A stretch of DNA of 64,000 nt, taken from NCBI RefSeq assembly GCF_014651495.1, contig NZ_BMWZ01000011.1:18266-82265 (forward strand), in the 5' to 3' direction. The stretch comes from Algibacter mikhailovii. Lineage in GTDB: Bacteria > Bacteroidota > Bacteroidia > Flavobacteriales > Flavobacteriaceae. Position numbers and translations under genes: made by a program. Position 1 is the stretch's first letter. The number at the start of each line of letters is the position of its first letter. Below, one piece after another: positions 1 to 64,000 of the stretch. Under the pieces are notes generated by a model. That model was not told where the DNA came from, searched no databases, and saw only the letters and a program-made list of their open reading frames with translations.

Positions 1-959
1 AACGTATAGACTAAACCAGCAGAATCATCAGTCGCATCAACATCTATAGCTACCGTTTGGTTTTCTAAAACGCTAGCTGTATTTAAACTCGTAATTGAAG
101 GCGCTGTATTTGGGACTTCTTCTACACTAAAGTCATCAAATGTTGCCGTAAATTGTGAACCATTTCTATGCGTGGCATAAATACCTGCAAAAGAGACATT
201 AGTCTGCCCTATTGATCCATTGAGATCTCTACCTGTAATATAGTTAGCAGGAATCGTTAAACTAGCTAAAAAAGTTCTTGCTCCACTACCAATAGTGTAA
301 AAAGCTTCTACTGTTAAAGATGAAGGGTTGATAATCATTTCTAAAATCACATCATTACCCGAAGCGCCTGCATTAACCTGAACTTGATCTGTTGCATTAT
401 TAAGGGATACCCCAGCACGTTCCACTCGAAGTTCCACATTATTATTATTATTAACATCAAGTTTAACAAAGTTATCCTCGTCAAAACCAAACCAAATCCC
501 TGCCTGAGCTGAACTACCGCCTGTAACTACATTCAATAACTTAGATTTTATTGATATGGTTTCCGTTAAATTATCAAACCCTACTCCCAAAGTATTGATT
601 TGATTATTATTATTTAAATATGCAATCCCCGCTTGAGATTGTATTGCTAGATTTCCTCCACTCAAAGTTAATAATGAAGGTTCATAACCATTAATACTCG
701 CATTAGAAATAGGTAGATCATTTACTGCATTATTACTTGTAAATCTCGTTTCAGCATGTTCTAAAACAGCTGTAAATCCAGTACCAAAATTTGTGCTTTC
801 TTGAATGGTATTTAAAACCTCCGCTGAAAAATCTAAATTAACAGGAAGGCTAACCACCACGTCCTCACAATCTAATGTGCTGATAGGTGTACAAGGGGTC
901 TGCCCGAAGAAAAATAAGGGTAAAAATAGAGTAACGAGAAATAGCGTAACGTTTTTCAT
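1..959 (-). CDS. Secreted surface protein with LamG-like domain (C-terminus beyond window)
   Basis: The frame is open from an ATG at 959 to the window edge, giving about 319 residues without a stop. It begins with a signal peptide (MKNVTLFLVTLFLPLFFFGQ) followed by a short Cys-containing segment. Residues of about 40-270 are a beta-rich, Asn-rich region resembling concanavalin/LamG-type folds: 'QAGIWFGFDEDNFVKLDV' reads like a ligand-binding jelly roll, and it ends in 'FDDFSVEEVPN'. The last visible part ('NTAPSITSLNTASVLENQTVAIDV') is the start of a cadherin/Ig-like repeat. The complete protein is probably long, multidomain and exported, perhaps by the type IX system, but the C-terminal sorting domain lies outside the window. 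The substrate is unknown. No relation to the nitrate genes is evident. Confidence 0.75.
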   Translation of the reverse strand, partial: MKNVTLFLVTLFLPLFFFGQTPCTPISTLDCEDVVVSLPVNLDFSAEVLNTIQESTNFGTGFTAVLEHAETRFTSNNAVNDLPISNASINGYEPSLLTLSGGNLAIQSQAGIAYLNNNNQINTLGVGFDNLTETISIKSKLLNVVTGGSSAQAGIWFGFDEDNFVKLDVNNNNNVELRVERAGVSLNNATDQVQVNAGASGNDVILEMIINPSSLTVEAFYTIGSGARTFLASLTIPANYITGRDLNGSIGQTNVSFAGIYATHRNGSQFTATFDDFSVEEVPNTAPSITSLNTASVLENQTVAIDVDATDDSAGLVYT

Positions 960-1950
960 TTTGGTTGGATTTATTAATTTGCTAAATATTGCGAATGCAG
1001 GCGTGCATTGACGTTTTGTATTGTAGAGATTTGGCGTATAGCCACTTTTATATAAATTGGGACCGTCGTGCTTTCTTTGCAAAAGAAAAACACAGGAAAA
1101 GGAATTTTCACTCATTTAACTGGTTGGTTGGTTAAAACAAAAACACTAAACAATAAGATCTATTTTCCAGAAATTGCTATCGTTTTATATAGCTTAGAGA
1201 GAGAGATTTGGATTAATAGCAAATATTATTTAATGAAAATACTTTACAAGTATATTGTTTATGTCGATTTGTTGCTTTTATTTTAGTCGAACATGTAAGT
1301 AAAATCGATTAAAGCATTTTCATCTTACTTACAACTTTCAATTATGTATTTCGTCGATAAACTCAATAATCAAAACCCCTGTATAGCCTATGTTTACTCA
1401 AACCACGGCATGTATTAAAAAAAAATTAAAAGATTTATCTAATTATTTTAAGTAACAAAAGCTAGTTTTCAAAAAGAATAAAATACAAAAAAACACATCT
1501 TTTACACTGATTGTCAGTAACTTAAAAAGATGCAGATATATAATTAAACCCCTTAAAAACCATATTAAATTCCTTTTTCTAAAAAGACATAATTCAGATT
1601 TCCAAGCCTTTATATTTTTGATTTATCCGTTCGTCGATGTTTTTAAAATAACGCTGTATTATTCATTTCTTTGGCTAGAATCGTTATTTGAATAAAATTT
1701 AAAAAAAGCATGGATTCAATAATAATTACATGACCCCTAAAAGCTTCGAAGTTTTCAAAATTCAACTTCTTTTAATAAAATTAATTTACTAATTTTTGTT
1801 TTTTATCAGTGTAAAAAAGTTTGAATGATTTAAGATGGAAATAGTATGAAAAAATCAAAAGAGAATATGCATAACCTACTGTTTTGCCTTAAATAATAAG
1901 CACGAAAAAAGTAAGACGTTGGCCAGTGTTAGATGACAATTAGCATAACT
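960..1950. other. Gene-poor intergenic region
   Basis: About 990 bases separate the surface-protein start from the ComM stop. The stretch is strongly AT-rich with many homopolymer runs. The only open frame of note (72 codons at 1068-1286, plus strand) has low complexity and no recognisable features, so it is not called. I see no RNA gene, clear terminator hairpin or recognisable repeat here. Confidence 0.6.
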
Positions 1951-3486
1951 CTACCCCAACCAGCCTTCACGATCCAAACTTCGATATTGAATGGCTTCAC
2001 TGATATGCCCACTATTAATCTGTGCTTCAGCTTCTAAATCGGCAATAGTTCGAGACACTTTCAATATTCTATCATAAGCCCTAGCCGAAAGATTCAAGCG
2101 TTCCATAGCTGTTTTCAAAAGTTGTTTTGAACCTTCATCTAAAACACAATGCTTTCTAATTTGCTTGGTGTTCATTTGGGCATTATAATGCACAACATCA
2201 GAATCTGAAAATCGTTTTGTTTGAATTTCTCTAGCTCGAGTCACACGCTCTCTAATGTCTACCGAACTTTCGCCTTTTCTGTCGTCACTGAGTTTATCAA
2301 AAGGAACCGGAGTCACTTCTATATGGATATCTATTCTATCTAGAAGCGGACCAGATATTTTCCCCAAATAGCGTTGCATTTCTGCAGGACTGGAGGTCAC
2401 AGGTGCATCAGGATCATTAAAATAACCTCCCGGACTTGGATTCATACTCGCTACTAACATAAACGATGATGGATAAGTTACGGTAAATTTTGCTCTCGAA
2501 ATGGTTACTTCTCTATCTTCTAAAGGTTGACGCATGACTTCTAAAACCTCACGCTTAAACTCTGGTAATTCATCTAAAAACAATACACCATTATGCGATA
2601 AGGAAATCTCACCCGGTTGTGGATAACTACCACCGCCAACCAATGCAACATTTGAAATGGTATGGTGAGGACTTCGAAATGGCCTTTGAGCCATCAAGCC
2701 TGTATCTTTGACACGACCTACAACGGAATGAATTTTGGTAGTTTCCAAAGCTTCATTCAAGGTCATTGGCGGCAGAATACTAGGTAAACGCTTTGCCAAC
2801 ATTGTTTTTCCAGCTCCTGGCGGACCAATTAAAATAATATTATGCCCTCCGGATGCAGCTATTTCCATGCAACGTTTAATACCCTCCTGCCCTTTTACAT
2901 CTGCAAAATCAAACTCAGGAAAATCTAAATTTTTCTCAAACTCTTTACGTGTATCAATTATAGTTTGTTCTAATGGGTCCTTCTTATCAAAATAATTAAT
3001 GACCTGTTTTATATTATCAACTCCATAGACTTCCAAATTATCAACGATAGCCGCCTCTTTCGCATTTTGAACAGGAAGAATAAATCCTTTAAAACCTTCG
3101 GCCCTGGCCTTAACCGCAATTGGCAACGCCCCTTTTATAGGCTGCAAGCTACCATCTAATGACAGTTCACCCATGATCAAGTATTTCTCTAAATCATCAG
3201 CCTTAATTTGATTGGAGGCCGCAAGAATACCAATAGCTAAAGTTAAATCGTAGGCACTGCCCTCCTTTCTTAAATCGGCAGGAGCCATATTTATGGTTAT
3301 TTTCTTCCCCGGAATTCTAAAACCATTGTTTTGCAGTGCAGCAGCGATTCTATAGTTACTTTCTTTAATGGCATTATCGGGTAATCCTACAAGGTGATAT
3401 CCTATTCCCTTATCCACGTTTACCTCAACTGTTATTGTTGAAGCTTCTACGCCAAAAACGGCACTTGCGAAAACTTTTTTAAGCAT
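1951..3486 (-). CDS. comM: YifB/ComM family Mg-chelatase-like AAA+ ATPase
   Basis: 511 residues, the usual length for the family. ComM is a hexameric helicase that promotes branch migration during natural transformation. An S5/Lon-like domain occupies about residues 1-165. The AAA+ core follows, with Walker A GPPGAGKT at 221-228 and Walker B VLFLDELPEF at about 301-310. The Mg-chelatase C-terminal domain carries the sensor region 'SRTIADLE'. The ATG at 3486 gives the canonical N-terminus MLKKVFASAVFGVEA. It stands alone between two gaps and has no visible link to the nitrate genes. Confidence 0.93.
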   Translation of the reverse strand: MLKKVFASAVFGVEASTITVEVNVDKGIGYHLVGLPDNAIKESNYRIAAALQNNGFRIPGKKITINMAPADLRKEGSAYDLTLAIGILAASNQIKADDLEKYLIMGELSLDGSLQPIKGALPIAVKARAEGFKGFILPVQNAKEAAIVDNLEVYGVDNIKQVINYFDKKDPLEQTIIDTRKEFEKNLDFPEFDFADVKGQEGIKRCMEIAASGGHNIILIGPPGAGKTMLAKRLPSILPPMTLNEALETTKIHSVVGRVKDTGLMAQRPFRSPHHTISNVALVGGGSYPQPGEISLSHNGVLFLDELPEFKREVLEVMRQPLEDREVTISRAKFTVTYPSSFMLVASMNPSPGGYFNDPDAPVTSSPAEMQRYLGKISGPLLDRIDIHIEVTPVPFDKLSDDRKGESSVDIRERVTRAREIQTKRFSDSDVVHYNAQMNTKQIRKHCVLDEGSKQLLKTAMERLNLSARAYDRILKVSRTIADLEAEAQINSGHISEAIQYRSLDREGWLG

Positions 3487-3742
3487 ATTCTTTCTTTACA
3501 GCTTAAATGTAAGAAAAGTATTTTAAACTATACCAGAATTATCCTTAAGGACTTAAACCATAATAATTAAATTTACTCTAAATGATGTTGCTTATTTCTT
3601 TTTTCACCTTAACATCGGATGATACGACAAATCAATTTCTACCCAGAACTAGGGAACGTTCTATTTCGGTGGGTAAAGCATGCTATATTTTGATTTCACT
3701 GCACAACGCCGTGAATAAAGCATAGTTATTATTTTTTTGCAT
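3487..3742. other. Intergenic region without recognisable genes
   Basis: Together with the terminator beside it this makes a gap of about 305 bases between ComM and the porin stop codon. No open frame, repeat or promoter could be recognised with confidence. Confidence 0.5.
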
Positions 3743-3768
3743 AAAAAAATCCCCTGAAAAGGGGATTC
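3743..3768 (-). terminator. Rho-independent terminator of the porin/nrt unit
   Basis: A perfect 7-bp stem (AATCCCC at 3748-3754, GGGGATT at 3761-3767) with a 6-base loop. On the minus strand it is followed by a run of seven T. It lies about 25 bases past the porin stop codon, so it ends the leftward unit. Confidence 0.85.
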
Positions 3769-3791
3769 TTAAAATTTATATTTGCTGTTTA

Positions 3792-5075
3792 TTATTTAGC
3801 AGTATTTAAAAATTTCGGCTTAATTAATAACTGTACCCAAGCCCAGTTTTGTACATCAGCAGCATCTGCTTTAGCAACATTTTTAAGCTCATACATACCA
3901 TCGCTAGCAAACATATGAGAGTAACCAATTTTTAAACCATAGCCCTTAAACTGCTTAGCCAATACTAAATCTACTTCTGTACCTAAAGATTTCTCACCGC
4001 TAGGCAATTCTTTTTCTGCGCTAAAGTTTAATACTTTCGCCATTAAACTCGTTGTTTCACCCAGTTTAAAGTTAGCACCAACATGCACATCCACTAAACC
4101 TACGCTATTAGCGTGATTACCCACGTAGAAATAATCCATGAAACCATTAAATTTATGGTTTGTTCCGTAAAGCGGGAAGAACGCCCCAGTTTCGTCAGTA
4201 TTGGCTTTATCATTACCACTTATAACCTCAAAACCAGCACCTAAGCCAATTTTTGGAGATAATTTAAAACTTGCATCTAAACTAGCCAAATACGCTCCTT
4301 TAACATCTTTATATGACGTCCCGTAAATAGCTTCACCTGTTTGAATGTAAATATTACCCGTTAAAGAAAAGGCATTTTTACCCCATTTTAAATGTGCCCC
4401 CATAGTTTGTAAGTTAGCAACATCTCCTAAACCAGAAGCAGCATTTTGAAACCCATTGTTCATAAGCAATAGACTTCCACTAAAGTTCTCCCACTTCTTG
4501 CTAGCATGCAGCATTTGCATGGTTTTATAAGAAAAGAATCCCGATGTATTATATTCATTTCCTACAGAAATAAACCCTGTTGGATGCGAATAATCTTGAT
4601 TCCATGCTAAAGCTATATCCAGTGCAAAACTATCTTTTTTGTATTTGATAAGTCCTGCATCATGATTACGCGCTTGTTGTGCCCAGTCAAGTCCACCTAG
4701 TATACGTTGATCATCATAAGACAATACTTGACGACCAATTTTTGTAGACCACCCTGATCCTAATTGAAGTTCGGCCCATGCTTGAAAAATAGCGAAAGAG
4801 TTGTTCATGTCATAAGGTAAAATCTGTCTGTTCTCACCCCATACCATAACATCTTGGAAACTAATGTAAAATTTATATGTTTCGGTGGCATAACCTGCAT
4901 TTAAACGCGCTCTGGTAGAAATACCAAAACCTGGCTCGGCATCCTTAGGAATTAAAGATCCAAATCCATGACGGTATTCAGTTCTTGGTTTAAATTCTCC
5001 ATCTAGTGTAAATTGCGCTTGTGCAAATTGTAAACACCCCAGTAATAGTCCTAATATTACGTATTGTTTTTTCAT
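3792..5075 (-). CDS. Alginate-export-like outer-membrane porin, probable nitrate/nitrite channel
   Basis: 427 residues with signal peptide MKKQYVILGLLLGCLQFAQA. The mature part is made of alternating amphipathic beta strands ('FKPRTEYRHGFGSLI', 'TRARLNAGYATETYKFYISFQDV') typical of the alginate-export porin family of 16-18-stranded barrels. It ends in a short non-aromatic tail. It follows the four nrt ABC genes in the same direction after a 151-base gap and precedes a terminator, so it may have its own promoter. Inference: it lets nitrate or nitrite across the outer membrane to NrtA and Nap. The substrate cannot be read from sequence. Confidence 0.7.
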   Translation of the reverse strand: MKKQYVILGLLLGCLQFAQAQFTLDGEFKPRTEYRHGFGSLIPKDAEPGFGISTRARLNAGYATETYKFYISFQDVMVWGENRQILPYDMNNSFAIFQAWAELQLGSGWSTKIGRQVLSYDDQRILGGLDWAQQARNHDAGLIKYKKDSFALDIALAWNQDYSHPTGFISVGNEYNTSGFFSYKTMQMLHASKKWENFSGSLLLMNNGFQNAASGLGDVANLQTMGAHLKWGKNAFSLTGNIYIQTGEAIYGTSYKDVKGAYLASLDASFKLSPKIGLGAGFEVISGNDKANTDETGAFFPLYGTNHKFNGFMDYFYVGNHANSVGLVDVHVGANFKLGETTSLMAKVLNFSAEKELPSGEKSLGTEVDLVLAKQFKGYGLKIGYSHMFASDGMYELKNVAKADAADVQNWAWVQLLIKPKFLNTAK

Positions 5076-5226
5076 AGGTTCTTGTTTTTAATTTTTGATT
5101 GTTTTGAGTTTGTGTTTGTGTTTGTAATTGTTGTTAGTTTTAAACTGTGCAAATATAAAAGGATATAAATATCTTATTTATGATATAACTCATATTCTAT
5201 TCACACGGTTTCTCTTGAATGTTGAT

Positions 5227-6060
5227 CTAATGTTCTAAAAAATCTATTAAATGTTTTCTGTATTTATAATAATCGTTATGCTCTAAAACAGCTTTTCGCG
5301 TTCTTGGACGTTCAAAATCAATATCTAAAACATCTCCAATTTTCGCTTTGGGACCGCTAGTCATCATTACAACTCTATCTGCTAAAAAGATGGCCTCATC
5401 AACATCATGAGTAATCATAACGGCCGTAATTTTTTCTTTATTCCATATTTCAATTAGAGTATCTTGAAGTTCGCCCCTAGTTAATGAATCTAGCATACCA
5501 AAAGGCTCATCTAAAAGCAAAACCTTTGGTTTAATTGCAAATGCACGGGCAATACCAACACGTTGTTGCATCCCTTGTGATAAATCACTTGCCTTTTTAT
5601 CAAAAGCATCTTCTAATCCTACTTTTTGTAAATAGTATTTTGCTATATCATAACGCTGTGCTTTTGTAGCATGAGGAAATACCTGATTCACCCCTAATAA
5701 AACATTTTGTAAAGAAGTCATCCAAGGCATTAAACTTGGCGCTTGAAAAATAACACCTCTATCTGGTCCTGGACCTTTTATATGTTTTCCTAGTACTGAA
5801 ATATAACCTCCAGAAATAGGATTTAATCCTGCAATCATGGATAACATCGTTGTTTTACCACAACCAGAATGTCCAATAATAGTAACAAATTCTTCTTTTT
5901 TAATCTGAAGATTTAAATCCTCAAGAACTACATAATCACCTTTTGGTGTTGGATAGACTTTCTTTAAGTTTTTCAAATCCAACATCACTTGCGACGAAGG
6001 AAATGATCCTACATCTTTAATCAAGTTACTCGTTTTATTTTCAATTATATTCGTAGTCAT
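5227..6060 (-). CDS. nrtD: Nitrate ABC transporter ATP-binding protein NrtD-like
   Basis: 277 residues, one ABC ATPase domain with all canonical motifs: Walker A GHSGCGKT at 63-70, signature LSQGMQQR at about 160-167, Walker B LLLDEPF at about 181-187 and H-loop His218 (ITHDVDEA). The 'DVDEAIFLADRVVMMTSGP' segment is characteristic of the nitrate/sulphonate/taurine transporter group. It has an N-terminal extension of about 25 residues before the ABC core. It lies 9 bases downstream of a second, non-identical ATPase, consistent with an NrtC/NrtD heterodimer energising NrtB. Confidence 0.88.
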   Translation of the reverse strand: MTTNIIENKTSNLIKDVGSFPSSQVMLDLKNLKKVYPTPKGDYVVLEDLNLQIKKEEFVTIIGHSGCGKTTMLSMIAGLNPISGGYISVLGKHIKGPGPDRGVIFQAPSLMPWMTSLQNVLLGVNQVFPHATKAQRYDIAKYYLQKVGLEDAFDKKASDLSQGMQQRVGIARAFAIKPKVLLLDEPFGMLDSLTRGELQDTLIEIWNKEKITAVMITHDVDEAIFLADRVVMMTSGPKAKIGDVLDIDFERPRTRKAVLEHNDYYKYRKHLIDFLEH

Positions 6061-6069
6061 TTGTCTCTA

Positions 6070-6918
6070 TTATTTAAAGCGTCCAACAAAACTTTTAGGT
6101 TCCAATTCTGGTAAAACAAAAGCTTCTTGAGCTTCAGATTTACGTTCATTTCCTATATCCATCAAATATTCAATAATGGCATTTCTAGTTTCCTTAAAAT
6201 TTGCATTATCGTTTAACTCTGTCTTATCTCTAGGACGTTCAATATCAATTTTGAATTCAGGTCCTAACGTTGCATTAGGTCCTGGACGAAGTGGAATTAT
6301 ACGATCAGCCATATAAATACCCTCGTCAACGTCATTGGTTATTAATAAGGCCGTACGTTTATCTTTCCCCCAGATGTTTAAAATTTCATCCTGAAGATTC
6401 CCTCGAGTTAATGCATCTAAAGCGCCTAATGGCTCATCCATAATAATCATTTCTGGCTTCATAGCTAAGGCCCTAGCTACCGCTACACGCTGACGCATAC
6501 CACCGGATAATTCATTAGGACGTTTGTTTATTGCCGGCGTTAAACTTACCATTTCAACATAGTTGGCAACAATCTCATTTAACTCTTTTTTACTCTTCTT
6601 AGGAAAAGCCTCTTTAACAGCCATATAAACGTTCTGTCCAACAGTTAACCATGGTAGCAGCGAATAATTCTGGAAAATAACACCGCGTTCATGGCTAGTG
6701 CCTTGTACCGGTTGTCCTTTAAATAAAACTTCACCTTTTGTCGGTTCAATTAAGCCATTTATAAGATTTACCAAAGTTGTTTTTCCACTTCCCGTAAATC
6801 CAACAATTGCAACAAACTCACCTTCCTCAATCGATAAATTTATATTCGAAAGTACTTCGGTTTCGTGTTCACCTTGTCCGTAAGTTTTATAAATATTATT
6901 TAATTCTAAGTATGCCAT
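6070..6918 (-). CDS. nrtC: Nitrate ABC transporter ATP-binding protein NrtC-like, atypical H-loop
   Basis: 282 residues, one ABC domain with Walker A GFTGSGKT at 40-47, signature LSGGMRQR at about 137-144 and Walker [10 protein letters not shown]. The switch histidine is replaced: residue 195 is Asn in '[10 protein letters not shown]', whereas the neighbouring NrtD has 'ITHDVDEA'. This site may therefore be catalytically weak, making the heterodimer asymmetric. Unlike cyanobacterial NrtC it has no C-terminal NrtA-like domain, only a short tail of about 30 residues. It lies between nrtB and nrtD in the operon. Confidence 0.85.
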
Positions 6919-6999
6919 TTTCTTCCTTTTTTAATCGTTGATTTGTTCATGTGTTTATTCGATTACCCGATTAATCATTTACACAAATCCACATAATTA

Positions 7000-8106
7000 T
7001 TATATCGCGTCTGTTTTATCAAAAGATACCCAGTTCTGTATAGTTAACATTAAGCGATCTAATAGGAACCCTATAATACCAATAACAAACATGGCAACGA
7101 TGATTTTAGCATTAGAATCATTTGCGCCGTTTTGGAATTCCTCCCATACAAATAACCCTAATCCAGGACTCTGTGCTAATAATTCAATAGCAATTAACAC
7201 CATCCAAGCTACTGATAATGTAATTTTTAAACCAGTAAAAATTAATGGTAAAGATGATGGCAGCACTACCTTAAATATTTTTTGAAATGGCCCTAATTTC
7301 AATACTTTAGCCACATTGATATAATCTTTATCTACAGATGATACACCCATAGCTGTATTTACTAGTGTAGCCCACATGGAACATAAACCAACAGATATAA
7401 ATGAAATGGTAAATGAACTATCTTCATTAGAATCTATTAATAGCGTTTTTACAATCATGAATACTAATAAGTACCAAACTACTGGAGATACAGGTTTAAA
7501 TATTTGAATAAACCAGTTGAATGCACTCTTTAAAGTTGGACTTAATCCTATAAATATTCCTAAAGGTACAGCTATTAATAACGCTAATAAAAATCCAGCA
7601 AATACTGTTTTTAGACTTCTAAAAATTTGATCAACAAATGATGGTCGGCCAGTATAAGTGATTGGATCTTTTCCTTCGGCAATACGTTTTTCATTTAGCA
7701 CTGCTGTCTTTTCTATAAAGGCTGCTTTATCTGCACTAATAATATTATGATCTCTTAATAAGGATTGGTAAGAAGCCCAAACCTGACTTGGTGATGGCAA
7801 AGTATTTGGTTGGCATCCAGATTCTCCTGATGCAATACAGGCTCGCAAGGCCTCAGCTGCAGCTGGTCCTTGATCTTCCAGTGCTTTTTCAATTTTAAAT
7901 TCCGCCTCTATATTATATAATGACTGAGAGCCCATATGCCACAGTCCTATAAATAATAGAATGGAAGCAAATGGTACGACTACTTTGCGAAGGAAACTTA
8001 TTAAATCTTCCTTTTCGAGCTTCCCAGTAAATAAGTCTTTTATTGTGCCTAAAAAACCTAATCCCATAAACTTGGTTACTTTTCCTAATGTTATGCTTTG
8101 CTTCAT
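7000..8106 (-). CDS. nrtB: Nitrate ABC transporter permease NrtB
   Basis: 368 residues. The C-terminal half is a binding-protein-dependent permease domain with about six membrane spans, including 'ALLIAVPLGIFIGLSP' and the coupling-helix region 'INVAKVLKLGPFQKIFKVVLPSSLP' (EAA-like loop). An N-terminal extra helix (about residues 43-60) is followed by about 90 periplasmic residues containing two Cys. This layout occurs in proteobacterial NrtB proteins and makes the gene longer than the 270-280 residue cyanobacterial forms. It follows nrtA after an 80-base spacer holding a hairpin. Confidence 0.85.
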   Translation of the reverse strand: MKQSITLGKVTKFMGLGFLGTIKDLFTGKLEKEDLISFLRKVVVPFASILLFIGLWHMGSQSLYNIEAEFKIEKALEDQGPAAAEALRACIASGESGCQPNTLPSPSQVWASYQSLLRDHNIISADKAAFIEKTAVLNEKRIAEGKDPITYTGRPSFVDQIFRSLKTVFAGFLLALLIAVPLGIFIGLSPTLKSAFNWFIQIFKPVSPVVWYLLVFMIVKTLLIDSNEDSSFTISFISVGLCSMWATLVNTAMGVSSVDKDYINVAKVLKLGPFQKIFKVVLPSSLPLIFTGLKITLSVAWMVLIAIELLAQSPGLGLFVWEEFQNGANDSNAKIIVAMFVIGIIGFLLDRLMLTIQNWVSFDKTDAI

Positions 8107-8142
8107 GACTTCTTAAGTTAGTTTCTAGTAGCTTTGCCATTC

Positions 8143-8168
8143 CATTCCGAAGGATTCGAAACGGAATG
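8143..8168 (-). repeat. Intercistronic hairpin between nrtA and nrtB
   Basis: An inverted repeat with 7-bp arms (CATTCCG at 8143-8149, CGGAATG at 8162-8168) lies 18 bases past the nrtA stop. It has no T-run, so it is more likely an mRNA-stabilising or attenuating structure than a terminator. Such an element would let the binding protein be made in excess over the permease. It could also be a member of a dispersed palindromic repeat family, but no second copy was noticed in this window. Confidence 0.5.
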
Positions 8169-8186
8169 ACATCACTTAATTATGTT

Positions 8187-9581
8187 TTACTGTACTGCTT
8201 TATCTTTGTTTCCAATTTTAAAACTATTGATGTAAGAAATAGGATCTTTAGCATCGTATGTAGTTCCATCAATAAAATCGGAAGTTGGCGCTTTGTATCC
8301 ATCTGTTGTTGGAATATCAGACGCAGGAATATTACCTTCTTCTACTAAAAGCTTAGCTGCCTTGGTCCAGATATCAGGTCTGTAGATATCTTTAATAGTA
8401 CTAGAATACCAATCTGCTGGTTTCGCTTCAGGAATTTGTCCCCATCTTCTCATTTGTGTTAAAAACCAGATACCATCAGAGTAGAATGGGTAAGTTGCAT
8501 TGTACTTATAGAATACATTAAAGTCTTCCATCTCACGCTTGTCACCTTTTTCAAATTCAAAAGTACCTGTCATTGAGTTTGCTAATACTTCTACTGGAGC
8601 ACCTACATATTGAGACATTGATAAGATTTCAACAGCTTCTTGTCTATTTCCTGGCTCATCTAACCACTTCCCTGCTCTAATAAGTGCTTTAGTTACAGCA
8701 ATGGCAGTATTCGGGTTTTCTTCAACAAATTTCTTTGTCATTACAAATACTTTCTCTGGATTGTTTTTCCAGATATCGTAGTTTGTTGTTACAGGAACAC
8801 CAATACCTTTAAAAACGGCTTGTTGATTCCAAGGCTCTCCCACACAATACCCATATATTGTACCTGCTTCAAGTGTAGCTGGCATTTGTGGCGGAGGCGT
8901 TACAGATAATAAAACTTCGGCATCAATTTGTCCTTGAACATTATCTGCAGTGTACATTCCTGGGTGAATTCCTGCTGCTGCTAACCAATATCTAATTTCG
9001 TAGTTATGTGTAGATACAGGAAATACCATACCCATTTTAAACGCTTTACCATTAGTTTTATATTCGTCAATTACTGGCTTTAATGCTTCAGCTTTAATTG
9101 GGTGAATAGGTTTTCCATCAGCACCTTTAGGTACATTTGGCTTCATTTTAGACCAAACATCGTTAGATACCGTAATACCGTTACCGTTTAAGTCCATTGA
9201 GAATGGCGTTACTAGATCTGCTTGACGACCAAAACCAGCACCGGCAGCAATTGGCTGACCTGCTAACATATGAGATCCGTCTAACTGACCATCAATTACA
9301 CGGTCTAAAACATTTTTCCAATTCGATTGTGCTTCTACTGAAACGAATAAGCCTTCATCTTCAAAGAATCCTTTTTCTTTAGCTATCGCTAAAGGAGCCA
9401 TATCTGTTAATTTGATAAAACCAAATGTTAATTGAGGTTTTTCAATATCTAGTGTTTTAGTTTTTGTAGTTTCAGCAACGGCTACTTCGGCAACGTCTTT
9501 CTTTTTTTCTTTACCACCGCATGCCATTAGTAAGGCTGCTACAGGCAAAATCCAAGTTGATTTTTTGATTAGAGATTTCAT
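8187..9581 (-). CDS. nrtA: Nitrate-binding lipoprotein NrtA
   Basis: 464 residues of the CmpA/NrtA family of periplasmic solute-binding proteins. The N-terminus is a lipoprotein signal ([21 protein letters not shown], lipobox LMAC), so it is anchored at the membrane. Diagnostic parts are '[27 protein letters not shown]', '[24 protein letters not shown]' and '[14 protein letters not shown]'. It captures nitrate (possibly nitrite) for the NrtBCD transporter encoded immediately downstream. It is the first gene of the operon, and two copies of the AAGTA-N4-TACTT palindrome lie upstream at 9603-9616 and 9766-9779. Confidence 0.92.
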
Positions 9582-9602
9582 AAGTTCTGTTTTTATTTAA
9601 CT

Positions 9603-9616
9603 AAGTATATTTACTT
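9603..9616 (-). promoter_or_regulatory. FNR-type box 1 upstream of nrtA
   Basis: A perfect palindrome AAGTATATTTACTT (5-N4-5, the geometry of FNR boxes) 21 bases before the nrtA ATG. Unlike the copies before the globin, FNR-type and narK genes, it is not followed by a convincing -7 element. Confidence 0.6.
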
Positions 9617-9765
9617 ATTTTTTGACAAATATATAAGTAGTATTAATTATGAGTCATGTAAATACACAGTTGTAACCCTCTTTTTTAACAGAAACTAACC
9701 TGCCATAAAACATAAAATTTTAACAAAATACTGTATAACAATTAGTTACAACATTAAAATCCATT

Positions 9766-9779
9766 GAGTATTGATACTT
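9766..9779 (-). promoter_or_regulatory. FNR-type box 2 upstream of nrtA
   Basis: GAGTATTGATACTT matches AAGTA-N4-TACTT with one mismatch. It is centred about 190 bases before nrtA, far enough upstream for an activator site. Whether it pairs functionally with the box at 9603 is inference. Confidence 0.5.
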
Positions 9780-9944
9780 ATTATACTACGTAAAACATAA
9801 TATAGTTATTAAATTTTATTGTTAATAAGTACAATTTTGATATCCGATATGCCAAGGCATGCGTTTTACGCCATAAAGATTAAGGGCGAAAAACTGCACC
9901 GAAATTCTGAATTTCACAGAATTTTTGAGCAACAGACCTACCTA

Positions 9945-9980
9945 AATTAAAAAACCAACCTTTACGTCTAAAGGTTGGTT
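9945..9980 (-). terminator. Terminator of the globin/pentaheme operon
   Basis: A perfect 12-bp stem (AACCAACCTTTA at 9953-9964, TAAAGGTTGGTT at 9969-9980) with a CGTC loop, followed on the minus strand by a T-run. It lies about 45 bases past the pentaheme cytochrome stop and separates that operon from nrtABCD. Confidence 0.88.
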
Positions 9981-10026
9981 CTCAAGAAATACATACTACT
10001 TAAGTATGAAGCAAAAATTAGCTTGT

Positions 10027-10734
10027 TTATTTTTCTAAGGTTTTAAGCCATTCCTCTTGAGAAAGGGCAGTATATTTTTTATCTGTACCATATGGATCAG
10101 CACCGCCATCAAAATAAGCTTGAATAAGCTGCATAGGAATAGTGTCTGCCAATTTTTCTGGTACATCATATTTATGATTGCCATGAAAATCATGACATTG
10201 AATGCAAGTAAACCATTCCTCCTGGGCAATTAAATCTTTATGTGAAATATCTATAGGGTCGTTTTCCACTACCAAATCTTGATGGCAATTCATGCAATAG
10301 TTTATCGATGTCACCGAGACGCGCTCTTCTTGGTGTTCAGTATGGCAGGTTATACAGGTGGTTGCATCAATATGACTTACGGCCTCCTTAAATCTAGGTT
10401 CCGAAAATCGGTAAGTTGGGTGCCTATCGTTTGCCCGGTCATGACATTCTAAACAATTATTAACCGTCACATCTTGCGTACCAAAGTCGGCACTGTGGGC
10501 TCTTGCCCCAAAAGTATAAGATATATTAGATTGCACTTGTTGCAGTAAATTACCTTTGGCATCGGCATGACATGCAAAACATGATAAATCTTGATGCCCT
10601 GTATTCATTGGACCTATGGACACATATTCTTCAGCAGCATCTAAAGTCAACACATAAAATATTGAAACCCCTAAGACCACTCCAATAATACCACCTAAAA
10701 ACTGTCTTTTACGCAACGGACTGACTTTAAACAT
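10027..10734 (-). CDS. Membrane-anchored pentaheme cytochrome c
   Basis: 235 residues. One N-terminal membrane helix (about residues 11-31) is not followed by a cleavage site, so the protein is probably anchored and faces the periplasm. Five CXXCH motifs lie at residues 52-56, 94-98, 127-131, 147-151 and 177-181. There is no CXXCK, so it is not an NrfA nitrite reductase. Extra His residues between the motifs suit bis-His haems, as in the cytochrome c3/c7 and NapC/NrfH groups, although the spacing matches none I can name. It is the last gene of the operon. Inference: it takes electrons from the diheme cytochrome b encoded two genes upstream and passes them to a periplasmic acceptor. Confidence 0.8.
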   Translation of the reverse strand: MFKVSPLRKRQFLGGIIGVVLGVSIFYVLTLDAAEEYVSIGPMNTGHQDLSCFACHADAKGNLLQQVQSNISYTFGARAHSADFGTQDVTVNNCLECHDRANDRHPTYRFSEPRFKEAVSHIDATTCITCHTEHQEERVSVTSINYCMNCHQDLVVENDPIDISHKDLIAQEEWFTCIQCHDFHGNHKYDVPEKLADTIPMQLIQAYFDGGADPYGTDKKYTALSQEEWLKTLEK

Positions 10735-10754
10735 CTAGTTAATATTTTTAAAAT

Positions 10755-11783
10755 TTATATTTCAATTACAATTTCTTCACTTGCAGGGTAACTTATACAA
10801 GTTAGAATACTACCTTTATTCACCTCGTCATCAGATAATAAATGCCCATCAGTCATATTAATATCTCCTGATATACATGTAGCTTTGCAAGTGGAGCACA
10901 TTCCTGATCTACAGGAATAAGGAATTACAATACTGGCCGACATAGCTTGTTGCAATATAGACTTATCACCGCGCACTTGAAGCTGATGAGATGTTCCGTC
11001 TACCTTTAACGTGACATTGCTCACTAAGTTTTTCCCGGTAACTTTAACTACTGGTGCTTTAAAAACTTCAATCCTTATTTTCTCTCGAGAAACTCCGTTA
11101 GTTTTTAATAACTCTTTTATCTTTTCCATATAACCAAACGGACCGCAAATCATATAGGTGTGATCTCCAAAATCCAATTGATGTTTTGAAAAAATAGTCT
11201 CCAAGAGTTCATTGGTAGCCAATCCCGCATGATAATTGTTTACCGTTGCCTTATTTGAAGAAATGATATGTTCTACAGAGAATTTAGAACCAAATTCCGT
11301 TTCTAATGCCTTAATTTCATCATGAAAGATTATAGATTCCATATTTTGGTTCGCATAAACCAATAACACTTTTGATTCCTTTTCTTCCGTTAGTACTGAT
11401 TTTACAATTGAAAACATAGGTGTAACACCACTACCTCCAGCAAATAAAACATACTGTTTTGCCGCTTTCTTAGTAGGTTCTATATAAAAAGATCCTGCCG
11501 GATCATCAACTTCTAACTTATCACCTACTTTTAATGTATCATGAACAAAATTTGAAACTAACCCCTGCTCTACGCGCTTTACAGTGATTTTTAAATCCTT
11601 GTCGGTATAAGGGTTACTACTAAAAGAATAAGCCCGTTTGTGCACCTGCTTTTCTATAGGCACATGTATTGTTAAAAACTGACCTGGCTTATATTTTAAT
11701 TTCTTGAAAAAATTACCATTTTTAAAACATATACTAATAGCATCATTAGTTTCCTTAATTATTTCTTTTACTAACAACTTCAT
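10755..11783 (-). CDS. FAD/NAD(P)H oxidoreductase with plant-type [2Fe-2S] ferredoxin domain
   Basis: 342 residues in three domains. An FAD-binding barrel carries the RAYS motif at residues 50-53. An NAD(P)H-binding domain follows, with 'FAGGSGVTPMFS' at about 113-124 and 'CGPFGYMEKIK' near 213. The C-terminal ferredoxin domain has Cys ligands in the C-x4-C-x2-C pattern (CRSGMCSTC) plus a later Cys in 'LTCISYP'. This matches the PaaE/Hcr/flavohaemoglobin-reductase class. The gene ends next to a four-helix diheme cytochrome b (7-base gap), so together they resemble a NADPH-oxidase or ferric reductase split into two polypeptides. It could also reduce the globin of the same operon. Electron acceptor unproven. 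Confidence 0.85.
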   Translation of the reverse strand: MKLLVKEIIKETNDAISICFKNGNFFKKLKYKPGQFLTIHVPIEKQVHKRAYSFSSNPYTDKDLKITVKRVEQGLVSNFVHDTLKVGDKLEVDDPAGSFYIEPTKKAAKQYVLFAGGSGVTPMFSIVKSVLTEEKESKVLLVYANQNMESIIFHDEIKALETEFGSKFSVEHIISSNKATVNNYHAGLATNELLETIFSKHQLDFGDHTYMICGPFGYMEKIKELLKTNGVSREKIRIEVFKAPVVKVTGKNLVSNVTLKVDGTSHQLQVRGDKSILQQAMSASIVIPYSCRSGMCSTCKATCISGDINMTDGHLLSDDEVNKGSILTCISYPASEEIVIEI

Positions 11784-11790
11784 AAATCAT

Positions 11791-12270
11791 TTATTTATAG
11801 TAAAACACCATGGTTATGTGAAACACCATCATAATTGTAATTACAATGGATAAAGCTACATGGGTTATCATCCAGCCTTTAAATAAGGCTTCACTACTGC
11901 TCTTAATCACATCTAAATTTAAATACCCTAATAATGCATTTGAAAAGAAGATATAGGATAACAATAATAAATAACCATACCCCATAGACATACTATGGAT
12001 ATAAAATACCAAAGGACTCAATGCCCCTAACCATTTGTGTATATTTTGCATGGTCATGGCGTACGCTCTCCATTTTTTTACAACCCTAGTTAGGGTTAAT
12101 ACCCACTGCATTACAATTAAAACTGCAAGTAACAGACCAGACCAGCGTTTATAAATTTCACCTTGCTGAAGATTAAATAACCAAGTCCATTCTATATTAA
12201 AAAAGAATTGTAGCAGAAAGGCGAATAAAAGAACTAAACCTACTATGGTGGATTTGTTATTTGCTACCAT
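11791..12270 (-). CDS. Four-helix diheme transmembrane cytochrome b
   Basis: 159 residues with four membrane helices. Histidines occur as two H-x13-H pairs: His78 and His92 in the second helix region, His137 and His151 in the fourth. That arrangement can hold two stacked b haems across the membrane, as in NADPH oxidases, ferric reductases and the YedZ/MsrQ group. No nucleotide domain is attached; the reductase encoded directly downstream supplies one. Inference: it carries electrons from cytoplasmic NAD(P)H to the periplasmic cytochromes of this operon. The specific family was not recognised. Confidence 0.75.
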   Translation of the reverse strand: MVANNKSTIVGLVLLFAFLLQFFFNIEWTWLFNLQQGEIYKRWSGLLLAVLIVMQWVLTLTRVVKKWRAYAMTMQNIHKWLGALSPLVFYIHSMSMGYGYLLLLSYIFFSNALLGYLNLDVIKSSSEALFKGWMITHVALSIVITIMMVFHITMVFYYK

Positions 12271-12370
12271 TTTCTCTTAGGAATTTTAATTGACAAATTG
12301 AACTATAAGCAACTTGCCCATAACCATCAACTTAAGCAATGAGCAAGTTTACTATCTAGAAACTAACTTT

Positions 12371-13183
12371 TTATTTGGCTGCAACTACAAGATGTTTCAT
12401 AGTTTCATACGATGATAATTTTTTAACACTATCAAGAAACACTTCTGCTGTTGGAAGGTAATTACCTTCTGCTGGCCATTTATCCCCAATTTCAGGCTTA
12501 TCACTTTCTTTGAAATCTTCAATTTCATCCAAATATTCCATATAAATATCTACCGTTCCTTTTGCATAAGAACTTAGTACTGCAACAGTCTCTTTATAGG
12601 TAAGAGAATCTTTTGGATACTGCCAAGTTGTAGCCCCCATAACATCACCCAATTTCCAATCGGACTTTGTAGTTTGCGGATGATCATTATGGCAACTCAC
12701 ACACGCACCCGCACTAGCTAAATCCGCAAACATTGCGGTATGTAACTTTTGATCTTCGTCATAGAAAAATTTAGGCTCTTGATCTACTTTTATTTCTTCA
12801 AATAAATCGGCCTGCTTACCTTCAAATTTATTCGCAGCATTAACAGGAAAATCTGACCCTAAGTATAAACCCAACGGCACCGGACTTTTTCTAATACTGG
12901 TAGCTACACCTCTTAAAAATAATGCTGGTAGCGGTCCGGCTTCAACATCATCTTTTCTCCAGTCTTCATCAAACTTCATACCTTGAGCTTTGCCCTTTCC
13001 AACAATTGCTTTGGTATATAATGTTCTTGTAACATCATTTTCTTTAGACACCATTTCTAACACTTCTTCAACAGAAAAAACCTTTTCGGCTCCAGCAGTT
13101 TCAGACTTTTCTTCTGGAACTCCGCCGCATGATGTTAAAGTTACAGAGACTAACAAGGCTAATAATTTGTATATCGTTTTCAT
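12371..13183 (-). CDS. Tll0287-like c-type haem lipoprotein (DUF3365)
   Basis: 270 residues beginning with a lipoprotein signal (MKTIYKLLALLVSVTLTSCGG). The core matches the Tll0287-like domain: 'PLPALFLRGVATSIRKS', 'PLGLYLGSDFPVNAANK', then a single CVSCH haem motif near residue 162 followed by 'HPQTTKSDWKLGDVMGA'. Such domains are PAS-like and bind c-type haem, and are thought to be gas or redox sensors or electron carriers. It lies 18 bases after the globin gene in the same operon. Its exact role is unknown; a periplasmic NO/O2-responsive haem or an electron relay would both fit. Confidence 0.8.
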   Translation of the reverse strand: MKTIYKLLALLVSVTLTSCGGVPEEKSETAGAEKVFSVEEVLEMVSKENDVTRTLYTKAIVGKGKAQGMKFDEDWRKDDVEAGPLPALFLRGVATSIRKSPVPLGLYLGSDFPVNAANKFEGKQADLFEEIKVDQEPKFFYDEDQKLHTAMFADLASAGACVSCHNDHPQTTKSDWKLGDVMGATTWQYPKDSLTYKETVAVLSSYAKGTVDIYMEYLDEIEDFKESDKPEIGDKWPAEGNYLPTAEVFLDSVKKLSSYETMKHLVVAAK

Positions 13184-13201
13184 AGTAATGTTTTTTAGTT
13201 A

Positions 13202-13618
13202 TTAATAAGCTGCATCAATCATAACACTAGACATAGTTCCATAAACACTAGTCCATGCCTCTTTAACATCGTCTGTAAATGCTTCACCTAATCCAGCCTC
13301 CAACGTTCCTAATAATGCCGCTCCAACAGTTTCATAATGTGATGGTTCAACTCTATAGGCTACATGTCTTTTTCCTAAATCTTTTAAAACTGGTATAAGT
13401 GCATCTAAGTTGCTAAGTCCAGCAACGGCAGCGGCAAGCATAGTCATTAGTTTATTGCCTTGCTCTACCATAGCACCTTCTTTATCTGTAGGGAATAGTG
13501 GTTTTAATTGTGGATCCAGTTCAAACAACTTGGTATAAAATATTTCTGCCGCAGCAGGAGCTATAGGTTTTACCTTTTCAAAGGATTCTTGAACTAGAGT
13601 AACTGTGTTTGGTTCCAT
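13202..13618 (-). CDS. Single-domain globin (Vitreoscilla haemoglobin type)
   Basis: 138 residues, all-helical, full globin length with no reductase domain. Proximal His85 (F8) is in 'LGKRHVAYRV', Gln53 takes the distal E7 position ('MVEQGNKLM'), and Phe42 the CD1 position ('LKPLFP'). These features and the C-terminal 'AWTSVYGTMSSVMIDA' resemble Vitreoscilla haemoglobin. Members bind O2 and NO, and with a reductase can oxidise NO to nitrate. It is the first gene of an operon that also encodes an NAD(P)H/FAD/[2Fe-2S] reductase, and an FNR-type palindrome abuts its -7 element. Confidence 0.9.
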   Translation of the reverse strand: MEPNTVTLVQESFEKVKPIAPAAAEIFYTKLFELDPQLKPLFPTDKEGAMVEQGNKLMTMLAAAVAGLSNLDALIPVLKDLGKRHVAYRVEPSHYETVGAALLGTLEAGLGEAFTDDVKEAWTSVYGTMSSVMIDAAY

Positions 13619-13645
13619 AATCTGTTATTTTGATTTGTAATTTCT

Positions 13646-13666
13646 AAAAATTAAGTATTAATACTT
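13646..13666 (-). promoter_or_regulatory. Promoter with FNR-type box of the globin operon
   Basis: AAGTATTAATACTT (13653-13666) is a perfect AAGTA-N4-TACTT palindrome. Its last base on the minus strand is also the first base of a -7-like TAATTTTT (plus-strand 13646-13653; 7 of 8 to TAnnTTTG). A start about 20 bases before the globin ATG would follow. The box sits between the -33 and -7 positions. Confidence 0.65.
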
Positions 13667-13839
13667 ATTTGAAGCAAAAATAGAAGCTTACTTAATAACT
13701 AAGTATGAAAAAAAACAGTAGGAAAGAACCTTTTGTAACATATAAAAAGCTACCAAAACGCAGGAAATTGTTCAAGGTACAGCTTTAGCTGGTACAACTA
13801 AATTTATAAAATAAAATGATGAAAGTATTCTGAAACCTT

Positions 13840-14589
13840 TTAGGTATCTAGGAAATAATTATGCTCGCTAATTTCCTTTTTGAGTAGTTGAATATTGTTT
13901 ATACCTATTTTTTTTCCTTGAGCAGCAATCAGTTTTTCTTTTTTCAAGGCTGAAAAAACACGAATCACTTGCTCTTCGGTAGTACCAGCATAATCAGCGT
14001 ATTCGCGTCGGCTTAAAGGTAGATTTAAAAACCCTTTTAAATCACCAAATTTTCTATTGATATAGAGTAAGGTATCAATAACGCGTTCTCGAACTGTCAT
14101 TTGCGAGATGGACTTCACCTTGTTCTCACTTCTATTTAACTCATCGGCATAGAAAAGCATTAAATCATAAGCAAACTTAGGTGTTTCAAGCAGTGCGTCT
14201 TGTAAATCTTCCTTTGAAAAATAGCACAACACAGAATCCTGTAATGCAATAGCTCCAATGGAATAGTACTCCTCAGTGCCGAATCCACGATGACCAATAA
14301 TCTCTCCTTCTTTCGCAAATCGTACGATTTGTTCTCGGCCATTTATACCTGTTCTAAAAACTTTTACAGTACCTTTAAGAATAAAGAACAATCCATTTAC
14401 TGGAGCCCCTTCCATAATAAACTGTTGCCCTTTTTTACATTTTAAAGTGCTTTTATTATTTAAAAAGTTTGAACCGGAAAGAATACCTAGGTTTCTTTTA
14501 ATAAGACAGTTTGCATTTTGACATGCCCCACAAGATACGTCATTGAGCAATCTATGTTTTGATCGAGTATGTAAAGCGACTGAAGGCAT
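13840..14589 (-). CDS. FNR-type Crp-family regulator with four conserved cysteines
   Basis: 249 residues from the ATG at 14589; a GTG at 14607 is possible but would overlap the promoter element. Counted from that ATG, Cys20, Cys23, Cys28 and Cys122 fall almost exactly on the [4Fe-4S] ligands of E. coli FNR (20, 23, 29, 122). A cyclic-nucleotide-type sensor barrel (about 40-140) is followed by the dimer helix and a winged HTH with recognition helix 'TTEEQVIRVFSALKK', retaining the FNR Glu and Arg but with Ile in place of Ser212. It should respond to O2 and/or NO. It lies between the globin and nap operons and has a copy of the AAGTA-N4-TACTT palindrome in its own promoter, suggesting autoregulation. 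Confidence 0.88.
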   Translation of the reverse strand: MPSVALHTRSKHRLLNDVSCGACQNANCLIKRNLGILSGSNFLNNKSTLKCKKGQQFIMEGAPVNGLFFILKGTVKVFRTGINGREQIVRFAKEGEIIGHRGFGTEEYYSIGAIALQDSVLCYFSKEDLQDALLETPKFAYDLMLFYADELNRSENKVKSISQMTVRERVIDTLLYINRKFGDLKGFLNLPLSRREYADYAGTTEEQVIRVFSALKKEKLIAAQGKKIGINNIQLLKKEISEHNYFLDT

Positions 14590-14606
14590 AAAACTAGTAT
14601 TCCGCA

Positions 14607-14627
14607 CAATAATACGTAATAATACTT
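14607..14627 (-). promoter_or_regulatory. Autoregulatory promoter with FNR-type box
   Basis: ACGTAATAATACTT (14614-14627) matches AAGTA-N4-TACTT with one mismatch. On the minus strand its last base begins TATTATTG (14607-14614), 7 of 8 to the TAnnTTTG -7 consensus. This is the same abutting geometry as at the globin and narK promoters. A related 5-N5-5 half-site pair lies at 14635-14649. Confidence 0.6.
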
Positions 14628-14735
14628 AGTTTTCAAGTAAACCGTACTTACTTTTATGAGAATGATAAAAAATGGCAACAGAAATTAATCAATTCACGTT
14701 TTTTAAATTCAAAAAATATCAAAACCTCAAACCAC

Positions 14736-15956
14736 TTACTTCTTCTTATACCTTAAATGACCCAATTCTATACCAATTGCCGTTTTAGCCAAAATGGTGA
14801 ATACAAATGCGCCCAAGGCCCAAATTCCTAATGTCACACCAATTTCAACGCCGGTAGGCATATACTCTTCTATTTTTCCATAAGGTCCGGGAATAAAACC
14901 AGGAACAATCAAGCCAAACCCTTTCTCAATCCATATGGCTATAAACAGAATAAAGCAACAGAAATATAATACGTTTAGATTATTCCTTAATTTATGAAAA
15001 GTTAACATTACGGTAGCCAAAACATTCAAAGGAATAGCCGTCCAAATCCAGGGTAATAATGCATTTTTTCCATGAAGACCAAAAAACAAATAATAAGCAC
15101 TTTCACTATGGTGCGTGGGTGCATAAAACTCTTTAAAGAGCTCAGAAACAAGCATTATTAAGTTTATTTGAGCCGCAACGGTTACCACCATTGCTATCTT
15201 TTTAATGGTTTTATCTTCTATTTTAAACTCTGTAAAACGTCTTATAATAGCTAATACTAATATAATAAGTGCCGGTCCCGCTGCAAATGCAGAGGCTAAA
15301 AAACGAGGTCCTAATAAGGCATTATTCCAAAAAGGACGTGCTTGTAGACCTTGATACAAAAAGGCAGTGACCAAGTGAATTGCTACGGCCCAGAATACTG
15401 ATAATATGGCTCCTGGCACATATACTTTTGATTTAGACTCTTTACCTTGATAATGTCTAAACAAAATATAAAATGGTATGCTAATATTTAAAAACAAATA
15501 ACCGTTTAAAACAATAACATCCCATGTAAGCATTGAATTTGGAAAATTAAAAACACCAATTCCTGGTATCATATGCCAGAGCACTGATGGTCCTCCCATA
15601 TCTGCCACCACAAAAGCCAAACACATTATAAGCGCTGCCACTGCAAGTCCTTCTCCAATAAGAACAGCCTGTTTAAAATCTATATCATGCAATACATAGG
15701 TAGGCATAACTAGCATTACTGCGGCGGCTGCAACCCCAACTAAAAAGGTAAAATTAGAAATATACAACCCCCAACTTACACGGTCAGACATTCCTGTTAC
15801 ACTCAAACCATGCTCTAACTGAATAGAATAACAATACATCCCAACTAGCATTACAAACGTCAAGAAACCCATCCAGAGATTGTATCTTCGAGATCCTTTT
15901 GTGATAGTATCTAAACTATCAAACACTAAACTTTTTAAAACCTGTAATCGCCTCAT
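14736..15956 (-). CDS. NrfD/PsrC-family membrane quinol oxidoreductase subunit
   Basis: 406 residues with about ten membrane helices. The segment 'SRRYNLWMGFLTFVMLVGMY' and the Trp/Pro-rich loops ('GGPSVLWHMIPGIGVFNFPNS') resemble the NrfD-like subunits HmcC/DsrP/ActC that exchange electrons with menaquinol. It is the last gene of the nap operon, after an Fe-S protein and two multihaem cytochromes. Known biology: NrfD-type proteins pair with a four-cluster Fe-S subunit to link quinol to periplasmic cytochromes. Inference: it replaces NapC or NapGH as the quinol dehydrogenase for NapA. Confidence 0.85.
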   Translation of the reverse strand: MRRLQVLKSLVFDSLDTITKGSRRYNLWMGFLTFVMLVGMYCYSIQLEHGLSVTGMSDRVSWGLYISNFTFLVGVAAAAVMLVMPTYVLHDIDFKQAVLIGEGLAVAALIMCLAFVVADMGGPSVLWHMIPGIGVFNFPNSMLTWDVIVLNGYLFLNISIPFYILFRHYQGKESKSKVYVPGAILSVFWAVAIHLVTAFLYQGLQARPFWNNALLGPRFLASAFAAGPALIILVLAIIRRFTEFKIEDKTIKKIAMVVTVAAQINLIMLVSELFKEFYAPTHHSESAYYLFFGLHGKNALLPWIWTAIPLNVLATVMLTFHKLRNNLNVLYFCCFILFIAIWIEKGFGLIVPGFIPGPYGKIEEYMPTGVEIGVTLGIWALGAFVFTILAKTAIGIELGHLRYKKK

Positions 15957-16049
15957 TTGAATTTGTATTATAACACTTCCGTGTTATTGTTTTATCATTT
16001 CACAGCAAGCACAAAAACCTTCCAATACCTACTATAAAACACATAAATG

Positions 16050-17171
16050 TTAGTCCATAAAATACCAGAACTTAGGTTCTGTACCCAAATCCTCTTTAAG
16101 TCTAAATACCTTTTTGTTTTCCAATACCCAACGAATAGTGCTATTTGGATCTAAAAGATTACCAAAAATTCGAGCTCCAGTAGGGCAAGCCTCAACACAT
16201 GCCGGGTTCTGACCTTTTCTGGAACGCTGTACACAAAAAGTACATTTTTCCATAACCCCTTTTTTACGCATTCTATTACCTAAATAGTGTTGATTTTTAT
16301 TTATTTCCTTTTCTGGAACTTCTGGTTTACTCCAATTAAATCGTCTGCCATCATAAGGGCAAGCTGCCATACAGTATCTGCAGCCAACACACCAGTCATA
16401 GTCTATTACAACTAATCCATCATCCTCTCTCCAGGTCGCTTGAACCGGACACACTTCTACGCACGGCGGATTATCACAATGAAAACATTGTGTTCCCATA
16501 TAGAAATGGCCTTCAGCGGGTACTTCATGGTAATAATTATCATCAGATTCATCAAACTTGAGACCTTTACCATCTTTCATTTCATGGATGCGGATATACT
16601 GCATTTCAGAATTCCTATCCTGATTATTTTCCTCAATACAAGCATTGACACAATCCATATACCCCTGACACTTTGAAATATTGAATGCATAGCCAAAAAG
16701 CACATCTTCTTTTGCATTTTCAGAGGTCATGCTTATATTCTTACCTGTTCTTAACTCATATGAGCGCATTAAACGTTCAACTGTAGCACTTTTTTCATTA
16801 TCGGTCATGAGCTTATAGTTCCCTTTAAACTGCTCTTCCCAATCAATCTGAGCCTTTTCTTTAGTATCATCCCCAGAGACTACACTGCATGAAGTACTTA
16901 CTGCCCCTGCCCCAATCAATAAACTTGCTGTTAACTTTTTAAACGCTGTACGCCGGTCCATCTTGACATCAAAAACCTGCTCAAATCCATCCTTTTTTAC
17001 TTCCTCACCAATAGAGGCAGTTACGGCAGCTTCTAGATAGGCTTCATCACTCATCTCCTTCTCATGACTTTGACATCCACCAGAGGTTTTACCACAGCCA
17101 CAAGAACCCGAGGATTCCTTTTTTCTATTGAACCCTAAATCTAATGAATACCACTTTTTACTTTTGCTCAT
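16050..17171 (-). CDS. TAT-variant four-cluster [4Fe-4S] protein (PsrB/DsrO-like)
   Basis: 373 residues. An unusual N-terminal extension of about 70 residues, with a Cys/Gly-rich patch (SGSCGCGKTSGGCQS), precedes an internal twin-arginine motif (DRRTAFKKL) and a lipobox-like 'STSC'. Four Fe-S motif groups follow: CQGYMDCVNAC, CFHCDNPPCVEVCP, CVGCRYCMAACP and CTFC...CVEACP. This is the electron-transfer subunit that partners NrfD-type proteins. It lies between a tetraheme lipoprotein gene and the NrfD gene. The delayed Tat motif is like the 'TAT-variant' proteins of Bacteroidota alternative complex III. Confidence 0.87.
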   Translation of the reverse strand: MSKSKKWYSLDLGFNRKKESSGSCGCGKTSGGCQSHEKEMSDEAYLEAAVTASIGEEVKKDGFEQVFDVKMDRRTAFKKLTASLLIGAGAVSTSCSVVSGDDTKEKAQIDWEEQFKGNYKLMTDNEKSATVERLMRSYELRTGKNISMTSENAKEDVLFGYAFNISKCQGYMDCVNACIEENNQDRNSEMQYIRIHEMKDGKGLKFDESDDNYYHEVPAEGHFYMGTQCFHCDNPPCVEVCPVQATWREDDGLVVIDYDWCVGCRYCMAACPYDGRRFNWSKPEVPEKEINKNQHYLGNRMRKKGVMEKCTFCVQRSRKGQNPACVEACPTGARIFGNLLDPNSTIRWVLENKKVFRLKEDLGTEPKFWYFMD

Positions 17172-17183
17172 ACCTTGTTTTTT

Positions 17184-17822
17184 TTAATGCTCTACTCCCC
17201 CATCTGATTCCTCACTTTCCTTAGTATTATACCTTGAAGGCCAACGCGATTTAAAGCTAGGATCATGTGGATTATGACAATTTACGCATGTAAATGAAGC
17301 TCTTGGAGGCGCCCATCCTCCAATTCTTTTGCCATGGGCCCCACCTTTCCAATCTTCAAATTGGCTAGAGTGACACTGGGAACATAATTTATAACTTGAA
17401 TTAAAATCAACGTTTACACCTGTTAGCGTATTAAGATTATTCATATCCTCGCCATTATGACAGGTGATACAGTTCATTACTTCCCCATCCGCATGAGCTA
17501 AAGAAATATCCCAGTGCGCCTTTTTCTTAGCATCATTACTTTTCAATTCATCAATAGGCTTAGTATGACACTCAATACATTCAAAAGATTGTATTTGACT
17601 TTTGCGTTCAGGTATTAAAAAGGTGTGCACGCCTTCCGTAATTTTTATGGTTTTAACATCCCCGATATAAGTCTCTGACGATAATGACGTACCATGATAA
17701 TTTTTACTTTCACTTTCTATTTTATCATTAAGATTATGGTATTCTCCATTTTCTTGTTTACATGCAAACAATGCAAATAGACATGTATAAACTAGAATAT
17801 ATACGTACTGCTTTCTATTCAT
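17184..17822 (-). CDS. Tetraheme cytochrome c lipoprotein
   Basis: 212 residues with lipoprotein signal MNRKQYVYILVYTCLFALFAC. Four CXXCH motifs (CIECH, CITCH, CSQCH, CVNCH) are spread over about residues 85-190, with 'HWDISLAHADG' and 'WKGGAHGKRIGGW' between them supplying further His ligands. It overlaps the upstream NapB-like gene by 8 bases and is 12 bases from the Fe-S gene, so the products are probably made together. Inference: it is the cytochrome subunit of the NrfD/Fe-S complex and hands electrons to the NapB-like protein. The family is cytochrome c3/c7-like; no closer name could be given. Confidence 0.8.
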   Translation of the reverse strand: MNRKQYVYILVYTCLFALFACKQENGEYHNLNDKIESESKNYHGTSLSSETYIGDVKTIKITEGVHTFLIPERKSQIQSFECIECHTKPIDELKSNDAKKKAHWDISLAHADGEVMNCITCHNGEDMNNLNTLTGVNVDFNSSYKLCSQCHSSQFEDWKGGAHGKRIGGWAPPRASFTCVNCHNPHDPSFKSRWPSRYNTKESEESDGGVEH

Positions 17823-18516
17823 TTTTATGGCTATTAGTTCTTGTGAAAGGCGTAATTTCTGAAACTATTCTATCCGTAGGTAGATGACACTGTCGGCAAT
17901 TAACGCGTTCAGGGTGTGTTACCCGTATTTCCTTAGGTGCAGCAGGACCAGCGTGACAAGCCAAACAATTCTCTCTCATTTGTATTTGATGAGGAATCAT
18001 TGGAGGGGTTCCTATCATCGCATTATTAACTCCAACTTTTGGCGCATGTACCTGAGCCAAATTTGCAGGTTTAAAAAGCGTATTACTGTTTTGTGCAACA
18101 TGGCATTGCCTACAATTAACCATTTCTGGATGTGGCGAAACCGGTGCATACGCATTTAAACGTTCAACAAACCCGCCATTTTGATGGCATTGCAAACAGG
18201 TATTTCCACCCAAAGATTTTTCTTCTTTTATGGGGTGCGGAATACTTGGTGGCGCACCATGATATGCTCTGTTATCATAATAAGAATCGAGACTCCTTTC
18301 GTGATTCTTATCCACTGGCATACTGGAATACTCTAACGCAAATTCCGAACGTTCAAACACCCCTCGTTCTGCAGGGATATAACTATTATTTGGGCTTTCT
18401 TCTAAAACCGGAACATAGCCTTCCTCCATCCCTTTCTCATAACTAAAATTCCATATCGTTATAAAAGCTATAAATAGCATAACAAAAAGAGATATGATTC
18501 CAAGTCTTTTTTTCAT
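17815..18516 (-). CDS. Tetraheme NapB-like cytochrome with internally duplicated diheme module
   Basis: 233 residues from the ATG at 18516 (MKKRLGIISLF), chosen over an upstream TTG. An N-terminal membrane or signal helix is followed by about 80 residues without haems. Two consecutive diheme units then share the pattern PPxIPHxI...N(T)CLxCH...HPExVNCRQCH: PPSIPHPI/CLQCH/NCRQCHVAQ, then PPMIPHQI/CLACH/NCRQCHLPT. Ordinary NapB has one such unit with two haems. It follows napA directly, so it should be the electron donor of NapA. The duplication is visible in the sequence; its consequence for electron flow is unknown. Confidence 0.82.
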   Translation of the reverse strand: MKKRLGIISLFVMLFIAFITIWNFSYEKGMEEGYVPVLEESPNNSYIPAERGVFERSEFALEYSSMPVDKNHERSLDSYYDNRAYHGAPPSIPHPIKEEKSLGGNTCLQCHQNGGFVERLNAYAPVSPHPEMVNCRQCHVAQNSNTLFKPANLAQVHAPKVGVNNAMIGTPPMIPHQIQMRENCLACHAGPAAPKEIRVTHPERVNCRQCHLPTDRIVSEITPFTRTNSHKNE

Positions 18517-18605
18517 CTTACATGTTTTTACCAAGCTTTTGAACTTCAGTTAGATCCATTGGTTAGTTTTTAGTTTTTTGCTATGTTTACCCGATTTCTA
18601 GTCAG

Positions 18606-20933
18606 CTATACTTTTTCTATTTTTACGGCACACTTCTTATAATCTGGTTCTTTAGATATAGGACAGAAGGCATCTAAAGTCACATCATTGATTAGCATGT
18701 TTTCGTCAAAAAACGGCACAAAAACCTGACCTTTAGTTGGCAACCCACGCTCGTTGATTGAAGCCGGTAAAACACAAGATCCTCTTCTAGATGTCACTTT
18801 TATTTGTTCACCATTTCTAATCGCTAAGGCTTTTGCATCATCAGGATGAAACTCAATATAAGCACTTGGCATTGCTTTGTGTAAAACAGGGATTCTTCGT
18901 GTCATAGACCCTGTATGCCAGTGTTCTATAACCCGTCCTGTATTCAACCAGTATGGATACTCGCTATCCGGTGACTCTGCAGGCGGCTCATAGGGTCGCT
19001 GCCAAATCACGGCTCTTCCATCAGGTTTTCCATAAAAATCGAATGCTTCTCCATTTGAACATGCAGGGTCATATTTAGCATTGAAACGCCATTGTGTGGA
19101 TTTACCATTTACATAAGGCCAAATAGCTCCCGATTCCTTTTTTAAAACTTCAAGCGGTGCCATACCATGTTTAGCGCCTTCATGAAATTGCCTGTATTCA
19201 TTATATATTTCTTCAACGTGATTCTCTTCACTGTATGGAAACAAATCACCATAGCCCATACGCTTTGCTACTTGAATAGTCATCCATGCATCGGGTGTGG
19301 TTTCTCCCGGTCCTTCAACCATTTTATCCCAGTGTTGTGTTCTTCGTTCTGAATTGCCATACAAGCCACTTTTTTCAATATGCCAGGATGCTGGCAAAAT
19401 CACATCGGCCACATCAGAGGTTGGTGTTGGAAACACATCTGAAACCACCACAAAACAGGATTTCTTTTCCATTCCTGGACGATATCGACTAGTTTTTGGT
19501 AAAGAAACCAATGGATTTGTTACTTGCGTCCATATAAATTTAATATCGCCACGATCAACAGCACGAAACATTTCTGTGGCATGGTATGTTGGTTTTGAAG
19601 GGATTCTTTCTACTGGAACCTTCCAAATTTTAGCAGCTAATTCTCTATTCTTTGGGTTAGTAACTACGCCTTTGGGTAGTTTATGCGTGAAAGTACCTAC
19701 TTCGCGCGCTGTTCCACATGCAGAAGGTTGACCTGTTAATGAAAATGGACCATTACCCGGCTGTGAAATTTTCCCTGTTAGCAGGTGAATATTATACACT
19801 AAATTATTCATCCAAGTTCCTCTGGTATGTTGATTCATGCCCATACACCAGTAAGAAACCACCTTTTTATTTGGGTCGCCATAAATAGAAGCCAAATACT
19901 TAATATCCTTTACTGAAACTCCTGAATACTTAGCTACTTTTTCAGGAGAATACTCTTTTAAAAACGCCTTGTAAGCTGAAAAATCAATTTTTTCTGGTTT
20001 GTCAGCAAATTTAAATTTGTCTTCAACACCATAACCAATATTGGTAAGGCCTTTACTAAAATTACAATGTTTTTCAACAAAGGAGTTATTCACCCAGCCG
20101 TTGTTTATTATTTCATAACAAATAGCATTAGCCACAGCTAGATCAGTTTGAGGTTCAAATAATATGGACCTATCTGAAGCTGTACTAGACCGTGAAGTAC
20201 GTGTAGCAAAGTCAATAATTTTAGCGCCACGTTTAGATTTTTGCTCTAGCATTCTGGAAAATAATACCGGATGCATTTCTGCCATATTATTCCCCCAGGT
20301 AATAAAGTAATCAGCGTGATCAATATCCTCATAGCAGCCCATAGGCTCATCAGCGCCAAAGGTTGTTAAAAAACCAGTTACCGCACTGGCCATACATAGG
20401 CGTGCATTACAATCAAGATTATTGGTCCCAATAGCGCCTTTCATAAACTTAGAAGCCACATAACCTTCCGGAATTGTAGACTGCCCAGAGGTATACATCG
20501 CTACCGAATCTTTGCCATGCGCATCAATGGTTTCTTTCATTTTATTAGCAACAATATCTAAAGCCTCTTGAATTGGGGTTTGAACATATTTACCATTCTT
20601 TTTTACCAAGGCATGTGTCAATCTATCCTTAGACTGAATACACATGGTTTGATGATAGCCCTTTACACAAAGCAACCCCTTATTTACAGCACTGTTAGGG
20701 TCTCCTTTAACGGCCACGGCCTTTCCGTTTTCTGTACCCACTAAGATGCCACAACCTACACCACAGAATCTGCACGGACCTTTTTTCCATTCTAAATCTG
20801 CACCATTGGGTATACCTTGTTCCTGTTCACTGGCGAATAAAATCCCTGGAAACATGGACGCTGCAGCTGTCATTGCTGATAGCTTCGCCATTTTTTTTAT
20901 AAAACTTCTTCTGGTTGATAATGAGTTATACAT
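18606..20933 (-). CDS. napA: Periplasmic nitrate reductase catalytic subunit NapA
   Basis: 775 residues. A Tat signal (STRRSFIKK near the start) directs export of the folded enzyme. The [4Fe-4S] ligands are Cys54, Cys57, Cys61 and Cys89 ('CRFCGVGC...LLCVKG'). The probable Mo ligand is Cys180 in 'CNARLCMASA'. The C-terminal molybdopterin-dinucleotide domain includes 'YWLNTGRVIEHWHTGSMTRR'. NapA reduces nitrate to nitrite with two electrons. It lies 7 bases after napD and is followed by two multihaem cytochromes, an Fe-S protein and an NrfD protein. No NapC, NapG or NapH homologue is present in the window. Confidence 0.93.
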   Translation of the reverse strand: MYNSLSTRRSFIKKMAKLSAMTAAASMFPGILFASEQEQGIPNGADLEWKKGPCRFCGVGCGILVGTENGKAVAVKGDPNSAVNKGLLCVKGYHQTMCIQSKDRLTHALVKKNGKYVQTPIQEALDIVANKMKETIDAHGKDSVAMYTSGQSTIPEGYVASKFMKGAIGTNNLDCNARLCMASAVTGFLTTFGADEPMGCYEDIDHADYFITWGNNMAEMHPVLFSRMLEQKSKRGAKIIDFATRTSRSSTASDRSILFEPQTDLAVANAICYEIINNGWVNNSFVEKHCNFSKGLTNIGYGVEDKFKFADKPEKIDFSAYKAFLKEYSPEKVAKYSGVSVKDIKYLASIYGDPNKKVVSYWCMGMNQHTRGTWMNNLVYNIHLLTGKISQPGNGPFSLTGQPSACGTAREVGTFTHKLPKGVVTNPKNRELAAKIWKVPVERIPSKPTYHATEMFRAVDRGDIKFIWTQVTNPLVSLPKTSRYRPGMEKKSCFVVVSDVFPTPTSDVADVILPASWHIEKSGLYGNSERRTQHWDKMVEGPGETTPDAWMTIQVAKRMGYGDLFPYSEENHVEEIYNEYRQFHEGAKHGMAPLEVLKKESGAIWPYVNGKSTQWRFNAKYDPACSNGEAFDFYGKPDGRAVIWQRPYEPPAESPDSEYPYWLNTGRVIEHWHTGSMTRRIPVLHKAMPSAYIEFHPDDAKALAIRNGEQIKVTSRRGSCVLPASINERGLPTKGQVFVPFFDENMLINDVTLDAFCPISKEPDYKKCAVKIEKV

Positions 20934-20940
20934 GCGCTTG

Positions 20941-21177
20941 TTAATTTTGTGGACTATTAAAACCAGAAACCAATGCTAAAAGTTTTAGGCTTTGAATTTT
21001 ATCTATTTGCTCTTTAAGTATTTCTTCAGAAGCATCGTCTAAAGTATCAGTAACTACAACCAAAATGTTTTCATTAGTGGCTGGCATAACTTCACAAGCT
21101 TCAATGTCTGACAAGGCCTTAACAAGTTCAGCTTTTTGTCCATCATGAGGATGTGCTAAGTAACTTTTTATTGGCAT
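20941..21177 (-). CDS. napD: NapA maturation chaperone NapD
   Basis: 78 residues, the normal size of NapD, with a ferredoxin-like alpha/beta pattern ('GQKAELVKALSDIEACEV', 'NILVVVTDT'). NapD binds the Tat signal peptide of NapA and holds it until the cofactor is inserted. Its position as the first gene, 7 bases before napA, supports the call more than sequence similarity alone. The promoter region is shared with the divergent molybdenum-cofactor operon. Confidence 0.8.
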   Translation of the reverse strand: MPIKSYLAHPHDGQKAELVKALSDIEACEVMPATNENILVVVTDTLDDASEEILKEQIDKIQSLKLLALVSGFNSPQN

Positions 21178-21204
21178 AACTGGCTAGTTTAGTTTACTCT
21201 AACA

Positions 21205-21228
21205 ATTTAAGACAAAATTATCTTAAAT
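21205..21228. promoter_or_regulatory. Inverted repeat in the napD-moeA divergent promoter
   Basis: A perfect 8-bp inverted repeat, ATTTAAGA (21205-21212) and TCTTAAAT (21221-21228), separated by 8 bases. It is 28 bases upstream of napD and distinct from both the FNR-type and ModE-type boxes. A second imperfect palindrome, ATGATAATTGTCAT, lies at 21242-21255. The protein that binds them is unknown. Confidence 0.45.
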
Positions 21229-21274
21229 AAAACAAAAAAAAATGATAATTGTCATGTTCCTAAAAAAGTCAGAT

Positions 21275-21300
21275 TCGTTATATTTGCCAAGACATAACGA
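21275..21300 (+). promoter_or_regulatory. ModE-type box overlapping the moeA -7 element
   Basis: TCGTTAT (21275-21281) and ATAACGA (21294-21300) form a perfect inverted repeat with a 12-base spacer. It resembles the E. coli ModE operator (CGTTATAT...ACATAACG). It overlaps TATATTTG (21279-21286), a perfect match to the Bacteroidota -7 consensus, 25 bases before the moeA ATG. A bound protein would block this promoter. The second gene of the operon encodes a ModE-like DNA-binding domain. Confidence 0.72.
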
Positions 21301-21311
21301 AAAACATCTAT

Positions 21312-22490
21312 ATGATTTCTATTTCTGAAGCCATTTCACAGGTTAAAAAAACCGGGAAACCGCTTTTAAAAAAAACGATTAAGTCCGTTGAAAAAGCAGG
21401 TGGATATATTTTGTATGAAGATATTATGTCACCCATAAACATGCCACCTTTCAGACAATCGGCTATGGATGGTTATGGCTTACATTTAAAAGATACATTA
21501 TCATACCATTTAATTGGAGAAGTAAAAGCAGGAGACGGTCACCAACCCCTTTTAAATCCTGGAGAAGCCGTAAGAATTTTTACTGGTGCTCCTGTTCCTG
21601 ATTCAGTGAATGCCATCATGATGCAAGAGAAAGTTACTGTAGATGGCAGTAGCATTACTATAGACAATCAAATTCCTTTGGAGCATAATATTCGCCCGTT
21701 AGGTGAACAAGTAAAAACTGGTGATGTTGCTTTAAAAAAAGGCACAAAACTAACCCCTGCAGCCATTGGCTATTTAATTTCTTTGGGTATTACAAAAGTT
21801 GCTGTATTTAAAAAACCGAACATAGCCCTTATTACTACAGGTAATGAATTAATTGAAGCTGGTCAAGATTTGCCTTATGGTAAAATTTATGAGAGTAACT
21901 CAAAAATGTTGCTTAGTGCTTTATACAATTTGAAATATTACGATGTCACTCTTTATAGGGTTGAAGACGACTATAACAAAACGGTAAAAACGCTTAATGA
22001 TGCTATAATAGCAAATGACTTGGTTTTAATTACTGGCGGAATCTCGGTTGGAGATTATGATTTTGTAGGGCGGGCTTTGGAAGCATTAGAGGTTACAGAA
22101 CTTTTTTATAAAGTAAAACAAAAACCAGGAAAACCTTTATTCTTTGGAAAAAAGGAAAACACTCAAATATTTGCTTTACCAGGAAACCCAGCTGCGGCAC
22201 TGTCTTGTTTTTATGTTTATGTGTATATCGCTTTGCAACAACTTATGAATCGCGATGTCACTGAATTGCCTCGAGTAAAAGCTAAAACTTTAAATAGTTT
22301 CCAAAAGAAGGGTGACAGACCGCAATTTTTAAAAGGGATATATAACCATGGTCAAGTTGAAATTTTAGATGGACAGAACTCATCCATGTTACAGACTTTC
22401 GCATTGTCCAATGCTCTAGTATTTGCTCCGGGTGATATTAATGCCATTGAAACCGGGGATACTATTGAAGTTATTTTATTACCGAATTAA
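21312..22490 (+). CDS. moeA: Molybdopterin molybdenumtransferase MoeA
   Basis: 392 residues, normal MoeA length. MoeA inserts molybdate into adenylylated molybdopterin. Family segments are 'MPPFRQSAMDGYGL', 'RIFTGAPVPDSVNAIMMQE', 'ALITTGNEL' and 'VLITGGISVGDYDF', ending with the small domain IV. First gene of a plus-strand molybdenum-cofactor operon; the next gene starts 8 bases after its stop. It is divergent from napD, which fits supply of cofactor to NapA. Confidence 0.93.
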   Translation: MISISEAISQVKKTGKPLLKKTIKSVEKAGGYILYEDIMSPINMPPFRQSAMDGYGLHLKDTLSYHLIGEVKAGDGHQPLLNPGEAVRIFTGAPVPDSVNAIMMQEKVTVDGSSITIDNQIPLEHNIRPLGEQVKTGDVALKKGTKLTPAAIGYLISLGITKVAVFKKPNIALITTGNELIEAGQDLPYGKIYESNSKMLLSALYNLKYYDVTLYRVEDDYNKTVKTLNDAIIANDLVLITGGISVGDYDFVGRALEALEVTELFYKVKQKPGKPLFFGKKENTQIFALPGNPAAALSCFYVYVYIALQQLMNRDVTELPRVKAKTLNSFQKKGDRPQFLKGIYNHGQVEILDGQNSSMLQTFALSNALVFAPGDINAIETGDTIEVILLPN

Positions 22491-22498
22491 ATAGAACT

Positions 22499-22837
22499 AT
22501 GGGATATAAAATAAAAAGTAGAATCTGGATTGAATCTGAAAACAATGTGCTTTTAGGTGAAGGTCGCGTGCATTTATTGAAAGCCATTCAAGAAACGGGA
22601 TCGCTATCTAAAGCCGCTAAATCTTTAAATATATCCTATAAAAAAGCATGGCAACTATTAGATTCAGTTAATAAATCGGCTAAATTACCGGTAACCATTA
22701 ATAGTATTGGTGGTAAAGGTGGCGGTGGCGCAGAGTTAACTATCTATGGAAAATCTTTAATTGAGGCCTTTGATGAAATCAACAGGAATTGTTGGAAGTT
22801 TTTGGATAATGAATTAAAAAAAATTGAACGATTATAA
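22499..22837 (+). CDS. ModE-type winged-helix regulator lacking molybdate-binding domain
   Basis: 112 residues corresponding to the N-terminal domain of ModE only: 'GRVHLLKAIQETGSLSKAAKSLNISYKKAWQLL' is the winged HTH and 'GGKGGGGAELT' the wing. E. coli ModE has a further di-MOP domain of about 140 residues that binds molybdate; it is absent here. The gene lies inside the operon whose promoter carries a ModE-like box, so autoregulation is likely. How the protein senses molybdate or cofactor is not visible. Confidence 0.85.
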   Translation: MGYKIKSRIWIESENNVLLGEGRVHLLKAIQETGSLSKAAKSLNISYKKAWQLLDSVNKSAKLPVTINSIGGKGGGGAELTIYGKSLIEAFDEINRNCWKFLDNELKKIERL

Positions 22838-22852
22838 ATGACAAAATGCCTT

Positions 22853-23283
22853 AAGTATTTAAAGTGATAAATGCCTAAAAATTAAGATCAGAAATGGACA
22901 ACAAAACGTTTGCTAAACAATTGGAATATAGAACAAGACAGTTTGGAATATCTATTATAAAATTGTCTACTACACCTCCAAATACGATTGAATCAAACGT
23001 TATTAGGAATCAAATCACAAAATCTGGCACTAGCGTTGGTGCCAATTATAGAGAAGCCAATAGATCAAGAAGTAAAAGAGATTTTAAAAACAAAATTAAG
23101 ATTTCTGAAAGTGAAGCAAGTGAAACCCAATATTGGTTAGAAATAATAAATGATATGAATTGGATTGAAAAAGATAGATTAAATTCTATTAATAATGAAG
23201 CGAAAGAACTTTTAGCACTTTTTACAGCCATATCTAATAAACTATAAAGACAAAATTCAAACATCTAAAAACTTTAAATACTT
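22853..23283. repeat. Inverted repeats flanking the first four-helix-bundle gene
   Basis: AAGTATTTAAAGT at 22853-22865 and its exact reverse complement ACTTTAAATACTT at 23271-23283 bracket the small gene at 22894. Similar 'GACAAAAT' words also occur near both ends (about 22840 and 23249). The arrangement suggests the gene arrived as a unit within the operon. Confidence 0.5.
22894..23247 (+). CDS. Four-helix-bundle protein (23S rRNA intervening-sequence family)
   Basis: 117 residues, predicted to be four helices. The family pattern is clear: 'QITKSGTSVGANYREANRSRSKRDF' followed by 'ASETQYWLEII' and a final helix. Such proteins are encoded inside 23S rRNA insertions and as single genes scattered in bacterial operons; their biochemical role is unknown. 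It interrupts the molybdenum-cofactor operon in the same direction and is flanked by a 13-bp inverted repeat. It is not obviously related to the second family member at 26502. Confidence 0.85.
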   Translation: MDNKTFAKQLEYRTRQFGISIIKLSTTPPNTIESNVIRNQITKSGTSVGANYREANRSRSKRDFKNKIKISESEASETQYWLEIINDMNWIEKDRLNSINNEAKELLALFTAISNKL

Positions 23284-23311
23284 TACACTTTAGACACTTT
23301 AAGTACTTTTC

Positions 23312-24052
23312 ATGTTACAAACCGAAAACTTATATATCTTTTTATTGATACTCCCTATAGTATCATTCCTATATTCAAGTGTAGGACATGGGGGTGCAAG
23401 CGGATATTTGGCTCTAATGGCCTTGTTTTCATTCGCACCAGAATACATGAAACCTACTGCCCTACTGCTTAATATATTTGTAGCTGGTATGTCATTTTTC
23501 TATTACTACAAAGCAGGACATTTTAATAAAAAATTATTTCTAGTATTTGCAATTACTTCTATCCCTTTTTCCCTATTAGGTGGTCGATTTGATATTGATG
23601 CATCCTTGTATAAAAAAATACTGGCCATCTTATTAATATTTGCCATCCTAAAAATGCTGAATGTTTTTGGAAAAGAAAGTGCCAGAATTAAGGACATAAA
23701 ACTTTGGCAAGGACTTATAATTGGCGCCTTTATTGGGTTCTTCTCAGGGTTAATAGGAATTGGCGGCGGCATCATATTAACACCCCTTATTTTGTTATTT
23801 CATTGGGGTCATATGAAAGAAGCTGCGGCGGTTTCGGCTTTATTTATTTGGGTTAATTCAGTAGCGGCATTAATTGGTCAATTTAGTATTGGTGTGACCA
23901 TTGAAAAGGAATCTTTTTTATTAGTTGCCATTGCTCTTATTGGTGGAATATTAGGTGGCTACTACGGTAGTAAAAAAATCAACAATCAGAAGTTGAGATA
24001 CATTTTAGCCTTTGTATTAATCATAGCTTGCGCTAAACTTATGTTTACATAA
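23312..24052 (+). CDS. TauE/SafE (TSUP) family membrane transporter
   Basis: 246 residues with about eight membrane helices in two halves. The typical repeats are 'SVGHGGASGYLALMALF' and 'FSGLIGIGGGIILTPLIL'. TSUP proteins move sulphite, sulphonates, thiosulphate and related anions. It sits between regulatory and biosynthetic genes of the molybdenum-cofactor operon, one base from mobA. No ModABC transporter is present in the window, so a role in oxyanion or sulphur supply to the cofactor pathway is conceivable, but this is inference from position only. Confidence 0.82.
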   Translation: MLQTENLYIFLLILPIVSFLYSSVGHGGASGYLALMALFSFAPEYMKPTALLLNIFVAGMSFFYYYKAGHFNKKLFLVFAITSIPFSLLGGRFDIDASLYKKILAILLIFAILKMLNVFGKESARIKDIKLWQGLIIGAFIGFFSGLIGIGGGIILTPLILLFHWGHMKEAAAVSALFIWVNSVAALIGQFSIGVTIEKESFLLVAIALIGGILGGYYGSKKINNQKLRYILAFVLIIACAKLMFT

Positions 24053-24053
24053 A

Positions 24054-24638
24054 ATGATAAACAAAACAGAAATAACAGGTATTATACTAGCCGGAGGTAA
24101 AAGCTCAAGAATGGGTTCTGATAAAGGTTTTTTACTTCTGAATGATATACCTTTTGTACAATACAGCATTAACGCTTTAAAACCTTTAGTTTCTGAAATT
24201 ATCATTGTTTCCGATAGTAAAGACTATGATGTTTTCAAACTAAAACGCATCAATGACATTACCAAAGATGCTGGACCAGTAGCAGGAATTTGTTCTGGAT
24301 TAGAAGCTTCAAAAACCGAATACAATCTGATTTTAAGTTGTGATATCCCGTTGATTACCTCTACAGTTTTACAAAAACTGATACAGGCTATTGATGACAC
24401 TTCTGAAATCATTCAAGCTGAAAGTAGTGGTAAAACCATGCCACTAATAGCCTTATATAAGCGCAGCATAAAAGATAGGTTCAAGAACTTCTTAGAACAA
24501 GATGAACGCAGATTACGTGTAGCTATAAAAGCTTGTAAGTATAAAAATGTTGTTTTAAATGAAATACATCAAAATTCAACATTAAACGTGAATACTAAAA
24601 AAGAATTTAAACAGATAGAAGATGCTTATAACGGTTAA
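24054..24638 (+). CDS. mobA: Molybdenum cofactor guanylyltransferase MobA
   Basis: 194 residues. The nucleotide-binding motif 'ILAGGKSSRMGSDKG' lies at about residues 11-25, and 'LSCDIPLITSTVL' contains the metal-binding Asp. MobA adds GMP to form the bis-MGD cofactor used by NapA and the assimilatory nitrate reductase encoded in this window. The C-terminal part is variable but of expected length. It overlaps moaD by 17 bases. Confidence 0.88.
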   Translation: MINKTEITGIILAGGKSSRMGSDKGFLLLNDIPFVQYSINALKPLVSEIIIVSDSKDYDVFKLKRINDITKDAGPVAGICSGLEASKTEYNLILSCDIPLITSTVLQKLIQAIDDTSEIIQAESSGKTMPLIALYKRSIKDRFKNFLEQDERRLRVAIKACKYKNVVLNEIHQNSTLNVNTKKEFKQIEDAYNG

Positions 24639-24855
24639 ATATTTTGGGCAAATAGCAGAGGTAACTCAAAAAGAAGAGGAAGAATTAGAAGTTGCTAAGA
24701 CGTCAATTTCTAAACTTTTAGAAACTCTTAATGCTAGGTATACTGATTTAAAAAACAAAGATTTTCAAATCGCACAAAACCAAGAATTAGTGTCCTTGGA
24801 CACCGAATTAACGGGAGCAGAAATTGCATTATTACCGCCTTTTGCAGGAGGATGA
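24622..24855 (+). CDS. moaD: Molybdopterin synthase sulphur carrier MoaD
   Basis: 77 residues with a ubiquitin-like fold ('ITVKYFGQIAEVTQKEEEEL') and the essential C-terminal Gly-Gly ('LLPPFAGG'). The C-terminus is adenylylated by MoeB and converted to a thiocarboxylate that MoaE uses. The adjacent moeB and moaE genes support the call. Confidence 0.92.
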   Translation: MLITVKYFGQIAEVTQKEEEELEVAKTSISKLLETLNARYTDLKNKDFQIAQNQELVSLDTELTGAEIALLPPFAGG

Positions 24856-24919
24856 TTCCGTATTTCTCATTGAGCCGTTAATATTTTAAACGACGCAATG
24901 AGCACATGATTCAACAACA

Positions 24920-26017
24920 ATGAGTAGATACAATAGACATATCATTTTATCTGAAATCGGACAAGAAGGTCAGGATAAAATATCCAATGCCAAAGTATTA
25001 GTTATCGGCGCTGGTGGATTGGGTTGTCCAATTTTGCAATACCTAACAGCTGCGGGTGTTGGCACAATTGGCATTATTGATTTTGATGTTGTTGAATTAT
25101 CCAATTTACAACGTCAGGTCTTATTTGGGGCATCCTCCATAGGTAAAAACAAAGCGCTTGCAGCCAAGGCACGCTTGCAAGATTTGAATGATGCCATTTC
25201 CATTAATGCCTATCCAGAACCCCTCACCTATCAAAATGCGCTTGAAATTTTTCAGCAATATGACATTATTGTAGATGGTTCTGACAATTTTGAAACGCGT
25301 TATTTAGTTAATGATGCCTGTATTATTAAAAATAAACCTTTAGTTTTTGGAGCCATTTATAAGTTCGAAGGTCAAATAGCTGTTTTCAATTATGAAAATG
25401 GACCTAGCTACAGATGCCTCTTCCCCACCCCACCTCAAAAGGATGCTGTTCCCAATTGCTCAGATATTGGGGTTTTAGGCGTTCTACCTGGAATTATTGG
25501 GAGCATGCAAGCCAATGAAGTTTTAAAACTTATTCTAGGTTTAGGCGATGTATTATCAGGAAAATTATTTTGTTATAATGCGCTTAAAAGCCAAACATCA
25601 ACTTTAAAAGTAACACGAAATTCGGCTATTATACAATCTGTTTTAAAGGACAAGGACAGCTTCAAAGAACAGCAAATCAATATCAATTGCCAAAATGAAA
25701 CACAAAGCATTTCTATTAGTGCTGTATTTCCAGAAGATAGTATTCAGTTTATTGATGTTAGGGAGGTTCATGAACAACCTAAAATAACTGACGTAGAAGT
25801 AACTTCAATCCCCTTAAGTCGTTTGGAAACGTTTCTTGATCAAATTGATAGCTCTAAAAAGAAACTCATCTTTTGTCAATCTGGAATACGAAGTAAAAAA
25901 GCTGTAGAGCTATTAAAAAACCTAAACATTACAAACTGTTTCAGTCTACTTGAAGGGGCCAGTGAAATAAATAACTATTTAAAAGAACATAAAAAATCAC
26001 CATCTGATGAAAGATAA
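24920..26017 (+). CDS. moeB: MoaD adenylyltransferase MoeB with C-terminal rhodanese domain
   Basis: 365 residues. Residues 1-225 are a ThiF/MoeB-type E1 domain with 'VIGAGGLGCPILQYL' and 'DNFETRYLVNDAC'. About residues 270-360 are a rhodanese domain with 'FIDVREVHEQ' and active-site Cys in 'IFCQSGIRS'. The fusion can both adenylylate MoaD and supply sulphur. The usual double CxxC zinc motif of MoeB is incomplete ('SYRCLFP' has one Cys). It overlaps moaE by 11 bases. Confidence 0.9.
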   Translation: MSRYNRHIILSEIGQEGQDKISNAKVLVIGAGGLGCPILQYLTAAGVGTIGIIDFDVVELSNLQRQVLFGASSIGKNKALAAKARLQDLNDAISINAYPEPLTYQNALEIFQQYDIIVDGSDNFETRYLVNDACIIKNKPLVFGAIYKFEGQIAVFNYENGPSYRCLFPTPPQKDAVPNCSDIGVLGVLPGIIGSMQANEVLKLILGLGDVLSGKLFCYNALKSQTSTLKVTRNSAIIQSVLKDKDSFKEQQININCQNETQSISISAVFPEDSIQFIDVREVHEQPKITDVEVTSIPLSRLETFLDQIDSSKKKLIFCQSGIRSKKAVELLKNLNITNCFSLLEGASEINNYLKEHKKSPSDER

Positions 26018-26453
26018 AAAACCAATAAAAAGTGTTTTCAAGGAAGGCGCAATAACTTCAGAATTTATAGGGAATTCAATTTATAAACATCAAACCAAAA
26101 CAAGTATTGGTGCACACAACATTTTTCTTGGACAAGTACGTGCTGATGACATCGAAGGGAAAACGGTTGCAGCCATTGATTATACTGCCTATGAAGATAT
26201 GGCTAATGAGAAATTTCATGAGATTAGAGAATCTGCTTTTGAAAAATTCGAATTAACCTGCATGCATATTTACCATAGTTTAGGAACTGTTAAAGCCGGA
26301 GAAATATGCCTATTTGTTTTTGTGTCTTCTCCAAGAAGAAAAGTAGTTTTTGAAGCTTTAGAATATATTGTGGAGGCGATAAAAGCGCATGTTCCTGTTT
26401 TTGGTAAAGAGATCTTTGAGGATGAATCTCATCAATGGAAAGTTAATACTTGA
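26007..26453 (+). CDS. moaE: Molybdopterin synthase catalytic subunit MoaE
   Basis: 148 residues of normal MoaE length. 'GAHNIFLGQVRADDIEGKTVAAIDYTAYEDMA' and 'AIKAHVPVFGKEIFEDESHQWKVN' contain the conserved substrate-binding Lys residues. MoaE joins two sulphurs from MoaD to cyclic pyranopterin monophosphate to make molybdopterin. Confidence 0.92.
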   Translation: MKDKKPIKSVFKEGAITSEFIGNSIYKHQTKTSIGAHNIFLGQVRADDIEGKTVAAIDYTAYEDMANEKFHEIRESAFEKFELTCMHIYHSLGTVKAGEICLFVFVSSPRRKVVFEALEYIVEAIKAHVPVFGKEIFEDESHQWKVNT

Positions 26454-26501
26454 TGTTTAACTGTTGATTTGTTAAATCCCTGAACTATAAAAAGTAAAAA
26501 A

Positions 26502-26867
26502 ATGTCGTACACATTTTCATTTGAAAAATTAAATGTTTGGATAGACTCTAAAGAATTCGTTAAAGAAATATATTTGATTACCCAAAAGTTTCCCAGTGAA
26601 GAAAAATTTGGGTTAACAAATCAATTAAGACGTGCATCAATTTCTGTAGCTTCTAATTTAGCTGAAGGCACTTCGAGAAATACCAATAAAGACAAAGTAC
26701 ATTTTTCAACAATGGCATTTAGCTCATTGAAGGAAGTACTAAATCAAATAATTATTGCTAAAGAATTGCACTTTGTAAACGACAATGAATATCTAAACCT
26801 AAGAACAGAAATTGAAAAAATATCCAATAAATTAAATGCATTACGCAAATCGCAGTTAAACAAATAA
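26502..26867 (+). CDS. Second four-helix-bundle protein
   Basis: 121 residues of the four-helix-bundle family ('FEKLNVWIDSKEFVKEIY', 'LTNQLRRASISVASNLAEGTSRN'). The consensus 'LRRAxxSxxxNxAEG' is typical of the other main branch of the family, so this is not a recent copy of the gene at 22894. It is inserted between moaE and moaC in the same direction. Partly matching words (TGTTGATTTGT before it, the complement of TGTTGATCTGT after it) hint at flanking repeats. Function unknown. Confidence 0.85.
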   Translation: MSYTFSFEKLNVWIDSKEFVKEIYLITQKFPSEEKFGLTNQLRRASISVASNLAEGTSRNTNKDKVHFSTMAFSSLKEVLNQIIIAKELHFVNDNEYLNLRTEIEKISNKLNALRKSQLNK

Positions 26868-26890
26868 ACAATTCTACAGATCAACATAAT

Positions 26891-27802
26891 ATGGTAGACA
26901 TTACAAACAAGAACACAACATTAAGAACTGCCGTCGCCCAAGCAGTCGTAAAGGTTAGCAAACAAGAAACTATAACAGCCATTGAAAACGATACGGTCCC
27001 AAAAGGCAACGTCTTCGCCATGAGTAAAGCAGCTGGCCTATTGGGTGTTAAACGGACCCCAGATATTTTGCCAGATTGCCATCCCTTACCTATTGAGTTT
27101 ACTGGGATTGAATATAAAATTGATGGTTTAGAAATCACGGTGTTATTTACGGTAAAAACCATTTACAAAACAGGGGTTGAAGTTGAAGCAATGCATGGTG
27201 CAAGTGTAGTGGCCTTAAACATGTATGACATGCTAAAACCCATTGATAAAGGTATTGAAATACACGCCATAAAACTATTGCAGAAAAAAGGAGGAAAATC
27301 TGATTTTAAAGATCAATTTAGGAAAGATTTAAGAGCTGCTGTGGTAGTTTGTAGTGACACCATTTCTGCTGGTCATAAAGAAGATAAAGCAGGAAAAGCT
27401 ATCATCAATAAACTAGAGGCCTGTGATGTAAAAATCTCTGAATATGTTATAATTCCAGATGAAGTTGAGGATATTCAGCAAAAAGTAAAATCGTATCAAG
27501 AGCAAGGTCTTGATATGGTCATTTATACTGGAGGTACTGGGTTATCTGGTAGAGATGTAACACCAGAAGCCTTATTGCCAATTTTAGAGCGAAGAATACC
27601 GGGTATTGAAGAAGCGATTAGAAGCTACGGACAAGGGCGAATGCCTTTTGCTATGCTCTCAAGAAGTATTGCCGGAACACTTGGAGACACCTTAGTTTTA
27701 GCGCTTCCCGGGTCAACAAATGGAGCAAAAGAATCTATGGATGCTATTTTCCCGGCGGTATTACATAGTTTTAGAATACTAAAAGGTGCAAGACACGATT
27801 AG
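26891..27802 (+). CDS. moaCB: Fused cyclic pyranopterin synthase MoaC / molybdopterin adenylyltransferase (Mog/MoaB)
   Basis: 303 residues in two enzyme domains. MoaC spans about residues 1-145, with 'KGNVFAMSKAAGLLGVKRT', 'LPDCHPLPI' and 'GVEVEAMHGASVVALNMYDM'. A Mog/MoaB domain runs from about 155 to the end, with 'DMVIYTGGTGLSGRDVTPEA' and 'LPGSTNGAKESMD'. The first makes cyclic pyranopterin monophosphate with MoaA; the second adenylylates molybdopterin for MoeA. This fusion is common in Bacteroidota. Confidence 0.92.
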   Translation: MVDITNKNTTLRTAVAQAVVKVSKQETITAIENDTVPKGNVFAMSKAAGLLGVKRTPDILPDCHPLPIEFTGIEYKIDGLEITVLFTVKTIYKTGVEVEAMHGASVVALNMYDMLKPIDKGIEIHAIKLLQKKGGKSDFKDQFRKDLRAAVVVCSDTISAGHKEDKAGKAIINKLEACDVKISEYVIIPDEVEDIQQKVKSYQEQGLDMVIYTGGTGLSGRDVTPEALLPILERRIPGIEEAIRSYGQGRMPFAMLSRSIAGTLGDTLVLALPGSTNGAKESMDAIFPAVLHSFRILKGARHD

Positions 27803-27872
27803 AGTATGTATTCGTAGAATCATTAAACCGATAATACTGTTCCAAAATTCAACAATTAAATAGAGCGAAGAC

Positions 27873-28880
27873 ATGAGCGACAATAAAAACATATTACAAG
27901 ACACACATGGCAGAGATCATGCCTACCTTCGTATCTCTTTAACAGAACGTTGCAACTTACGGTGCACCTATTGCATGCCTTCAGATGGCGTTCAACTCTC
28001 GCCCAAAAGTCATTTAATGACCTACGAAGAAATCTATGAGATTGCTAAAACCTTTGTAGATCATGGGGTTACTAAAATTAGATTAACAGGCGGAGAACCT
28101 CTGGTAAGAAAAGACATTCCCGTCATTTTAGAAAAATTAGCAACACTTCCTGTTGAATTATCTATTACGTCTAACGCAGTAATTATCGATAGGTTTATTG
28201 ATGTTTTAAAGGCTAACGGCGTTAATAAAATTAATGTGAGTTTAGATTCATTAGATGAAGGCAAGTTTAAACACATTACTAGACGTCATGAATTCAAAAA
28301 GGTTCATGATAATATTTTATTGCTTGTAAAAGCAGGTTTCACAGTAAAAGTGAATGCGGTTTTAATGAAAGGTTTTAACGATAACGAAATCATAGATTTT
28401 ATCAATTTCACTAAAGACCTACCAGTTTCCGTTAGGTTTATAGAATTTATGCCTTTTGATGGTAACAAATGGGATATGAGTAAAATGGTATCTTATGCTG
28501 AAGTAATGACCTATGTGAATGAGGCTTTCCCAGCAAATAAAATTGAACGTTTACAAGATGCACCAAATGACACATCAAAAAACTATAAAATAAAAGGCTA
28601 TAAAGGTAGCTTCGCTATTATAAGCTCTGTAACCAATCCGTTTTGTGATTCATGTAATAGATTGCGATTAACTGCAAATGGCCAATTAAAAAACTGTTTG
28701 TTTTCTTCTGGCGAATCTGATTTATTAACCACACTTAGAGCAGGAAAATCGATTGAGCCTGTGATTCAAAAAGCAGTGCGCGCTAAGTTTAAAGTTCGTG
28801 GGGGGATGGATACGCTAAAAAAGCTCCAAGAGCCTAAGCTACACAACAACAATAGAAGTATGATAACCATTGGAGGATAA
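27873..28880 (+). CDS. moaA: GTP 3',8-cyclase MoaA (radical SAM)
   Basis: 335 residues. The radical-SAM cluster ligands are Cys27, Cys31 and Cys34 (CNLRCTYC). The C-terminal [4Fe-4S] site is in 'CDSCNRLRL...LKNCLF'. The GTP-binding tail is modified: the sequence ends shortly after 'VRGGMDTLKKL', with 'NNRSMITIGG' in place of the usual final Gly-Gly. It catalyses the first step of cofactor synthesis together with MoaC, encoded just before. Last gene of the operon. Confidence 0.93.
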   Translation: MSDNKNILQDTHGRDHAYLRISLTERCNLRCTYCMPSDGVQLSPKSHLMTYEEIYEIAKTFVDHGVTKIRLTGGEPLVRKDIPVILEKLATLPVELSITSNAVIIDRFIDVLKANGVNKINVSLDSLDEGKFKHITRRHEFKKVHDNILLLVKAGFTVKVNAVLMKGFNDNEIIDFINFTKDLPVSVRFIEFMPFDGNKWDMSKMVSYAEVMTYVNEAFPANKIERLQDAPNDTSKNYKIKGYKGSFAIISSVTNPFCDSCNRLRLTANGQLKNCLFSSGESDLLTTLRAGKSIEPVIQKAVRAKFKVRGGMDTLKKLQEPKLHNNNRSMITIGG

Positions 28881-28915
28881 TCCCCCAATGGTTATCATCA
28901 TGATATTCGTATCAT
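28860..28915 (+). terminator. Tandem hairpins at the end of the molybdenum-cofactor operon
   Basis: A 14-bp perfect stem (ATGATAACCATTGG at 28860-28873, its complement at 28885-28898) spans the moaA stop codon. It is followed by a second stem (CATGATA at 28899-28905, TATCATG at 28910-28915) with a TTCG loop. There is no long T-run, only TTAAAATTT, so termination may be partial. The hairpins separate convergent genes and could act in both directions. Confidence 0.55.
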
Positions 28916-28951
28916 GTTAAAATTTAATCCTTATTTCAAGAACATCACGAG

Positions 28952-30958
28952 CTAATTCTGAATATTTTCAGCATTGCGATACCCGGGGTTATCCTTATAC
29001 CAATCTTTATAATCATTACCTCCCGATATTGCCCAAGAATTAAAATGGTTATAGGCCTTATTTACAGCATTACTTTCTTTGGGCACTTTAAAATCATGGA
29101 CAATATTTATGGCCCAAGGAAACCCATTATTGCTAATATAATTTCCATCTTCGTCATTATTAGTACCCTCCACATTAAACGTACTAACACCTAATGATGT
29201 CTTTTCCTTATAAGCCAAGTGTACTTCCTTTTCCCGTGTTTTATCAATAATCATAAAGGGGTTAAACGGAGCCGCACCCAATACACTTGTACTGATGGGC
29301 GAAGTAAACTTAACAGAAACAATATTTTCCTCTTGCAACATGGAATTGGAGTCATCAAATATGATTATCACCGCATTATCTTGATTTGCTTCTGTACCGT
29401 TAACGTTCTGATTGATATAATCATGGATCAAGATATTGCCCGAAACACTTTCAATTTGAGATGGTAATATGGATTCCATCTCAATGCCAAAGCCATTGGT
29501 GAAACTGGCCCGGTTTGATTTGGTATTAATCATAAAATCTATTTGTACGGCCTCTCCATCGGCGTTTAAAACTGCAATTACTCTATAATTAACCGCTAAG
29601 TCATTAAAATCATAATCACCGTTAGTAGGCCATAAATCTTCAAAAGCAACAGTTCCCCATCCATATTTACTAGGTGTAAACATTTCAAAAGCCTTATTGG
29701 CATCCTCCGGATAACTGTCGTTTCTATCTACAATACCATCACCATCTGTGTCCGGGTCATCTGCTATTTCTGTGGTGACTCTAAATGTTGATAAATCATT
29801 AATGGTCCTTCCTATGGCTGTATCATTATCAGCACTAACGCCATAATTATATTGCCAGCCTCCTGTTTGGGTATCCATAATGATTAAATCTGAACTACTG
29901 GCGTTATTAGCTAGCCATAATTCCTGGTTAGAATCAAATGTCATAGAAGTTGGTTGAAATGGTAGATTATCGGCACTTATTCTAAAACTTTGATAGGTGT
30001 TATTTGCATCTAACTCTAACCTATATAACCCTGAGAAAGTACATAAAAATAAGGCTCCATCTTCGGCAAAAGCAAGGTCTCCACCACTTGTATTGTGCAA
30101 ACCAATGATATCCCATGTATTTATATTGGCACCTGTATTGGGGTCATAGGTGTATAACTTATCTCCAGATGAAAAATATAACAATCCATCTCTGTAATTA
30201 TACTCCAATCTAGGACCGCCTTTCCCAATATTAGCAATGATTTCCCATGAATCATTTTCAATAGAATATTTCATTAATGGATAAGGGCTAGATTTTCCAA
30301 TAGAATACAGGGCCTTATTTCCCTGATCGACTGCACAAGTCCAACTACCCATTGGCATATCAGACAAGTACGTTACACTTCCGGTTAAAGGATCTACTTG
30401 AAATAATTCAGAAGCCCCATTAACACAAAACAGATAATCAAATACAACATTCGTTACGTTGGATGTACTAATCACGCTATTACTAGCTCCTGATTGATTG
30501 AAATTCACCTCCTGATTTACAATATCGACAACGGTTGCGTTGTATCTTAAATTCTCATTCTCCCGAATATAGAGTTGATCATAATATTTTGGCAAGCTAA
30601 TGGTTTGCGATAATTTTCCGTTTTTTGGAACTCCAGAAAATATTAATTTCTCAATTAATTCTGATTTATAGATATCTTCAGTGACAATTTGCCCTTCTTG
30701 ATTTTCGAACGTTTCTGTGCCAGAATAGTATTTTTCATCGGAATAGGCATAAACTTCAAATAGCGCAGAATTACTATTAGAAGTTATATTAACTTCTATT
30801 TCTTGATTGGTACTAAAATCAAAGCCCTCTGGAACAATGATAGCATTGTTTTCTGTTTTTGATGTGATATTGGATTCTTCAACTTCCGGAATGACCTCAC
30901 AACCATTAAAGATAATTAAGGCAGCCCATAGCATGGTTTTTAGTATCTGATTATTCAT
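28952..30958 (-). CDS. LruC-domain surface lipoprotein with beta-propeller-like region
   Basis: 668 residues with a lipobox (LIIFNGC) near residue 20. About residues 150-390 form repeated blades ('GSVTYLSDMPMGSWTCAVDQGNKALYSIGKSS', 'LYTYDPNTG') like an SMP-30/NHL-type propeller. A calcium-binding-like 'DTDGDGIVDRNDSYPED' linker near 400 leads into the LruC (DUF4842) domain with 'WPTNGDYDFNDLAVNYRV'. LruC proteins are Bacteroidota surface lipoproteins of unknown role. It is transcribed leftward at the end of the exopolysaccharide locus, but the 148-base gap suggests its own promoter. Confidence 0.82.
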   Translation of the reverse strand: MNNQILKTMLWAALIIFNGCEVIPEVEESNITSKTENNAIIVPEGFDFSTNQEIEVNITSNSNSALFEVYAYSDEKYYSGTETFENQEGQIVTEDIYKSELIEKLIFSGVPKNGKLSQTISLPKYYDQLYIRENENLRYNATVVDIVNQEVNFNQSGASNSVISTSNVTNVVFDYLFCVNGASELFQVDPLTGSVTYLSDMPMGSWTCAVDQGNKALYSIGKSSPYPLMKYSIENDSWEIIANIGKGGPRLEYNYRDGLLYFSSGDKLYTYDPNTGANINTWDIIGLHNTSGGDLAFAEDGALFLCTFSGLYRLELDANNTYQSFRISADNLPFQPTSMTFDSNQELWLANNASSSDLIIMDTQTGGWQYNYGVSADNDTAIGRTINDLSTFRVTTEIADDPDTDGDGIVDRNDSYPEDANKAFEMFTPSKYGWGTVAFEDLWPTNGDYDFNDLAVNYRVIAVLNADGEAVQIDFMINTKSNRASFTNGFGIEMESILPSQIESVSGNILIHDYINQNVNGTEANQDNAVIIIFDDSNSMLQEENIVSVKFTSPISTSVLGAAPFNPFMIIDKTREKEVHLAYKEKTSLGVSTFNVEGTNNDEDGNYISNNGFPWAINIVHDFKVPKESNAVNKAYNHFNSWAISGGNDYKDWYKDNPGYRNAENIQN

Positions 30959-31106
30959 AATTTGATTTTTTAAGGAGTCTCTGATTTCTATTATAATTCA
31001 AAGCTATTAATACATGTGGAGAACTATTATTTTATTCTTTAGTTTGCACCATGATATAGTTGGTTGGTAGTTATAATTAGATGAATGGATTTTTGTTTAT
31101 TACCAA

Positions 31107-31556
31107 TTAATTCACACCGTTAATTCTGCTTAAATAATCTGTGATGGAGAATAATCTTTGAAATTTTGTAGGCTTTATTTCTGATTGATTTATTAGTGCA
31201 ATATTCAGATTTATGAGTACCAATACGTTCTGTTTAATAGCCTCAATTAAGACCTTCATATCTGTACTATTCAAACATGTTACATAGCCCAAATGCTCAA
31301 TATTAAATTGATTAAACATATACCTAGCTCCTGCTTTAACAGCTGAAATATCTGATTTTTTCTTTTTCACATTAACCACTGAAACGCGCTCGCACTGCTC
31401 ATTGATTACTTTTAAAATTTCATTTGTATTGTCGTTACTTTCATTATTTACAAGGCAAATTTCCAGTTCTTTTATTTTGTTTGAATACTTAAAATAAAAG
31501 TCTTTATCTATTTCATTTTCGTTATTGTGGCAAATAATAATAATTCCAAGTTTCAT
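31107..31556 (-). CDS. Short glycosyltransferase-2-like protein
   Basis: 149 residues. The N-terminus (KLGIIIICHNNENEIDKDF...ICLVNNESNDNT) matches the nucleotide-binding start of GT-A family 2 enzymes. The protein ends before the acceptor-binding part, and a clear DxD motif is not visible. It may be a truncated enzyme or a small accessory protein. It is the last gene of the glycosyltransferase run. Confidence 0.6.
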   Translation of the reverse strand: MKLGIIIICHNNENEIDKDFYFKYSNKIKELEICLVNNESNDNTNEILKVINEQCERVSVVNVKKKKSDISAVKAGARYMFNQFNIEHLGYVTCLNSTDMKVLIEAIKQNVLVLINLNIALINQSEIKPTKFQRLFSITDYLSRINGVN

Positions 31557-31600
31557 TATTTCTCTTCCTTTGCGTTTTAATAATTGATTATTCTCTTAAA

Positions 31601-32788
31601 TTAAGCCGCTCTTTTGGCACGTTCCCAATTAACAGATTGGGCATTATTCATGTAACGCACAAAACCTAATACCACCGAATAATTCATAATAAAAAAGTAA
31701 TAAGGGACATATAATACTTTTAAGCTAATAGCTCTATGCTTAAGATACCAGCCTAATAATGCCGCTACATAAAAAAAGCCTTGAAGCCAAAACAAAGTAG
31801 TATAGATATGAAAGTCTAAGCCGCCTTCATTATAAGATAAAACACCAAGAATGGGTATAAGCAGCATTAAACATAATGGCGCTAAAGTCCATCTTAATAC
31901 ACGATGGGAGATATATTGAAAAGACAATGTTTTATACTTAAACACATTAAGCAAGGCACGTAATCGGACAACCGATTGAATGCCTCCAGCTGAAATTCTA
32001 ATTTTTCGTTTTAGCTCCTCTTTTACATTTGCAGAAGCTGATTCTATGGCATAGGCTTTTGGATTATACTGAATAGTATATCCTTTTTGGGCTACACGAA
32101 GGGAAATCATAAAATCATCAAGTAACGTATCGGGTTCAACTTCATTATAAAGTGCTGTTCTAATAGCAAATAATTCGCCAGCGGCCCCTACTACCGAATA
32201 AAGTTCGGCATCCCATTTTTTTAAGGTGGATTCATACCTCCAATACAAGCCCTCACCTGCTCCAGCTGCATCATCTTTGTCCTTATTAAAAATGCGCTTC
32301 TCACCAGAAACACAACCCACTTTTTCATCTTCAAAACATGTCACAATATGATGGATAGCATCTTTTCCTAATAGGGTATTTGCGTCACTGTAAACCACTA
32401 TTGGGGTTTTAACTTTATCCATTACCCTATTAATCGCGTTAATTTTCCCCTTACGTTGGTCTTCATGAAATACGTCCACCATATCATAGTCTGCCAGTTT
32501 CAAATTTGTTCCGTCATTGGACCCATCAGTTACCCAGCAAATTTTTAATTTATCTTTAGGATAATTTAAGTCTAAAGAATTTTGCATTTTCTGTGCTACA
32601 AAATGCTTTTCATTATACGCTGGGATAAGTAAGGTTACTTCTGGTTGATAATTTGATTTACTTTGTATTCCCTTGGTTTTAAAAACGCGTTTTATCTTAA
32701 CTAGAAGGAATAACACTAATCCATAACCTACATAGGTGTAAAACACAATAAATAATAATATCCAAAAGGTTAATTTTAAATTTTCCAT
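31601..32788 (-). CDS. Membrane glycosyltransferase family 2
   Basis: 395 residues. One N-terminal helix (about 8-30), a GT-A domain with 'EVTLLIPAYNEK', 'VVYSDANT' (metal-binding DxN) and 'TLLDDFMISLRVAQKG', then a cluster of C-terminal helices. The layout matches processive or polyprenol-dependent family-2 enzymes such as cellulose or hyaluronan synthase relatives. It is part of the exopolysaccharide locus, 11 bases from the acetyltransferase. Sugar specificity cannot be deduced. Confidence 0.82.
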   Translation of the reverse strand: MENLKLTFWILLFIVFYTYVGYGLVLFLLVKIKRVFKTKGIQSKSNYQPEVTLLIPAYNEKHFVAQKMQNSLDLNYPKDKLKICWVTDGSNDGTNLKLADYDMVDVFHEDQRKGKINAINRVMDKVKTPIVVYSDANTLLGKDAIHHIVTCFEDEKVGCVSGEKRIFNKDKDDAAGAGEGLYWRYESTLKKWDAELYSVVGAAGELFAIRTALYNEVEPDTLLDDFMISLRVAQKGYTIQYNPKAYAIESASANVKEELKRKIRISAGGIQSVVRLRALLNVFKYKTLSFQYISHRVLRWTLAPLCLMLLIPILGVLSYNEGGLDFHIYTTLFWLQGFFYVAALLGWYLKHRAISLKVLYVPYYFFIMNYSVVLGFVRYMNNAQSVNWERAKRAA

Positions 32789-32799
32789 AGCTCTTTATT

Positions 32800-33414
32800 T
32801 TATAGTTTATCCCATGTTTTAGTTTCACAATTGTATGTCTTAATAACCTTGGCAGGGTTTCCTGCGGCTACCGCATAGGACGGTACATTTTTGGTAACCA
32901 CACTTCCTGCGGCTATAATGGCATGTTTTCCAATGGTAACTCCTGGCACAATAACAACATTAGCACCAATCCAAGATTCATCATTAATAACTATAGGTTT
33001 GGTAGAAACGCCCTGGGCATGAATTGGACAATCCACAGCCTCGTAGTTATGGTTTAATCCAGATAAGACAACGTTCTGAGCCAGCCTTACATCATCACCA
33101 ATGGTAATAGGTCCAATTAAGGTATTACTCAGTCCTATGCGTGTTCTGTCTCCAATAATCACATCTCCTACGCCATTATTTATAGCTGTAAAGTCTTCTA
33201 TGGTTGAAGATTCGCCTAAGTTAAATTTGCGCCATGGCACGACATCCAATCGCGTACGCTTTCTTATACATGCACCTCTACCTTTTTTATGGACAAATGG
33301 ATTTACAAACCATTTTATCCAAAAACGGGGCCGGGATTGGTTTGGAATAACAATAGACCAATGTGCTATTTTTTTTAATTGTGGTGTTTCTTTTAGTATT
33401 GCCGTTAATTCCAT
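32800..33414 (-). CDS. Hexapeptide-repeat acyltransferase (WcaF-like)
   Basis: 204 residues with left-handed beta-helix repeats ('NNGVGDVIIGDRTRIGLSNT', 'IGANVVIVPGVTIGKHAIIAAGSVVTKNVP') and a probable catalytic His in 'LNHNYEAV'. Proteins of this group O-acetylate sugars of colanic-acid-like polymers. It overlaps the upstream glycosyltransferase gene by 10 bases. Confidence 0.85.
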   Translation of the reverse strand: MELTAILKETPQLKKIAHWSIVIPNQSRPRFWIKWFVNPFVHKKGRGACIRKRTRLDVVPWRKFNLGESSTIEDFTAINNGVGDVIIGDRTRIGLSNTLIGPITIGDDVRLAQNVVLSGLNHNYEAVDCPIHAQGVSTKPIVINDESWIGANVVIVPGVTIGKHAIIAAGSVVTKNVPSYAVAAGNPAKVIKTYNCETKTWDKL

Positions 33415-34619
33415 GATATTTGCCTTTTAGTTGATGCTATTATTGCTTCATAAATACATTTTACATTATTACGCCAAGAATGACTCTTTGCAAAAGCAAT
33501 ACGTTGCTCTTTTTTATTTGCTGAATTATCAGCTAATCCCTGCGCAATTAACTTCAAATAGTCCTGCTTAGTGTCTCCTAGGTAAACATGCTCTTTGAAC
33601 ATCTCCATGGCTTTGGTATACGTAGCCACTATGGGTTTCCCCATGGCTAAATATTCATCTATTTTTCTAGGATAATTCCCTACCGTAATGTCATTTACCA
33701 CCTGCGGATTCATGGCAACATCGAAGCCCTTTATGTACGCCGGTAAATCTTGACTATCCTTTCTACCAAGAAAATAAACGTTTGGTAATTGGTGTAATGC
33801 TGAATTTTTGAAATCTTCATCTTCTGGACCTACTAATACAATACTCCATTCCGGTTTTCGATGCGCAATAAATTCTAGTAACTTAATATCTAAGCGTAAT
33901 GACGTCAGAGAACCAACATATCCCACAACTGGCCCTGGTATATTACTGTATTCCTTTGGAGCTTTTATATGGTTTCCTGAATCAGTAAACATCTCAACAT
34001 CGCAACCCTGCCCCACCATCACACTGTTTTCATTATAGTTTGCTGCATAATCCGCATAAACTTGTGAATTATTTAAGACAACATCAACTTTTTCAATGAG
34101 TTCTGGCTCTAATTTAGCACCATGCTTTTTCCAATAGGGAACCTTAACCAAAAAATCTCTAACGTAATAAGTATATAATTTGGGCTGTAAAAATTCTTTT
34201 AAATACTGCCCTAAAAACATGGAACTGTCATTAAACAATATGTAATCTGAAAATCCCAAACGATCTATGGCCGATTTTATATTTCCACTTAATATGCTAC
34301 AGTTACGTTTGTTTAGAATTTTAAAAACATGATGGGAATGAATCCAATTTATGGATTCAATGGTGTCTTTTGGGTACAAATTCCATAGGTTGTTGGTTAT
34401 CTGAACTAGATCAGAAGCTTCTCCATTAGATATTTTTATCCGTTTCTGTATCTCAGGCCGATGTCTCTTCTTAATTTTGGTAATTCTATCCAAAGGAGGA
34501 TTTACATATAAAACGCGATTATCCTTAGCAAAATCAAGGGCAATATTTTTACAATTACTTCCTATTTCAATATCATAAGGTTGTATACTAAACACGATAA
34601 TATCTTTGCCTTTAATCAT
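33405..34619 (-). CDS. Glycosyltransferase, GT-B fold (group 1)
   Basis: 404 residues. An N-terminal Rossmann half is followed by the C-terminal half with 'VVGYVGSLTSLRLDIKLLEFIA', 'SIVLVGPED' and 'YPRKIDEYLAMGKPIVAT' (nucleotide-sugar site with the EX7E-like region). It belongs to the GT1/GT4 superfamily. The adjacent genes overlap or are within a few bases, so it is translated with the exopolysaccharide operon. Sugar specificity unknown. Confidence 0.82.
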   Translation of the reverse strand: MIKGKDIIVFSIQPYDIEIGSNCKNIALDFAKDNRVLYVNPPLDRITKIKKRHRPEIQKRIKISNGEASDLVQITNNLWNLYPKDTIESINWIHSHHVFKILNKRNCSILSGNIKSAIDRLGFSDYILFNDSSMFLGQYLKEFLQPKLYTYYVRDFLVKVPYWKKHGAKLEPELIEKVDVVLNNSQVYADYAANYNENSVMVGQGCDVEMFTDSGNHIKAPKEYSNIPGPVVGYVGSLTSLRLDIKLLEFIAHRKPEWSIVLVGPEDEDFKNSALHQLPNVYFLGRKDSQDLPAYIKGFDVAMNPQVVNDITVGNYPRKIDEYLAMGKPIVATYTKAMEMFKEHVYLGDTKQDYLKLIAQGLADNSANKKEQRIAFAKSHSWRNNVKCIYEAIIASTKRQISWN

Positions 34620-34623
34620 AATT

Positions 34624-35784
34624 TTAGTTTTTAAGTTTTAGATCTAATTCTTGATATATTTTCAACACTTTGCTTGCCATACACTGCCAAGTAAAATGCT
34701 TGCTACGCTCAATACCTTTTGTGATTAATTTTGTTTTGTAGTCTTTGTCATTACATATTTTAAGCATTCCATGTGTTAACTCATTTTCATCATTTGAATG
34801 TATTAAATGTGCTGCTTCACCCGCTACCTCTGGCATGGATGAATTATTTGATGTTATCACTGGGACCCCGCAACCCATGGCTTCAATAATTGGAATGCCA
34901 AACCCTTCACGTAATGATGGAAAAAGAAACAAATCAGAAAGTGCATAAATAGCAGGTAGTTCTGCGTCATTGATATACCCCAACAAAACCACAGACTGCT
35001 CTAGGCCTTCAAGCTTCAATACATTCAAGGTTTCTTTTAAATCACCTTCTGTATAGCCAAGAAGCACCAATTTATATGACGTATTCAATTTGTTTTTCTT
35101 CAAAAATTGATTGAATCCCTTCAATACCATTTTCGTGTTCTTTCGAGGATCTTTATTTGCTATATGTAAAAAATAGTGCTCAGGTAACTTGTGTTTTTGT
35201 CTTACCTCTATTAATAACTGCGCATCAATTTGGCTTGTAAATTGAGGACCAATACCATTATGAATAGCCTGTAATTTATCATTCTTCATTTTAAAAAAGC
35301 TTGAGATGTTTTCTTTTTCAAAATTTGAAACCGTAATTAACTTTGTACTTTTTTTTACAATATTTGGCACAATCATTCTTCTATAAACATTGCCAAACTT
35401 CTGGTAAGGCATTGCTCCACTTCTTAACAAATTCATCAGACTGCCTTCCATAAATATAATATCATGAAGTGTTGTCACTAATGGGATATTTACAAATAAG
35501 GGCGCCGTATTACTTGTGCAATGCAGAACGTCACATTGATAGGCTTTTACCTGCCTAGCAAGTTTATATTGTTCCCATAAAGGGTATGGCCCACCAGAGA
35601 TTTCTATAATTTTAAAATTTGGAGTTGGTTTTATAACCTCAGCATCATGACCCGGTTTAACAAAAATGAAATACTCATTTTTAGTATCCATCTTTTGAAG
35701 GTTATTAATTAGTTCTACAGCCACCCGATCCATACCATGTTTATGCTTTCGAAATATCCTTTGTGCCTCAATGCCAATTCTCAT
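34624..35784 (-). CDS. Glycosyltransferase family 4
   Basis: 386 residues from the ATG at 35784 (MRIGIEAQRIF). An upstream in-frame start would add 30 residues and overlap the preceding gene, whereas this start leaves a 4-base gap. The GT-B fold is shown by 'GMDRVAVELINNL', 'HYFLHIANKDPRKN' and 'FPSLREGFGIPIIEAMGCGVPVITS', which contains the E-x7-E catalytic pattern. Retaining enzymes of this family often use GDP-mannose or UDP-sugars. Confidence 0.88.
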   Translation of the reverse strand: MRIGIEAQRIFRKHKHGMDRVAVELINNLQKMDTKNEYFIFVKPGHDAEVIKPTPNFKIIEISGGPYPLWEQYKLARQVKAYQCDVLHCTSNTAPLFVNIPLVTTLHDIIFMEGSLMNLLRSGAMPYQKFGNVYRRMIVPNIVKKSTKLITVSNFEKENISSFFKMKNDKLQAIHNGIGPQFTSQIDAQLLIEVRQKHKLPEHYFLHIANKDPRKNTKMVLKGFNQFLKKNKLNTSYKLVLLGYTEGDLKETLNVLKLEGLEQSVVLLGYINDAELPAIYALSDLFLFPSLREGFGIPIIEAMGCGVPVITSNNSSMPEVAGEAAHLIHSNDENELTHGMLKICNDKDYKTKLITKGIERSKHFTWQCMASKVLKIYQELDLKLKN

Positions 35785-35788
35785 CACC

Positions 35789-37000
35789 CTAATTTTTAAC
35801 AATGCTGTGTGTTGTATGAATGAATTTTCTATTAGCACCTTTAAGTTTAAATAATAAAAGCAGCATTCTACCAAAAGCCATAGGCAGTACAGCCAATGCC
35901 CGGATGGTTTTTATGGTATAAAATGATTTTGGTAATGCTAATAAAAAAGACGTGAATACTAGCGTTAGACTAGCCATCCACAAATATGTCATGGCAGTTT
36001 GAGTGCTACCTATACCATGCAATATGGCGTAAATTAAAGTAACAAGGCCTGTAATGCCAAGAAGTATTAATCTAGGTGGAACTAACAACTGAATAACCTT
36101 ATCAAAATAGGTCAAATTATAGTTTAAGAAGAGCTCTGTCCACGCCTGCTTAAAATTGGCGCTTAAGTAAATAAATTGTGTAGCTAACCAACGTTTTCTT
36201 TGATTTGAAAAATCTGAACCTTTTTGAATTTTTTCATCAAAAACCAGAGCATCCTTGAGATATTCTATAGTAATTTTCGCTTTGGCGAATTTGAATTCTA
36301 GTTCTTTATCAAAACCTCCAATGGCTGAAACTTTAGACATAACATTCTTAAATAAGCCGTACTCAAATCCCATGCCCGATCCTATAAGTCCCGATGAAAG
36401 CCCCATGGCTCGGTGACCTTGTCTAAAAATAAAATTGTTGATTTCTTCGCTTGCAGCATCTAAAATTGCAAATGAGGTGTTCTTATTTTTAGCGGTTCTA
36501 TGGCCTTGAATTATTTGACAACCATCTTCAAATGCAGCATTCATTTTTAATAAAAAATGTGCCTCCATCAAATTATCGGCATCAAGAACAATGGCATGAT
36601 CATAGGTATTAGATAAATCTGCCATGGCCTTATTTAAAGCTTTGGCTTTTGTACTCTGTTTAAAATGAACTTCAACGAGTTGTACTGGAAGCGATTTTAA
36701 TGCATTTAATGTTTCCATTTTTAAGGAATCTGCAATAACAACAACATCAAACTTATCTTTGGGATAGTTTTGATGCAATGCCGATTTAGCCACTTCAACA
36801 ATAACAGCATCTTCCTTATAGGCTGGAATCAAGACTGCCATTTTATTGAATTTTTTAACGGACCTATGTTTTTTACTTTTATAAAAATGACCAGCAATAG
36901 CAAATACAAAAACATACGAACAAGAAAGACCTAGGTATACAAATAATACATATTCGAAGGTTTTTATGGCATATTGTAAAAATAGAGTAATGAGTTCCAT
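35789..37000 (-). CDS. Membrane glycosyltransferase family 2 (QxxRW type)
   Basis: 403 residues. An N-terminal membrane helix (about 10-35) precedes a GT-A domain with 'AVLIPAYKED', the DxD-like 'VLDADNLME', 'IGGFDKELEF' and the QRKRW motif of processive synthases, followed by three or four membrane helices. It starts 42 bases after the phosphoribosyltransferase-HAD gene. Confidence 0.86.
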   Translation of the reverse strand: MELITLFLQYAIKTFEYVLFVYLGLSCSYVFVFAIAGHFYKSKKHRSVKKFNKMAVLIPAYKEDAVIVEVAKSALHQNYPKDKFDVVVIADSLKMETLNALKSLPVQLVEVHFKQSTKAKALNKAMADLSNTYDHAIVLDADNLMEAHFLLKMNAAFEDGCQIIQGHRTAKNKNTSFAILDAASEEINNFIFRQGHRAMGLSSGLIGSGMGFEYGLFKNVMSKVSAIGGFDKELEFKFAKAKITIEYLKDALVFDEKIQKGSDFSNQRKRWLATQFIYLSANFKQAWTELFLNYNLTYFDKVIQLLVPPRLILLGITGLVTLIYAILHGIGSTQTAMTYLWMASLTLVFTSFLLALPKSFYTIKTIRALAVLPMAFGRMLLLLFKLKGANRKFIHTTHSIVKN

Positions 37001-37042
37001 AGGTGATAAATTGAAATTATTGAATCTTATTTAGTAGCTGGA

Positions 37043-38005
37043 TTAAGCAAAAGCATTACGTAATTTGGCCTTCTTGCTTTTTAATTTGAATCGTAGGTCT
37101 AAGGCAAAACGACGAAGAAAAGGCATGTACCTTCCACTTTTTATGTTATAAATGATGGATTCTGAGTCATAAATCATTTCAAAATTCTCTGTACAGAACA
37201 CTGGTTTTTTGGTCAGTCTATTGATTTCTCTTGCTTGAACCAAACTACTTTCAACAAACAAATTATAAGTATGATCCGCATAGGTCGCTGCTTTGTGTTC
37301 TCCATGATTGTTTGCTTTTTGTCTTGCCATCATATCTGGCAAATCGAGCATCACAAGCTTGTCATACTTAACTCCATTTACTTTTAACCAACATTCTGTT
37401 TCCGCTCTATATTTTTCAAGTCTAGAAGTCACAATTGTTCCTATCTTACTTCCTGGAATGTACAAGGGTGCCGCATGCTTCAAAAAATCTCTGTATGCCT
37501 TCCCATCATCATTTTGGGCATCGGTTGGATCGACACATAAAACACCATCAATATCAAAACAGGATTTCTCTAATGCGGTATGATTAAAAATATTCCACTG
37601 AAAACATCTTGGTGTTGAAACTACTTCAAAAGCATAATCTGCTAGGTTTTTGTTTTCTGGAGTTACATAAACCGCACAATATTTTATATCGTATAAAGAT
37701 TCGAAATCCTTCAAATCATTTTTACATTGTAAAAGGGCAGCTCCTGATGCAATACTATCATCCACAACAAGAATGGATTTATACGCTGTGGTATTAAAAA
37801 ATTGTTTCCTTGCGCCTGCCTTATAGACAAATCCATTTTTAAAAGAATGAATGTCTGTATACGGTAAATTAAGATATAAGGCCAATAAATTTGCTGGCAA
37901 CATGCCGCTTCTTGGAACACCAACTATTAAATCAATATCCTTTGGGATAATGTCAAGTTTCTTAAGAATTATATGGTTTAAATCGTCTATACTTCTGTAG
38001 TTCAT
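37043..38005 (-). CDS. Phosphoribosyltransferase-HAD fusion protein
   Basis: 320 residues in two parts. Residues 1-140 are a PRTase fold with the PRPP loop 'ILVVDDSIASGAAL' and 'GVPRSGMLPANLLAL'. From about 150 a HAD-type domain begins with the nucleophile motif 'CFDIDGVLCVDPT' and continues to 'TSRLEKYRAETECWL'. It leads the glycosyltransferase run in the exopolysaccharide locus, and a copy of the 38-bp repeat lies just before its start. The substrate is unknown; making or dephosphorylating an activated pentose or nucleotide precursor would fit. Confidence 0.72.
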   Translation of the reverse strand: MNYRSIDDLNHIILKKLDIIPKDIDLIVGVPRSGMLPANLLALYLNLPYTDIHSFKNGFVYKAGARKQFFNTTAYKSILVVDDSIASGAALLQCKNDLKDFESLYDIKYCAVYVTPENKNLADYAFEVVSTPRCFQWNIFNHTALEKSCFDIDGVLCVDPTDAQNDDGKAYRDFLKHAAPLYIPGSKIGTIVTSRLEKYRAETECWLKVNGVKYDKLVMLDLPDMMARQKANNHGEHKAATYADHTYNLFVESSLVQAREINRLTKKPVFCTENFEMIYDSESIIYNIKSGRYMPFLRRFALDLRFKLKSKKAKLRNAFA

Positions 38006-38056
38006 AATAATAAGATTATGTCACAAACTTACGCTGACATAGCACCTAATTACATG

Positions 38057-38094
38057 ATATTTCGATGGATAGAAGTTTAGTGTAGTTGAATGGA
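38057..38094 (-). repeat. 38-bp regulatory-type repeat, copy 1
   Basis: Begins ATATTTCGATGGATAG and ends GTAGTTGAATGGA on the plus strand. It lies 52 bases before the start of the phosphoribosyltransferase-HAD gene and runs into the last codons of the Wzy gene, whose final residues it encodes. One base differs from copy 2 and one from copy 3. Confidence 0.75.
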
Positions 38095-39558
38095 TGCTTT
38101 TCGCTTACGTGCATCAATTTGTGGCGAATTAAACATGAATACCATACTAACATACATGAGTATGCCGGTAGGCATTTGACCAAAAACACCATTGCCGTAG
38201 GATGCCATCATGATGCCAGCCATTCCACAAGTTAAAGCTGTAATTTGAATCTTCAAATTTTCATCTTTTATTTTGAACAAGACATTACAAGCTCCTGTGA
38301 AAAGAATAAAAAACAACATGAAAAGGTAATACATCAAGCCAATTACCCCAGTGTCTGACCAAATCATAACATACCAACTGTCTGTAGCTGTATTTGCTAA
38401 AAAAGTATGTGGGGTAAATCTTTGTCCCCAATTTCCGGTGGCACCAACGCCACCACCAAAAGGACGCGATGCTAAGTAACCTTTAAGCTTTTTCTGATTT
38501 GCCAGGCGCACTTGGAATGAGGCGTCATTGGGATCAAAAGCAGTGCGCATTCTTCTAATCTCGGCATTATTTTGACCAATATTGGTATGAGCAAAAAACA
38601 CATATACTGAGATGCCTAGAATAGCACCAAGTAAAAGAATTTTGAGATTTTTTCTTAATATCAAGAATACAATCCCACCTAAGGCAGGAACGGCTATAGC
38701 ACCCCGAGTACCCGAAATCAGCATGCCTAGAAATCCAAATAAAGCCACGCTAATAAAGAAAGCCCTTAATTTGATATTGCCTTTTTTAAACAAAGCCAAT
38801 ATTCCAAAGACCACCCCTGCCTGAGCTTGCGAAGCTCCAAACTGCCCCGCATCAGAAAAAAAAGAGAAAACCCTTAATTTCGCAAATAAAATATGTGTTT
38901 CTGCACCACCTTGATCCAACCACTTTTGCTCAAAAGGATCAACGCCAAACTGAAACTGTTGAAAGCCCTTTAACGTTCCTAAAATGGATAAAATGCCCCA
39001 AATCACAAAAAAGGTATTCAAATCTTTTTGTTTATTGAATAACATAAAAAACAACGGAATTGAAAGCCATTGGTATAATGCCACGCCACGCATAGCGTAG
39101 AACCAAGCTTCCAAACTCTGTGCTTCTGGATTTCCAAGTTGTAGAATTATATAACCCATCCAAATTGATACTAGCAAAGTAAGTGAGGATTTAGCTTTAT
39201 GCCATGGTATTTTATTGGCAAAGCCTTTAAAAAACAGTGCCACATAAAGTAAAACCAGTAAACCATCTATAGATAGCCCCCAAGGCGCGGGAATATACCT
39301 CGCTATTCCGGTGACAAAAAAGCCCAAAACAATGAGTAATATTATGCCCATTTTGGGGTTTTGAAATATGGCATAAACCAGGCTTATTAGCATTAAGAAG
39401 CTTAAGGTTATTACAAACCCAATTACCCCCATTTTAGCAATGACCACTGTAATTACTGTTAATATAGCCAATACAGGAACAAGGATGTTTAAATTTGTAA
39501 ACCGTGAAGACCCCGCGTTAAATTCAAAAGGGTTTGTATAATTACTAAATAAGCTCAT
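38077..39558 (-). CDS. O-antigen ligase/Wzy-like polymerase
   Basis: 493 residues with about twelve membrane helices and a large periplasmic loop near residues 320-390 ('RMRTAFDPNDASFQVRLANQKKLKG', 'RPFGGGVGATGNWG'), typical of the Wzy/WaaL family. It overlaps the flippase gene by 4 bases. It probably polymerises the repeat units exported by that flippase. The last five residues (SIQLH) are encoded by the 38-bp repeat. Confidence 0.84.
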   Translation of the reverse strand: MSLFSNYTNPFEFNAGSSRFTNLNILVPVLAILTVITVVIAKMGVIGFVITLSFLMLISLVYAIFQNPKMGIILLIVLGFFVTGIARYIPAPWGLSIDGLLVLLYVALFFKGFANKIPWHKAKSSLTLLVSIWMGYIILQLGNPEAQSLEAWFYAMRGVALYQWLSIPLFFMLFNKQKDLNTFFVIWGILSILGTLKGFQQFQFGVDPFEQKWLDQGGAETHILFAKLRVFSFFSDAGQFGASQAQAGVVFGILALFKKGNIKLRAFFISVALFGFLGMLISGTRGAIAVPALGGIVFLILRKNLKILLLGAILGISVYVFFAHTNIGQNNAEIRRMRTAFDPNDASFQVRLANQKKLKGYLASRPFGGGVGATGNWGQRFTPHTFLANTATDSWYVMIWSDTGVIGLMYYLFMLFFILFTGACNVLFKIKDENLKIQITALTCGMAGIMMASYGNGVFGQMPTGILMYVSMVFMFNSPQIDARKRKASIQLH

Positions 39559-40937
39559 ATCTTACTGTTACTAATTTCAAATGCATTACATATCACTTGT
39601 GCTTTAACCCATAAATTTTTATAAAATCGATTTCCATTTTTGACTATTGCAGCTAAAGAAATTTTGAATTGTTGATTGAGAAAAAAACTGCCTATACCAA
39701 TACCTATACAAGTAAATACAAGTGTTGATAAAGCCACGAGATTAAGGGATTCGAATAGATAAACAGCAATCAAGTCTCCAATAATATTTGTGGTTAACAT
39801 AATTAAAACTTTGAGTGCATTAATATTTGGTTTATTTATACTATCCAAACCAATTCCTGTCATTCTATCAATGGGAAGTAGTACCCCATAGACCGTAAGA
39901 ATTCTTACTAGAGTAACGATATTGAAGTCGGAATAATTCGGACTTAAATATTGATCTCCAGATATAAGCATTACAAATTCTTCAGCAAATATGAAGGTAA
40001 ATAAAGACATAAAAATGAATAAATAGGTCAATGCCCCGGAGTAAACATGAAATAAATGTTGAACATCTTTAATTCTACCTTCCAAACTGGCTTTGGACAT
40101 TTTGGGAAAAGCAGTAGCGGTAAAACTTCTTAAAGGTATTTGTTGTAATTCTGTAAGCTTAAGCGCAATACTAAAAAGTGCAACCGCTGCATTTCCTAAA
40201 GGACTAATACTTATAATGATGACATCGGCATTTCTTAACAAATTGGTCCCAATGAGTGTAAATGTGCTATACTTCCCAAAGTTTAATAACATTTTAGTGG
40301 TTGCTTTCTTTGTTTTCAATATTAATTTAAAGCCATCCCAATTTTTTAAAATACAAACTGTAGAAGAAATTAAGTTTACCACTATTAATCCACTTACCAG
40401 CCATTCAATAGAAAGCTCGAGCCAAAGACTATTCAAAACTAAAAAGAAGAAAAACAAACCACTGTTAATGGTTTTTATTATCAATATTTTACCGTATTCC
40501 ATTTTTGCTTGCAGAACCACAAGAGCATTATTCCAAGGAAGATTTACAAATGCCAAGACAGGATACCAAGTAAAAAAAAGGACATAACCGGACTCGGAAA
40601 TACTGGCATTAAAGACATGCCTGATGGCCACAATAATAATTACAATTAATACCGTAGCAATAAGACTTACCAATGCGTTGGACCCTATTAATTGATCCCT
40701 ATCATTTTTAGAAGCCCCAGATAAAAACCGAACCAAACCGTTATTGGTAATCCCAAAACGCAACATTTCAACTAAAGAGCCCCCAGAGATAAACAAAACC
40801 CATTGTGCAAACGCATTTATTTCTAAGACTCTGGCTAGCAAAGCAAAACCCATAAATCCCATGGCAGCTATAACAATGTTTCCTGCTAAAGAAAGAAAAT
40901 TATCTTCCTTTATTATTTTTAAAAATATTGCATTCAT
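39555..40937 (-). CDS. Wzx-like polysaccharide flippase
   Basis: 460 residues with twelve to fourteen membrane helices. The N-terminus 'SLAGNIVIAAMGFMGFALLARVL' and the 'PLRSFTATAFPKMSKAS' segment are characteristic of the MOP-superfamily oligosaccharide flippases. It would turn lipid-linked repeat units to the periplasm. The gene lies 7 bases after the Wzc-like gene. Confidence 0.86.
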   Translation of the reverse strand: MNAIFLKIIKEDNFLSLAGNIVIAAMGFMGFALLARVLEINAFAQWVLFISGGSLVEMLRFGITNNGLVRFLSGASKNDRDQLIGSNALVSLIATVLIVIIIVAIRHVFNASISESGYVLFFTWYPVLAFVNLPWNNALVVLQAKMEYGKILIIKTINSGLFFFFLVLNSLWLELSIEWLVSGLIVVNLISSTVCILKNWDGFKLILKTKKATTKMLLNFGKYSTFTLIGTNLLRNADVIIISISPLGNAAVALFSIALKLTELQQIPLRSFTATAFPKMSKASLEGRIKDVQHLFHVYSGALTYLFIFMSLFTFIFAEEFVMLISGDQYLSPNYSDFNIVTLVRILTVYGVLLPIDRMTGIGLDSINKPNINALKVLIMLTTNIIGDLIAVYLFESLNLVALSTLVFTCIGIGIGSFFLNQQFKISLAAIVKNGNRFYKNLWVKAQVICNAFEISNSKI

Positions 40938-40944
40938 TTCCTTA

Positions 40945-43314
40945 TTAAATATGGCTGTTAGAATAAAATTGAAATTGAAATATGCGTTTTAATTGGCGTC
41001 TTGTGTTGGATCTAACTTTAGGCAATTCTCCTAGAATAGACTCTACCTCATTCAATTCTGTGCCATTGATAATAAACTGTAGTTTTGAGGGGGCTAATTC
41101 TTTGATATTGTTAAGTAGATTATCATCGGCCTCTGACCATAGGCGGTTAGACCGGCAGACTAAGATGGTCAAATCAGCAGATTCAATAAGGTCAACAGGG
41201 TAATTATGATCTGAGATATTTGGTAGTTCTATAATTACATACTCACTTTGAATACTTGTCCCTTCAGTATGAACTGTGAGCTGCTTGAAATTTTTAGCGT
41301 TGATAAAAGACGAATCTAATTCATATTTTATGTATTCATTAGCATTTAAATAATCTGTGACCTTAGATAAAAATGGCTGACTAAAATCACATTGCGGATT
41401 TTGATATCCTAGAAACTTATTGATGAATGTATATTTTTTGGATACAGAAATTCTTTTATCGTTTAATGCATGATTTAACAAGGTTACGGACTTGCCCATC
41501 CTCTTAAGTTTTCTAGCAATATTGCCCGCCATAACCGTTTTGCCTTCATTTTCTCTTGTACTAAGTACAACTATGGTTTTCACTTTATTGGTGGTAGGTT
41601 CCGTTTTAAAAAAGTGATTTATGTTTTTCAAAATATATTCCAACAAACGGTCCTGAATTTTCTCAAAATCTAATGGCCGCTGGGTAACAAAAAGCTTAGG
41701 CATGATCCCCAAATATGGAATATTTAACTTTTTTGAAGCCACCTTGGCATTCTTTAATGTATTATCAAAAAACTCCATGATTAAAATACTCCCAAGAATA
41801 ATAATAAAGGCCATAATGATTGCAGCAAGGATAATAAGCTTGCGTTTTGACGGTATAGGCTTTAGGGGATAATACGGGGCATCAACAGCTTTGAGATTGC
41901 TGCTCAATTGGGTATCCTGAAATTTCAATTTCGCTAGATTAAGACCATGCAAAATCTCAAGGTATTCTTGCTCAGCGACCTCAATCTCACGTTCTATACG
42001 TTTAAGGTTTGCACCTGCTGGGGCATAATTGGCATATTTTTTCTCAAATGCTTCATTGCGTTTGTCCATAACCACGAGCTTGGCTCTAAGATCTTCAGTT
42101 TCAACAACTTTATCCACCCATTGCGGCAGAACCTTAGTTATGGGTACTCCTTCCACCGTATTTTGAAAAGAATACAACTCACTGACACTTGATTCTATTT
42201 TTAAATTTAAATTTGAGGCTTGATTTTTTAAGTCTTCTAACTTCAAAGCGTGCGCTTCCGAGTCTGATGTCATAGCCTCCATCATGACAATTTTATAATT
42301 TAAATCACCTAAGCGTTTTTTGTTTTCTATTATTTGATTACTTCTTTGTTGAACTGCTTCTTGAATTTCCAATTTTTGCTCCAATTTCATCGTAGAGGCT
42401 TGTGAACCTGCTAATTCGGCAGTTTTTCTATTATACTCCACTTCCATATCCTCTTTCACAATGGCAACAGCCTTACTTTGCTCATAATAATTAATGATGC
42501 TATTTTCCTGATTAAATTTTAGCAGTCGATCTTCTATAGTTCTTAATTTTTTATGCGATTGCGCAAGTTGGGCTTCAAAATATTGTACCACCGCATCGGA
42601 ACCATTTTCTTTAAGGTCTTTGTACTTTCGGATACAAACCTCATTAAAAATAGCCAATGTTTGCTGGCATATACCTGGGTCTTCAGCTTCAAAACTCATC
42701 TTTACTAAGTCACTATTAGATACCCGTATGGCTTTTACTTTTGCCATGGCTTCAAGTGAGTAAATGGGGTGTTCAAAATTTAATAGGGAATACACAAAGT
42801 TATTGTTGTCACTTCTCATTAATTCCAGCAGCTTCACTACGGTTTGCTCATAATCCTCAACATAAATTGTACTTGGCAATGTTATGGATAGACTATCCTT
42901 TCTTAGATTAGAAGATGCATGATAATCGTTAGATTTTACGATGTACTTATAAAGTTCTTGAGGAACGTCTTCTTTCAGATTCTCATAGTTATTTTTTGAA
43001 ATAAACCGCTCATTAGGTGCGTTCAACAACAAATGCTGGCTTAATAATCTAACAGCAACCTCTTCTTGTGTCTCTCTAGAATTTATGATGTTAATTAAGT
43101 TATCGAATGCAATATTAGTGGCAAAATAATTAAATGATTTATCCATATCTATAGATGAACCAGAAGCTAAGCCCGTAAAAAGCATGGTTTGAGAATAATA
43201 CTTATGATTTGGGTTTATAGTTAATAGTATTGCTAAAACCCCCATAATTAAAGGTAACACCATTAGTATTACTTTGTGTTTTAATAGTAGTTTAATGAAT
43301 TCTGTAAGTTTCAT
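40945..43314 (-). CDS. Wzc-like polysaccharide co-polymerase with degenerate kinase domain
   Basis: 789 residues. Two membrane helices (about 14-33 and 505-525) bracket a large periplasmic coiled-coil region, as in Wzc. The cytoplasmic ATPase-like domain keeps a P-loop ('STRENEGKTVM') but Walker A' reads VTLLNHAL, without Asp, and the Walker B region is VIIELPN. The C-terminus has no tyrosine cluster (only one Tyr near the end). It therefore probably controls chain length without normal tyrosine-kinase activity. First gene of a unit preceded by a 38-bp repeat. Confidence 0.82.
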   Translation of the reverse strand: MKLTEFIKLLLKHKVILMVLPLIMGVLAILLTINPNHKYYSQTMLFTGLASGSSIDMDKSFNYFATNIAFDNLINIINSRETQEEVAVRLLSQHLLLNAPNERFISKNNYENLKEDVPQELYKYIVKSNDYHASSNLRKDSLSITLPSTIYVEDYEQTVVKLLELMRSDNNNFVYSLLNFEHPIYSLEAMAKVKAIRVSNSDLVKMSFEAEDPGICQQTLAIFNEVCIRKYKDLKENGSDAVVQYFEAQLAQSHKKLRTIEDRLLKFNQENSIINYYEQSKAVAIVKEDMEVEYNRKTAELAGSQASTMKLEQKLEIQEAVQQRSNQIIENKKRLGDLNYKIVMMEAMTSDSEAHALKLEDLKNQASNLNLKIESSVSELYSFQNTVEGVPITKVLPQWVDKVVETEDLRAKLVVMDKRNEAFEKKYANYAPAGANLKRIEREIEVAEQEYLEILHGLNLAKLKFQDTQLSSNLKAVDAPYYPLKPIPSKRKLIILAAIIMAFIIILGSILIMEFFDNTLKNAKVASKKLNIPYLGIMPKLFVTQRPLDFEKIQDRLLEYILKNINHFFKTEPTTNKVKTIVVLSTRENEGKTVMAGNIARKLKRMGKSVTLLNHALNDKRISVSKKYTFINKFLGYQNPQCDFSQPFLSKVTDYLNANEYIKYELDSSFINAKNFKQLTVHTEGTSIQSEYVIIELPNISDHNYPVDLIESADLTILVCRSNRLWSEADDNLLNNIKELAPSKLQFIINGTELNEVESILGELPKVRSNTRRQLKRIFQFQFYSNSHI

Positions 43315-43424
43315 GTTTTTCGTCTATTTGATGAACTAAGAGCAAATTTCATTGGGATGTATAAGACTCCTATTTATATTTACCTCTATGTCAAAATTAA
43401 AGGCTTAAGGAGGGTAAATACAGT

Positions 43425-43462
43425 ATATTTCGATGGATAGAAGTTAAGTGTAGTTGAATGGA
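43425..43462 (-). repeat. 38-bp regulatory-type repeat, copy 2
   Basis: Same orientation as the other copies and one substitution from copy 1. It lies about 110 bases before the Wzc-like start codon in a 265-base gap. A partial echo (TTGAATGGAACTA) follows shortly after it. Confidence 0.75.
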
Positions 43463-43579
43463 AATAATTATTGAATGGAACTACATATTCTATAATTAAT
43501 GCAACGCACTTGGAAGAGTTATAATAAAAAGAGGGGTATATATTTGCTAAGGTATCTTTCTAAAAAGCAGCAATTGTTT

Positions 43580-44320
43580 TTATTGTATTTCAAAGCCTAC
43601 CAAGTTTTCAAGTAGCTTTTTGGAAATTATAAAGTCTGACTTAACCTTTTGAAAGTCTGCCGAAATTCTTGAAGTCATATCAGATATTCTAACATACTCA
43701 GTAATTTCAACTAAACCATTTTTAAATTCCTTTTCAACCATTTCCATATTCACTTTGGCATTCCCAAGGTTTGTAGCTCTTATTTCTAATAGGTTTTGTT
43801 GTAACAATAAATCTTCATAGTAACGAATTACCATTTCTCGCAATTCATCTTCTTGAGATTTCACTAAACTTTTCGCTTGTGCAAGTTCGGCCTCAGCTTG
43901 TTTAATTTGCGATTTACGATTTATAACATCAAAGACAGGAATTTTTAAATATAACCCAACATTATAATTGAGTTGCTGGGTATTACTTGCCAAATTAATG
44001 GTGGCATTATCTCCAGAAATAGAGGAATAATTATCAAATGTTCCATACCTGGAATCGGCCTGTACACCAAAATTTCTGGTCCAATATTTACGCTTCGATT
44101 TAAGATTGGACTCTTTAGCATCAATTTCTAATTTCCTATAATTTACTAAACCATTGTGAACAAGCGCAGAATCAATTAAAATGCCTAGTTTAGGGATCAA
44201 TAGAGCAAATGATTCTTCTTTATGCGGCATCATGGACTTATCTTGACCTGCTGATTTATTTACCCCTAAAAGATGGGTAAACAAAACGATTAGTAAACTT
44301 ATTTTTTTTAGTGTTTGCAT
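43580..44320 (-). CDS. Half-length TolC-family outer-membrane efflux protein
   Basis: 246 residues from the ATG at 44320 (MQTLKKISLLIVLF), a signal-peptide start; an upstream in-frame start would overlap the sugar-transferase gene. The body resembles one OEP repeat: 'LYLKIPVFDVINRKSQIKQAEAELAQAKSLVKSQEDEL' and 'VNMEMVEKEFKNGLVEITEYVRI'. TolC proteins usually have about 430-480 residues with two such repeats, so this is about half. No Wza-type export channel is present in the locus, so it may help to form the outer-membrane exit. Role unproven. Confidence 0.72.
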   Translation of the reverse strand: MQTLKKISLLIVLFTHLLGVNKSAGQDKSMMPHKEESFALLIPKLGILIDSALVHNGLVNYRKLEIDAKESNLKSKRKYWTRNFGVQADSRYGTFDNYSSISGDNATINLASNTQQLNYNVGLYLKIPVFDVINRKSQIKQAEAELAQAKSLVKSQEDELREMVIRYYEDLLLQQNLLEIRATNLGNAKVNMEMVEKEFKNGLVEITEYVRISDMTSRISADFQKVKSDFIISKKLLENLVGFEIQ

Positions 44321-44328
44321 GGCTAATA

Positions 44329-45516
44329 TTAAACGGTACTTTTTTGAAATAAGGCAGGAATTGTTTTTAAAATGATGCGAATATCTACCCATAAGGAGTA
44401 GGTGTTATTTGCAAAATAATCGGCATAACTACTATCTAATTGAATACGCTCTTCTTCAGACATATCACCGCCTTTTCCTCGTAATTCAACTTGCCATAAA
44501 CCGGTAATTCCGGCTGGTGCTAAAAAGCGTTTTGATAATTTGTCTTGAGTAAGACACTCGGCCTCATATACTGGAAGTGGTCTGTTACCCACTATTGACA
44601 TATCCCCTTTGATAACATTTAGCAGCTGTGGCAATTCATCAATACTTGTATTTCTAATAAATTTACCTATTCGCGTAATCCTTGGATCATCAATAATCTT
44701 AATAAATGCTGAGTTCTTATTTTGAATCTCCTTCTTTTGATAGTTATACCAATAATCACAAATAGTGAATGTCTCAATATGAAGATTTGGTGAACACGTT
44801 TGATCTTCTGGCAATTCGCTACATTTAGGACATGGACGTTCAAAATTTATTGTCGTTTCAGTTTGCTCTTTTTGATATTGATTTTTTTGCAAGGCCAACT
44901 GATTTAACAACTTGTCTGAGCCAGATTTCATAGATCTTAACTTATAAAAATCGAATGTTTTTCTACCAACACGTTTGGCTACATAATACGCTTTCCCGGG
45001 AGACTCAAGCCTTATAGCCAAAATTATTAGGAGTAAAAATGGAGATAGTACGAGCAATAACGAAGAAGCAAAAACAATATCAAAGACTCTTTTTGATATC
45101 GGAAATTTATAAATTACACTTTCTTGTTCTGTCGTATTCAGTACTTTATTATTTTCCTGGGAGTCCCTTAAAGCATTTGCTTTTTCTATAATTTGCTGGG
45201 CTTTTGTAGAGGTGGTTACAAAATAATCATTAACCCCGCTTTCAAATGATTTCTTAAAAACCTGCGTATTGAATTCTCGTGTTAATAATATAAATGGCAC
45301 CTCTTTTAACGCTTCATTTTCTCTTAGTTTTTCAAACAAAAACAAACCATCATGTCCTGGTAAATTATAATTGCTAATAATCACCTCAATATCATTTCTA
45401 ACCTGAAATATACTCAATGCTTCTAGTCCGTTTTTTGCCGTAATAACATTTTGGTCATTGTCTTGGGCATAAGTAATATATGTTCTTGGAGTATCTCCCA
45501 CAAATAGTATGGTCAT
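44329..45516 (-). CDS. Pseudo-receiver fused to polyprenyl-phosphate sugar-1-phosphate transferase
   Basis: 395 residues from the ATG at 45516 (MTILFVGDTP). Residues 1-115 follow the CheY fold, but the phospho-acceptor Asp is Asn49 ('IISNYNLPG') and the conserved Lys is replaced ('DYFVTTST'). From about 140 comes a membrane helix and a WcaJ/WbaP-type transferase with 'KRVFDIVFASSLLL', 'FYKLRSMKSGSD', 'SIDELPQLLNVIKGDMSIVGNRPLP' and 'AGITGLWQV'. A Cys-rich insert (CPKCSELPEDQTC) lies around 228-240. The enzyme should start the exopolysaccharide repeat unit. The REC domain may act as an unphosphorylated protein-binding module for the adjacent response regulator's pathway. Confidence 0.85.
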   Translation of the reverse strand: MTILFVGDTPRTYITYAQDNDQNVITAKNGLEALSIFQVRNDIEVIISNYNLPGHDGLFLFEKLRENEALKEVPFILLTREFNTQVFKKSFESGVNDYFVTTSTKAQQIIEKANALRDSQENNKVLNTTEQESVIYKFPISKRVFDIVFASSLLLVLSPFLLLIILAIRLESPGKAYYVAKRVGRKTFDFYKLRSMKSGSDKLLNQLALQKNQYQKEQTETTINFERPCPKCSELPEDQTCSPNLHIETFTICDYWYNYQKKEIQNKNSAFIKIIDDPRITRIGKFIRNTSIDELPQLLNVIKGDMSIVGNRPLPVYEAECLTQDKLSKRFLAPAGITGLWQVELRGKGGDMSEEERIQLDSSYADYFANNTYSLWVDIRIILKTIPALFQKSTV

Positions 45517-45554
45517 GGCGCTTTTTTTTAGTTTTTCATTAAAGATTGTCCTGT

Positions 45555-45941
45555 TTACCAATTACTGGCATAATAAATAGGAAATAAATTCTTCTTCACT
45601 ACCTCTTCAAGTTCCACAGGATTAAAAGGTTTTGTTAAATAATCTTGAGCACCAAGTTGATAACATTTTATCCGTTCTTTGCTTTCAACCTTACCTGATA
45701 ACATGATTATAGGGGTGTGTTTTGTATACCCTCTTAGTCTTACTGCTTTTAAGAATTCAAATCCATTCATTTCATGCATTTGAATATCACTAATAATTAA
45801 ATCGGGTAGATTTTCATTTAACCATTCTAAGGCTTCCCTTCCAGAGCTTTTGGTTTCTACTTCATATTGGGATGACAAAAAATGTTGCAACAACATTTGA
45901 ATACTAAATTCATCATCGACAATCAATATTTTTTTCTTCAT
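45555..45941 (-). CDS. CheY-like single-domain response regulator
   Basis: 128 residues with an intact receiver: acidic pair in 'ILIVDDE', phospho-acceptor Asp52 in 'IISDIQMHEMNG', and Lys104 in 'YLTKPFN'. It is upstream of the pseudo-receiver sugar transferase in the same unit. It has no output domain, so it may act by binding a partner, for example the fused enzyme or a histidine kinase of the neighbouring operon. Confidence 0.88.
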   Translation of the reverse strand: MKKKILIVDDEFSIQMLLQHFLSSQYEVETKSSGREALEWLNENLPDLIISDIQMHEMNGFEFLKAVRLRGYTKHTPIIMLSGKVESKERIKCYQLGAQDYLTKPFNPVELEEVVKKNLFPIYYASNW

Positions 45942-46303
45942 GACATATATTTATAAAGGCTGTTATATTATTATTTAACAAAGACCTGATTTGTTCAAGT
46001 TCTACTATTAACTAAATTTTTAAGAACCAGTTAAGGTCTTTTTTTATACTACAAACATACATGCATGATGTCCCTTTTTACGAGATATTTCGATGGACAG
46101 AAGTTTAGTGTAGTTGAATGGAAGGTGTATTTTGACCAAGTATTTTTTACAACATAGTCGTATAGAGTATATCATGAACGCATGATAATCATCAAAGTAA
46201 TGTGCAAAGTACCCAGCATACTCTGAGGCAAGTGCAAATAATGCATCTACAATGGAGCAATGGCACGCACTTATTTAGATGTACTTAATATTGGTACTAT
46301 GGA
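45942..46303. other. Gap between the phosphorelay operon and the exopolysaccharide genes
   Basis: About 360 bases without a gene. It holds 38-bp repeat copy 3 and probably the promoter of the response-regulator/sugar-transferase unit. I see no clear terminator for the phosphorelay operon, so some transcription may read through. Confidence 0.5.
46085..46122 (-). repeat. 38-bp regulatory-type repeat, copy 3
   Basis: Begins ATATTTCGATGGACAG and ends TGTAGTTGAATGGA, one substitution from copy 1. It lies about 145 bases before the response-regulator start at 45941, in the same orientation as the other copies. Confidence 0.75.
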
Positions 46304-47020
46304 TTAAAGAAGGTTAAGTCTTTTCATTAGTTCAGGTCTATTGGAACGACTTACAGGGATAACATCCTTTTTAATTAAAACACTGTTATCCTCAATATCC
46401 ACAATTTTATTAATGTTAATTATAAATGACCGATGTACTTTAAGGAATAAATCATTTGGTAATTTATCTTCTATCTTTTTTAAAGTGGAATGTACTGTAT
46501 AATTTTTGTTTTCCGTTTTAACATAGATATAGTCGCCTTTAGCTTCAACTAAATAAATACTTGGTATATCTATTTTAATAAGGCGTCTGTCTATATTAAC
46601 ATATAAATCATTGCCAGAGTTATCATCAAGGCTTTCAGTAGTAGACGGTTCACTCTGCGCTGGCATTGTCGATAGACTCAGTGCTTTTTGCACAGACTTT
46701 TCAAACCGTGACAATGTTATTGGTTTTACTAAATAATCCACAATACAATCATATTCAAAAGCCTCTATGGCAAATTGGGTATCACTTGTTGTTAAAACTA
46801 TTTTTGGTGGTTTTTTTAAAGTTTGAATAAAATCAAACCCCGTAAAATCCGGCATATGAATATCTAGAAAAATAAGATCAACCTCATTTTGATTTAAATA
46901 TTTTATAGCCTGAATAGCATTAGGGAACGTTTTTATAACATTTACATCTGGGACTTCTAGACATAATTGTTCTATAATTGCTCTTGCTGTAGCCTCGTCA
47001 TCAATGATTATACAATCCAT
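46304..47020 (-). CDS. LytTR-family response regulator
   Basis: 238 residues. Receiver domain 1-120 with Asp53 as phospho-acceptor ('LIFLDIHMPDFTG'). LytTR DNA-binding domain about 135-238 with 'IYLVEAKGDYIYVKTENKNY' and 'FLKVHRSFIININKI'. It is the last gene of the phosphorelay operon and its only DNA-binding output. The 38-bp repeat upstream of the exopolysaccharide units is a natural candidate target, but that is inference. Confidence 0.92.
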   Translation of the reverse strand: MDCIIIDDEATARAIIEQLCLEVPDVNVIKTFPNAIQAIKYLNQNEVDLIFLDIHMPDFTGFDFIQTLKKPPKIVLTTSDTQFAIEAFEYDCIVDYLVKPITLSRFEKSVQKALSLSTMPAQSEPSTTESLDDNSGNDLYVNIDRRLIKIDIPSIYLVEAKGDYIYVKTENKNYTVHSTLKKIEDKLPNDLFLKVHRSFIININKIVDIEDNSVLIKKDVIPVSRSNRPELMKRLNLL

Positions 47021-47029
47021 AAATTACCA

Positions 47030-47347
47030 TTAAAGTTTAGATAAAAAGTTGGTCATGACCTCTAATACATCTTCAAATTCCTCCCGACCTAAGTCACTAC
47101 TTTCAATGAGATTATTTTCAAAATTAGTAGCAACTACATAACTTTTTTCAAGTCCTAAAATACTGATTTTATGTTTAAGTTTATGAACATTTTCTGCTGC
47201 TTCTTTGAATTTTCTGGATTCTATGTTTTTCAAATAGATGGCTTTCTCTTCTGGAAATTCTATTTTTATTATATCTAAAAGCTTTTGCTTAAACACGTCA
47301 TCACCACGTGATAGTTGGTCAATGTATGAGAAATTAGGTTGCTCCAT
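47030..47347 (-). CDS. Histidine phosphotransfer (Hpt) protein
   Basis: 105 residues, helical. The phosphorylated His is probably His55 in 'AENVHKLKHKISILGL', matching the HxLK core of Hpt domains. It lies between a histidine kinase gene (4-base gap) and the LytTR regulator gene (9-base gap), which suits a relay from receiver to regulator. Confidence 0.82.
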   Translation of the reverse strand: MEQPNFSYIDQLSRGDDVFKQKLLDIIKIEFPEEKAIYLKNIESRKFKEAAENVHKLKHKISILGLEKSYVVATNFENNLIESSDLGREEFEDVLEVMTNFLSKL

Positions 47348-47351
47348 ATAT

Positions 47352-48401
47352 TTATTTTCTTAAAGTGAAATAAAAGATTGATCCTACATTCAATTTAGAT
47401 TCTACCCAAATTTTCCCGCCGTATAACTCTACAATTTTTTTAACAATAGATAAGCCTATGCCCAAAGAGTCAGGGGTGTTTTCAAGTTTTTGAAAGGTTT
47501 TAAATATCTTTTCATAATACGTTTTTTCAATGCCTTTTCCATTATCCTTAAGTTTAAATAACCAGAAATCGTTATCCGCTTCCGCTGAAATTTCAATAAG
47601 CCCTTCTGCCTTGTTGTTATATTTTATGGCATTGTCAAATAAGTTTTGAAAAAGCTGTTGTAACCTATATTTATTACCTTTAATTGTAGGTAACTTAGAT
47701 AATTTGACGATTGATATATGAGGTGGAAGATGCATCATCCCAATGCTATTATCTAGTAACTTATCAATATCTACATCATAGGTTTCTGTTTCTGTCTTAC
47801 TAATTGTGGAATATTCTAGTATGCCATTAATTAAGGTATCCATTTTGGCAACATGGTCCCTAATAAGATTTATGTTATCATTGCCTTTATCATCAAGTTT
47901 ACCCGCATAGTCTTCTTTCAACCAACTTGTTAAGGCGTCAATACTGCGTAATGGCGATTTCAAATCATGAGAAACCATATGAGCATAATCACTCAATTCT
48001 TGATTTTGAAGAGCTAATTCACTTAAAAGTTTTTCTCTTTGTTTATTTATTTCAACAATCTCCTTAGTTTGATTATCAATAAATTCAACCAGTTTCAAAC
48101 CATCTAATTCAACATTTTCTAATTTCTGGTCTTCCGGAAGTTGATAAAACTTCAACGTTTCAATAACACGTTTTAGTTTATCAATAACCACTTGTTGATC
48201 TTCTGCCTCTTTTTTTAATTTTTCGTTGGCATCAAACAACTCTTCAGAACTTATGGCCATGGCGCGCTGCTGCATGACGTATTGTTCATCAAAATTGGTG
48301 TATGACCTATTTACAGCATCTAAAAACTGTGCTAAGCCTTCTGAAGACACTTGCTCTTCAGATAAATATTTGCGTATTTGCCGTTTAAGAAGTGAGTTCA
48401 T
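47352..48401 (-). CDS. Soluble histidine kinase 2 of the NO-sensing operon
   Basis: 349 residues without membrane helices. A long coiled-coil N-terminus (about 1-130) leads to HisKA with His145 ('YAHMVSHDLKSPLRS') and an HATPase domain ('NLFDNAIKYNNKAEG', 'GKGIEKTYYEKIF', 'GIGLSIVKKIVEL'). There is no separate sensory domain of its own. It overlaps the FIST gene by one base, as NosP-associated kinases do, so FIST may be its sensor. Confidence 0.9.
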   Translation of the reverse strand: MNSLLKRQIRKYLSEEQVSSEGLAQFLDAVNRSYTNFDEQYVMQQRAMAISSEELFDANEKLKKEAEDQQVVIDKLKRVIETLKFYQLPEDQKLENVELDGLKLVEFIDNQTKEIVEINKQREKLLSELALQNQELSDYAHMVSHDLKSPLRSIDALTSWLKEDYAGKLDDKGNDNINLIRDHVAKMDTLINGILEYSTISKTETETYDVDIDKLLDNSIGMMHLPPHISIVKLSKLPTIKGNKYRLQQLFQNLFDNAIKYNNKAEGLIEISAEADNDFWLFKLKDNGKGIEKTYYEKIFKTFQKLENTPDSLGIGLSIVKKIVELYGGKIWVESKLNVGSIFYFTLRK

Positions 48402-49534
48402 TATTCGCTAATTAGCGTTATTGTCATCGTTTGATTATGTAATTGGCAATTCGTTTCTCCATGAAAAGGTGCAATTTCTCCGTATGAATAAAAGCCACAA
48501 ATTGTGGTGTTATTACCCACAACGGCAGCTACTTCTTCTATTTCTTCTTCTACCCGTTGATCTAAAACCAGTTTTCTACCAATACAACTCACCAATAGTG
48601 CCAATTGAGGTTTATTTTTTCTCAACTCTAGAGCTTGTTTTGCAGCGCGTTCAGAGGCATTTGCAATATTATCTACATTAGTCATCATGAGCTGTGCCTT
48701 AGAGTTTTCTGGAATATCACCAGCAAGAATCATGGCATTATCAGCCTCATTAATATTTAAAATGGTTCTAACAAAAGATTGCTTTTCTTTGGTAGATGTT
48801 ACGGAAAGTGGATATAACAAAGCGGCAGCAGGCAAGGCATCTGACTTGTCTCCCAAATATTTTTTATATAAGTCTAATGCGGGATGATTATCTAATTCAT
48901 AAAGGACATTAGACCTAGACTTTGTAACAATTCGCTCTGGCCCAAAAGGGGTCCATCCGCCATGAATGGAAAAGGAAACCTCTAATGATTCTCCATAAAA
49001 ACCAATAGCTATGATTTCTCCTGACTTAGGGTTTTCATTGTATGAAGCCAATGTCTTTTCGAAGCGCGCAGCATCAGCACATAGTCCACCAGTTATAAGT
49101 GTATTATTTACTGTTGAAGAATTCATCCCTTTTGTTAATTGACTTCCATTAACAAAACTGCCCTCTGATAAAACAAAAATATACTTCAATCCGTTTTGAG
49201 GAAATTGGTTTACTAAGGCTTCCCCTGTTTTAAAACTATCTAAATCAGAACTTAAAATATTACTTGTTTTTATTAAAAATTTACTCCTTTCAAACTCAAT
49301 GGCTGTAATGGTAATGCTATCATCATCAACCCTATTAAACGTAATATCTCCGCTGGTTGAACCAAAAACAATATGTCCATCAGGAAACAATTCTCTAACA
49401 TCTTTATAAATGGCAGCATTTTCTAACAAATATCTATTTCCTAAGACTAAGACTAAAGGGGCTACAAGGGGAATATTGTCTGTTAAATATTCCCAGACAT
49501 GTGTTTTATTTCGTTTTAGTTGAACCGATTTCAT
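48401..49534 (-). CDS. FIST-domain sensory protein (NosP-like candidate)
   Basis: 377 residues covering FIST N- and C-terminal domains: 'SGDITFNRVDDDSITITAIEF', 'NTLITGGLCADAARFEKTL', 'AALLYPLSVTSTKEKQSFVRT' and C-terminal 'NNTTICGFYSYGEIAPFHGETNCQLHNQTMT'. FIST proteins include NosP, a haem-binding NO sensor that inhibits a co-encoded histidine kinase in several proteobacteria. It lies between two kinase genes with a 1-base overlap on one side and a 3-base gap on the other. Haem binding is not shown by the sequence. Confidence 0.85.
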   Translation of the reverse strand: MKSVQLKRNKTHVWEYLTDNIPLVAPLVLVLGNRYLLENAAIYKDVRELFPDGHIVFGSTSGDITFNRVDDDSITITAIEFERSKFLIKTSNILSSDLDSFKTGEALVNQFPQNGLKYIFVLSEGSFVNGSQLTKGMNSSTVNNTLITGGLCADAARFEKTLASYNENPKSGEIIAIGFYGESLEVSFSIHGGWTPFGPERIVTKSRSNVLYELDNHPALDLYKKYLGDKSDALPAAALLYPLSVTSTKEKQSFVRTILNINEADNAMILAGDIPENSKAQLMMTNVDNIANASERAAKQALELRKNKPQLALLVSCIGRKLVLDQRVEEEIEEVAAVVGNNTTICGFYSYGEIAPFHGETNCQLHNQTMTITLISE

Positions 49535-49537
49535 AAC

Positions 49538-51127
49538 CTATTTTTTTAAAGTAAAAAAGAATGTCGTTCCCATTTCAGGCTCACTTTCCAACCAAATTTC
49601 ACCGTCATGTAAATCAATAATCTTTTTAACTATAGAAAGTCCAATGCCTGTAGATTCTTTACTTTTATTCAGTGAATGAAATATTTTAAATATTTTATCA
49701 TGAAATTTCTTGTCTATGCCCATGCCATTATCACGAATAGACACTTTATAATGTGTAGGTAATTCTTCAGCAGAAATTTTCACATAACCTTTTTCCTTAT
49801 CAATAAACTTTATAGCATTACTAATTAGGTTTTGAAATAATTGGTGCAACTTAGTCTTATCGCCATTCACTTCGGGTAAGGTATTTTCAACCTCTACTGT
49901 AACATGGTCAGGTATATAAAGTATACCTATTAAATCATGTACTAAATGGTTTAAATCAACAGGGTGCTTTTCCTTATCTGAGAACCCAATACTGGAGTAA
50001 TTTAGCACATCTGATATAAGCTGATCCATTTTTTCAAGAGTCATTTCTATAAGGGAAAAATTCTGCATACTAGCTTCATCGAACTTTCCTTTATTATCCT
50101 CTTGAATCCAATTCACTAAGGCATTAATACTACGTAAAGGCGACTTTAAATCATGGGAAACAATATGTGCATATTCCTGAAGTTCATCATTACTTTTTGC
50201 CAGTTTCGATAACAAATTACCTTTTTGAATTTCTAAATTCTTTAAATCTGTGATATCCAAATGAATCCCTATAGATCCCACAACTTCCCCCTCCAGATTA
50301 TAATTTGGAGCAGCACTAATGAGCCAATGTTTCAATTGGCCTAATTTGTTTTTTATCTTTAATTCATAAGAACTAGATTCTCCATTTCGGCGTCTTAAAT
50401 GCTCAAACCTTATGGTATCGCCCTGACCTTCTATTGGTAAAATTCTCTTCGCTCTTTTACCAATGAGTTCCTCTTCACTAAAACCAGACATTTCACTAAA
50501 GCTTTGATTTACCATTAATATGCTATCCTTATTATCAACTTCCATTAAACCTAAGTTCATATTGGCTATAATCTGGCTATATTTCGCCCTTTCCGCCTCT
50601 AAGCGTTTTTGATATATGTTATCTAGAGTAATATCTCTCACAATGCCTTGAGCGGCTACTGCTATTCCTTTATCATAGATTATACTGGCATTTATATGGA
50701 CTAATTTCTCTTCATTTCTCCTTGTAATAATGTATAATTCAAAGTCGGTGATTGCGCCTTGTTCCAACAATAATTTAAAGGATTCTGTTACTCGATCTGC
50801 TTCTTTAGGATGCACCATTTCAAGCAAATTAAAACTTTCCTTGGCATCGCTAAAGCCCAATAATTTTACTGAGGCATTATTCATTTTTAGAATATTCCCA
50901 AACAAATCCATGATTACATAGGCATCAACAATATTCTCAAAAACCCCTTGTAATTGAGAGTCCTTTCGAGAAAGCAAATCCTCTAATTCAATATAAGATT
51001 TTTCAAGTTTTTGTTTGGCTTCATAAAGCTCTGCGGCCTTATCCTCAAGAATTTTTTCAGCCTGTTTTCGAGCTGCTTTTTCACGAGCCAGTGCGCGCCT
51101 TAATATGTCTAGCTCCTTTTGACTCAT
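49538..51127 (-). CDS. Soluble PAS-PAS histidine kinase 1 of the NO-sensing operon
   Basis: 529 residues, no membrane helix. Coiled coil (about 1-60), two PAS domains (about 62-175 and 180-300, the second with 'GLMEVDNKDSILMVNQSFSEMSGFSEEEL' and PAC-like 'SIGIHLDIT'), HisKA with His325 ('YAHIVSHDLKSPLRS') and HATPase. It overlaps the H-NOX gene by one base. Known biology: soluble kinases beside H-NOX genes are inhibited by NO-bound H-NOX. Confidence 0.9.
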   Translation of the reverse strand: MSQKELDILRRALAREKAARKQAEKILEDKAAELYEAKQKLEKSYIELEDLLSRKDSQLQGVFENIVDAYVIMDLFGNILKMNNASVKLLGFSDAKESFNLLEMVHPKEADRVTESFKLLLEQGAITDFELYIITRRNEEKLVHINASIIYDKGIAVAAQGIVRDITLDNIYQKRLEAERAKYSQIIANMNLGLMEVDNKDSILMVNQSFSEMSGFSEEELIGKRAKRILPIEGQGDTIRFEHLRRRNGESSSYELKIKNKLGQLKHWLISAAPNYNLEGEVVGSIGIHLDITDLKNLEIQKGNLLSKLAKSNDELQEYAHIVSHDLKSPLRSINALVNWIQEDNKGKFDEASMQNFSLIEMTLEKMDQLISDVLNYSSIGFSDKEKHPVDLNHLVHDLIGILYIPDHVTVEVENTLPEVNGDKTKLHQLFQNLISNAIKFIDKEKGYVKISAEELPTHYKVSIRDNGMGIDKKFHDKIFKIFHSLNKSKESTGIGLSIVKKIIDLHDGEIWLESEPEMGTTFFFTLKK

Positions 51128-51666
51128 TAATTTTTATTAATGATAAACTTTACTTCCGTTCCGTCTTCCTTTATTTTTTCGAGTACAATAGACGCCGTAG
51201 AATTAAAATGCTCAAACGTTTTATTCATTAAACCCAAACCAAAATGATGCATAGCCCTACTCGATTTATATATCATAATCAACCTATTATCGGTTTTTTC
51301 TAATACTTCAAACGTTGGCAATTCAGCATCTGGGTATATTTTCCGAACCTCAACATGAATATGATTTTCAATAGAAGATAACATCTCTATAGGATCTTTG
51401 TAGGTTTTTAACAGTCCTGGATAACTGTCTTCCAAAACACCAAAAAAATGCTCAGCATAAACAAGCAATAAGTCATCAATAGAAATACCTGTATTAGCGC
51501 TTAAATGCTGCAACAACTGCAGCATCTCTGAAAATTTATAGGTGCCTACAGAGGTATAAACACCCTGTGATTCTAAATCTGACGCATTAATAATGTTATC
51601 CAACATTTCAAGTCCAAATTTATCCTCAACCAAATCCAAAAACTCCGTAAATACTATTCCTTTCAT
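51127..51666 (-). CDS. H-NOX haem nitric oxide sensor
   Basis: 179 residues, normal H-NOX length. The YxSxR motif that grips the haem propionates is present at residues 133-137 (YKSSR). The proximal His is probably His104, by alignment of 'HIHVEVRKIYPDAELP' with the 'HDHLATIYPG' region of guanylate cyclase. 'GIVFTEFLDLVEDKFG' and 'HFFGVLEDSYPGLL' are further family landmarks. It should bind NO (and perhaps CO), probably without O2. It overlaps both neighbours by one base, between a CheY-like gene and a PAS kinase gene. Confidence 0.93.
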   Translation of the reverse strand: MKGIVFTEFLDLVEDKFGLEMLDNIINASDLESQGVYTSVGTYKFSEMLQLLQHLSANTGISIDDLLLVYAEHFFGVLEDSYPGLLKTYKDPIEMLSSIENHIHVEVRKIYPDAELPTFEVLEKTDNRLIMIYKSSRAMHHFGLGLMNKTFEHFNSTASIVLEKIKEDGTEVKFIINKN

Positions 51667-52076
51667 TATACTTTCTTTAATTCGTTAATACTCCAATACG
51701 CTAAAAGTTTTTCTATTTTAGACATATAATCTTCATATTTTAAAGGTTTTAAAATATAACCGGCAATACCTAGATTATAACACGCTAATAAATCTTTTTG
51801 ATTACTAGAGGTTGTTAAGATTATTGTAGGTATAAATTTTAAAACGGCATCATTTTTTAGAATTTCCAAGAATTCAATACCATTGATTTTCGGCATATTT
51901 AAATCTAATAAAATAATATCAGGTAAATCGTCTTTTCTTTTTAAAATTTCTAAAGCTTCTACGCCGTTATTTGCTTCAATAATTTTATGACCCAATTTTA
52001 AAGTTGAAATGGTTCGATTCAATTTCATAACTTCAATCATGTCATCTTCAATCAGTAAAATATTTAACACATTCAT
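51666..52076 (-). CDS. Rcp1-like single-domain response regulator
   Basis: 136 residues with 'ILLIEDDMIE', phospho-acceptor Asp58 ('IILLDLNMPKING') and 'GYILKPLK'. This is the first gene of the seven-gene NO-sensing operon and overlaps the H-NOX gene by one base. It has no output domain, so it may be a relay step to Hpt or a phosphate sink. Confidence 0.9.
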   Translation of the reverse strand: MNVLNILLIEDDMIEVMKLNRTISTLKLGHKIIEANNGVEALEILKRKDDLPDIILLDLNMPKINGIEFLEILKNDAVLKFIPTIILTTSSNQKDLLACYNLGIAGYILKPLKYEDYMSKIEKLLAYWSINELKKV

Positions 52077-52134
52077 ATAACTGTATAGTTTATCCTAATA
52101 AAAGTAAAACTACTCATGATAAAAAACAGTCCGC

Positions 52135-52167
52135 TTTCGATAGAGCTGCATTTAAATGTAGTTGAAT
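52135..52167 (-). repeat. Diverged copy of the 38-bp repeat before the NO-sensing operon
   Basis: Shares TTTCGAT at its start and TGTAGTTGAAT at its end with copies 1-3, at nearly the same spacing (33 versus 32 bases), but the middle differs. It lies about 60 bases before the response-regulator start at 52076 and between divergent genes. Confidence 0.5.
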
Positions 52168-52220
52168 AACCTTTTAGTGTCGACGAGTGGTTTTAAAATA
52201 CATTTATTAAATTTGTTAAT

Positions 52221-53084
52221 ATGACCCTCGATGTATTTAAATTTTTCAAGAACAGTCCGCAGTATAACAGACTAATTGGTAATGACTATATGTTTGTTGA
52301 ATATAAATGTCCTATTGATGTGGAAAAATTCAAACTTTGGACAGACACGCCATTTATGACTTATGTGATAAGCGGTAGAAAAGATTGGACTTCTGTAAAT
52401 AAAACATACCCTTTAAACTCTGGTGAAGCCCTTTTTATTCGAAAAGGTATTTACAACACAAAACAGTATTTTGAAGATGATTACTGTACGATACTCTTTT
52501 TTATAACAGAAGACTTTATTAGGAATTTTGTAAGAAAAAATGAAGCACTTATAAACCAAAACAATATTGATTATAAAGCCGTTCAAATTTTTCCTATTGA
52601 TGTTACTGATTCTTTAAATTCACTCTTTCTTTCGGTATTTAACTACTTCAATATGGGAGATAAAATCCCAAAAGAATTGGTAGAAATAAAATTTAACGAG
52701 TTACTTTTCAATATTACACTTAACCCTAATAATCATCAATTGACGTCGTTTTTTAATGCACTCAAAAAACACGAAAAAACGAATATTGAAGATGTCATGA
52801 TGAAAAACTTTCATTATGATTTACAACTTGATGAATACGCGCGCTTATGCGGTAGGAGTTTGTCTACTTTTAAAAGAGAATTTAAGGAACAGTTTAAAGC
52901 AACTCCTGGAAAATGGTTAACAAACCAGCGACTGGTTTACTCTAAAACCTTGTTAGAAAACCCTGAATTAAATGTTAGTGAAATTTGTTATGAAAGTGGT
53001 TTTAAGAACACCTCACATTTTAATAGCAGCTTTAAGCAGAAATTTGGGATGCCGCCCAATCAATACAGAAAAGAACTTATTTAA
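52221..53084 (+). CDS. AraC-family transcriptional regulator
   Basis: 287 residues. The N-terminal part (about 1-170) is an ExsA/AraC-like effector domain ('TYVISGRKDWTSV', 'LNSGEALFIRKGIY'). The C-terminal double HTH contains 'LDEYARLCGRSLSTFKREFKEQFKATPGKWL' and 'NVSEICYESGFKNTSHFNSSFKQKFGMPPNQYR'. It is divergent from the NO-sensing operon and codirectional with the methyltransferase gene 108 bases downstream, which it may control. Confidence 0.9.
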   Translation: MTLDVFKFFKNSPQYNRLIGNDYMFVEYKCPIDVEKFKLWTDTPFMTYVISGRKDWTSVNKTYPLNSGEALFIRKGIYNTKQYFEDDYCTILFFITEDFIRNFVRKNEALINQNNIDYKAVQIFPIDVTDSLNSLFLSVFNYFNMGDKIPKELVEIKFNELLFNITLNPNNHQLTSFFNALKKHEKTNIEDVMMKNFHYDLQLDEYARLCGRSLSTFKREFKEQFKATPGKWLTNQRLVYSKTLLENPELNVSEICYESGFKNTSHFNSSFKQKFGMPPNQYRKELI

Positions 53085-53192
53085 TTTCTTTAATTTTTCC
53101 TCTGAACTTTTAAACAAACTTTTTGAACTTTTAAGAAAACCTAGATCGGCGGGTTAGAAATACTTTTGGCATATAACTAAAAACCATATGTC

Positions 53193-53930
53193 ATGAAAAA
53201 AGTATTAATGTTCTCTTACTCTATAGTTGCTTACCTTATTGGGTTTGCCTCTTTACTCTTATGGATTCTTTCTGTTAGCCATTTAATTCCAGAAATATCC
53301 ATTGATCAAACACCAACAAAACCTTTCCTTATTGCCTTACTAAAAAACCTTGGTCTTGTATTACTATTTGGCCTACAACATAGTATTATGGCGCGTCAAT
53401 CCTTTAAAAAGACCTTTGCCAAATATTTCCCAAAACCTATTGAACGAAGCACTTTTGTATTGGTTTCTGGGCTCTTGCTCATACTGCTTGTTTTTCAATG
53501 GGAACCTATGGGAGGTACGATTTGGTCCATTCCAGAAGGTAGTATGCTTTACTATATTACCTACGTCATATTCTTTACCGGATGGACCATTCTTTTTATA
53601 AGTACATTCTTAATTAATCACTTTGATCTATTCGGGTTAAGACAAACGTTCTTAGAACTTCAAAACAAACCATACACCAAATTAGACTTTAAAGTAATAT
53701 CGTTTTACAAACACGTGAGACACCCACTTTACTTTGGGGGGATTGTAGGGCTTTGGGCAACGTCAACAATGACAACCACGCATCTCATATTCGCTTTAAG
53801 CCTAACAGCTTATTTCATTATTGGAACCCTATTTGAAGAACGCGATTTAAAAAAGGAATTTGGCAACACCTATGAGGACTACCAAGCTAAAACCTCCATG
53901 CTTATCCCTTTTCTAAAAGGAAAAAATTAA
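53193..53930 (+). CDS. mddA: MddA-like membrane methyltransferase (NnrU/ICMT superfamily)
   Basis: 245 residues with five or six membrane helices. Signatures are 'GLQHSIMARQSFKKTFAKYFPKPIERSTFVL', 'STFLINHFDLFGLRQTF', 'HVRHPLYFGGI' and 'LFEERDLKKEFGNTYEDYQ'. They match the MddA methanethiol S-methyltransferase group, which makes dimethyl sulphide, more closely than NnrU of denitrifiers. I did not test this by alignment, so an NnrU-like role near nitrogen-oxide genes remains possible. Confidence 0.65.
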   Translation: MKKVLMFSYSIVAYLIGFASLLLWILSVSHLIPEISIDQTPTKPFLIALLKNLGLVLLFGLQHSIMARQSFKKTFAKYFPKPIERSTFVLVSGLLLILLVFQWEPMGGTIWSIPEGSMLYYITYVIFFTGWTILFISTFLINHFDLFGLRQTFLELQNKPYTKLDFKVISFYKHVRHPLYFGGIVGLWATSTMTTTHLIFALSLTAYFIIGTLFEERDLKKEFGNTYEDYQAKTSMLIPFLKGKN

Positions 53931-53951
53931 TTCCATTTAAAACCATTAATC

Positions 53952-54485
53952 ATGAAAACTTCGTTTTTTACTCTAGCATGTGTATGCCTGCTCAACATAT
54001 CAAATGCACAACACAACGATCTCGCTTTATTGAATGAAAATACTTTGTATCATTTTAAACCTTCTACCCTTAAAAAAGAGGCATCATCAATGCCCTCATT
54101 TCATTATTTCAAAACTGTTTATAATACGAATACACTAGCGGTTGTACATAAACTTGAAAAAGAAATTCTTAGTTACAATATAAAAGAGAGCAGAATCTAC
54201 GATAATTCTGAAGCTGCTTCATATCAAATAAAACTAAAACAACAGCAAGCCAAGGCTCTTGTAACTTTTAATAATCAAGGCACCATACTTTCTTCTAAAG
54301 AAGTGTATCAGAATGTTAGAGTGCCTTATAAACTGCGCCTTCATATTGCAAAATCATATCCCGAATGGGCTCTTGAAAAAAGTACACTCAAAGTAAGTTA
54401 TAATACTATAAGCGGTCTTAACAAAACATATATCATTACCATAAAAAGGAAAGCGCATAAGAAAAAATTAAGGTTAACGGTATGA
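53952..54485 (+). CDS. Secreted protein of unknown function
   Basis: 177 residues. A signal peptide (MKTSFFTLACVCLLNISNAQ) is followed by a mostly beta-rich, Lys-rich region ending in a basic tail ('KRKAHKKKLRLTV'). 'RVPYKLRLHIAKSYPEWALEKSTLKVSY' resembles the PepSY-like/DUF2874 domains of Bacteroidota secreted proteins. It follows the methyltransferase gene by 21 bases and precedes a strong bidirectional terminator. Function not recognised. Confidence 0.65.
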   Translation: MKTSFFTLACVCLLNISNAQHNDLALLNENTLYHFKPSTLKKEASSMPSFHYFKTVYNTNTLAVVHKLEKEILSYNIKESRIYDNSEAASYQIKLKQQQAKALVTFNNQGTILSSKEVYQNVRVPYKLRLHIAKSYPEWALEKSTLKVSYNTISGLNKTYIITIKRKAHKKKLRLTV

Positions 54486-54511
54486 CCTTAAAACAGACGG
54501 TTTAGAAACTA

Positions 54512-54544
54512 AAAAAGGAGTGTTTACGATAAACACTCCTTTTT
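54512..54544. terminator. Bidirectional terminator between convergent genes
   Basis: A 14-bp perfect stem (AAAAGGAGTGTTTA at 54513-54526, TAAACACTCCTTTT at 54530-54543) with a 3-base loop and A/T runs on both sides. It ends the plus-strand methyltransferase unit and the minus-strand assimilatory nitrate unit. Confidence 0.88.
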
Positions 54545-54567
54545 CCATTAATTTTATTATTAAGCTT

Positions 54568-56004
54568 TTAAGAGGTTTTAATTAAAACCTTCTTCTCAAA
54601 GCTAGATTTTGGTGCTTCGCATAGGGAACACTCATAAGTTTCTGGCAAGGCCTCAAACGGTGTATTAGGTTTTATATCCTGAGTAACATCACCGTAGACT
54701 TCATTATATACGGTTAGGCAATCAGAACATTGGTACACCTCTTCTTCATAGGATTCTTTAAGCACCTTATTAGAACTTTCTTCTTCTCTTTCGGCACCCA
54801 ACTGCTCAAAATACAACTGACTTAATTCCATTAATAAGCCTGGTAGTTCAACCTTATCAACATCTTGTACATGCATAATATACTCCCTAGAGTTAGGGTC
54901 AAAGTTCTTAGCGTATAATAAATTGTAGGTATCACGTACGGTAAATCCGCCCTTTAATTCTGGTTGCTTATTCTTCTCAATAACTATAGAAGTAAAATTA
55001 TACGTATCACTAGCATAACTTGTGATCCCAAACGTTAAACCATACGTACTGATGTCATTTTGATCAAAGTTTGTAACTAAATATTTCTTAAGGTTTAGGG
55101 CTTCTTTGTCGTTTACTGGTAAATGCCAATTCATCTCCAACATAGAGTGGCGTACATTAATACCAAACTTACCTAAAAATTTCTCCCATTGTAATTTGGA
55201 CTTCAACGGAATTCCCTTAACTATAAAAGATTTCCATGGTGTGATTGATATCTTACCAATTTTGTTATCTGAACATAGCTCACACATGGCCTTTAAAAAT
55301 GGAATATCATAACGGTTGTTCCTCCAATATAAACCCAACCAATATCTATCAGAACCAATTCTATTCATGCCTTCATAATATGGAAAAGGATAAAACGGCA
55401 CTTCCAATGGTTTATCTACTGTTCTGTTATTAGTATCAACAGCATCGCTTACTAGATCAAAAACCATTTCAATAGATTCAGGTTCTTCTATTAAAATATT
55501 CTCTATCGCCAATTCAATTTTATCCATATCCCAGCTATAAATAAGGGCAGGATACATTTTAGTCTTTTCCCAACCAGAGAGTCTCACATACAAGTACCAG
55601 TAATCTTCATGTTCTGAAGCAATAAAATTCACATTTCCTGTATATAAGGGCACCAAGCGCTGCTTTGGGTCAATAACATTGATACGCAACCTAGGATTGT
55701 GCTTAAATTGTTCTAAAACATATAAGTACTTATCACTTGTAAGCCATGGTGTACTAGGTAAAATTTCAGAGGACACATAAGAAGATGCTATGTTTTCTAC
55801 CCCGTCTCTTTTTGGTTTTACAAACTTAATTTTATCAAACTGACTAAACTTAGATGCATCTATTTGCTCAGGGAAAATAATATCCTGACGCGAACCAAAA
55901 GAAATAGCATCCAAACCTAAAGCTTCTGCTGCCTCACAAATATATTGTAATTCTCCAGGAGATAATACACCGCCGTTGATTCTTAATCTGTATGGTTCTT
56001 CCAT
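54568..56004 (-). CDS. Sulphite/nitrite-reductase-fold protein lacking siroheme ligands, with C-terminal rubredoxin
   Basis: 478 residues. N-terminal 'YRLRINGGVLSPGELQYICEAAEALG' and 'GSRQDIIFP' match a nitrite/sulphite-reductase ferredoxin-like half-domain. A second one lies near residue 240 ('KIGKISITPWKSFIVKG'). The expected C-x5-C...C-x3-C [4Fe-4S]-siroheme ligands are absent: the middle of the protein has only CELC near 242. Residues of about 425-470 are a rubredoxin with CSDC and CSLC and the typical 'GD...I.P.T.F..LP' core. The stop of the reductase fusion gene overlaps its start. It may be an electron carrier or accessory to that enzyme rather than a nitrite reductase. Confidence 0.8.
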   Translation of the reverse strand: MEEPYRLRINGGVLSPGELQYICEAAEALGLDAISFGSRQDIIFPEQIDASKFSQFDKIKFVKPKRDGVENIASSYVSSEILPSTPWLTSDKYLYVLEQFKHNPRLRINVIDPKQRLVPLYTGNVNFIASEHEDYWYLYVRLSGWEKTKMYPALIYSWDMDKIELAIENILIEEPESIEMVFDLVSDAVDTNNRTVDKPLEVPFYPFPYYEGMNRIGSDRYWLGLYWRNNRYDIPFLKAMCELCSDNKIGKISITPWKSFIVKGIPLKSKLQWEKFLGKFGINVRHSMLEMNWHLPVNDKEALNLKKYLVTNFDQNDISTYGLTFGITSYASDTYNFTSIVIEKNKQPELKGGFTVRDTYNLLYAKNFDPNSREYIMHVQDVDKVELPGLLMELSQLYFEQLGAEREEESSNKVLKESYEEEVYQCSDCLTVYNEVYGDVTQDIKPNTPFEALPETYECSLCEAPKSSFEKKVLIKTS

Positions 56005-59000
56005 TATACTAATACTTTTGAATTTTGAAGTAGCTCTCTAACTTCTGTTTTACAACTTCCACAACCTAAACCTGCACCTGTTTTATTACAAAGTTCTGTA
56101 AAATCATCACAGCCTTTTGCTATAGCTTCTTGAATGTTACCGGCGCCAACTTGACTACAAGAACATACCAGTTTACCCAAAACAGGAACATCATTTGAAG
56201 ACCCACGAAGCAATTTGTCACGCTTATCGGCCATTTCCGTTTTGTTCTCTATCATTGTTTTAAACTCGGCAAATTCATTCTTATCACCCATTAAAACGGC
56301 TCCTATCAAAAGGTCATCCTTTACAATACACTTCTTGTAGTATCGCTTTTTAATATCTGTAAATACTATTTCCTCATAACTATCATCATTGTCAGGAACA
56401 TTGATTTCTCCAATACTACAAAGATTTAAGTCATTGAATTTAAGAATATTCATTAAAACAGATCCGTTGTAGGCACAACTGATATCGCCAGCTATAAAAT
56501 TGGCCAAAATATTGGCCTGTTCCTCAGCTGCTGAAGTTATTCCAAACAACTGGTTATTAAACTCAGCGATTTCTCCTATAGCAAAAATGTCTGGATCAGA
56601 GGATTGTAAATGTTGATTTACCTTAACCCCTCTACTACAAATTATACCATTTTCTCTAGCTATATCTACATTTGGAATGGTTCCAATGGCATAAACTATG
56701 GCATTTGCAGTGATTAATTTTCCACTTTTTAGTGTAATATTTAATTCATTGGTATCCTCATCATCAAATACCGTACTCACTTCATTATCAAAATAAATTT
56801 GAATACCACGTTCTTGGACATCTAAAGCTAATAATTTACTTGAAATCTTGTCCAACTGGCGCTCCATTAATCGTGATGCTCTTTGAACAATTGTGATTTT
56901 AGCATTTTTATGCTTCATGGCTGCGGCCAGCTCTAAACCTAATAACCCACCTCCAACAATGACCACATGCTGCTCTTCAGGAAGTAAACCTGTAGCCTCT
57001 AAATACGATTTAAATTTATCTGCATCTAATTTGTTTCGCATAGTAAAACGACCAGGTAAGTCAATCTGAACATCTTTAGGAATAAAGGCACGACTACCGG
57101 TAGCCAATATGAGTTTATCATAGCCATGCTCTTCATGGTTATTATCAATAACAACCTTATTCTTTTTATCGATACTAGCAATATAGGTTTCAGGATGTAA
57201 ATGAATGTTTAACTTATTTAATTCCCTTTCCTTTATCTTAAGCAATTGCTCCCAAGACAATTCTTCTGTGACATATTCAGGTAATAGAACCCTATTATAA
57301 AACAAATTTGGTTCCTTAGAAAAAACATGAATTTCGTCAACCTCATTATTTTCTCTATAGTTTTGCACAAATCGAAATGCTGCCGCTCCCGCTCCAGCAA
57401 TAACAATCTTTTCTGCTGGTTTTTTATATTTTGATACTGCTACACGCGTAAACTTAAAATCGGGCTCTTTAGATGTAGGGTCAACGTGCGTATTGGTTAA
57501 ATTGTTGGCTCTATTTAAATTACTTTGTAGTTGTTTACCCCAATGCATAGGTAAAAAGACCACGCCTTTCTTTATAGTATCGGTGACTTTAGCGCGCACT
57601 CTTACTTCACCATTCTCACCTTTTATTTCAGTAATATCACCATCCTTAATTTTATATAAGTAGGCATCTACAGGGTTAATTTCTAAAACTGGGGTTGGAT
57701 AATGTGTTTTTAATCGAGATACCTTACCCGTTTTAGTCATGGTATGCCATTGATCTCTAACCCGCCCTGTTGTTAAGATTAACGGAAAATCATCGCTAGG
57801 CAATACTGATGTATTTTCTATAGTACTTGGTATGTTAAACTGTGCTCTTTGCGAAGGTGTATAAAACTTTTTATCAGCAAACAATCTTGGTGTTCCTTGA
57901 TGTCTATGCTCTGGTACCGGCCACTGAAATGTTCCCTCTGTTTTTAATCGATCATAATTCAGAAAGGACACGTCAATATTTGTGCCTTTTGTCATAGAAG
58001 CATATTCATCATAAATTTCACTGGCATTGTTAAAATTAAAACCTCTAAAGCCCATGCGTTGTGCAAAGTCACAGAAAATTTCAACATCTGGTCTTGCTTC
58101 TCCAGGAGCCTCTATCTCTTTAGGTAAGTATGAAATTCTTCTTTCAGAATTTGTCATCGTACCTTCTTTTTCAAGCCATCCGGCTGCAGGCAATACTAAA
58201 TCGGCAAAGCCTACAGTATCCGACTTATGAGAGATATCTTGAACAACAACGAATTTTGAACTCTTCATCGCTTTCTCAATCTTATTCAAGTTTGGCAAAC
58301 TCACCAATGGGTTTGTACAGGCAATCCAAACGGCTTTTAGCTTTCCGCTTTCTAAGGCATCAAACATTTCGGTAGCTGTTAATCCGGGTTTAGGATTGAT
58401 TTTATCAACACCCCAAAATTGGGCCACCTCACGACGATGCTCCTCATTCATTAAATCTTTATGAACCGCCAATAAATTAGCCATACCACCAACTTCACGT
58501 CCTCCCATGGCATTGGGTTGGCCAGTTAAAGAAAAAGGACCTGCTCCAGGCTTCCCTACTTGCCCTGTGATTAATGACAAGTTTAATAGAGAAACATTTT
58601 TATCTGTACCTACAACACTTTGATTAAGTCCCATAGCCCACATACTTATAAAACCTTTAGATAGACCTATATATTTGGCTGCCTTTTTGATATCATCTTC
58701 AGAAACACCACAAATTTTTGAAGCTTTTCTTAAAGATGTTCCTAATATTAAATCTTTATAGGCTTTAAAACCATCGGTGTTATTAGCAATAAAATCTTCA
58801 TCAATTAAGCCACTTTTATATAAACACCTTCCAATGGCATTATATAAAACAACATCTGTCCCAGGTAGTAACTGTAAATGTAAATCTGCAAAGTTTGCCG
58901 TATCCGTCTTTCTAGGATCAATGACAATTATTTTTACATTTGGGTTATCTTCTTTATGTTTTTCTAAACGTCTGAATAATATGGGGTGACACCAAGCGGG

Positions 59001-59525
59001 ATTAGCACCAGTAATTAAAAAGGTATCGGCTAATTCAATATCAGCATAAGAAATAGGGACACTATCTTCCCCAAATGTTTTCTTATAGCCTACCACTGCA
59101 GAACTCATACATAGGCGTGAGTTTGTGTCAATATTATTAGTTCCTATAAAACCTTTAGTAAGCTTATTGGCAATGTAATATTCTTCGGTTAAACTTTGTC
59201 CAGACACATAAAAAGCGACACTATCGGGGCCATGTTTTTTTATAATAGATTTAAAAACACTAGCCGCTCTGTCTAAAGCATCATCCCAACTAACGCGCTC
59301 CCTAGGATGTGATCTACTCCAACGCATCTCTGGATATAAAATTCTATCTGAGGTATCATTAGCTACATAATGCAAATTCATACCCTTCGAGCATAACATG
59401 CCTTTGTTCACTGGATGATCTTTATCACCTTCAACAAAAACTTTGTTGTTATTGTCCTTTTTAACAATAATACCGCAGCCTACACCACAATATGAACACG
59501 TTGTTTTTACTTCACTTTTAATCAT
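56004..59525 (-). CDS. Assimilatory nitrate reductase fused to FAD/NAD(P)H reductase and Bfd-like [2Fe-2S] domain
   Basis: 1173 residues. About 1-715 is a cytoplasmic NasA/NarB-type molybdoenzyme: [4Fe-4S] ligands Cys10, Cys13, Cys17 and Cys45, probable Mo ligand Cys139 ('NSRLCMSSA'), and no signal peptide. About 725-1040 is a pyridine-nucleotide-disulphide reductase domain ('IVIAGAGAAAFRFV', 'VVIVGGGLLGLELAAAM', 'IFAIGEIAEF'). A Bfd/NirB-type [2Fe-2S] domain closes the protein (CSC, then CGSC near 1155). Usually the nitrate reductase and the NAD(P)H reductase (NasB) are separate. The fusion should reduce nitrate to nitrite directly with NAD(P)H. It is cotranscribed with the rubredoxin-tailed protein. 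Confidence 0.9.
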   Translation of the reverse strand: MIKSEVKTTCSYCGVGCGIIVKKDNNNKVFVEGDKDHPVNKGMLCSKGMNLHYVANDTSDRILYPEMRWSRSHPRERVSWDDALDRAASVFKSIIKKHGPDSVAFYVSGQSLTEEYYIANKLTKGFIGTNNIDTNSRLCMSSAVVGYKKTFGEDSVPISYADIELADTFLITGANPAWCHPILFRRLEKHKEDNPNVKIIVIDPRKTDTANFADLHLQLLPGTDVVLYNAIGRCLYKSGLIDEDFIANNTDGFKAYKDLILGTSLRKASKICGVSEDDIKKAAKYIGLSKGFISMWAMGLNQSVVGTDKNVSLLNLSLITGQVGKPGAGPFSLTGQPNAMGGREVGGMANLLAVHKDLMNEEHRREVAQFWGVDKINPKPGLTATEMFDALESGKLKAVWIACTNPLVSLPNLNKIEKAMKSSKFVVVQDISHKSDTVGFADLVLPAAGWLEKEGTMTNSERRISYLPKEIEAPGEARPDVEIFCDFAQRMGFRGFNFNNASEIYDEYASMTKGTNIDVSFLNYDRLKTEGTFQWPVPEHRHQGTPRLFADKKFYTPSQRAQFNIPSTIENTSVLPSDDFPLILTTGRVRDQWHTMTKTGKVSRLKTHYPTPVLEINPVDAYLYKIKDGDITEIKGENGEVRVRAKVTDTIKKGVVFLPMHWGKQLQSNLNRANNLTNTHVDPTSKEPDFKFTRVAVSKYKKPAEKIVIAGAGAAAFRFVQNYRENNEVDEIHVFSKEPNLFYNRVLLPEYVTEELSWEQLLKIKERELNKLNIHLHPETYIASIDKKNKVVIDNNHEEHGYDKLILATGSRAFIPKDVQIDLPGRFTMRNKLDADKFKSYLEATGLLPEEQHVVIVGGGLLGLELAAAMKHKNAKITIVQRASRLMERQLDKISSKLLALDVQERGIQIYFDNEVSTVFDDEDTNELNITLKSGKLITANAIVYAIGTIPNVDIARENGIICSRGVKVNQHLQSSDPDIFAIGEIAEFNNQLFGITSAAEEQANILANFIAGDISCAYNGSVLMNILKFNDLNLCSIGEINVPDNDDSYEEIVFTDIKKRYYKKCIVKDDLLIGAVLMGDKNEFAEFKTMIENKTEMADKRDKLLRGSSNDVPVLGKLVCSCSQVGAGNIQEAIAKGCDDFTELCNKTGAGLGCGSCKTEVRELLQNSKVLV

Positions 59526-59700
59526 TCAGACAAACTTTTTATACTAAACTAAGACTTTTTTTAATCAGTTTATAGCATTCGCATCATTATTCTGAATACT
59601 ATAAAAAAGGGTCTTTATATTTATAAATTGACAAAAATGCACTAGTCAAATAATCAATTTTACTTCTTACTTGTCATCGCTAAAGCTAGACCCAACACCA

Positions 59701-61128
59701 TTAGCTTTTTACCTTAATTGGGACTAAATCTTCTGGATTTACATTAGTATCTGTTTTCGCAATCGCTTCATCCTCACTTGAAAAACGAATGCTTAAAGAA
59801 ACTACCGCAGTTACAACCACTATGGCTCCAATTATGAAATAACCACTAGATACTGCGGTAGCTGAAGCTGCCGATTGGGCAGCTTTTATTGTTTCTTGAC
59901 CTAATCCTTCGTTTGCTAAAATAGCAGCTTGTTCTGCAACGGCTGATTGCGACTTTAATAACATGGCCGCTAAAAATGCACCAACATTACCGCCTGCTCC
60001 AACAATTCCTGAAACTGATCCAATGGCTTTTTTATTAATGAATGGTACTACAGAAAATGTAGCCCCTTCTGCCATCTGTACCGAAAGACTAAATAATATT
60101 AAAAAACAGATTCCTACATAGATACTAGTAGTAGTAGAAAAAGTCATTAGCATAGCCCCTTGCACAGTTAAAATACCAGCTAAAAATAATACGCGGCCTC
60201 TAAGCCCTTTAAGTTTACCAAATTTGTCTCCAAAGAAACCACCTAAAGTTCTGGCGAAAATATTCATTAACGCAAAGGACAAGACAATATTTCCGGCAGT
60301 AGCTCTTTCTAGTTGAAAAGTGTTTTGGAGATAATCATCCATGGTTCCATAAACCGTCAATTCAATACCAAAACATGCAGCATACACTACAAATAAAATC
60401 CAAGTTCTATAATCTTTTAATACGGTTCCAAAACCTACTTGATCCTTCTTTTTCTCTATGGTAATTCCAAAAGCTTTTAAATCTTTAAAATTTCCTTGAG
60501 GTGTATCTTGCGTAAAGAAATAATACACAATACCCATTAAGAAACAAACTACCCCAGCTATAACCATAGAATATCTCCAAGCCTCACCTTCGGCAACTCC
60601 AAATCCTATTACAGCCGCAGCAATAATAGGCATACCTAAGCGATTAGCTCCACCACCAAGATTTCCCCAACCTGCAGAGGTTGCATTCGCGGTACCTACA
60701 ATGTTTGGTGCGAACATTAAAGACGTATGTACCTGAGTAATAACAAATGATGCTCCAATAAAACCAATAAACAATCTACAGGTTAAAAATTGTGTTGGTG
60801 TTTGTACCAATCCACATAATATAACAGGAATAGCCCCTAACATTAATAACCAGGTGTAACATAACCTTGGACCATATTTATCACACAATTTACCAATGAG
60901 TAAACGTGCAAATACGGTTCCTGAAACGGCTAAAATAATAGAGTTCCATTTTTGATCAGGTGTTAAACCCAAATCTCTAACTACATCTGGCATAAAAGGT
61001 ACAATCCCAAACCATGCGAAAAAACACATGAAAAAGGAAATAGCAGTAATCCAAAATGTACGTATAGAAACATTTTTAAAATTCAATAAATTTAATGTGG
61101 TTGATTTAGTTTTCGTTGTAGCATTCAT
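59701..61128 (-). CDS. narK: NarK/NasA-type nitrate/nitrite transporter (MFS)
   Basis: 475 residues with about twelve membrane helices. Both nitrate-signature motifs of the family are present: 'GWGNLGGGANRLGMP' near residue 155 and 'GIVGAGGNVGAFLAAM' near 380. It moves nitrate into and/or nitrite out of the cytoplasm. The gene precedes the assimilatory reductase fusion by 175 bases in the same direction. Its promoter carries an FNR-type palindrome overlapping a -7 element. Confidence 0.92.
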   Translation of the reverse strand: MNATTKTKSTTLNLLNFKNVSIRTFWITAISFFMCFFAWFGIVPFMPDVVRDLGLTPDQKWNSIILAVSGTVFARLLIGKLCDKYGPRLCYTWLLMLGAIPVILCGLVQTPTQFLTCRLFIGFIGASFVITQVHTSLMFAPNIVGTANATSAGWGNLGGGANRLGMPIIAAAVIGFGVAEGEAWRYSMVIAGVVCFLMGIVYYFFTQDTPQGNFKDLKAFGITIEKKKDQVGFGTVLKDYRTWILFVVYAACFGIELTVYGTMDDYLQNTFQLERATAGNIVLSFALMNIFARTLGGFFGDKFGKLKGLRGRVLFLAGILTVQGAMLMTFSTTTSIYVGICFLILFSLSVQMAEGATFSVVPFINKKAIGSVSGIVGAGGNVGAFLAAMLLKSQSAVAEQAAILANEGLGQETIKAAQSAASATAVSSGYFIIGAIVVVTAVVSLSIRFSSEDEAIAKTDTNVNPEDLVPIKVKS

Positions 61129-61149
61129 AATTAAGTACTTTTATACGTA

Positions 61150-61170
61150 CAAAACTACGTATTTATACTT
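61150..61170 (-). promoter_or_regulatory. narK promoter with FNR-type box
   Basis: ACGTATTTATACTT (61157-61170) matches AAGTA-N4-TACTT with one mismatch. On the minus strand it is overlapped by TAGTTTTG (61150-61157), a perfect TAnnTTTG -7 element, 21 bases before the narK ATG. The same abutting layout occurs at the globin and FNR-type promoters. Confidence 0.68.
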
Positions 61171-61430
61171 AATTATATGTGTCAAAAATTAAGTATTACT
61201 CAAAAATTATGAAGTTGATAATTTGTTAACACAGATTTTGAGGATATGGTAAAAGGAGGCTGTTAAATACGCCCTTCTATTGCGATTTATTAATGGATTG
61301 ACACAAAAACTGAAGTACGCATTCAGTATCAAGTGGTTAAGCATTTAACTATACTTACCTGGAATAAATATAAGTCAGATAAGCACAATTGTGTTTATCC
61401 AATTATTGTGATGCATTTACGAAAAACGAT
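61171..61430. other. Intergenic region between narK and the accessory gene
   Basis: With the promoter above it this makes a gene-free gap of about 300 bases. Its distal end contains 'CCAATTATTGTG', similar to the inverted complement of a word ('CAATAATTG') after the next gene, as noted in the findings. Otherwise nothing recognisable. Confidence 0.45.
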
Positions 61431-62087
61431 ATGAAAATTAAATTAACGATATTCTTCTTAACCTTTAGTTCTCTTCTGTTTTCTCAAGAATTGAAAATAA
61501 TTCAAGCTGTTCAAGAGAAAGATTCAGACTTTTTTGACTATGAAGATTATGAAGCACCTGACAAACCAATCGGAGAAATTATATTTTTGAAAGGTTGTAG
61601 TTGGTATTGTGGTGGTTCAGTTAAATCGATTAAAGCTTCGTCAGAATTAAAAGAAAATACCGGAATCAATTACTTACCCAAAAACGCTCACGATTTTGAC
61701 AAAAACACAGCTTGGGTTGAGGGAAAAACTGATTTTGGAATTGGAGAGTTTATAGTATTCTATTTCGACTTTAGCGAAATGGAAGGATATATTGGAGGTT
61801 TGGGAATTAACCGAATTATACTTGCAAATGGATACAAGAAAAATAAACTGACTTGGGAAAATAATTCTAGAATTAAGCAGCTGAAAGTTTATTTAAACGA
61901 AAAAGTTTATGCAATTTTAAACCTTTTGGACTCATTTGAAATTCAAACAATTGACATTAGAGAAATAAAATTCCCTGTAAATAAAGAAACGAAACTAAAA
62001 TTTGAGATAACTCAAGTTTACGAAGGAAAAAAATATAAAGACACTGCAATTAGTCTGCTAATGTTTGACGGAATTGGAGTGCATTAA
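61431..62087 (+). CDS. Secreted protein with NADase-type glycan-binding-like domain
   Basis: 218 residues from the ATG at 61431; an upstream TTG would add 14 residues before a clear signal peptide (MKIKLTIFFLTFSSLLFSQ). The body contains 'GGSVKSIKASSELKENTGINYLPKNAHDFDKNTAWVEGKTDFGIGE', the pattern of galactose-binding-like domains found in NADase toxins and secreted Bacteroidota proteins. Two Cys in 'GCSWYCGG' may pair. It stands alone and may be a captured accessory gene. Confidence 0.7.
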   Translation: MKIKLTIFFLTFSSLLFSQELKIIQAVQEKDSDFFDYEDYEAPDKPIGEIIFLKGCSWYCGGSVKSIKASSELKENTGINYLPKNAHDFDKNTAWVEGKTDFGIGEFIVFYFDFSEMEGYIGGLGINRIILANGYKKNKLTWENNSRIKQLKVYLNEKVYAILNLLDSFEIQTIDIREIKFPVNKETKLKFEITQVYEGKKYKDTAISLLMFDGIGVH

Positions 62088-62217
62088 AAAAATAAAAACG
62101 ACACCACAACAATGGCTTTAATTCATTCTGGTGTTGTCCTAAATTTAAACTTTGTACTTTTAATCCGGCATGATTCCATAGCGGAAAAGTCTGGCGACAT
62201 TTTCCACAACGCAATAA

Positions 62218-62823
62218 TTGCCTAAACCCTTGCTATCAAGACAAAAATTGGAAGACTTAATCAATAAAATAAAAAGCAGTATATTCCTGAGTCCAAAAGC
62301 AGAAGAATATGTTGTGTCTATTGCAAAAGAAAAGAAGGTTTATAAAGGAGATGTATTGATTCGTCAAGGTCAAACCGTGCGCAATACATATTTTGTTAAA
62401 GATGGCTGCTTAAGGGCCTATTCTATTGATAAAAATGGTAAAGAACACACATTACAGTTTGCTGTCAAAAATTGGTGGATTAGTGATTTTATTGGCATCT
62501 ATAATAATGAACTTGCAACATTAACTGTTGAGTGTATAACTGATTCAAATATCATTAAGTTTAATGCTAAAGAATTAGATGGGATATATTTAATTTTTCC
62601 TGAATTTGAAGCATTTCAAAGAAAAAATTTAGAGCGTCATGTGGTTAGTTTGCATAAAAGAATTTTAAATCAATTACAACTAAGTGCCTCAGAGAGATAT
62701 GAGTTGTTTCTGAAACAATATCCCGATATTGAGCAATTCACTCCAAATTATCACATCGCTTCTTATTTAGGCATTACCCAACAAAGCTTAAGTCGTATAA
62801 GAGTGAGGAAAGCGAATAAATAG
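62218..62823 (+). CDS. Crp/Fnr-family regulator without cysteine cluster
   Basis: About 190-201 residues. No ATG is available upstream: the frame opens at TTG 62218 just after a stop, and a TTG at 62248 gives the family-like start LEDLINKIKS. The cyclic-nucleotide-like barrel has 'YKGDVLIRQGQTVRNTYFVKDGCLRAY', and the HTH 'HIASYLGITQQSLSRIRVRK'. No Fe-S cysteines are present. This type is common in flavobacteria; its ligand is unknown. It precedes the glyoxalase-like gene. Confidence 0.8.
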   Translation: MPKPLLSRQKLEDLINKIKSSIFLSPKAEEYVVSIAKEKKVYKGDVLIRQGQTVRNTYFVKDGCLRAYSIDKNGKEHTLQFAVKNWWISDFIGIYNNELATLTVECITDSNIIKFNAKELDGIYLIFPEFEAFQRKNLERHVVSLHKRILNQLQLSASERYELFLKQYPDIEQFTPNYHIASYLGITQQSLSRIRVRKANK

Positions 62824-62897
62824 CATTCTTACCATAGGGTTATTTTTATCCGAAAACACTTTACTACTTTTAATTTTAAAATAAAAACACAAAAGTT

Positions 62898-63752
62898 ATG
62901 TTGAAAAAAATATTGGGTTTTGCTCCAAAATTGGAATCAGACGGATCATATAGTCCATCTAAAATGGCTTTAAAGATGGGAGTATCTAACAAAACAGATT
63001 TTGAAAATATTTCCTATCAAAAATACCATGGAGAAAAATCAAAAATTCTGGTCATTTTCACTGAAGAAAAGAATTTAAAAATGAAAAACGGTAAATTCTT
63101 CTCCACAGGAAATCACCCAGTAGAAGCTTTGGTGCCCATGCTTCATTTGAAAAACGCTGGGTTCAAATTTGAAATTGCTACTCCAACAGGAAAGCCTGTG
63201 GTATTCGAAATGTGGGCTTTCCCAGAGAAAGATGAGCACGTTAAGACACTCTACAACGAACTCAAGTCTAACCTTGATAAACCGCTTAAACTTTCAGATT
63301 TTATTAACTCTTCCTTCAGCCATTCAGATTCATATGCGGCTGTTTTTATACCGGGTGGACATGGTGCAATGATAGGCATTCCTGAGGATGAAAATGTTGG
63401 AAAAATACTTAGATGGTCTCATGAAAATAATTTGTTTACCATTAGCCTATGTCATGGACCAGGTGCATTTTTAGCAACCACTTTAAACAATCAGAAATTT
63501 CTTTACGAAGGTTACAATATGGCTGTGTTTCCTGATTCAGTAGACAATAAAACACCAATGTTTGGGTATTTACCTGGAAAAATGCCGTATGGATTAAGTG
63601 AAAAACTAAAAAGGCTAGGTGTTAAACTGATGAATACAAAAATGGATAAAACGGTATGTATTGATAGAAGATTAATTACAGGATCTAGTCCATTAGCATC
63701 AAACGAACTTGGAAAACTTGCAGCAAAAACATTATTGAAAGAATTGAAGTAA
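62898..63752 (+). CDS. hchA: Hsp31/HchA-type DJ-1 family protein (glyoxalase III / deglycase)
   Basis: 284 residues of the DJ-1/PfpI superfamily, the length of Hsp31. The catalytic Cys lies in the nucleophile elbow 'SLCHGPGAFLAT', with 'VFIPGGHGAMIG' and 'GNHPVEALVPMLHL' nearby. The family converts methylglyoxal to lactate and has chaperone activity. The gene follows the Crp/Fnr regulator, which may control it, and precedes a strong terminator. Confidence 0.9.
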   Translation: MLKKILGFAPKLESDGSYSPSKMALKMGVSNKTDFENISYQKYHGEKSKILVIFTEEKNLKMKNGKFFSTGNHPVEALVPMLHLKNAGFKFEIATPTGKPVVFEMWAFPEKDEHVKTLYNELKSNLDKPLKLSDFINSSFSHSDSYAAVFIPGGHGAMIGIPEDENVGKILRWSHENNLFTISLCHGPGAFLATTLNNQKFLYEGYNMAVFPDSVDNKTPMFGYLPGKMPYGLSEKLKRLGVKLMNTKMDKTVCIDRRLITGSSPLASNELGKLAAKTLLKELK

Positions 63753-63778
63753 AAACTACTTACAACAATATATAAAAA

Positions 63779-63818
63779 CAATAGCGGTTTGGGTATATAC
63801 TCAAACCGCTATTGTTTT
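63779..63818 (+). terminator. Terminator after hchA
   Basis: A perfect 13-bp stem (CAATAGCGGTTTG at 63779-63791, CAAACCGCTATTG at 63802-63814) followed by TTTT, 27 bases past the hchA stop. Confidence 0.9.
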
Positions 63819-63893
63819 AAATTGAGTATATTGCTATCCAAAAGAAAGCACACTTAATCCGCAACTGCCTTTATACTTACCGTTAGCGACAAT

Positions 63894-64000
63894 TGTGACC
63901 CGTCCTGAATAAAGGCTACATAATTTTAAACATTATGTACAAAAATGACAAAGTAATCAGACGGTATTCAGAACCCTTTAAACTGAAAATTTTAGACGAA
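63894..64000 (+). mobile_element. Left end of an IS3-family-like insertion sequence
   Basis: The sequence TGTGACCCGTCCTGAATAAA at 63894 looks like a terminal inverted repeat. It is followed 41 bases on by the start of a transposase-like gene. The element continues beyond the window, so neither the right end nor a target duplication can be checked. Confidence 0.6.
63935..64000 (+). CDS. Transposase OrfA-like protein (N-terminus only)
   Basis: The 22 visible residues (MYKNDKVIRRYSEPFKLKIL...) match the start of IS3-family OrfA proteins, whose first helix has the pattern 'RRYSxxFKxxIL'. The rest of the HTH domain lies beyond the window. Confidence 0.6.
   Translation, partial: MYKNDKVIRRYSEPFKLKILDE

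Follow-up and report, generated by a model that had tools for sequence, protein, structure and literature searches.

The locus analysed here raises the question of whether two candidate nitric oxide (NO) sensors encoded in one operon, an H-NOX and a FIST protein, feed a single phosphorelay, and which genes such a relay would control. Most of what is known of NO-to-biofilm signalling comes from Proteobacteria and concerns c-di-GMP enzymes. The stretch of DNA analysed, termed the window, comprises 64,000 nt from Algibacter mikhailovii (Flavobacteriaceae; GCF_014651495.1, contig NZ_BMWZ01000011.1, positions 18,266-82,265 of the forward strand), and the genome searched is 4.44 Mb. Seven ORFs, all on the minus strand, run from 52076 to 46304 with 1-base overlaps or gaps of 3-9 bases, HK2 sharing one base with the stop of the FIST gene.

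51666..52076, minus strand, RR1, stand-alone receiver of 136 amino acids, phospho-acceptor D58 (Pfam Response_reg, 78.2 bits)
51127..51666, minus strand, H-NOX, 179 amino acids, proximal H104, Y133-S135-R137, Ala71 hinge (PF07700, 136.9 bits)
49538..51127, minus strand, HK1, soluble PAS-PAS histidine kinase (Pfam, two PAS, HisKA and HATPase_c)
48401..49534, minus strand, FIST protein, 377 amino acids (Pfam FIST, 138.3 bits; FIST_C, 124.6 bits)
47352..48401, minus strand, HK2, soluble histidine kinase (Pfam HisKA and HATPase_c)
47030..47347, minus strand, Hpt phosphotransfer protein, His55 (aligned orthologues and AlphaFold fold)
46304..47020, minus strand, REC-LytTR response regulator with both domains present, D53 (Pfam LytTR, 79.2 bits; Response_reg, 65.3 bits)

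The ORFs and their Pfam domains bear out the seven-gene operon, with overlaps or gaps of at most 9 bases, that was described in an earlier note on this DNA, and the gene order places a soluble kinase beside the H-NOX as that note had stated. The PF07700 score of the H-NOX compares with a curated cut-off of 25.5 bits. The YxSxR motif and proximal histidine noted earlier can now be located, the histidine as H104 by alignment with 6ocv and the motif as Y133-S135-R137, and H104, Y133, S135 and R137 are each kept in >97% of 79 aligned rows. A solved structure is that of the Kordia algicida H-NOX (PDB codes 6bdd and 6bde; E 1e-99 between 6bdd and the window protein), a close relative with the native Ala71 hinge common to both. 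In K. algicida OT-1 (locus L036) a seven-gene operon of the same type encodes the 6bdd sequence, and because the crystallised protein derives from this operon type the sequence-based identification of the H-NOX as a haem-type sensor protein beside a soluble kinase is firm. The K. algicida protein has been known hitherto as a crystallised protein, with the available text of one paper on it making no mention of the operon. HK1 is the predicted partner kinase.

The second sensor had been described as a NosP-like FIST protein. Part of this description stands, as FIST_N and FIST_C are both present and a soluble kinase (HK2) adjoins the gene as in NosP pairs. Assignment to the NosP equivalog does not, since the protein reaches 56.9 bits against the 450-bit cut-off of the NCBIfam NosP equivalog model, and NO sensing by the FIST protein therefore remains putative. 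Scores against the same model are also low for FIST relatives from Azospirillum (50-55) and Nostoc (95) and for the diverged flavobacterial FIST (32). These scores are consistent with a relay that integrates NO with a different input, the FIST protein sensing haem itself, an amino acid or some other metabolite, and the consulted part of a review likewise regards NO binding by FIST proteins as possible, with haem listed as the ligand for V. cholerae CdpA. The FIST gene, however, lies within 6 kb of H-NOX on the same strand in 68 of 119 H-NOX genomes, several FIST proteins are described as NO sensors in the literature portions available, and C317, C363 and H366 do not vary across 50 rows, though in a wider set of six this holds for C317 only. 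A non-NO signal is thus a serious contender, to which we assign somewhat less than an even chance. A sequence search of the PDB with the FIST protein returned nothing meaningful.

Downstream of the sensors, RR1 is the predicted first receiver of the relay and probably connects the kinases to Hpt, although the earlier note had given it no role; its D58 is conserved in 80 rows. The window Hpt alone scores 16.8 bits, under the Pfam cut-off of 24.6 bits, and 39 of 40 aligned members including that of the window match Pfam Hpt at E≤1 (best 1.4e-6). An AlphaFold model from the single sequence was poor (pLDDT 48) and was remade with 40 orthologues (pLDDT 92), giving a predicted helical bundle with a conserved histidine, His55 among the orthologues, for which the best structural fit is to solved Hpt domains. 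The operon encodes one Hpt and one LytTR output, as had been claimed. The genome also encodes a second Hpt-like protein, a point that weighs against the favoured relay. All phosphorylation residues of the relay are intact in the sequence (receiver Asp, Hpt His and output Asp), and the kinases are non-hybrid, both soluble and neither having a receiver domain in Pfam.

Both kinases likely feed one relay, as their cores are sisters, apart from five other kinases of the same genome used in the tree (support 99). Of the 21 HisKA places in the genome, HK1 and HK2 match each other best (47% compared with 31% for the next), and the N-terminal segment of HK2 is common to an Azospirillum kinase encoded beside FIST. 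Among 49 same-genome pairs, the DHp positions from -2 to +9 and at +12, counted from the phospho-His, agree in 90-100% and those at +10 and +11 in about half (+11 in 49%), whereas positions +13, +14 and the majority of +20 to +33 differ consistently. The kinases therefore differ in part of their partner-recognition surface and may have different partners. These differences, and the two further receiver domains that head the exopolysaccharide cluster, would suit an insulated arrangement of two pathways in one operon, with HK1 acting on RR1 and HK2 on another regulator, either LytTR directly or the exopolysaccharide-cluster receiver. Such insulation is judged unlikely in view of the sister relationship, the shared DHp offsets and a FIST-kinase cassette that brings along no dedicated regulator in any of the 55 loci having it. 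Reading of gaps >60 bp in these loci, one of which is without RR1 owing to a contig end, revealed no extra receiver gene inside the operon. A single relay shared by HK1 and HK2 is the preferred reading.

The module order of receiver, H-NOX, PAS kinase, an optional FIST with second kinase, Hpt and LytTR regulator is widespread in Flavobacteriaceae, and since it recurs across the family, with FIST near H-NOX in the 68 genomes given above, the arrangement is not due to chance. The neighbourhood conservation that the earlier note proposed to check is therefore found, and its view that H-NOX and NosP/FIST are usually encoded at separate loci fails in this family. The 80 H-NOX loci comprise 49 with a FIST-A cassette, 6 with FIST-B (a diverged FIST and a differently headed kinase), 24 with none and 1 that is cut off. 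The FIST-kinase cassette is optional and exchangeable, its state changing at least 16 times on a tree of 79 rows.

The textbook LytTR regular expression matched no more than 21 of 80 upstream regions and nothing in the window, and was abandoned; k-mer counting upstream of the operons detected a conserved repeat. The predicted operator at RR1 promoters is a direct repeat of 9 bp, a 12-bp gap and 9 bp with consensus GACACTTAA-12-GACACTTAA. This geometry equals that of LytTR sites in the available text of PMC11347149 and PMC6193735, the former giving the rule that target promoters have direct repeats of 9 bp separated by 10-13 bp. The window contains four predicted sites.

52152..52190, minus strand, predicted LytTR operator before the operon (autoregulation), GACACTAAA-12 bp-TACATTTAA (47.3 bits, exact half-site)
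46083..46121, minus strand, predicted operator 141 bp before 45555-45941, the first exopolysaccharide gene (16.3 bits, exact half-site)
43423..43461, minus strand, predicted operator 108 bp before the Wzz/Wzc-like gene 40945-43314 (27.1 bits, exact half-site)
38055..38093, minus strand, predicted operator 49 bp before the phosphoribosyltransferase-like gene 37043-38005 (23.9 bits, exact half-site)

The exact half-site occurs four times in the 4.44-Mb genome, all in the window, at the operon promoter and three exopolysaccharide-cluster promoters; in the cluster sites only the first repeat is strong and the second is degenerate. The 43423..43461 site recurs at the same position in G031, G094 and L081 and the 38055..38093 site in G031 and G094, and five relatives sharing the cluster head (L054, L080, L081, G031 and G094) showed no such site before the 45555 gene. 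A one-mismatch site (C4:17172, ~360 bp before a DnaJ-like gene) and ten two-mismatch sites in the same genome were treated as chance, the reversed control giving 8 in all at ≤2 mismatches. Across 299 genomes, 78 of 92 exact half-sites are within 30 kb of H-NOX, every one of the 78 on the same strand, and H-NOX is present in 54 of 59 genomes having an exact match; an exact match to the strict half-site is absent from 65 of 119 H-NOX genomes. The matrix applied to other loci found 62 further sites >14 bits compared with 0 for the reversed matrix. A downstream site >14 bits is missing in 32 of 76 loci, and the paired matrix gives <9 bits to the half-sites of the stretches read in G248, G291 and G148.

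The distribution of the motif bears on which protein recognizes it. Dependence on H-NOX was rejected, as four genomes without H-NOX carry both the motif and a LytTR orthologue. Three relatives lacking H-NOX retain RR1-kinase-Hpt-LytTR with the operator, which in the genomes tested therefore follows the relay core. The LytTR regulator likely binds the repeat, on the strength of the shared geometry and core and of a LytTR orthologue on the same contig in 4 of the 5 motif genomes without H-NOX. The fifth, G298, carries the motif with neither H-NOX nor a LytTR orthologue found, and the repeat consensus departs from listed LytTR sites beyond the CACTTA core; these points would fit recognition by another regulator, for instance the AraC protein encoded nearby or some unlinked factor, with the relay acting elsewhere. 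This explanation is improbable, the divergent AraC gene not being found in 80 loci (flanks up to 9 kb). With LytTR as the probable binding protein, the genes following the sites become the predicted targets.

45555..45941, minus strand, stand-alone receiver heading the exopolysaccharide cluster, predicted target (Pfam Response_reg, 105.2 bits)
44329..45561, minus strand, REC with bacterial sugar transferase, initiating glycosyl-1-phosphate transferase (Bac_transf, 172.9 bits)
43580..44392, minus strand, outer-membrane efflux-type protein, OEP (Pfam match)
40945..43314, minus strand, chain-length determinant/Wzc-like protein (scores below curated cut-offs)
31601..40937, minus strand, remaining exopolysaccharide cluster (profile matches; 34624-35874 outside the tested set), with genes by start Polysacc_synt (39555), Wzy_C (38077), PRTase-like (37043), GT2 (35789), GT1 (33405), hexapeptide transferase (32800) and GT2 (31601)

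Control of the adjacent exopolysaccharide cluster, previously a guess, is supported at the sequence level because the exact half-site is found only before the operon and three cluster promoters. In relatives the operator mostly precedes a gene for a type IX-secreted protein (~860 residues; 38 of 80 loci), and in those 38 loci this protein is the predicted target instead of exopolysaccharide. The downstream stretches of G248, G286, G291 and G148 contain no site-adjacent exopolysaccharide homologue except distant receiver matches (30-34% identity). A nitrate-reduction cluster, without an operator, is also linked to the operon. Nitrate assimilation could be the main physiological target rather than the matrix genes, as 12 of the 51 genomes having both show a co-oriented NasAB-like gene no more than 10 kb upstream, and H-NOX and NasAB-like genes co-occur with an odds ratio of 4.65 (kinship ignored); the window scan, however, placed no operator before the nitrate genes and close linkage is absent from most H-NOX genomes, leaving this proposal with little probability. 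The 53193-53930 protein matches NnrU weakly in Pfam (26.7 compared with 24.7 bits) and was not taken as an NO link because NCBIfam places it near the methanethiol methyltransferase MddA (246.7, cut-off 270).

The reading we favour with good though not full confidence is that the operon encodes a phosphorelay running from both kinases through RR1 and Hpt to the LytTR regulator, which would act at the repeats of the operon and three exopolysaccharide promoters. NO would bind the H-NOX haem and inhibit HK1, by analogy with kinase pairs in the part of a review consulted, and the FIST protein would gate HK2 in response to NO or to a different haem-linked or small-molecule signal. Both kinases would phosphorylate RR1, the phosphate would pass to Hpt and on to the LytTR regulator, and the phosphorylated regulator would activate its own operon and the matrix genes, so that NO would lower matrix production. 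The Bacillus subtilis Spo0 phosphorelay has the same part types, namely several non-hybrid kinases, a stand-alone receiver, a phosphotransferase and a DNA-binding receiver; the window relay differs in being encoded in one operon, with Hpt for Spo0B and LytTR for Spo0A.

In the accessible descriptions of the Shewanella/Vibrio H-NOX systems (HnoX-HnoK-HnoB/D and H-NOX-HqsK-LuxU), a stand-alone H-NOX similarly adjoins a soluble kinase with output into a multi-step pathway affecting biofilm. The window operon differs in having no c-di-GMP enzyme, a non-hybrid kinase, and receiver, Hpt and LytTR regulator as separate genes of one operon. NosP/NahK (NosK) systems, as far as covered by the sources at hand, share the two-domain FIST encoded beside a soluble kinase, and V. 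cholerae NosP-VpsS-LuxU signals through Hpt; in the window the FIST is far under the NosP cut-off, the kinase is non-hybrid, the operon is shared with H-NOX and the output is LytTR, not a c-di-GMP-related regulator. In Fig. 6 of PMC8738867, FIST is one of the Pfam families occurring ≤5 genes from group 1 hnox genes in ≥20% of genomes, and the section on this neighbourhood describes no relay, cassette exchange, operator or target. No prior description of the operon is among the literature matches listed, from a search with most subscription papers outside it, and the operator-like repeat with LytTR geometry before the operon and exopolysaccharide promoters is new here.

A broader reading, for which the chances taken jointly appear evenly balanced, is of a relay core with a sensor port and its own operator code that gains, loses and swaps H-NOX and two FIST types while staying wired to the matrix. 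The FIST kinds would pair with differently headed kinases of one core type, the targets would be, depending on the species, exopolysaccharide or a type IX-secreted surface protein, and NO-type inputs would reach the matrix via transcription from an operon without a c-di-GMP enzyme. The compact operon would bring the two candidate NO sensors together with the complete relay, its operator and the matrix targets, and H-NOX/FIST integration and the FIST ligand would therefore be addressable in a single reconstituted system. Close relatives that carry, lack or have exchanged the FIST cassette provide a ready natural comparison. Gas sensing would thereby set slime or surface-coat building in marine Flavobacteriaceae.

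The order of the seven genes in the operon (46304..52076, minus strand; receiver RR1, H-NOX, PAS kinase HK1, FIST, second kinase HK2, Hpt and LytTR regulator) held up in the neighborhood conservation search proposed by the earlier note, being kept across 80 H-NOX loci, taken as the best of 205 matches and so biased toward close relatives. Within these best 80, the FIST-HK2 cassette of the window type is found in 49 loci, a diverged FIST with a kinase having a different N terminus in six, and no cassette, with Hpt directly after HK1, in 24; one locus ends early. None of the 55 cassette-bearing operons contains an additional receiver gene. A 79-row tree built by a quick method requires no fewer than 16 changes of cassette state, with seven changes of the "none" state forced by starred branches, and one supported Psychroserpens clade contains all three states. 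Among 299 Flavobacteriaceae genomes H-NOX is present in 119, FIST in 98 and both in 79, with the two ≤6 kb apart on one strand in 68 and FIST downstream in 67 of these. In a phylum sample of 247 genomes, coordinates place the two together in one of seven H-NOX genomes outside the family (G446).

HK1 and HK2 are closely related, with 47% identity between their cores compared with 31% for the next best among the 21 HisKA places of the genome, and they alone of its kinases have the motif HDLKSPLRSI[ND]AL in common. In a 56-row tree (51 of 136 sequences plus five other kinases of the genome; quick method, long outgroup branches), HK1 copies form one clade (support 94), HK2 of both cassette types another (95), and the two together separate from the five other kinases (99). 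Counted from the phospho-His, HK1 and HK2 of 49 same-genome pairs agree in 90-100% at positions -2 to +9 and at +12 and in about half at +10 and +11; they differ at +13 and +14 and at the majority of positions from +20 to +33. Convergence of both kinases on one relay is therefore likely, the differences along the DHp domain keeping it short of proof. HK2 residues 21-83 match an Azospirillum kinase encoded beside a FIST gene (32%, single-comparison E 9e-9), suggesting that the N-terminal segment is an old FIST-docking segment placed on an HK1-like core.

The FIST protein had been described as NosP-like, of which the FIST assignment stands, both domains scoring well over the Pfam cut-offs. Its score against the NosP equivalog is 56.9 bits compared with a cut-off of 450, and it is therefore not classed as NosP but may work similarly; Azospirillum relatives score 50-55, Nostoc 95 and the diverged flavobacterial FIST 32. 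Residues Cys-317, Cys-363 and His-366 are invariant in 50 aligned rows; Cys-317 alone of the three is conserved throughout a broader set of six FIST proteins. Four-gene tandem FIST arrays occur in other Flavobacteriaceae (G060:C15, G086:C1, G192:C68 and G224:C7), with no H-NOX match in any of these four genomes.

A sequence search of the PDB matches the window H-NOX to 6bdd (E 1e-99), the Kordia algicida H-NOX of PMC7356049. The native Ala-71 is present and is kept in 77 of 79 alignment rows, rows failing the length filter being left out. K. algicida OT-1 has the same seven-gene operon, and its H-NOX is letter-for-letter identical to the 6bdd chain as aligned; by sequence, the crystallized protein is thus the sensor of a system orthologous to that of the window.

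Upstream of RR1, k-mer counts give a repeat of consensus CCATTCGTCGACACTTAA, then ATTCATCGACACTTAA, at a 21-bp period, or as 9-mers GACACTTAA-12 bp-GACACTTAA. In a canonical LytTR site, two 9-bp direct repeats are separated by 10-13 bp (PMC11347149), one listed example being ACCACTTAC-12 bp-ACCACTTAC (PMC6193735). A matrix of 67 instances scores 74 of 79 RR1 promoters above 14 bits, mostly by construction. A third, degenerate half-repeat of CGAA type follows at about the same period in the autoregulatory promoters (52120-52190 and other RR1 promoters). The window contains four predicted operators.

Predicted operators in the window, all on the coding strand and 49-141 bp ahead of the ATG
Before RR1, first gene of the operon: 47.3 bits
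Before 45555-45941, receiver heading the exopolysaccharide cluster: 16.3 bits
Before 40945-43314, Wzz/Wzc-like: 27.1 bits
Before 37043-38005, phosphoribosyltransferase-like: 23.9 bits

The top score over 30 dinucleotide shuffles is 0.8, and the zero-mismatch half-site occurs four times in the 4.44-Mb genome, at these four sites. Operon parts, order and conservation and the operator positions are established as sequence features. The cluster carries initiating transferase, OEP, Wzz-like, flippase, polymerase and glycosyltransferase genes. Its two internal sites lie at the same places in two sampled genomes (G031 and G094), the Wzz-promoter site also in locus L081; none of the five relatives sharing the cluster head showed the site ahead of 45555. 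This head (44329-45941) consists of a stand-alone receiver followed by a sugar transferase fused to a receiver-like domain, and direct post-translational control of polysaccharide initiation is possible. An LruC/DUF4842 protein lies at the far end (28952-30958).

In the 80 loci (1.44 Mb), 62 sites above 14 bits lie outside RR1 promoters compared with none for the reversed matrix, and 42 of them, in 38 loci, are upstream, usually by 49-80 bp, of homologues of one protein of usually ~860 residues; the five members read, and the L003 homologue, have DUF6923 and a type IX sorting domain. No downstream site above 14 bits is found in 32 of 76 loci. Small ORFs (93-128 amino acids) lie ~550 bp upstream of RR1, each behind an operator-like site, in L008, L028, L029, L034, L040, L046, L056, L060, L063 and L071. 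Exact half-sites number 92 in 59 of the 299 genomes (reversed control, 4), with 78 lying ≤30 kb from H-NOX, all on its strand, and H-NOX is present in 54 of the 59. In a comparison covering 25 of the 299 genomes, four of the five motif genomes lacking H-NOX have a LytTR orthologue (≥61% identity, same contig), absent in G298, and in seven genomes lacking both motif and H-NOX only paralogues of ≤40% are present. RR1, kinase, Hpt and LytTR genes with the operator occur without H-NOX in G004, G263 and G099; in G044 the site is weaker, and the stretch read contains RR1, kinase and LytTR genes but no Hpt. The predicted operator thus tracks the relay core.

Upstream of the operon, an assimilatory nitrate cluster (54568-61128) encodes a NarK-like transporter, a NasAB-like fused nitrate/nitrite reductase and a ferredoxin/rubredoxin protein. 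Full-length NasAB-like matches occur in 51 of 119 H-NOX genomes compared with 25 of 180 others (p 3e-8, uncorrected for kinship); in 12 of the 51, this genome among them, the gene precedes the operon by ≤10 kb and in the same orientation. The window scan shows no operator before the nitrate genes, so the cluster is read as a possible NO source rather than a relay target. An MddA-like methanethiol S-methyltransferase (dimethyl sulfide formation; 53193-53930), just below the NCBIfam cut-off, lies behind a divergent AraC gene.

FIST is already listed among hnox neighbors in a review (PMC8738867, section 10), and in Legionella H-NOX and NosP are encoded at separate loci (PMC11237717). No earlier description of the relay layout, cassette exchange, operator or matrix targets was found in the literature searched, most subscription papers lying outside it. 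In the proposed mechanism HK1 would be inhibited by NO-bound H-NOX, on the basis of kinase pairs described in PMC8738867 and PMC6769237, and both kinases would signal through RR1 and Hpt to the LytTR regulator. This would act as an activator; most regulators of this type are activators with binding sites upstream of -35 (PMC11347149). With HK1 inhibited and LytTR activating, NO would lower matrix production.
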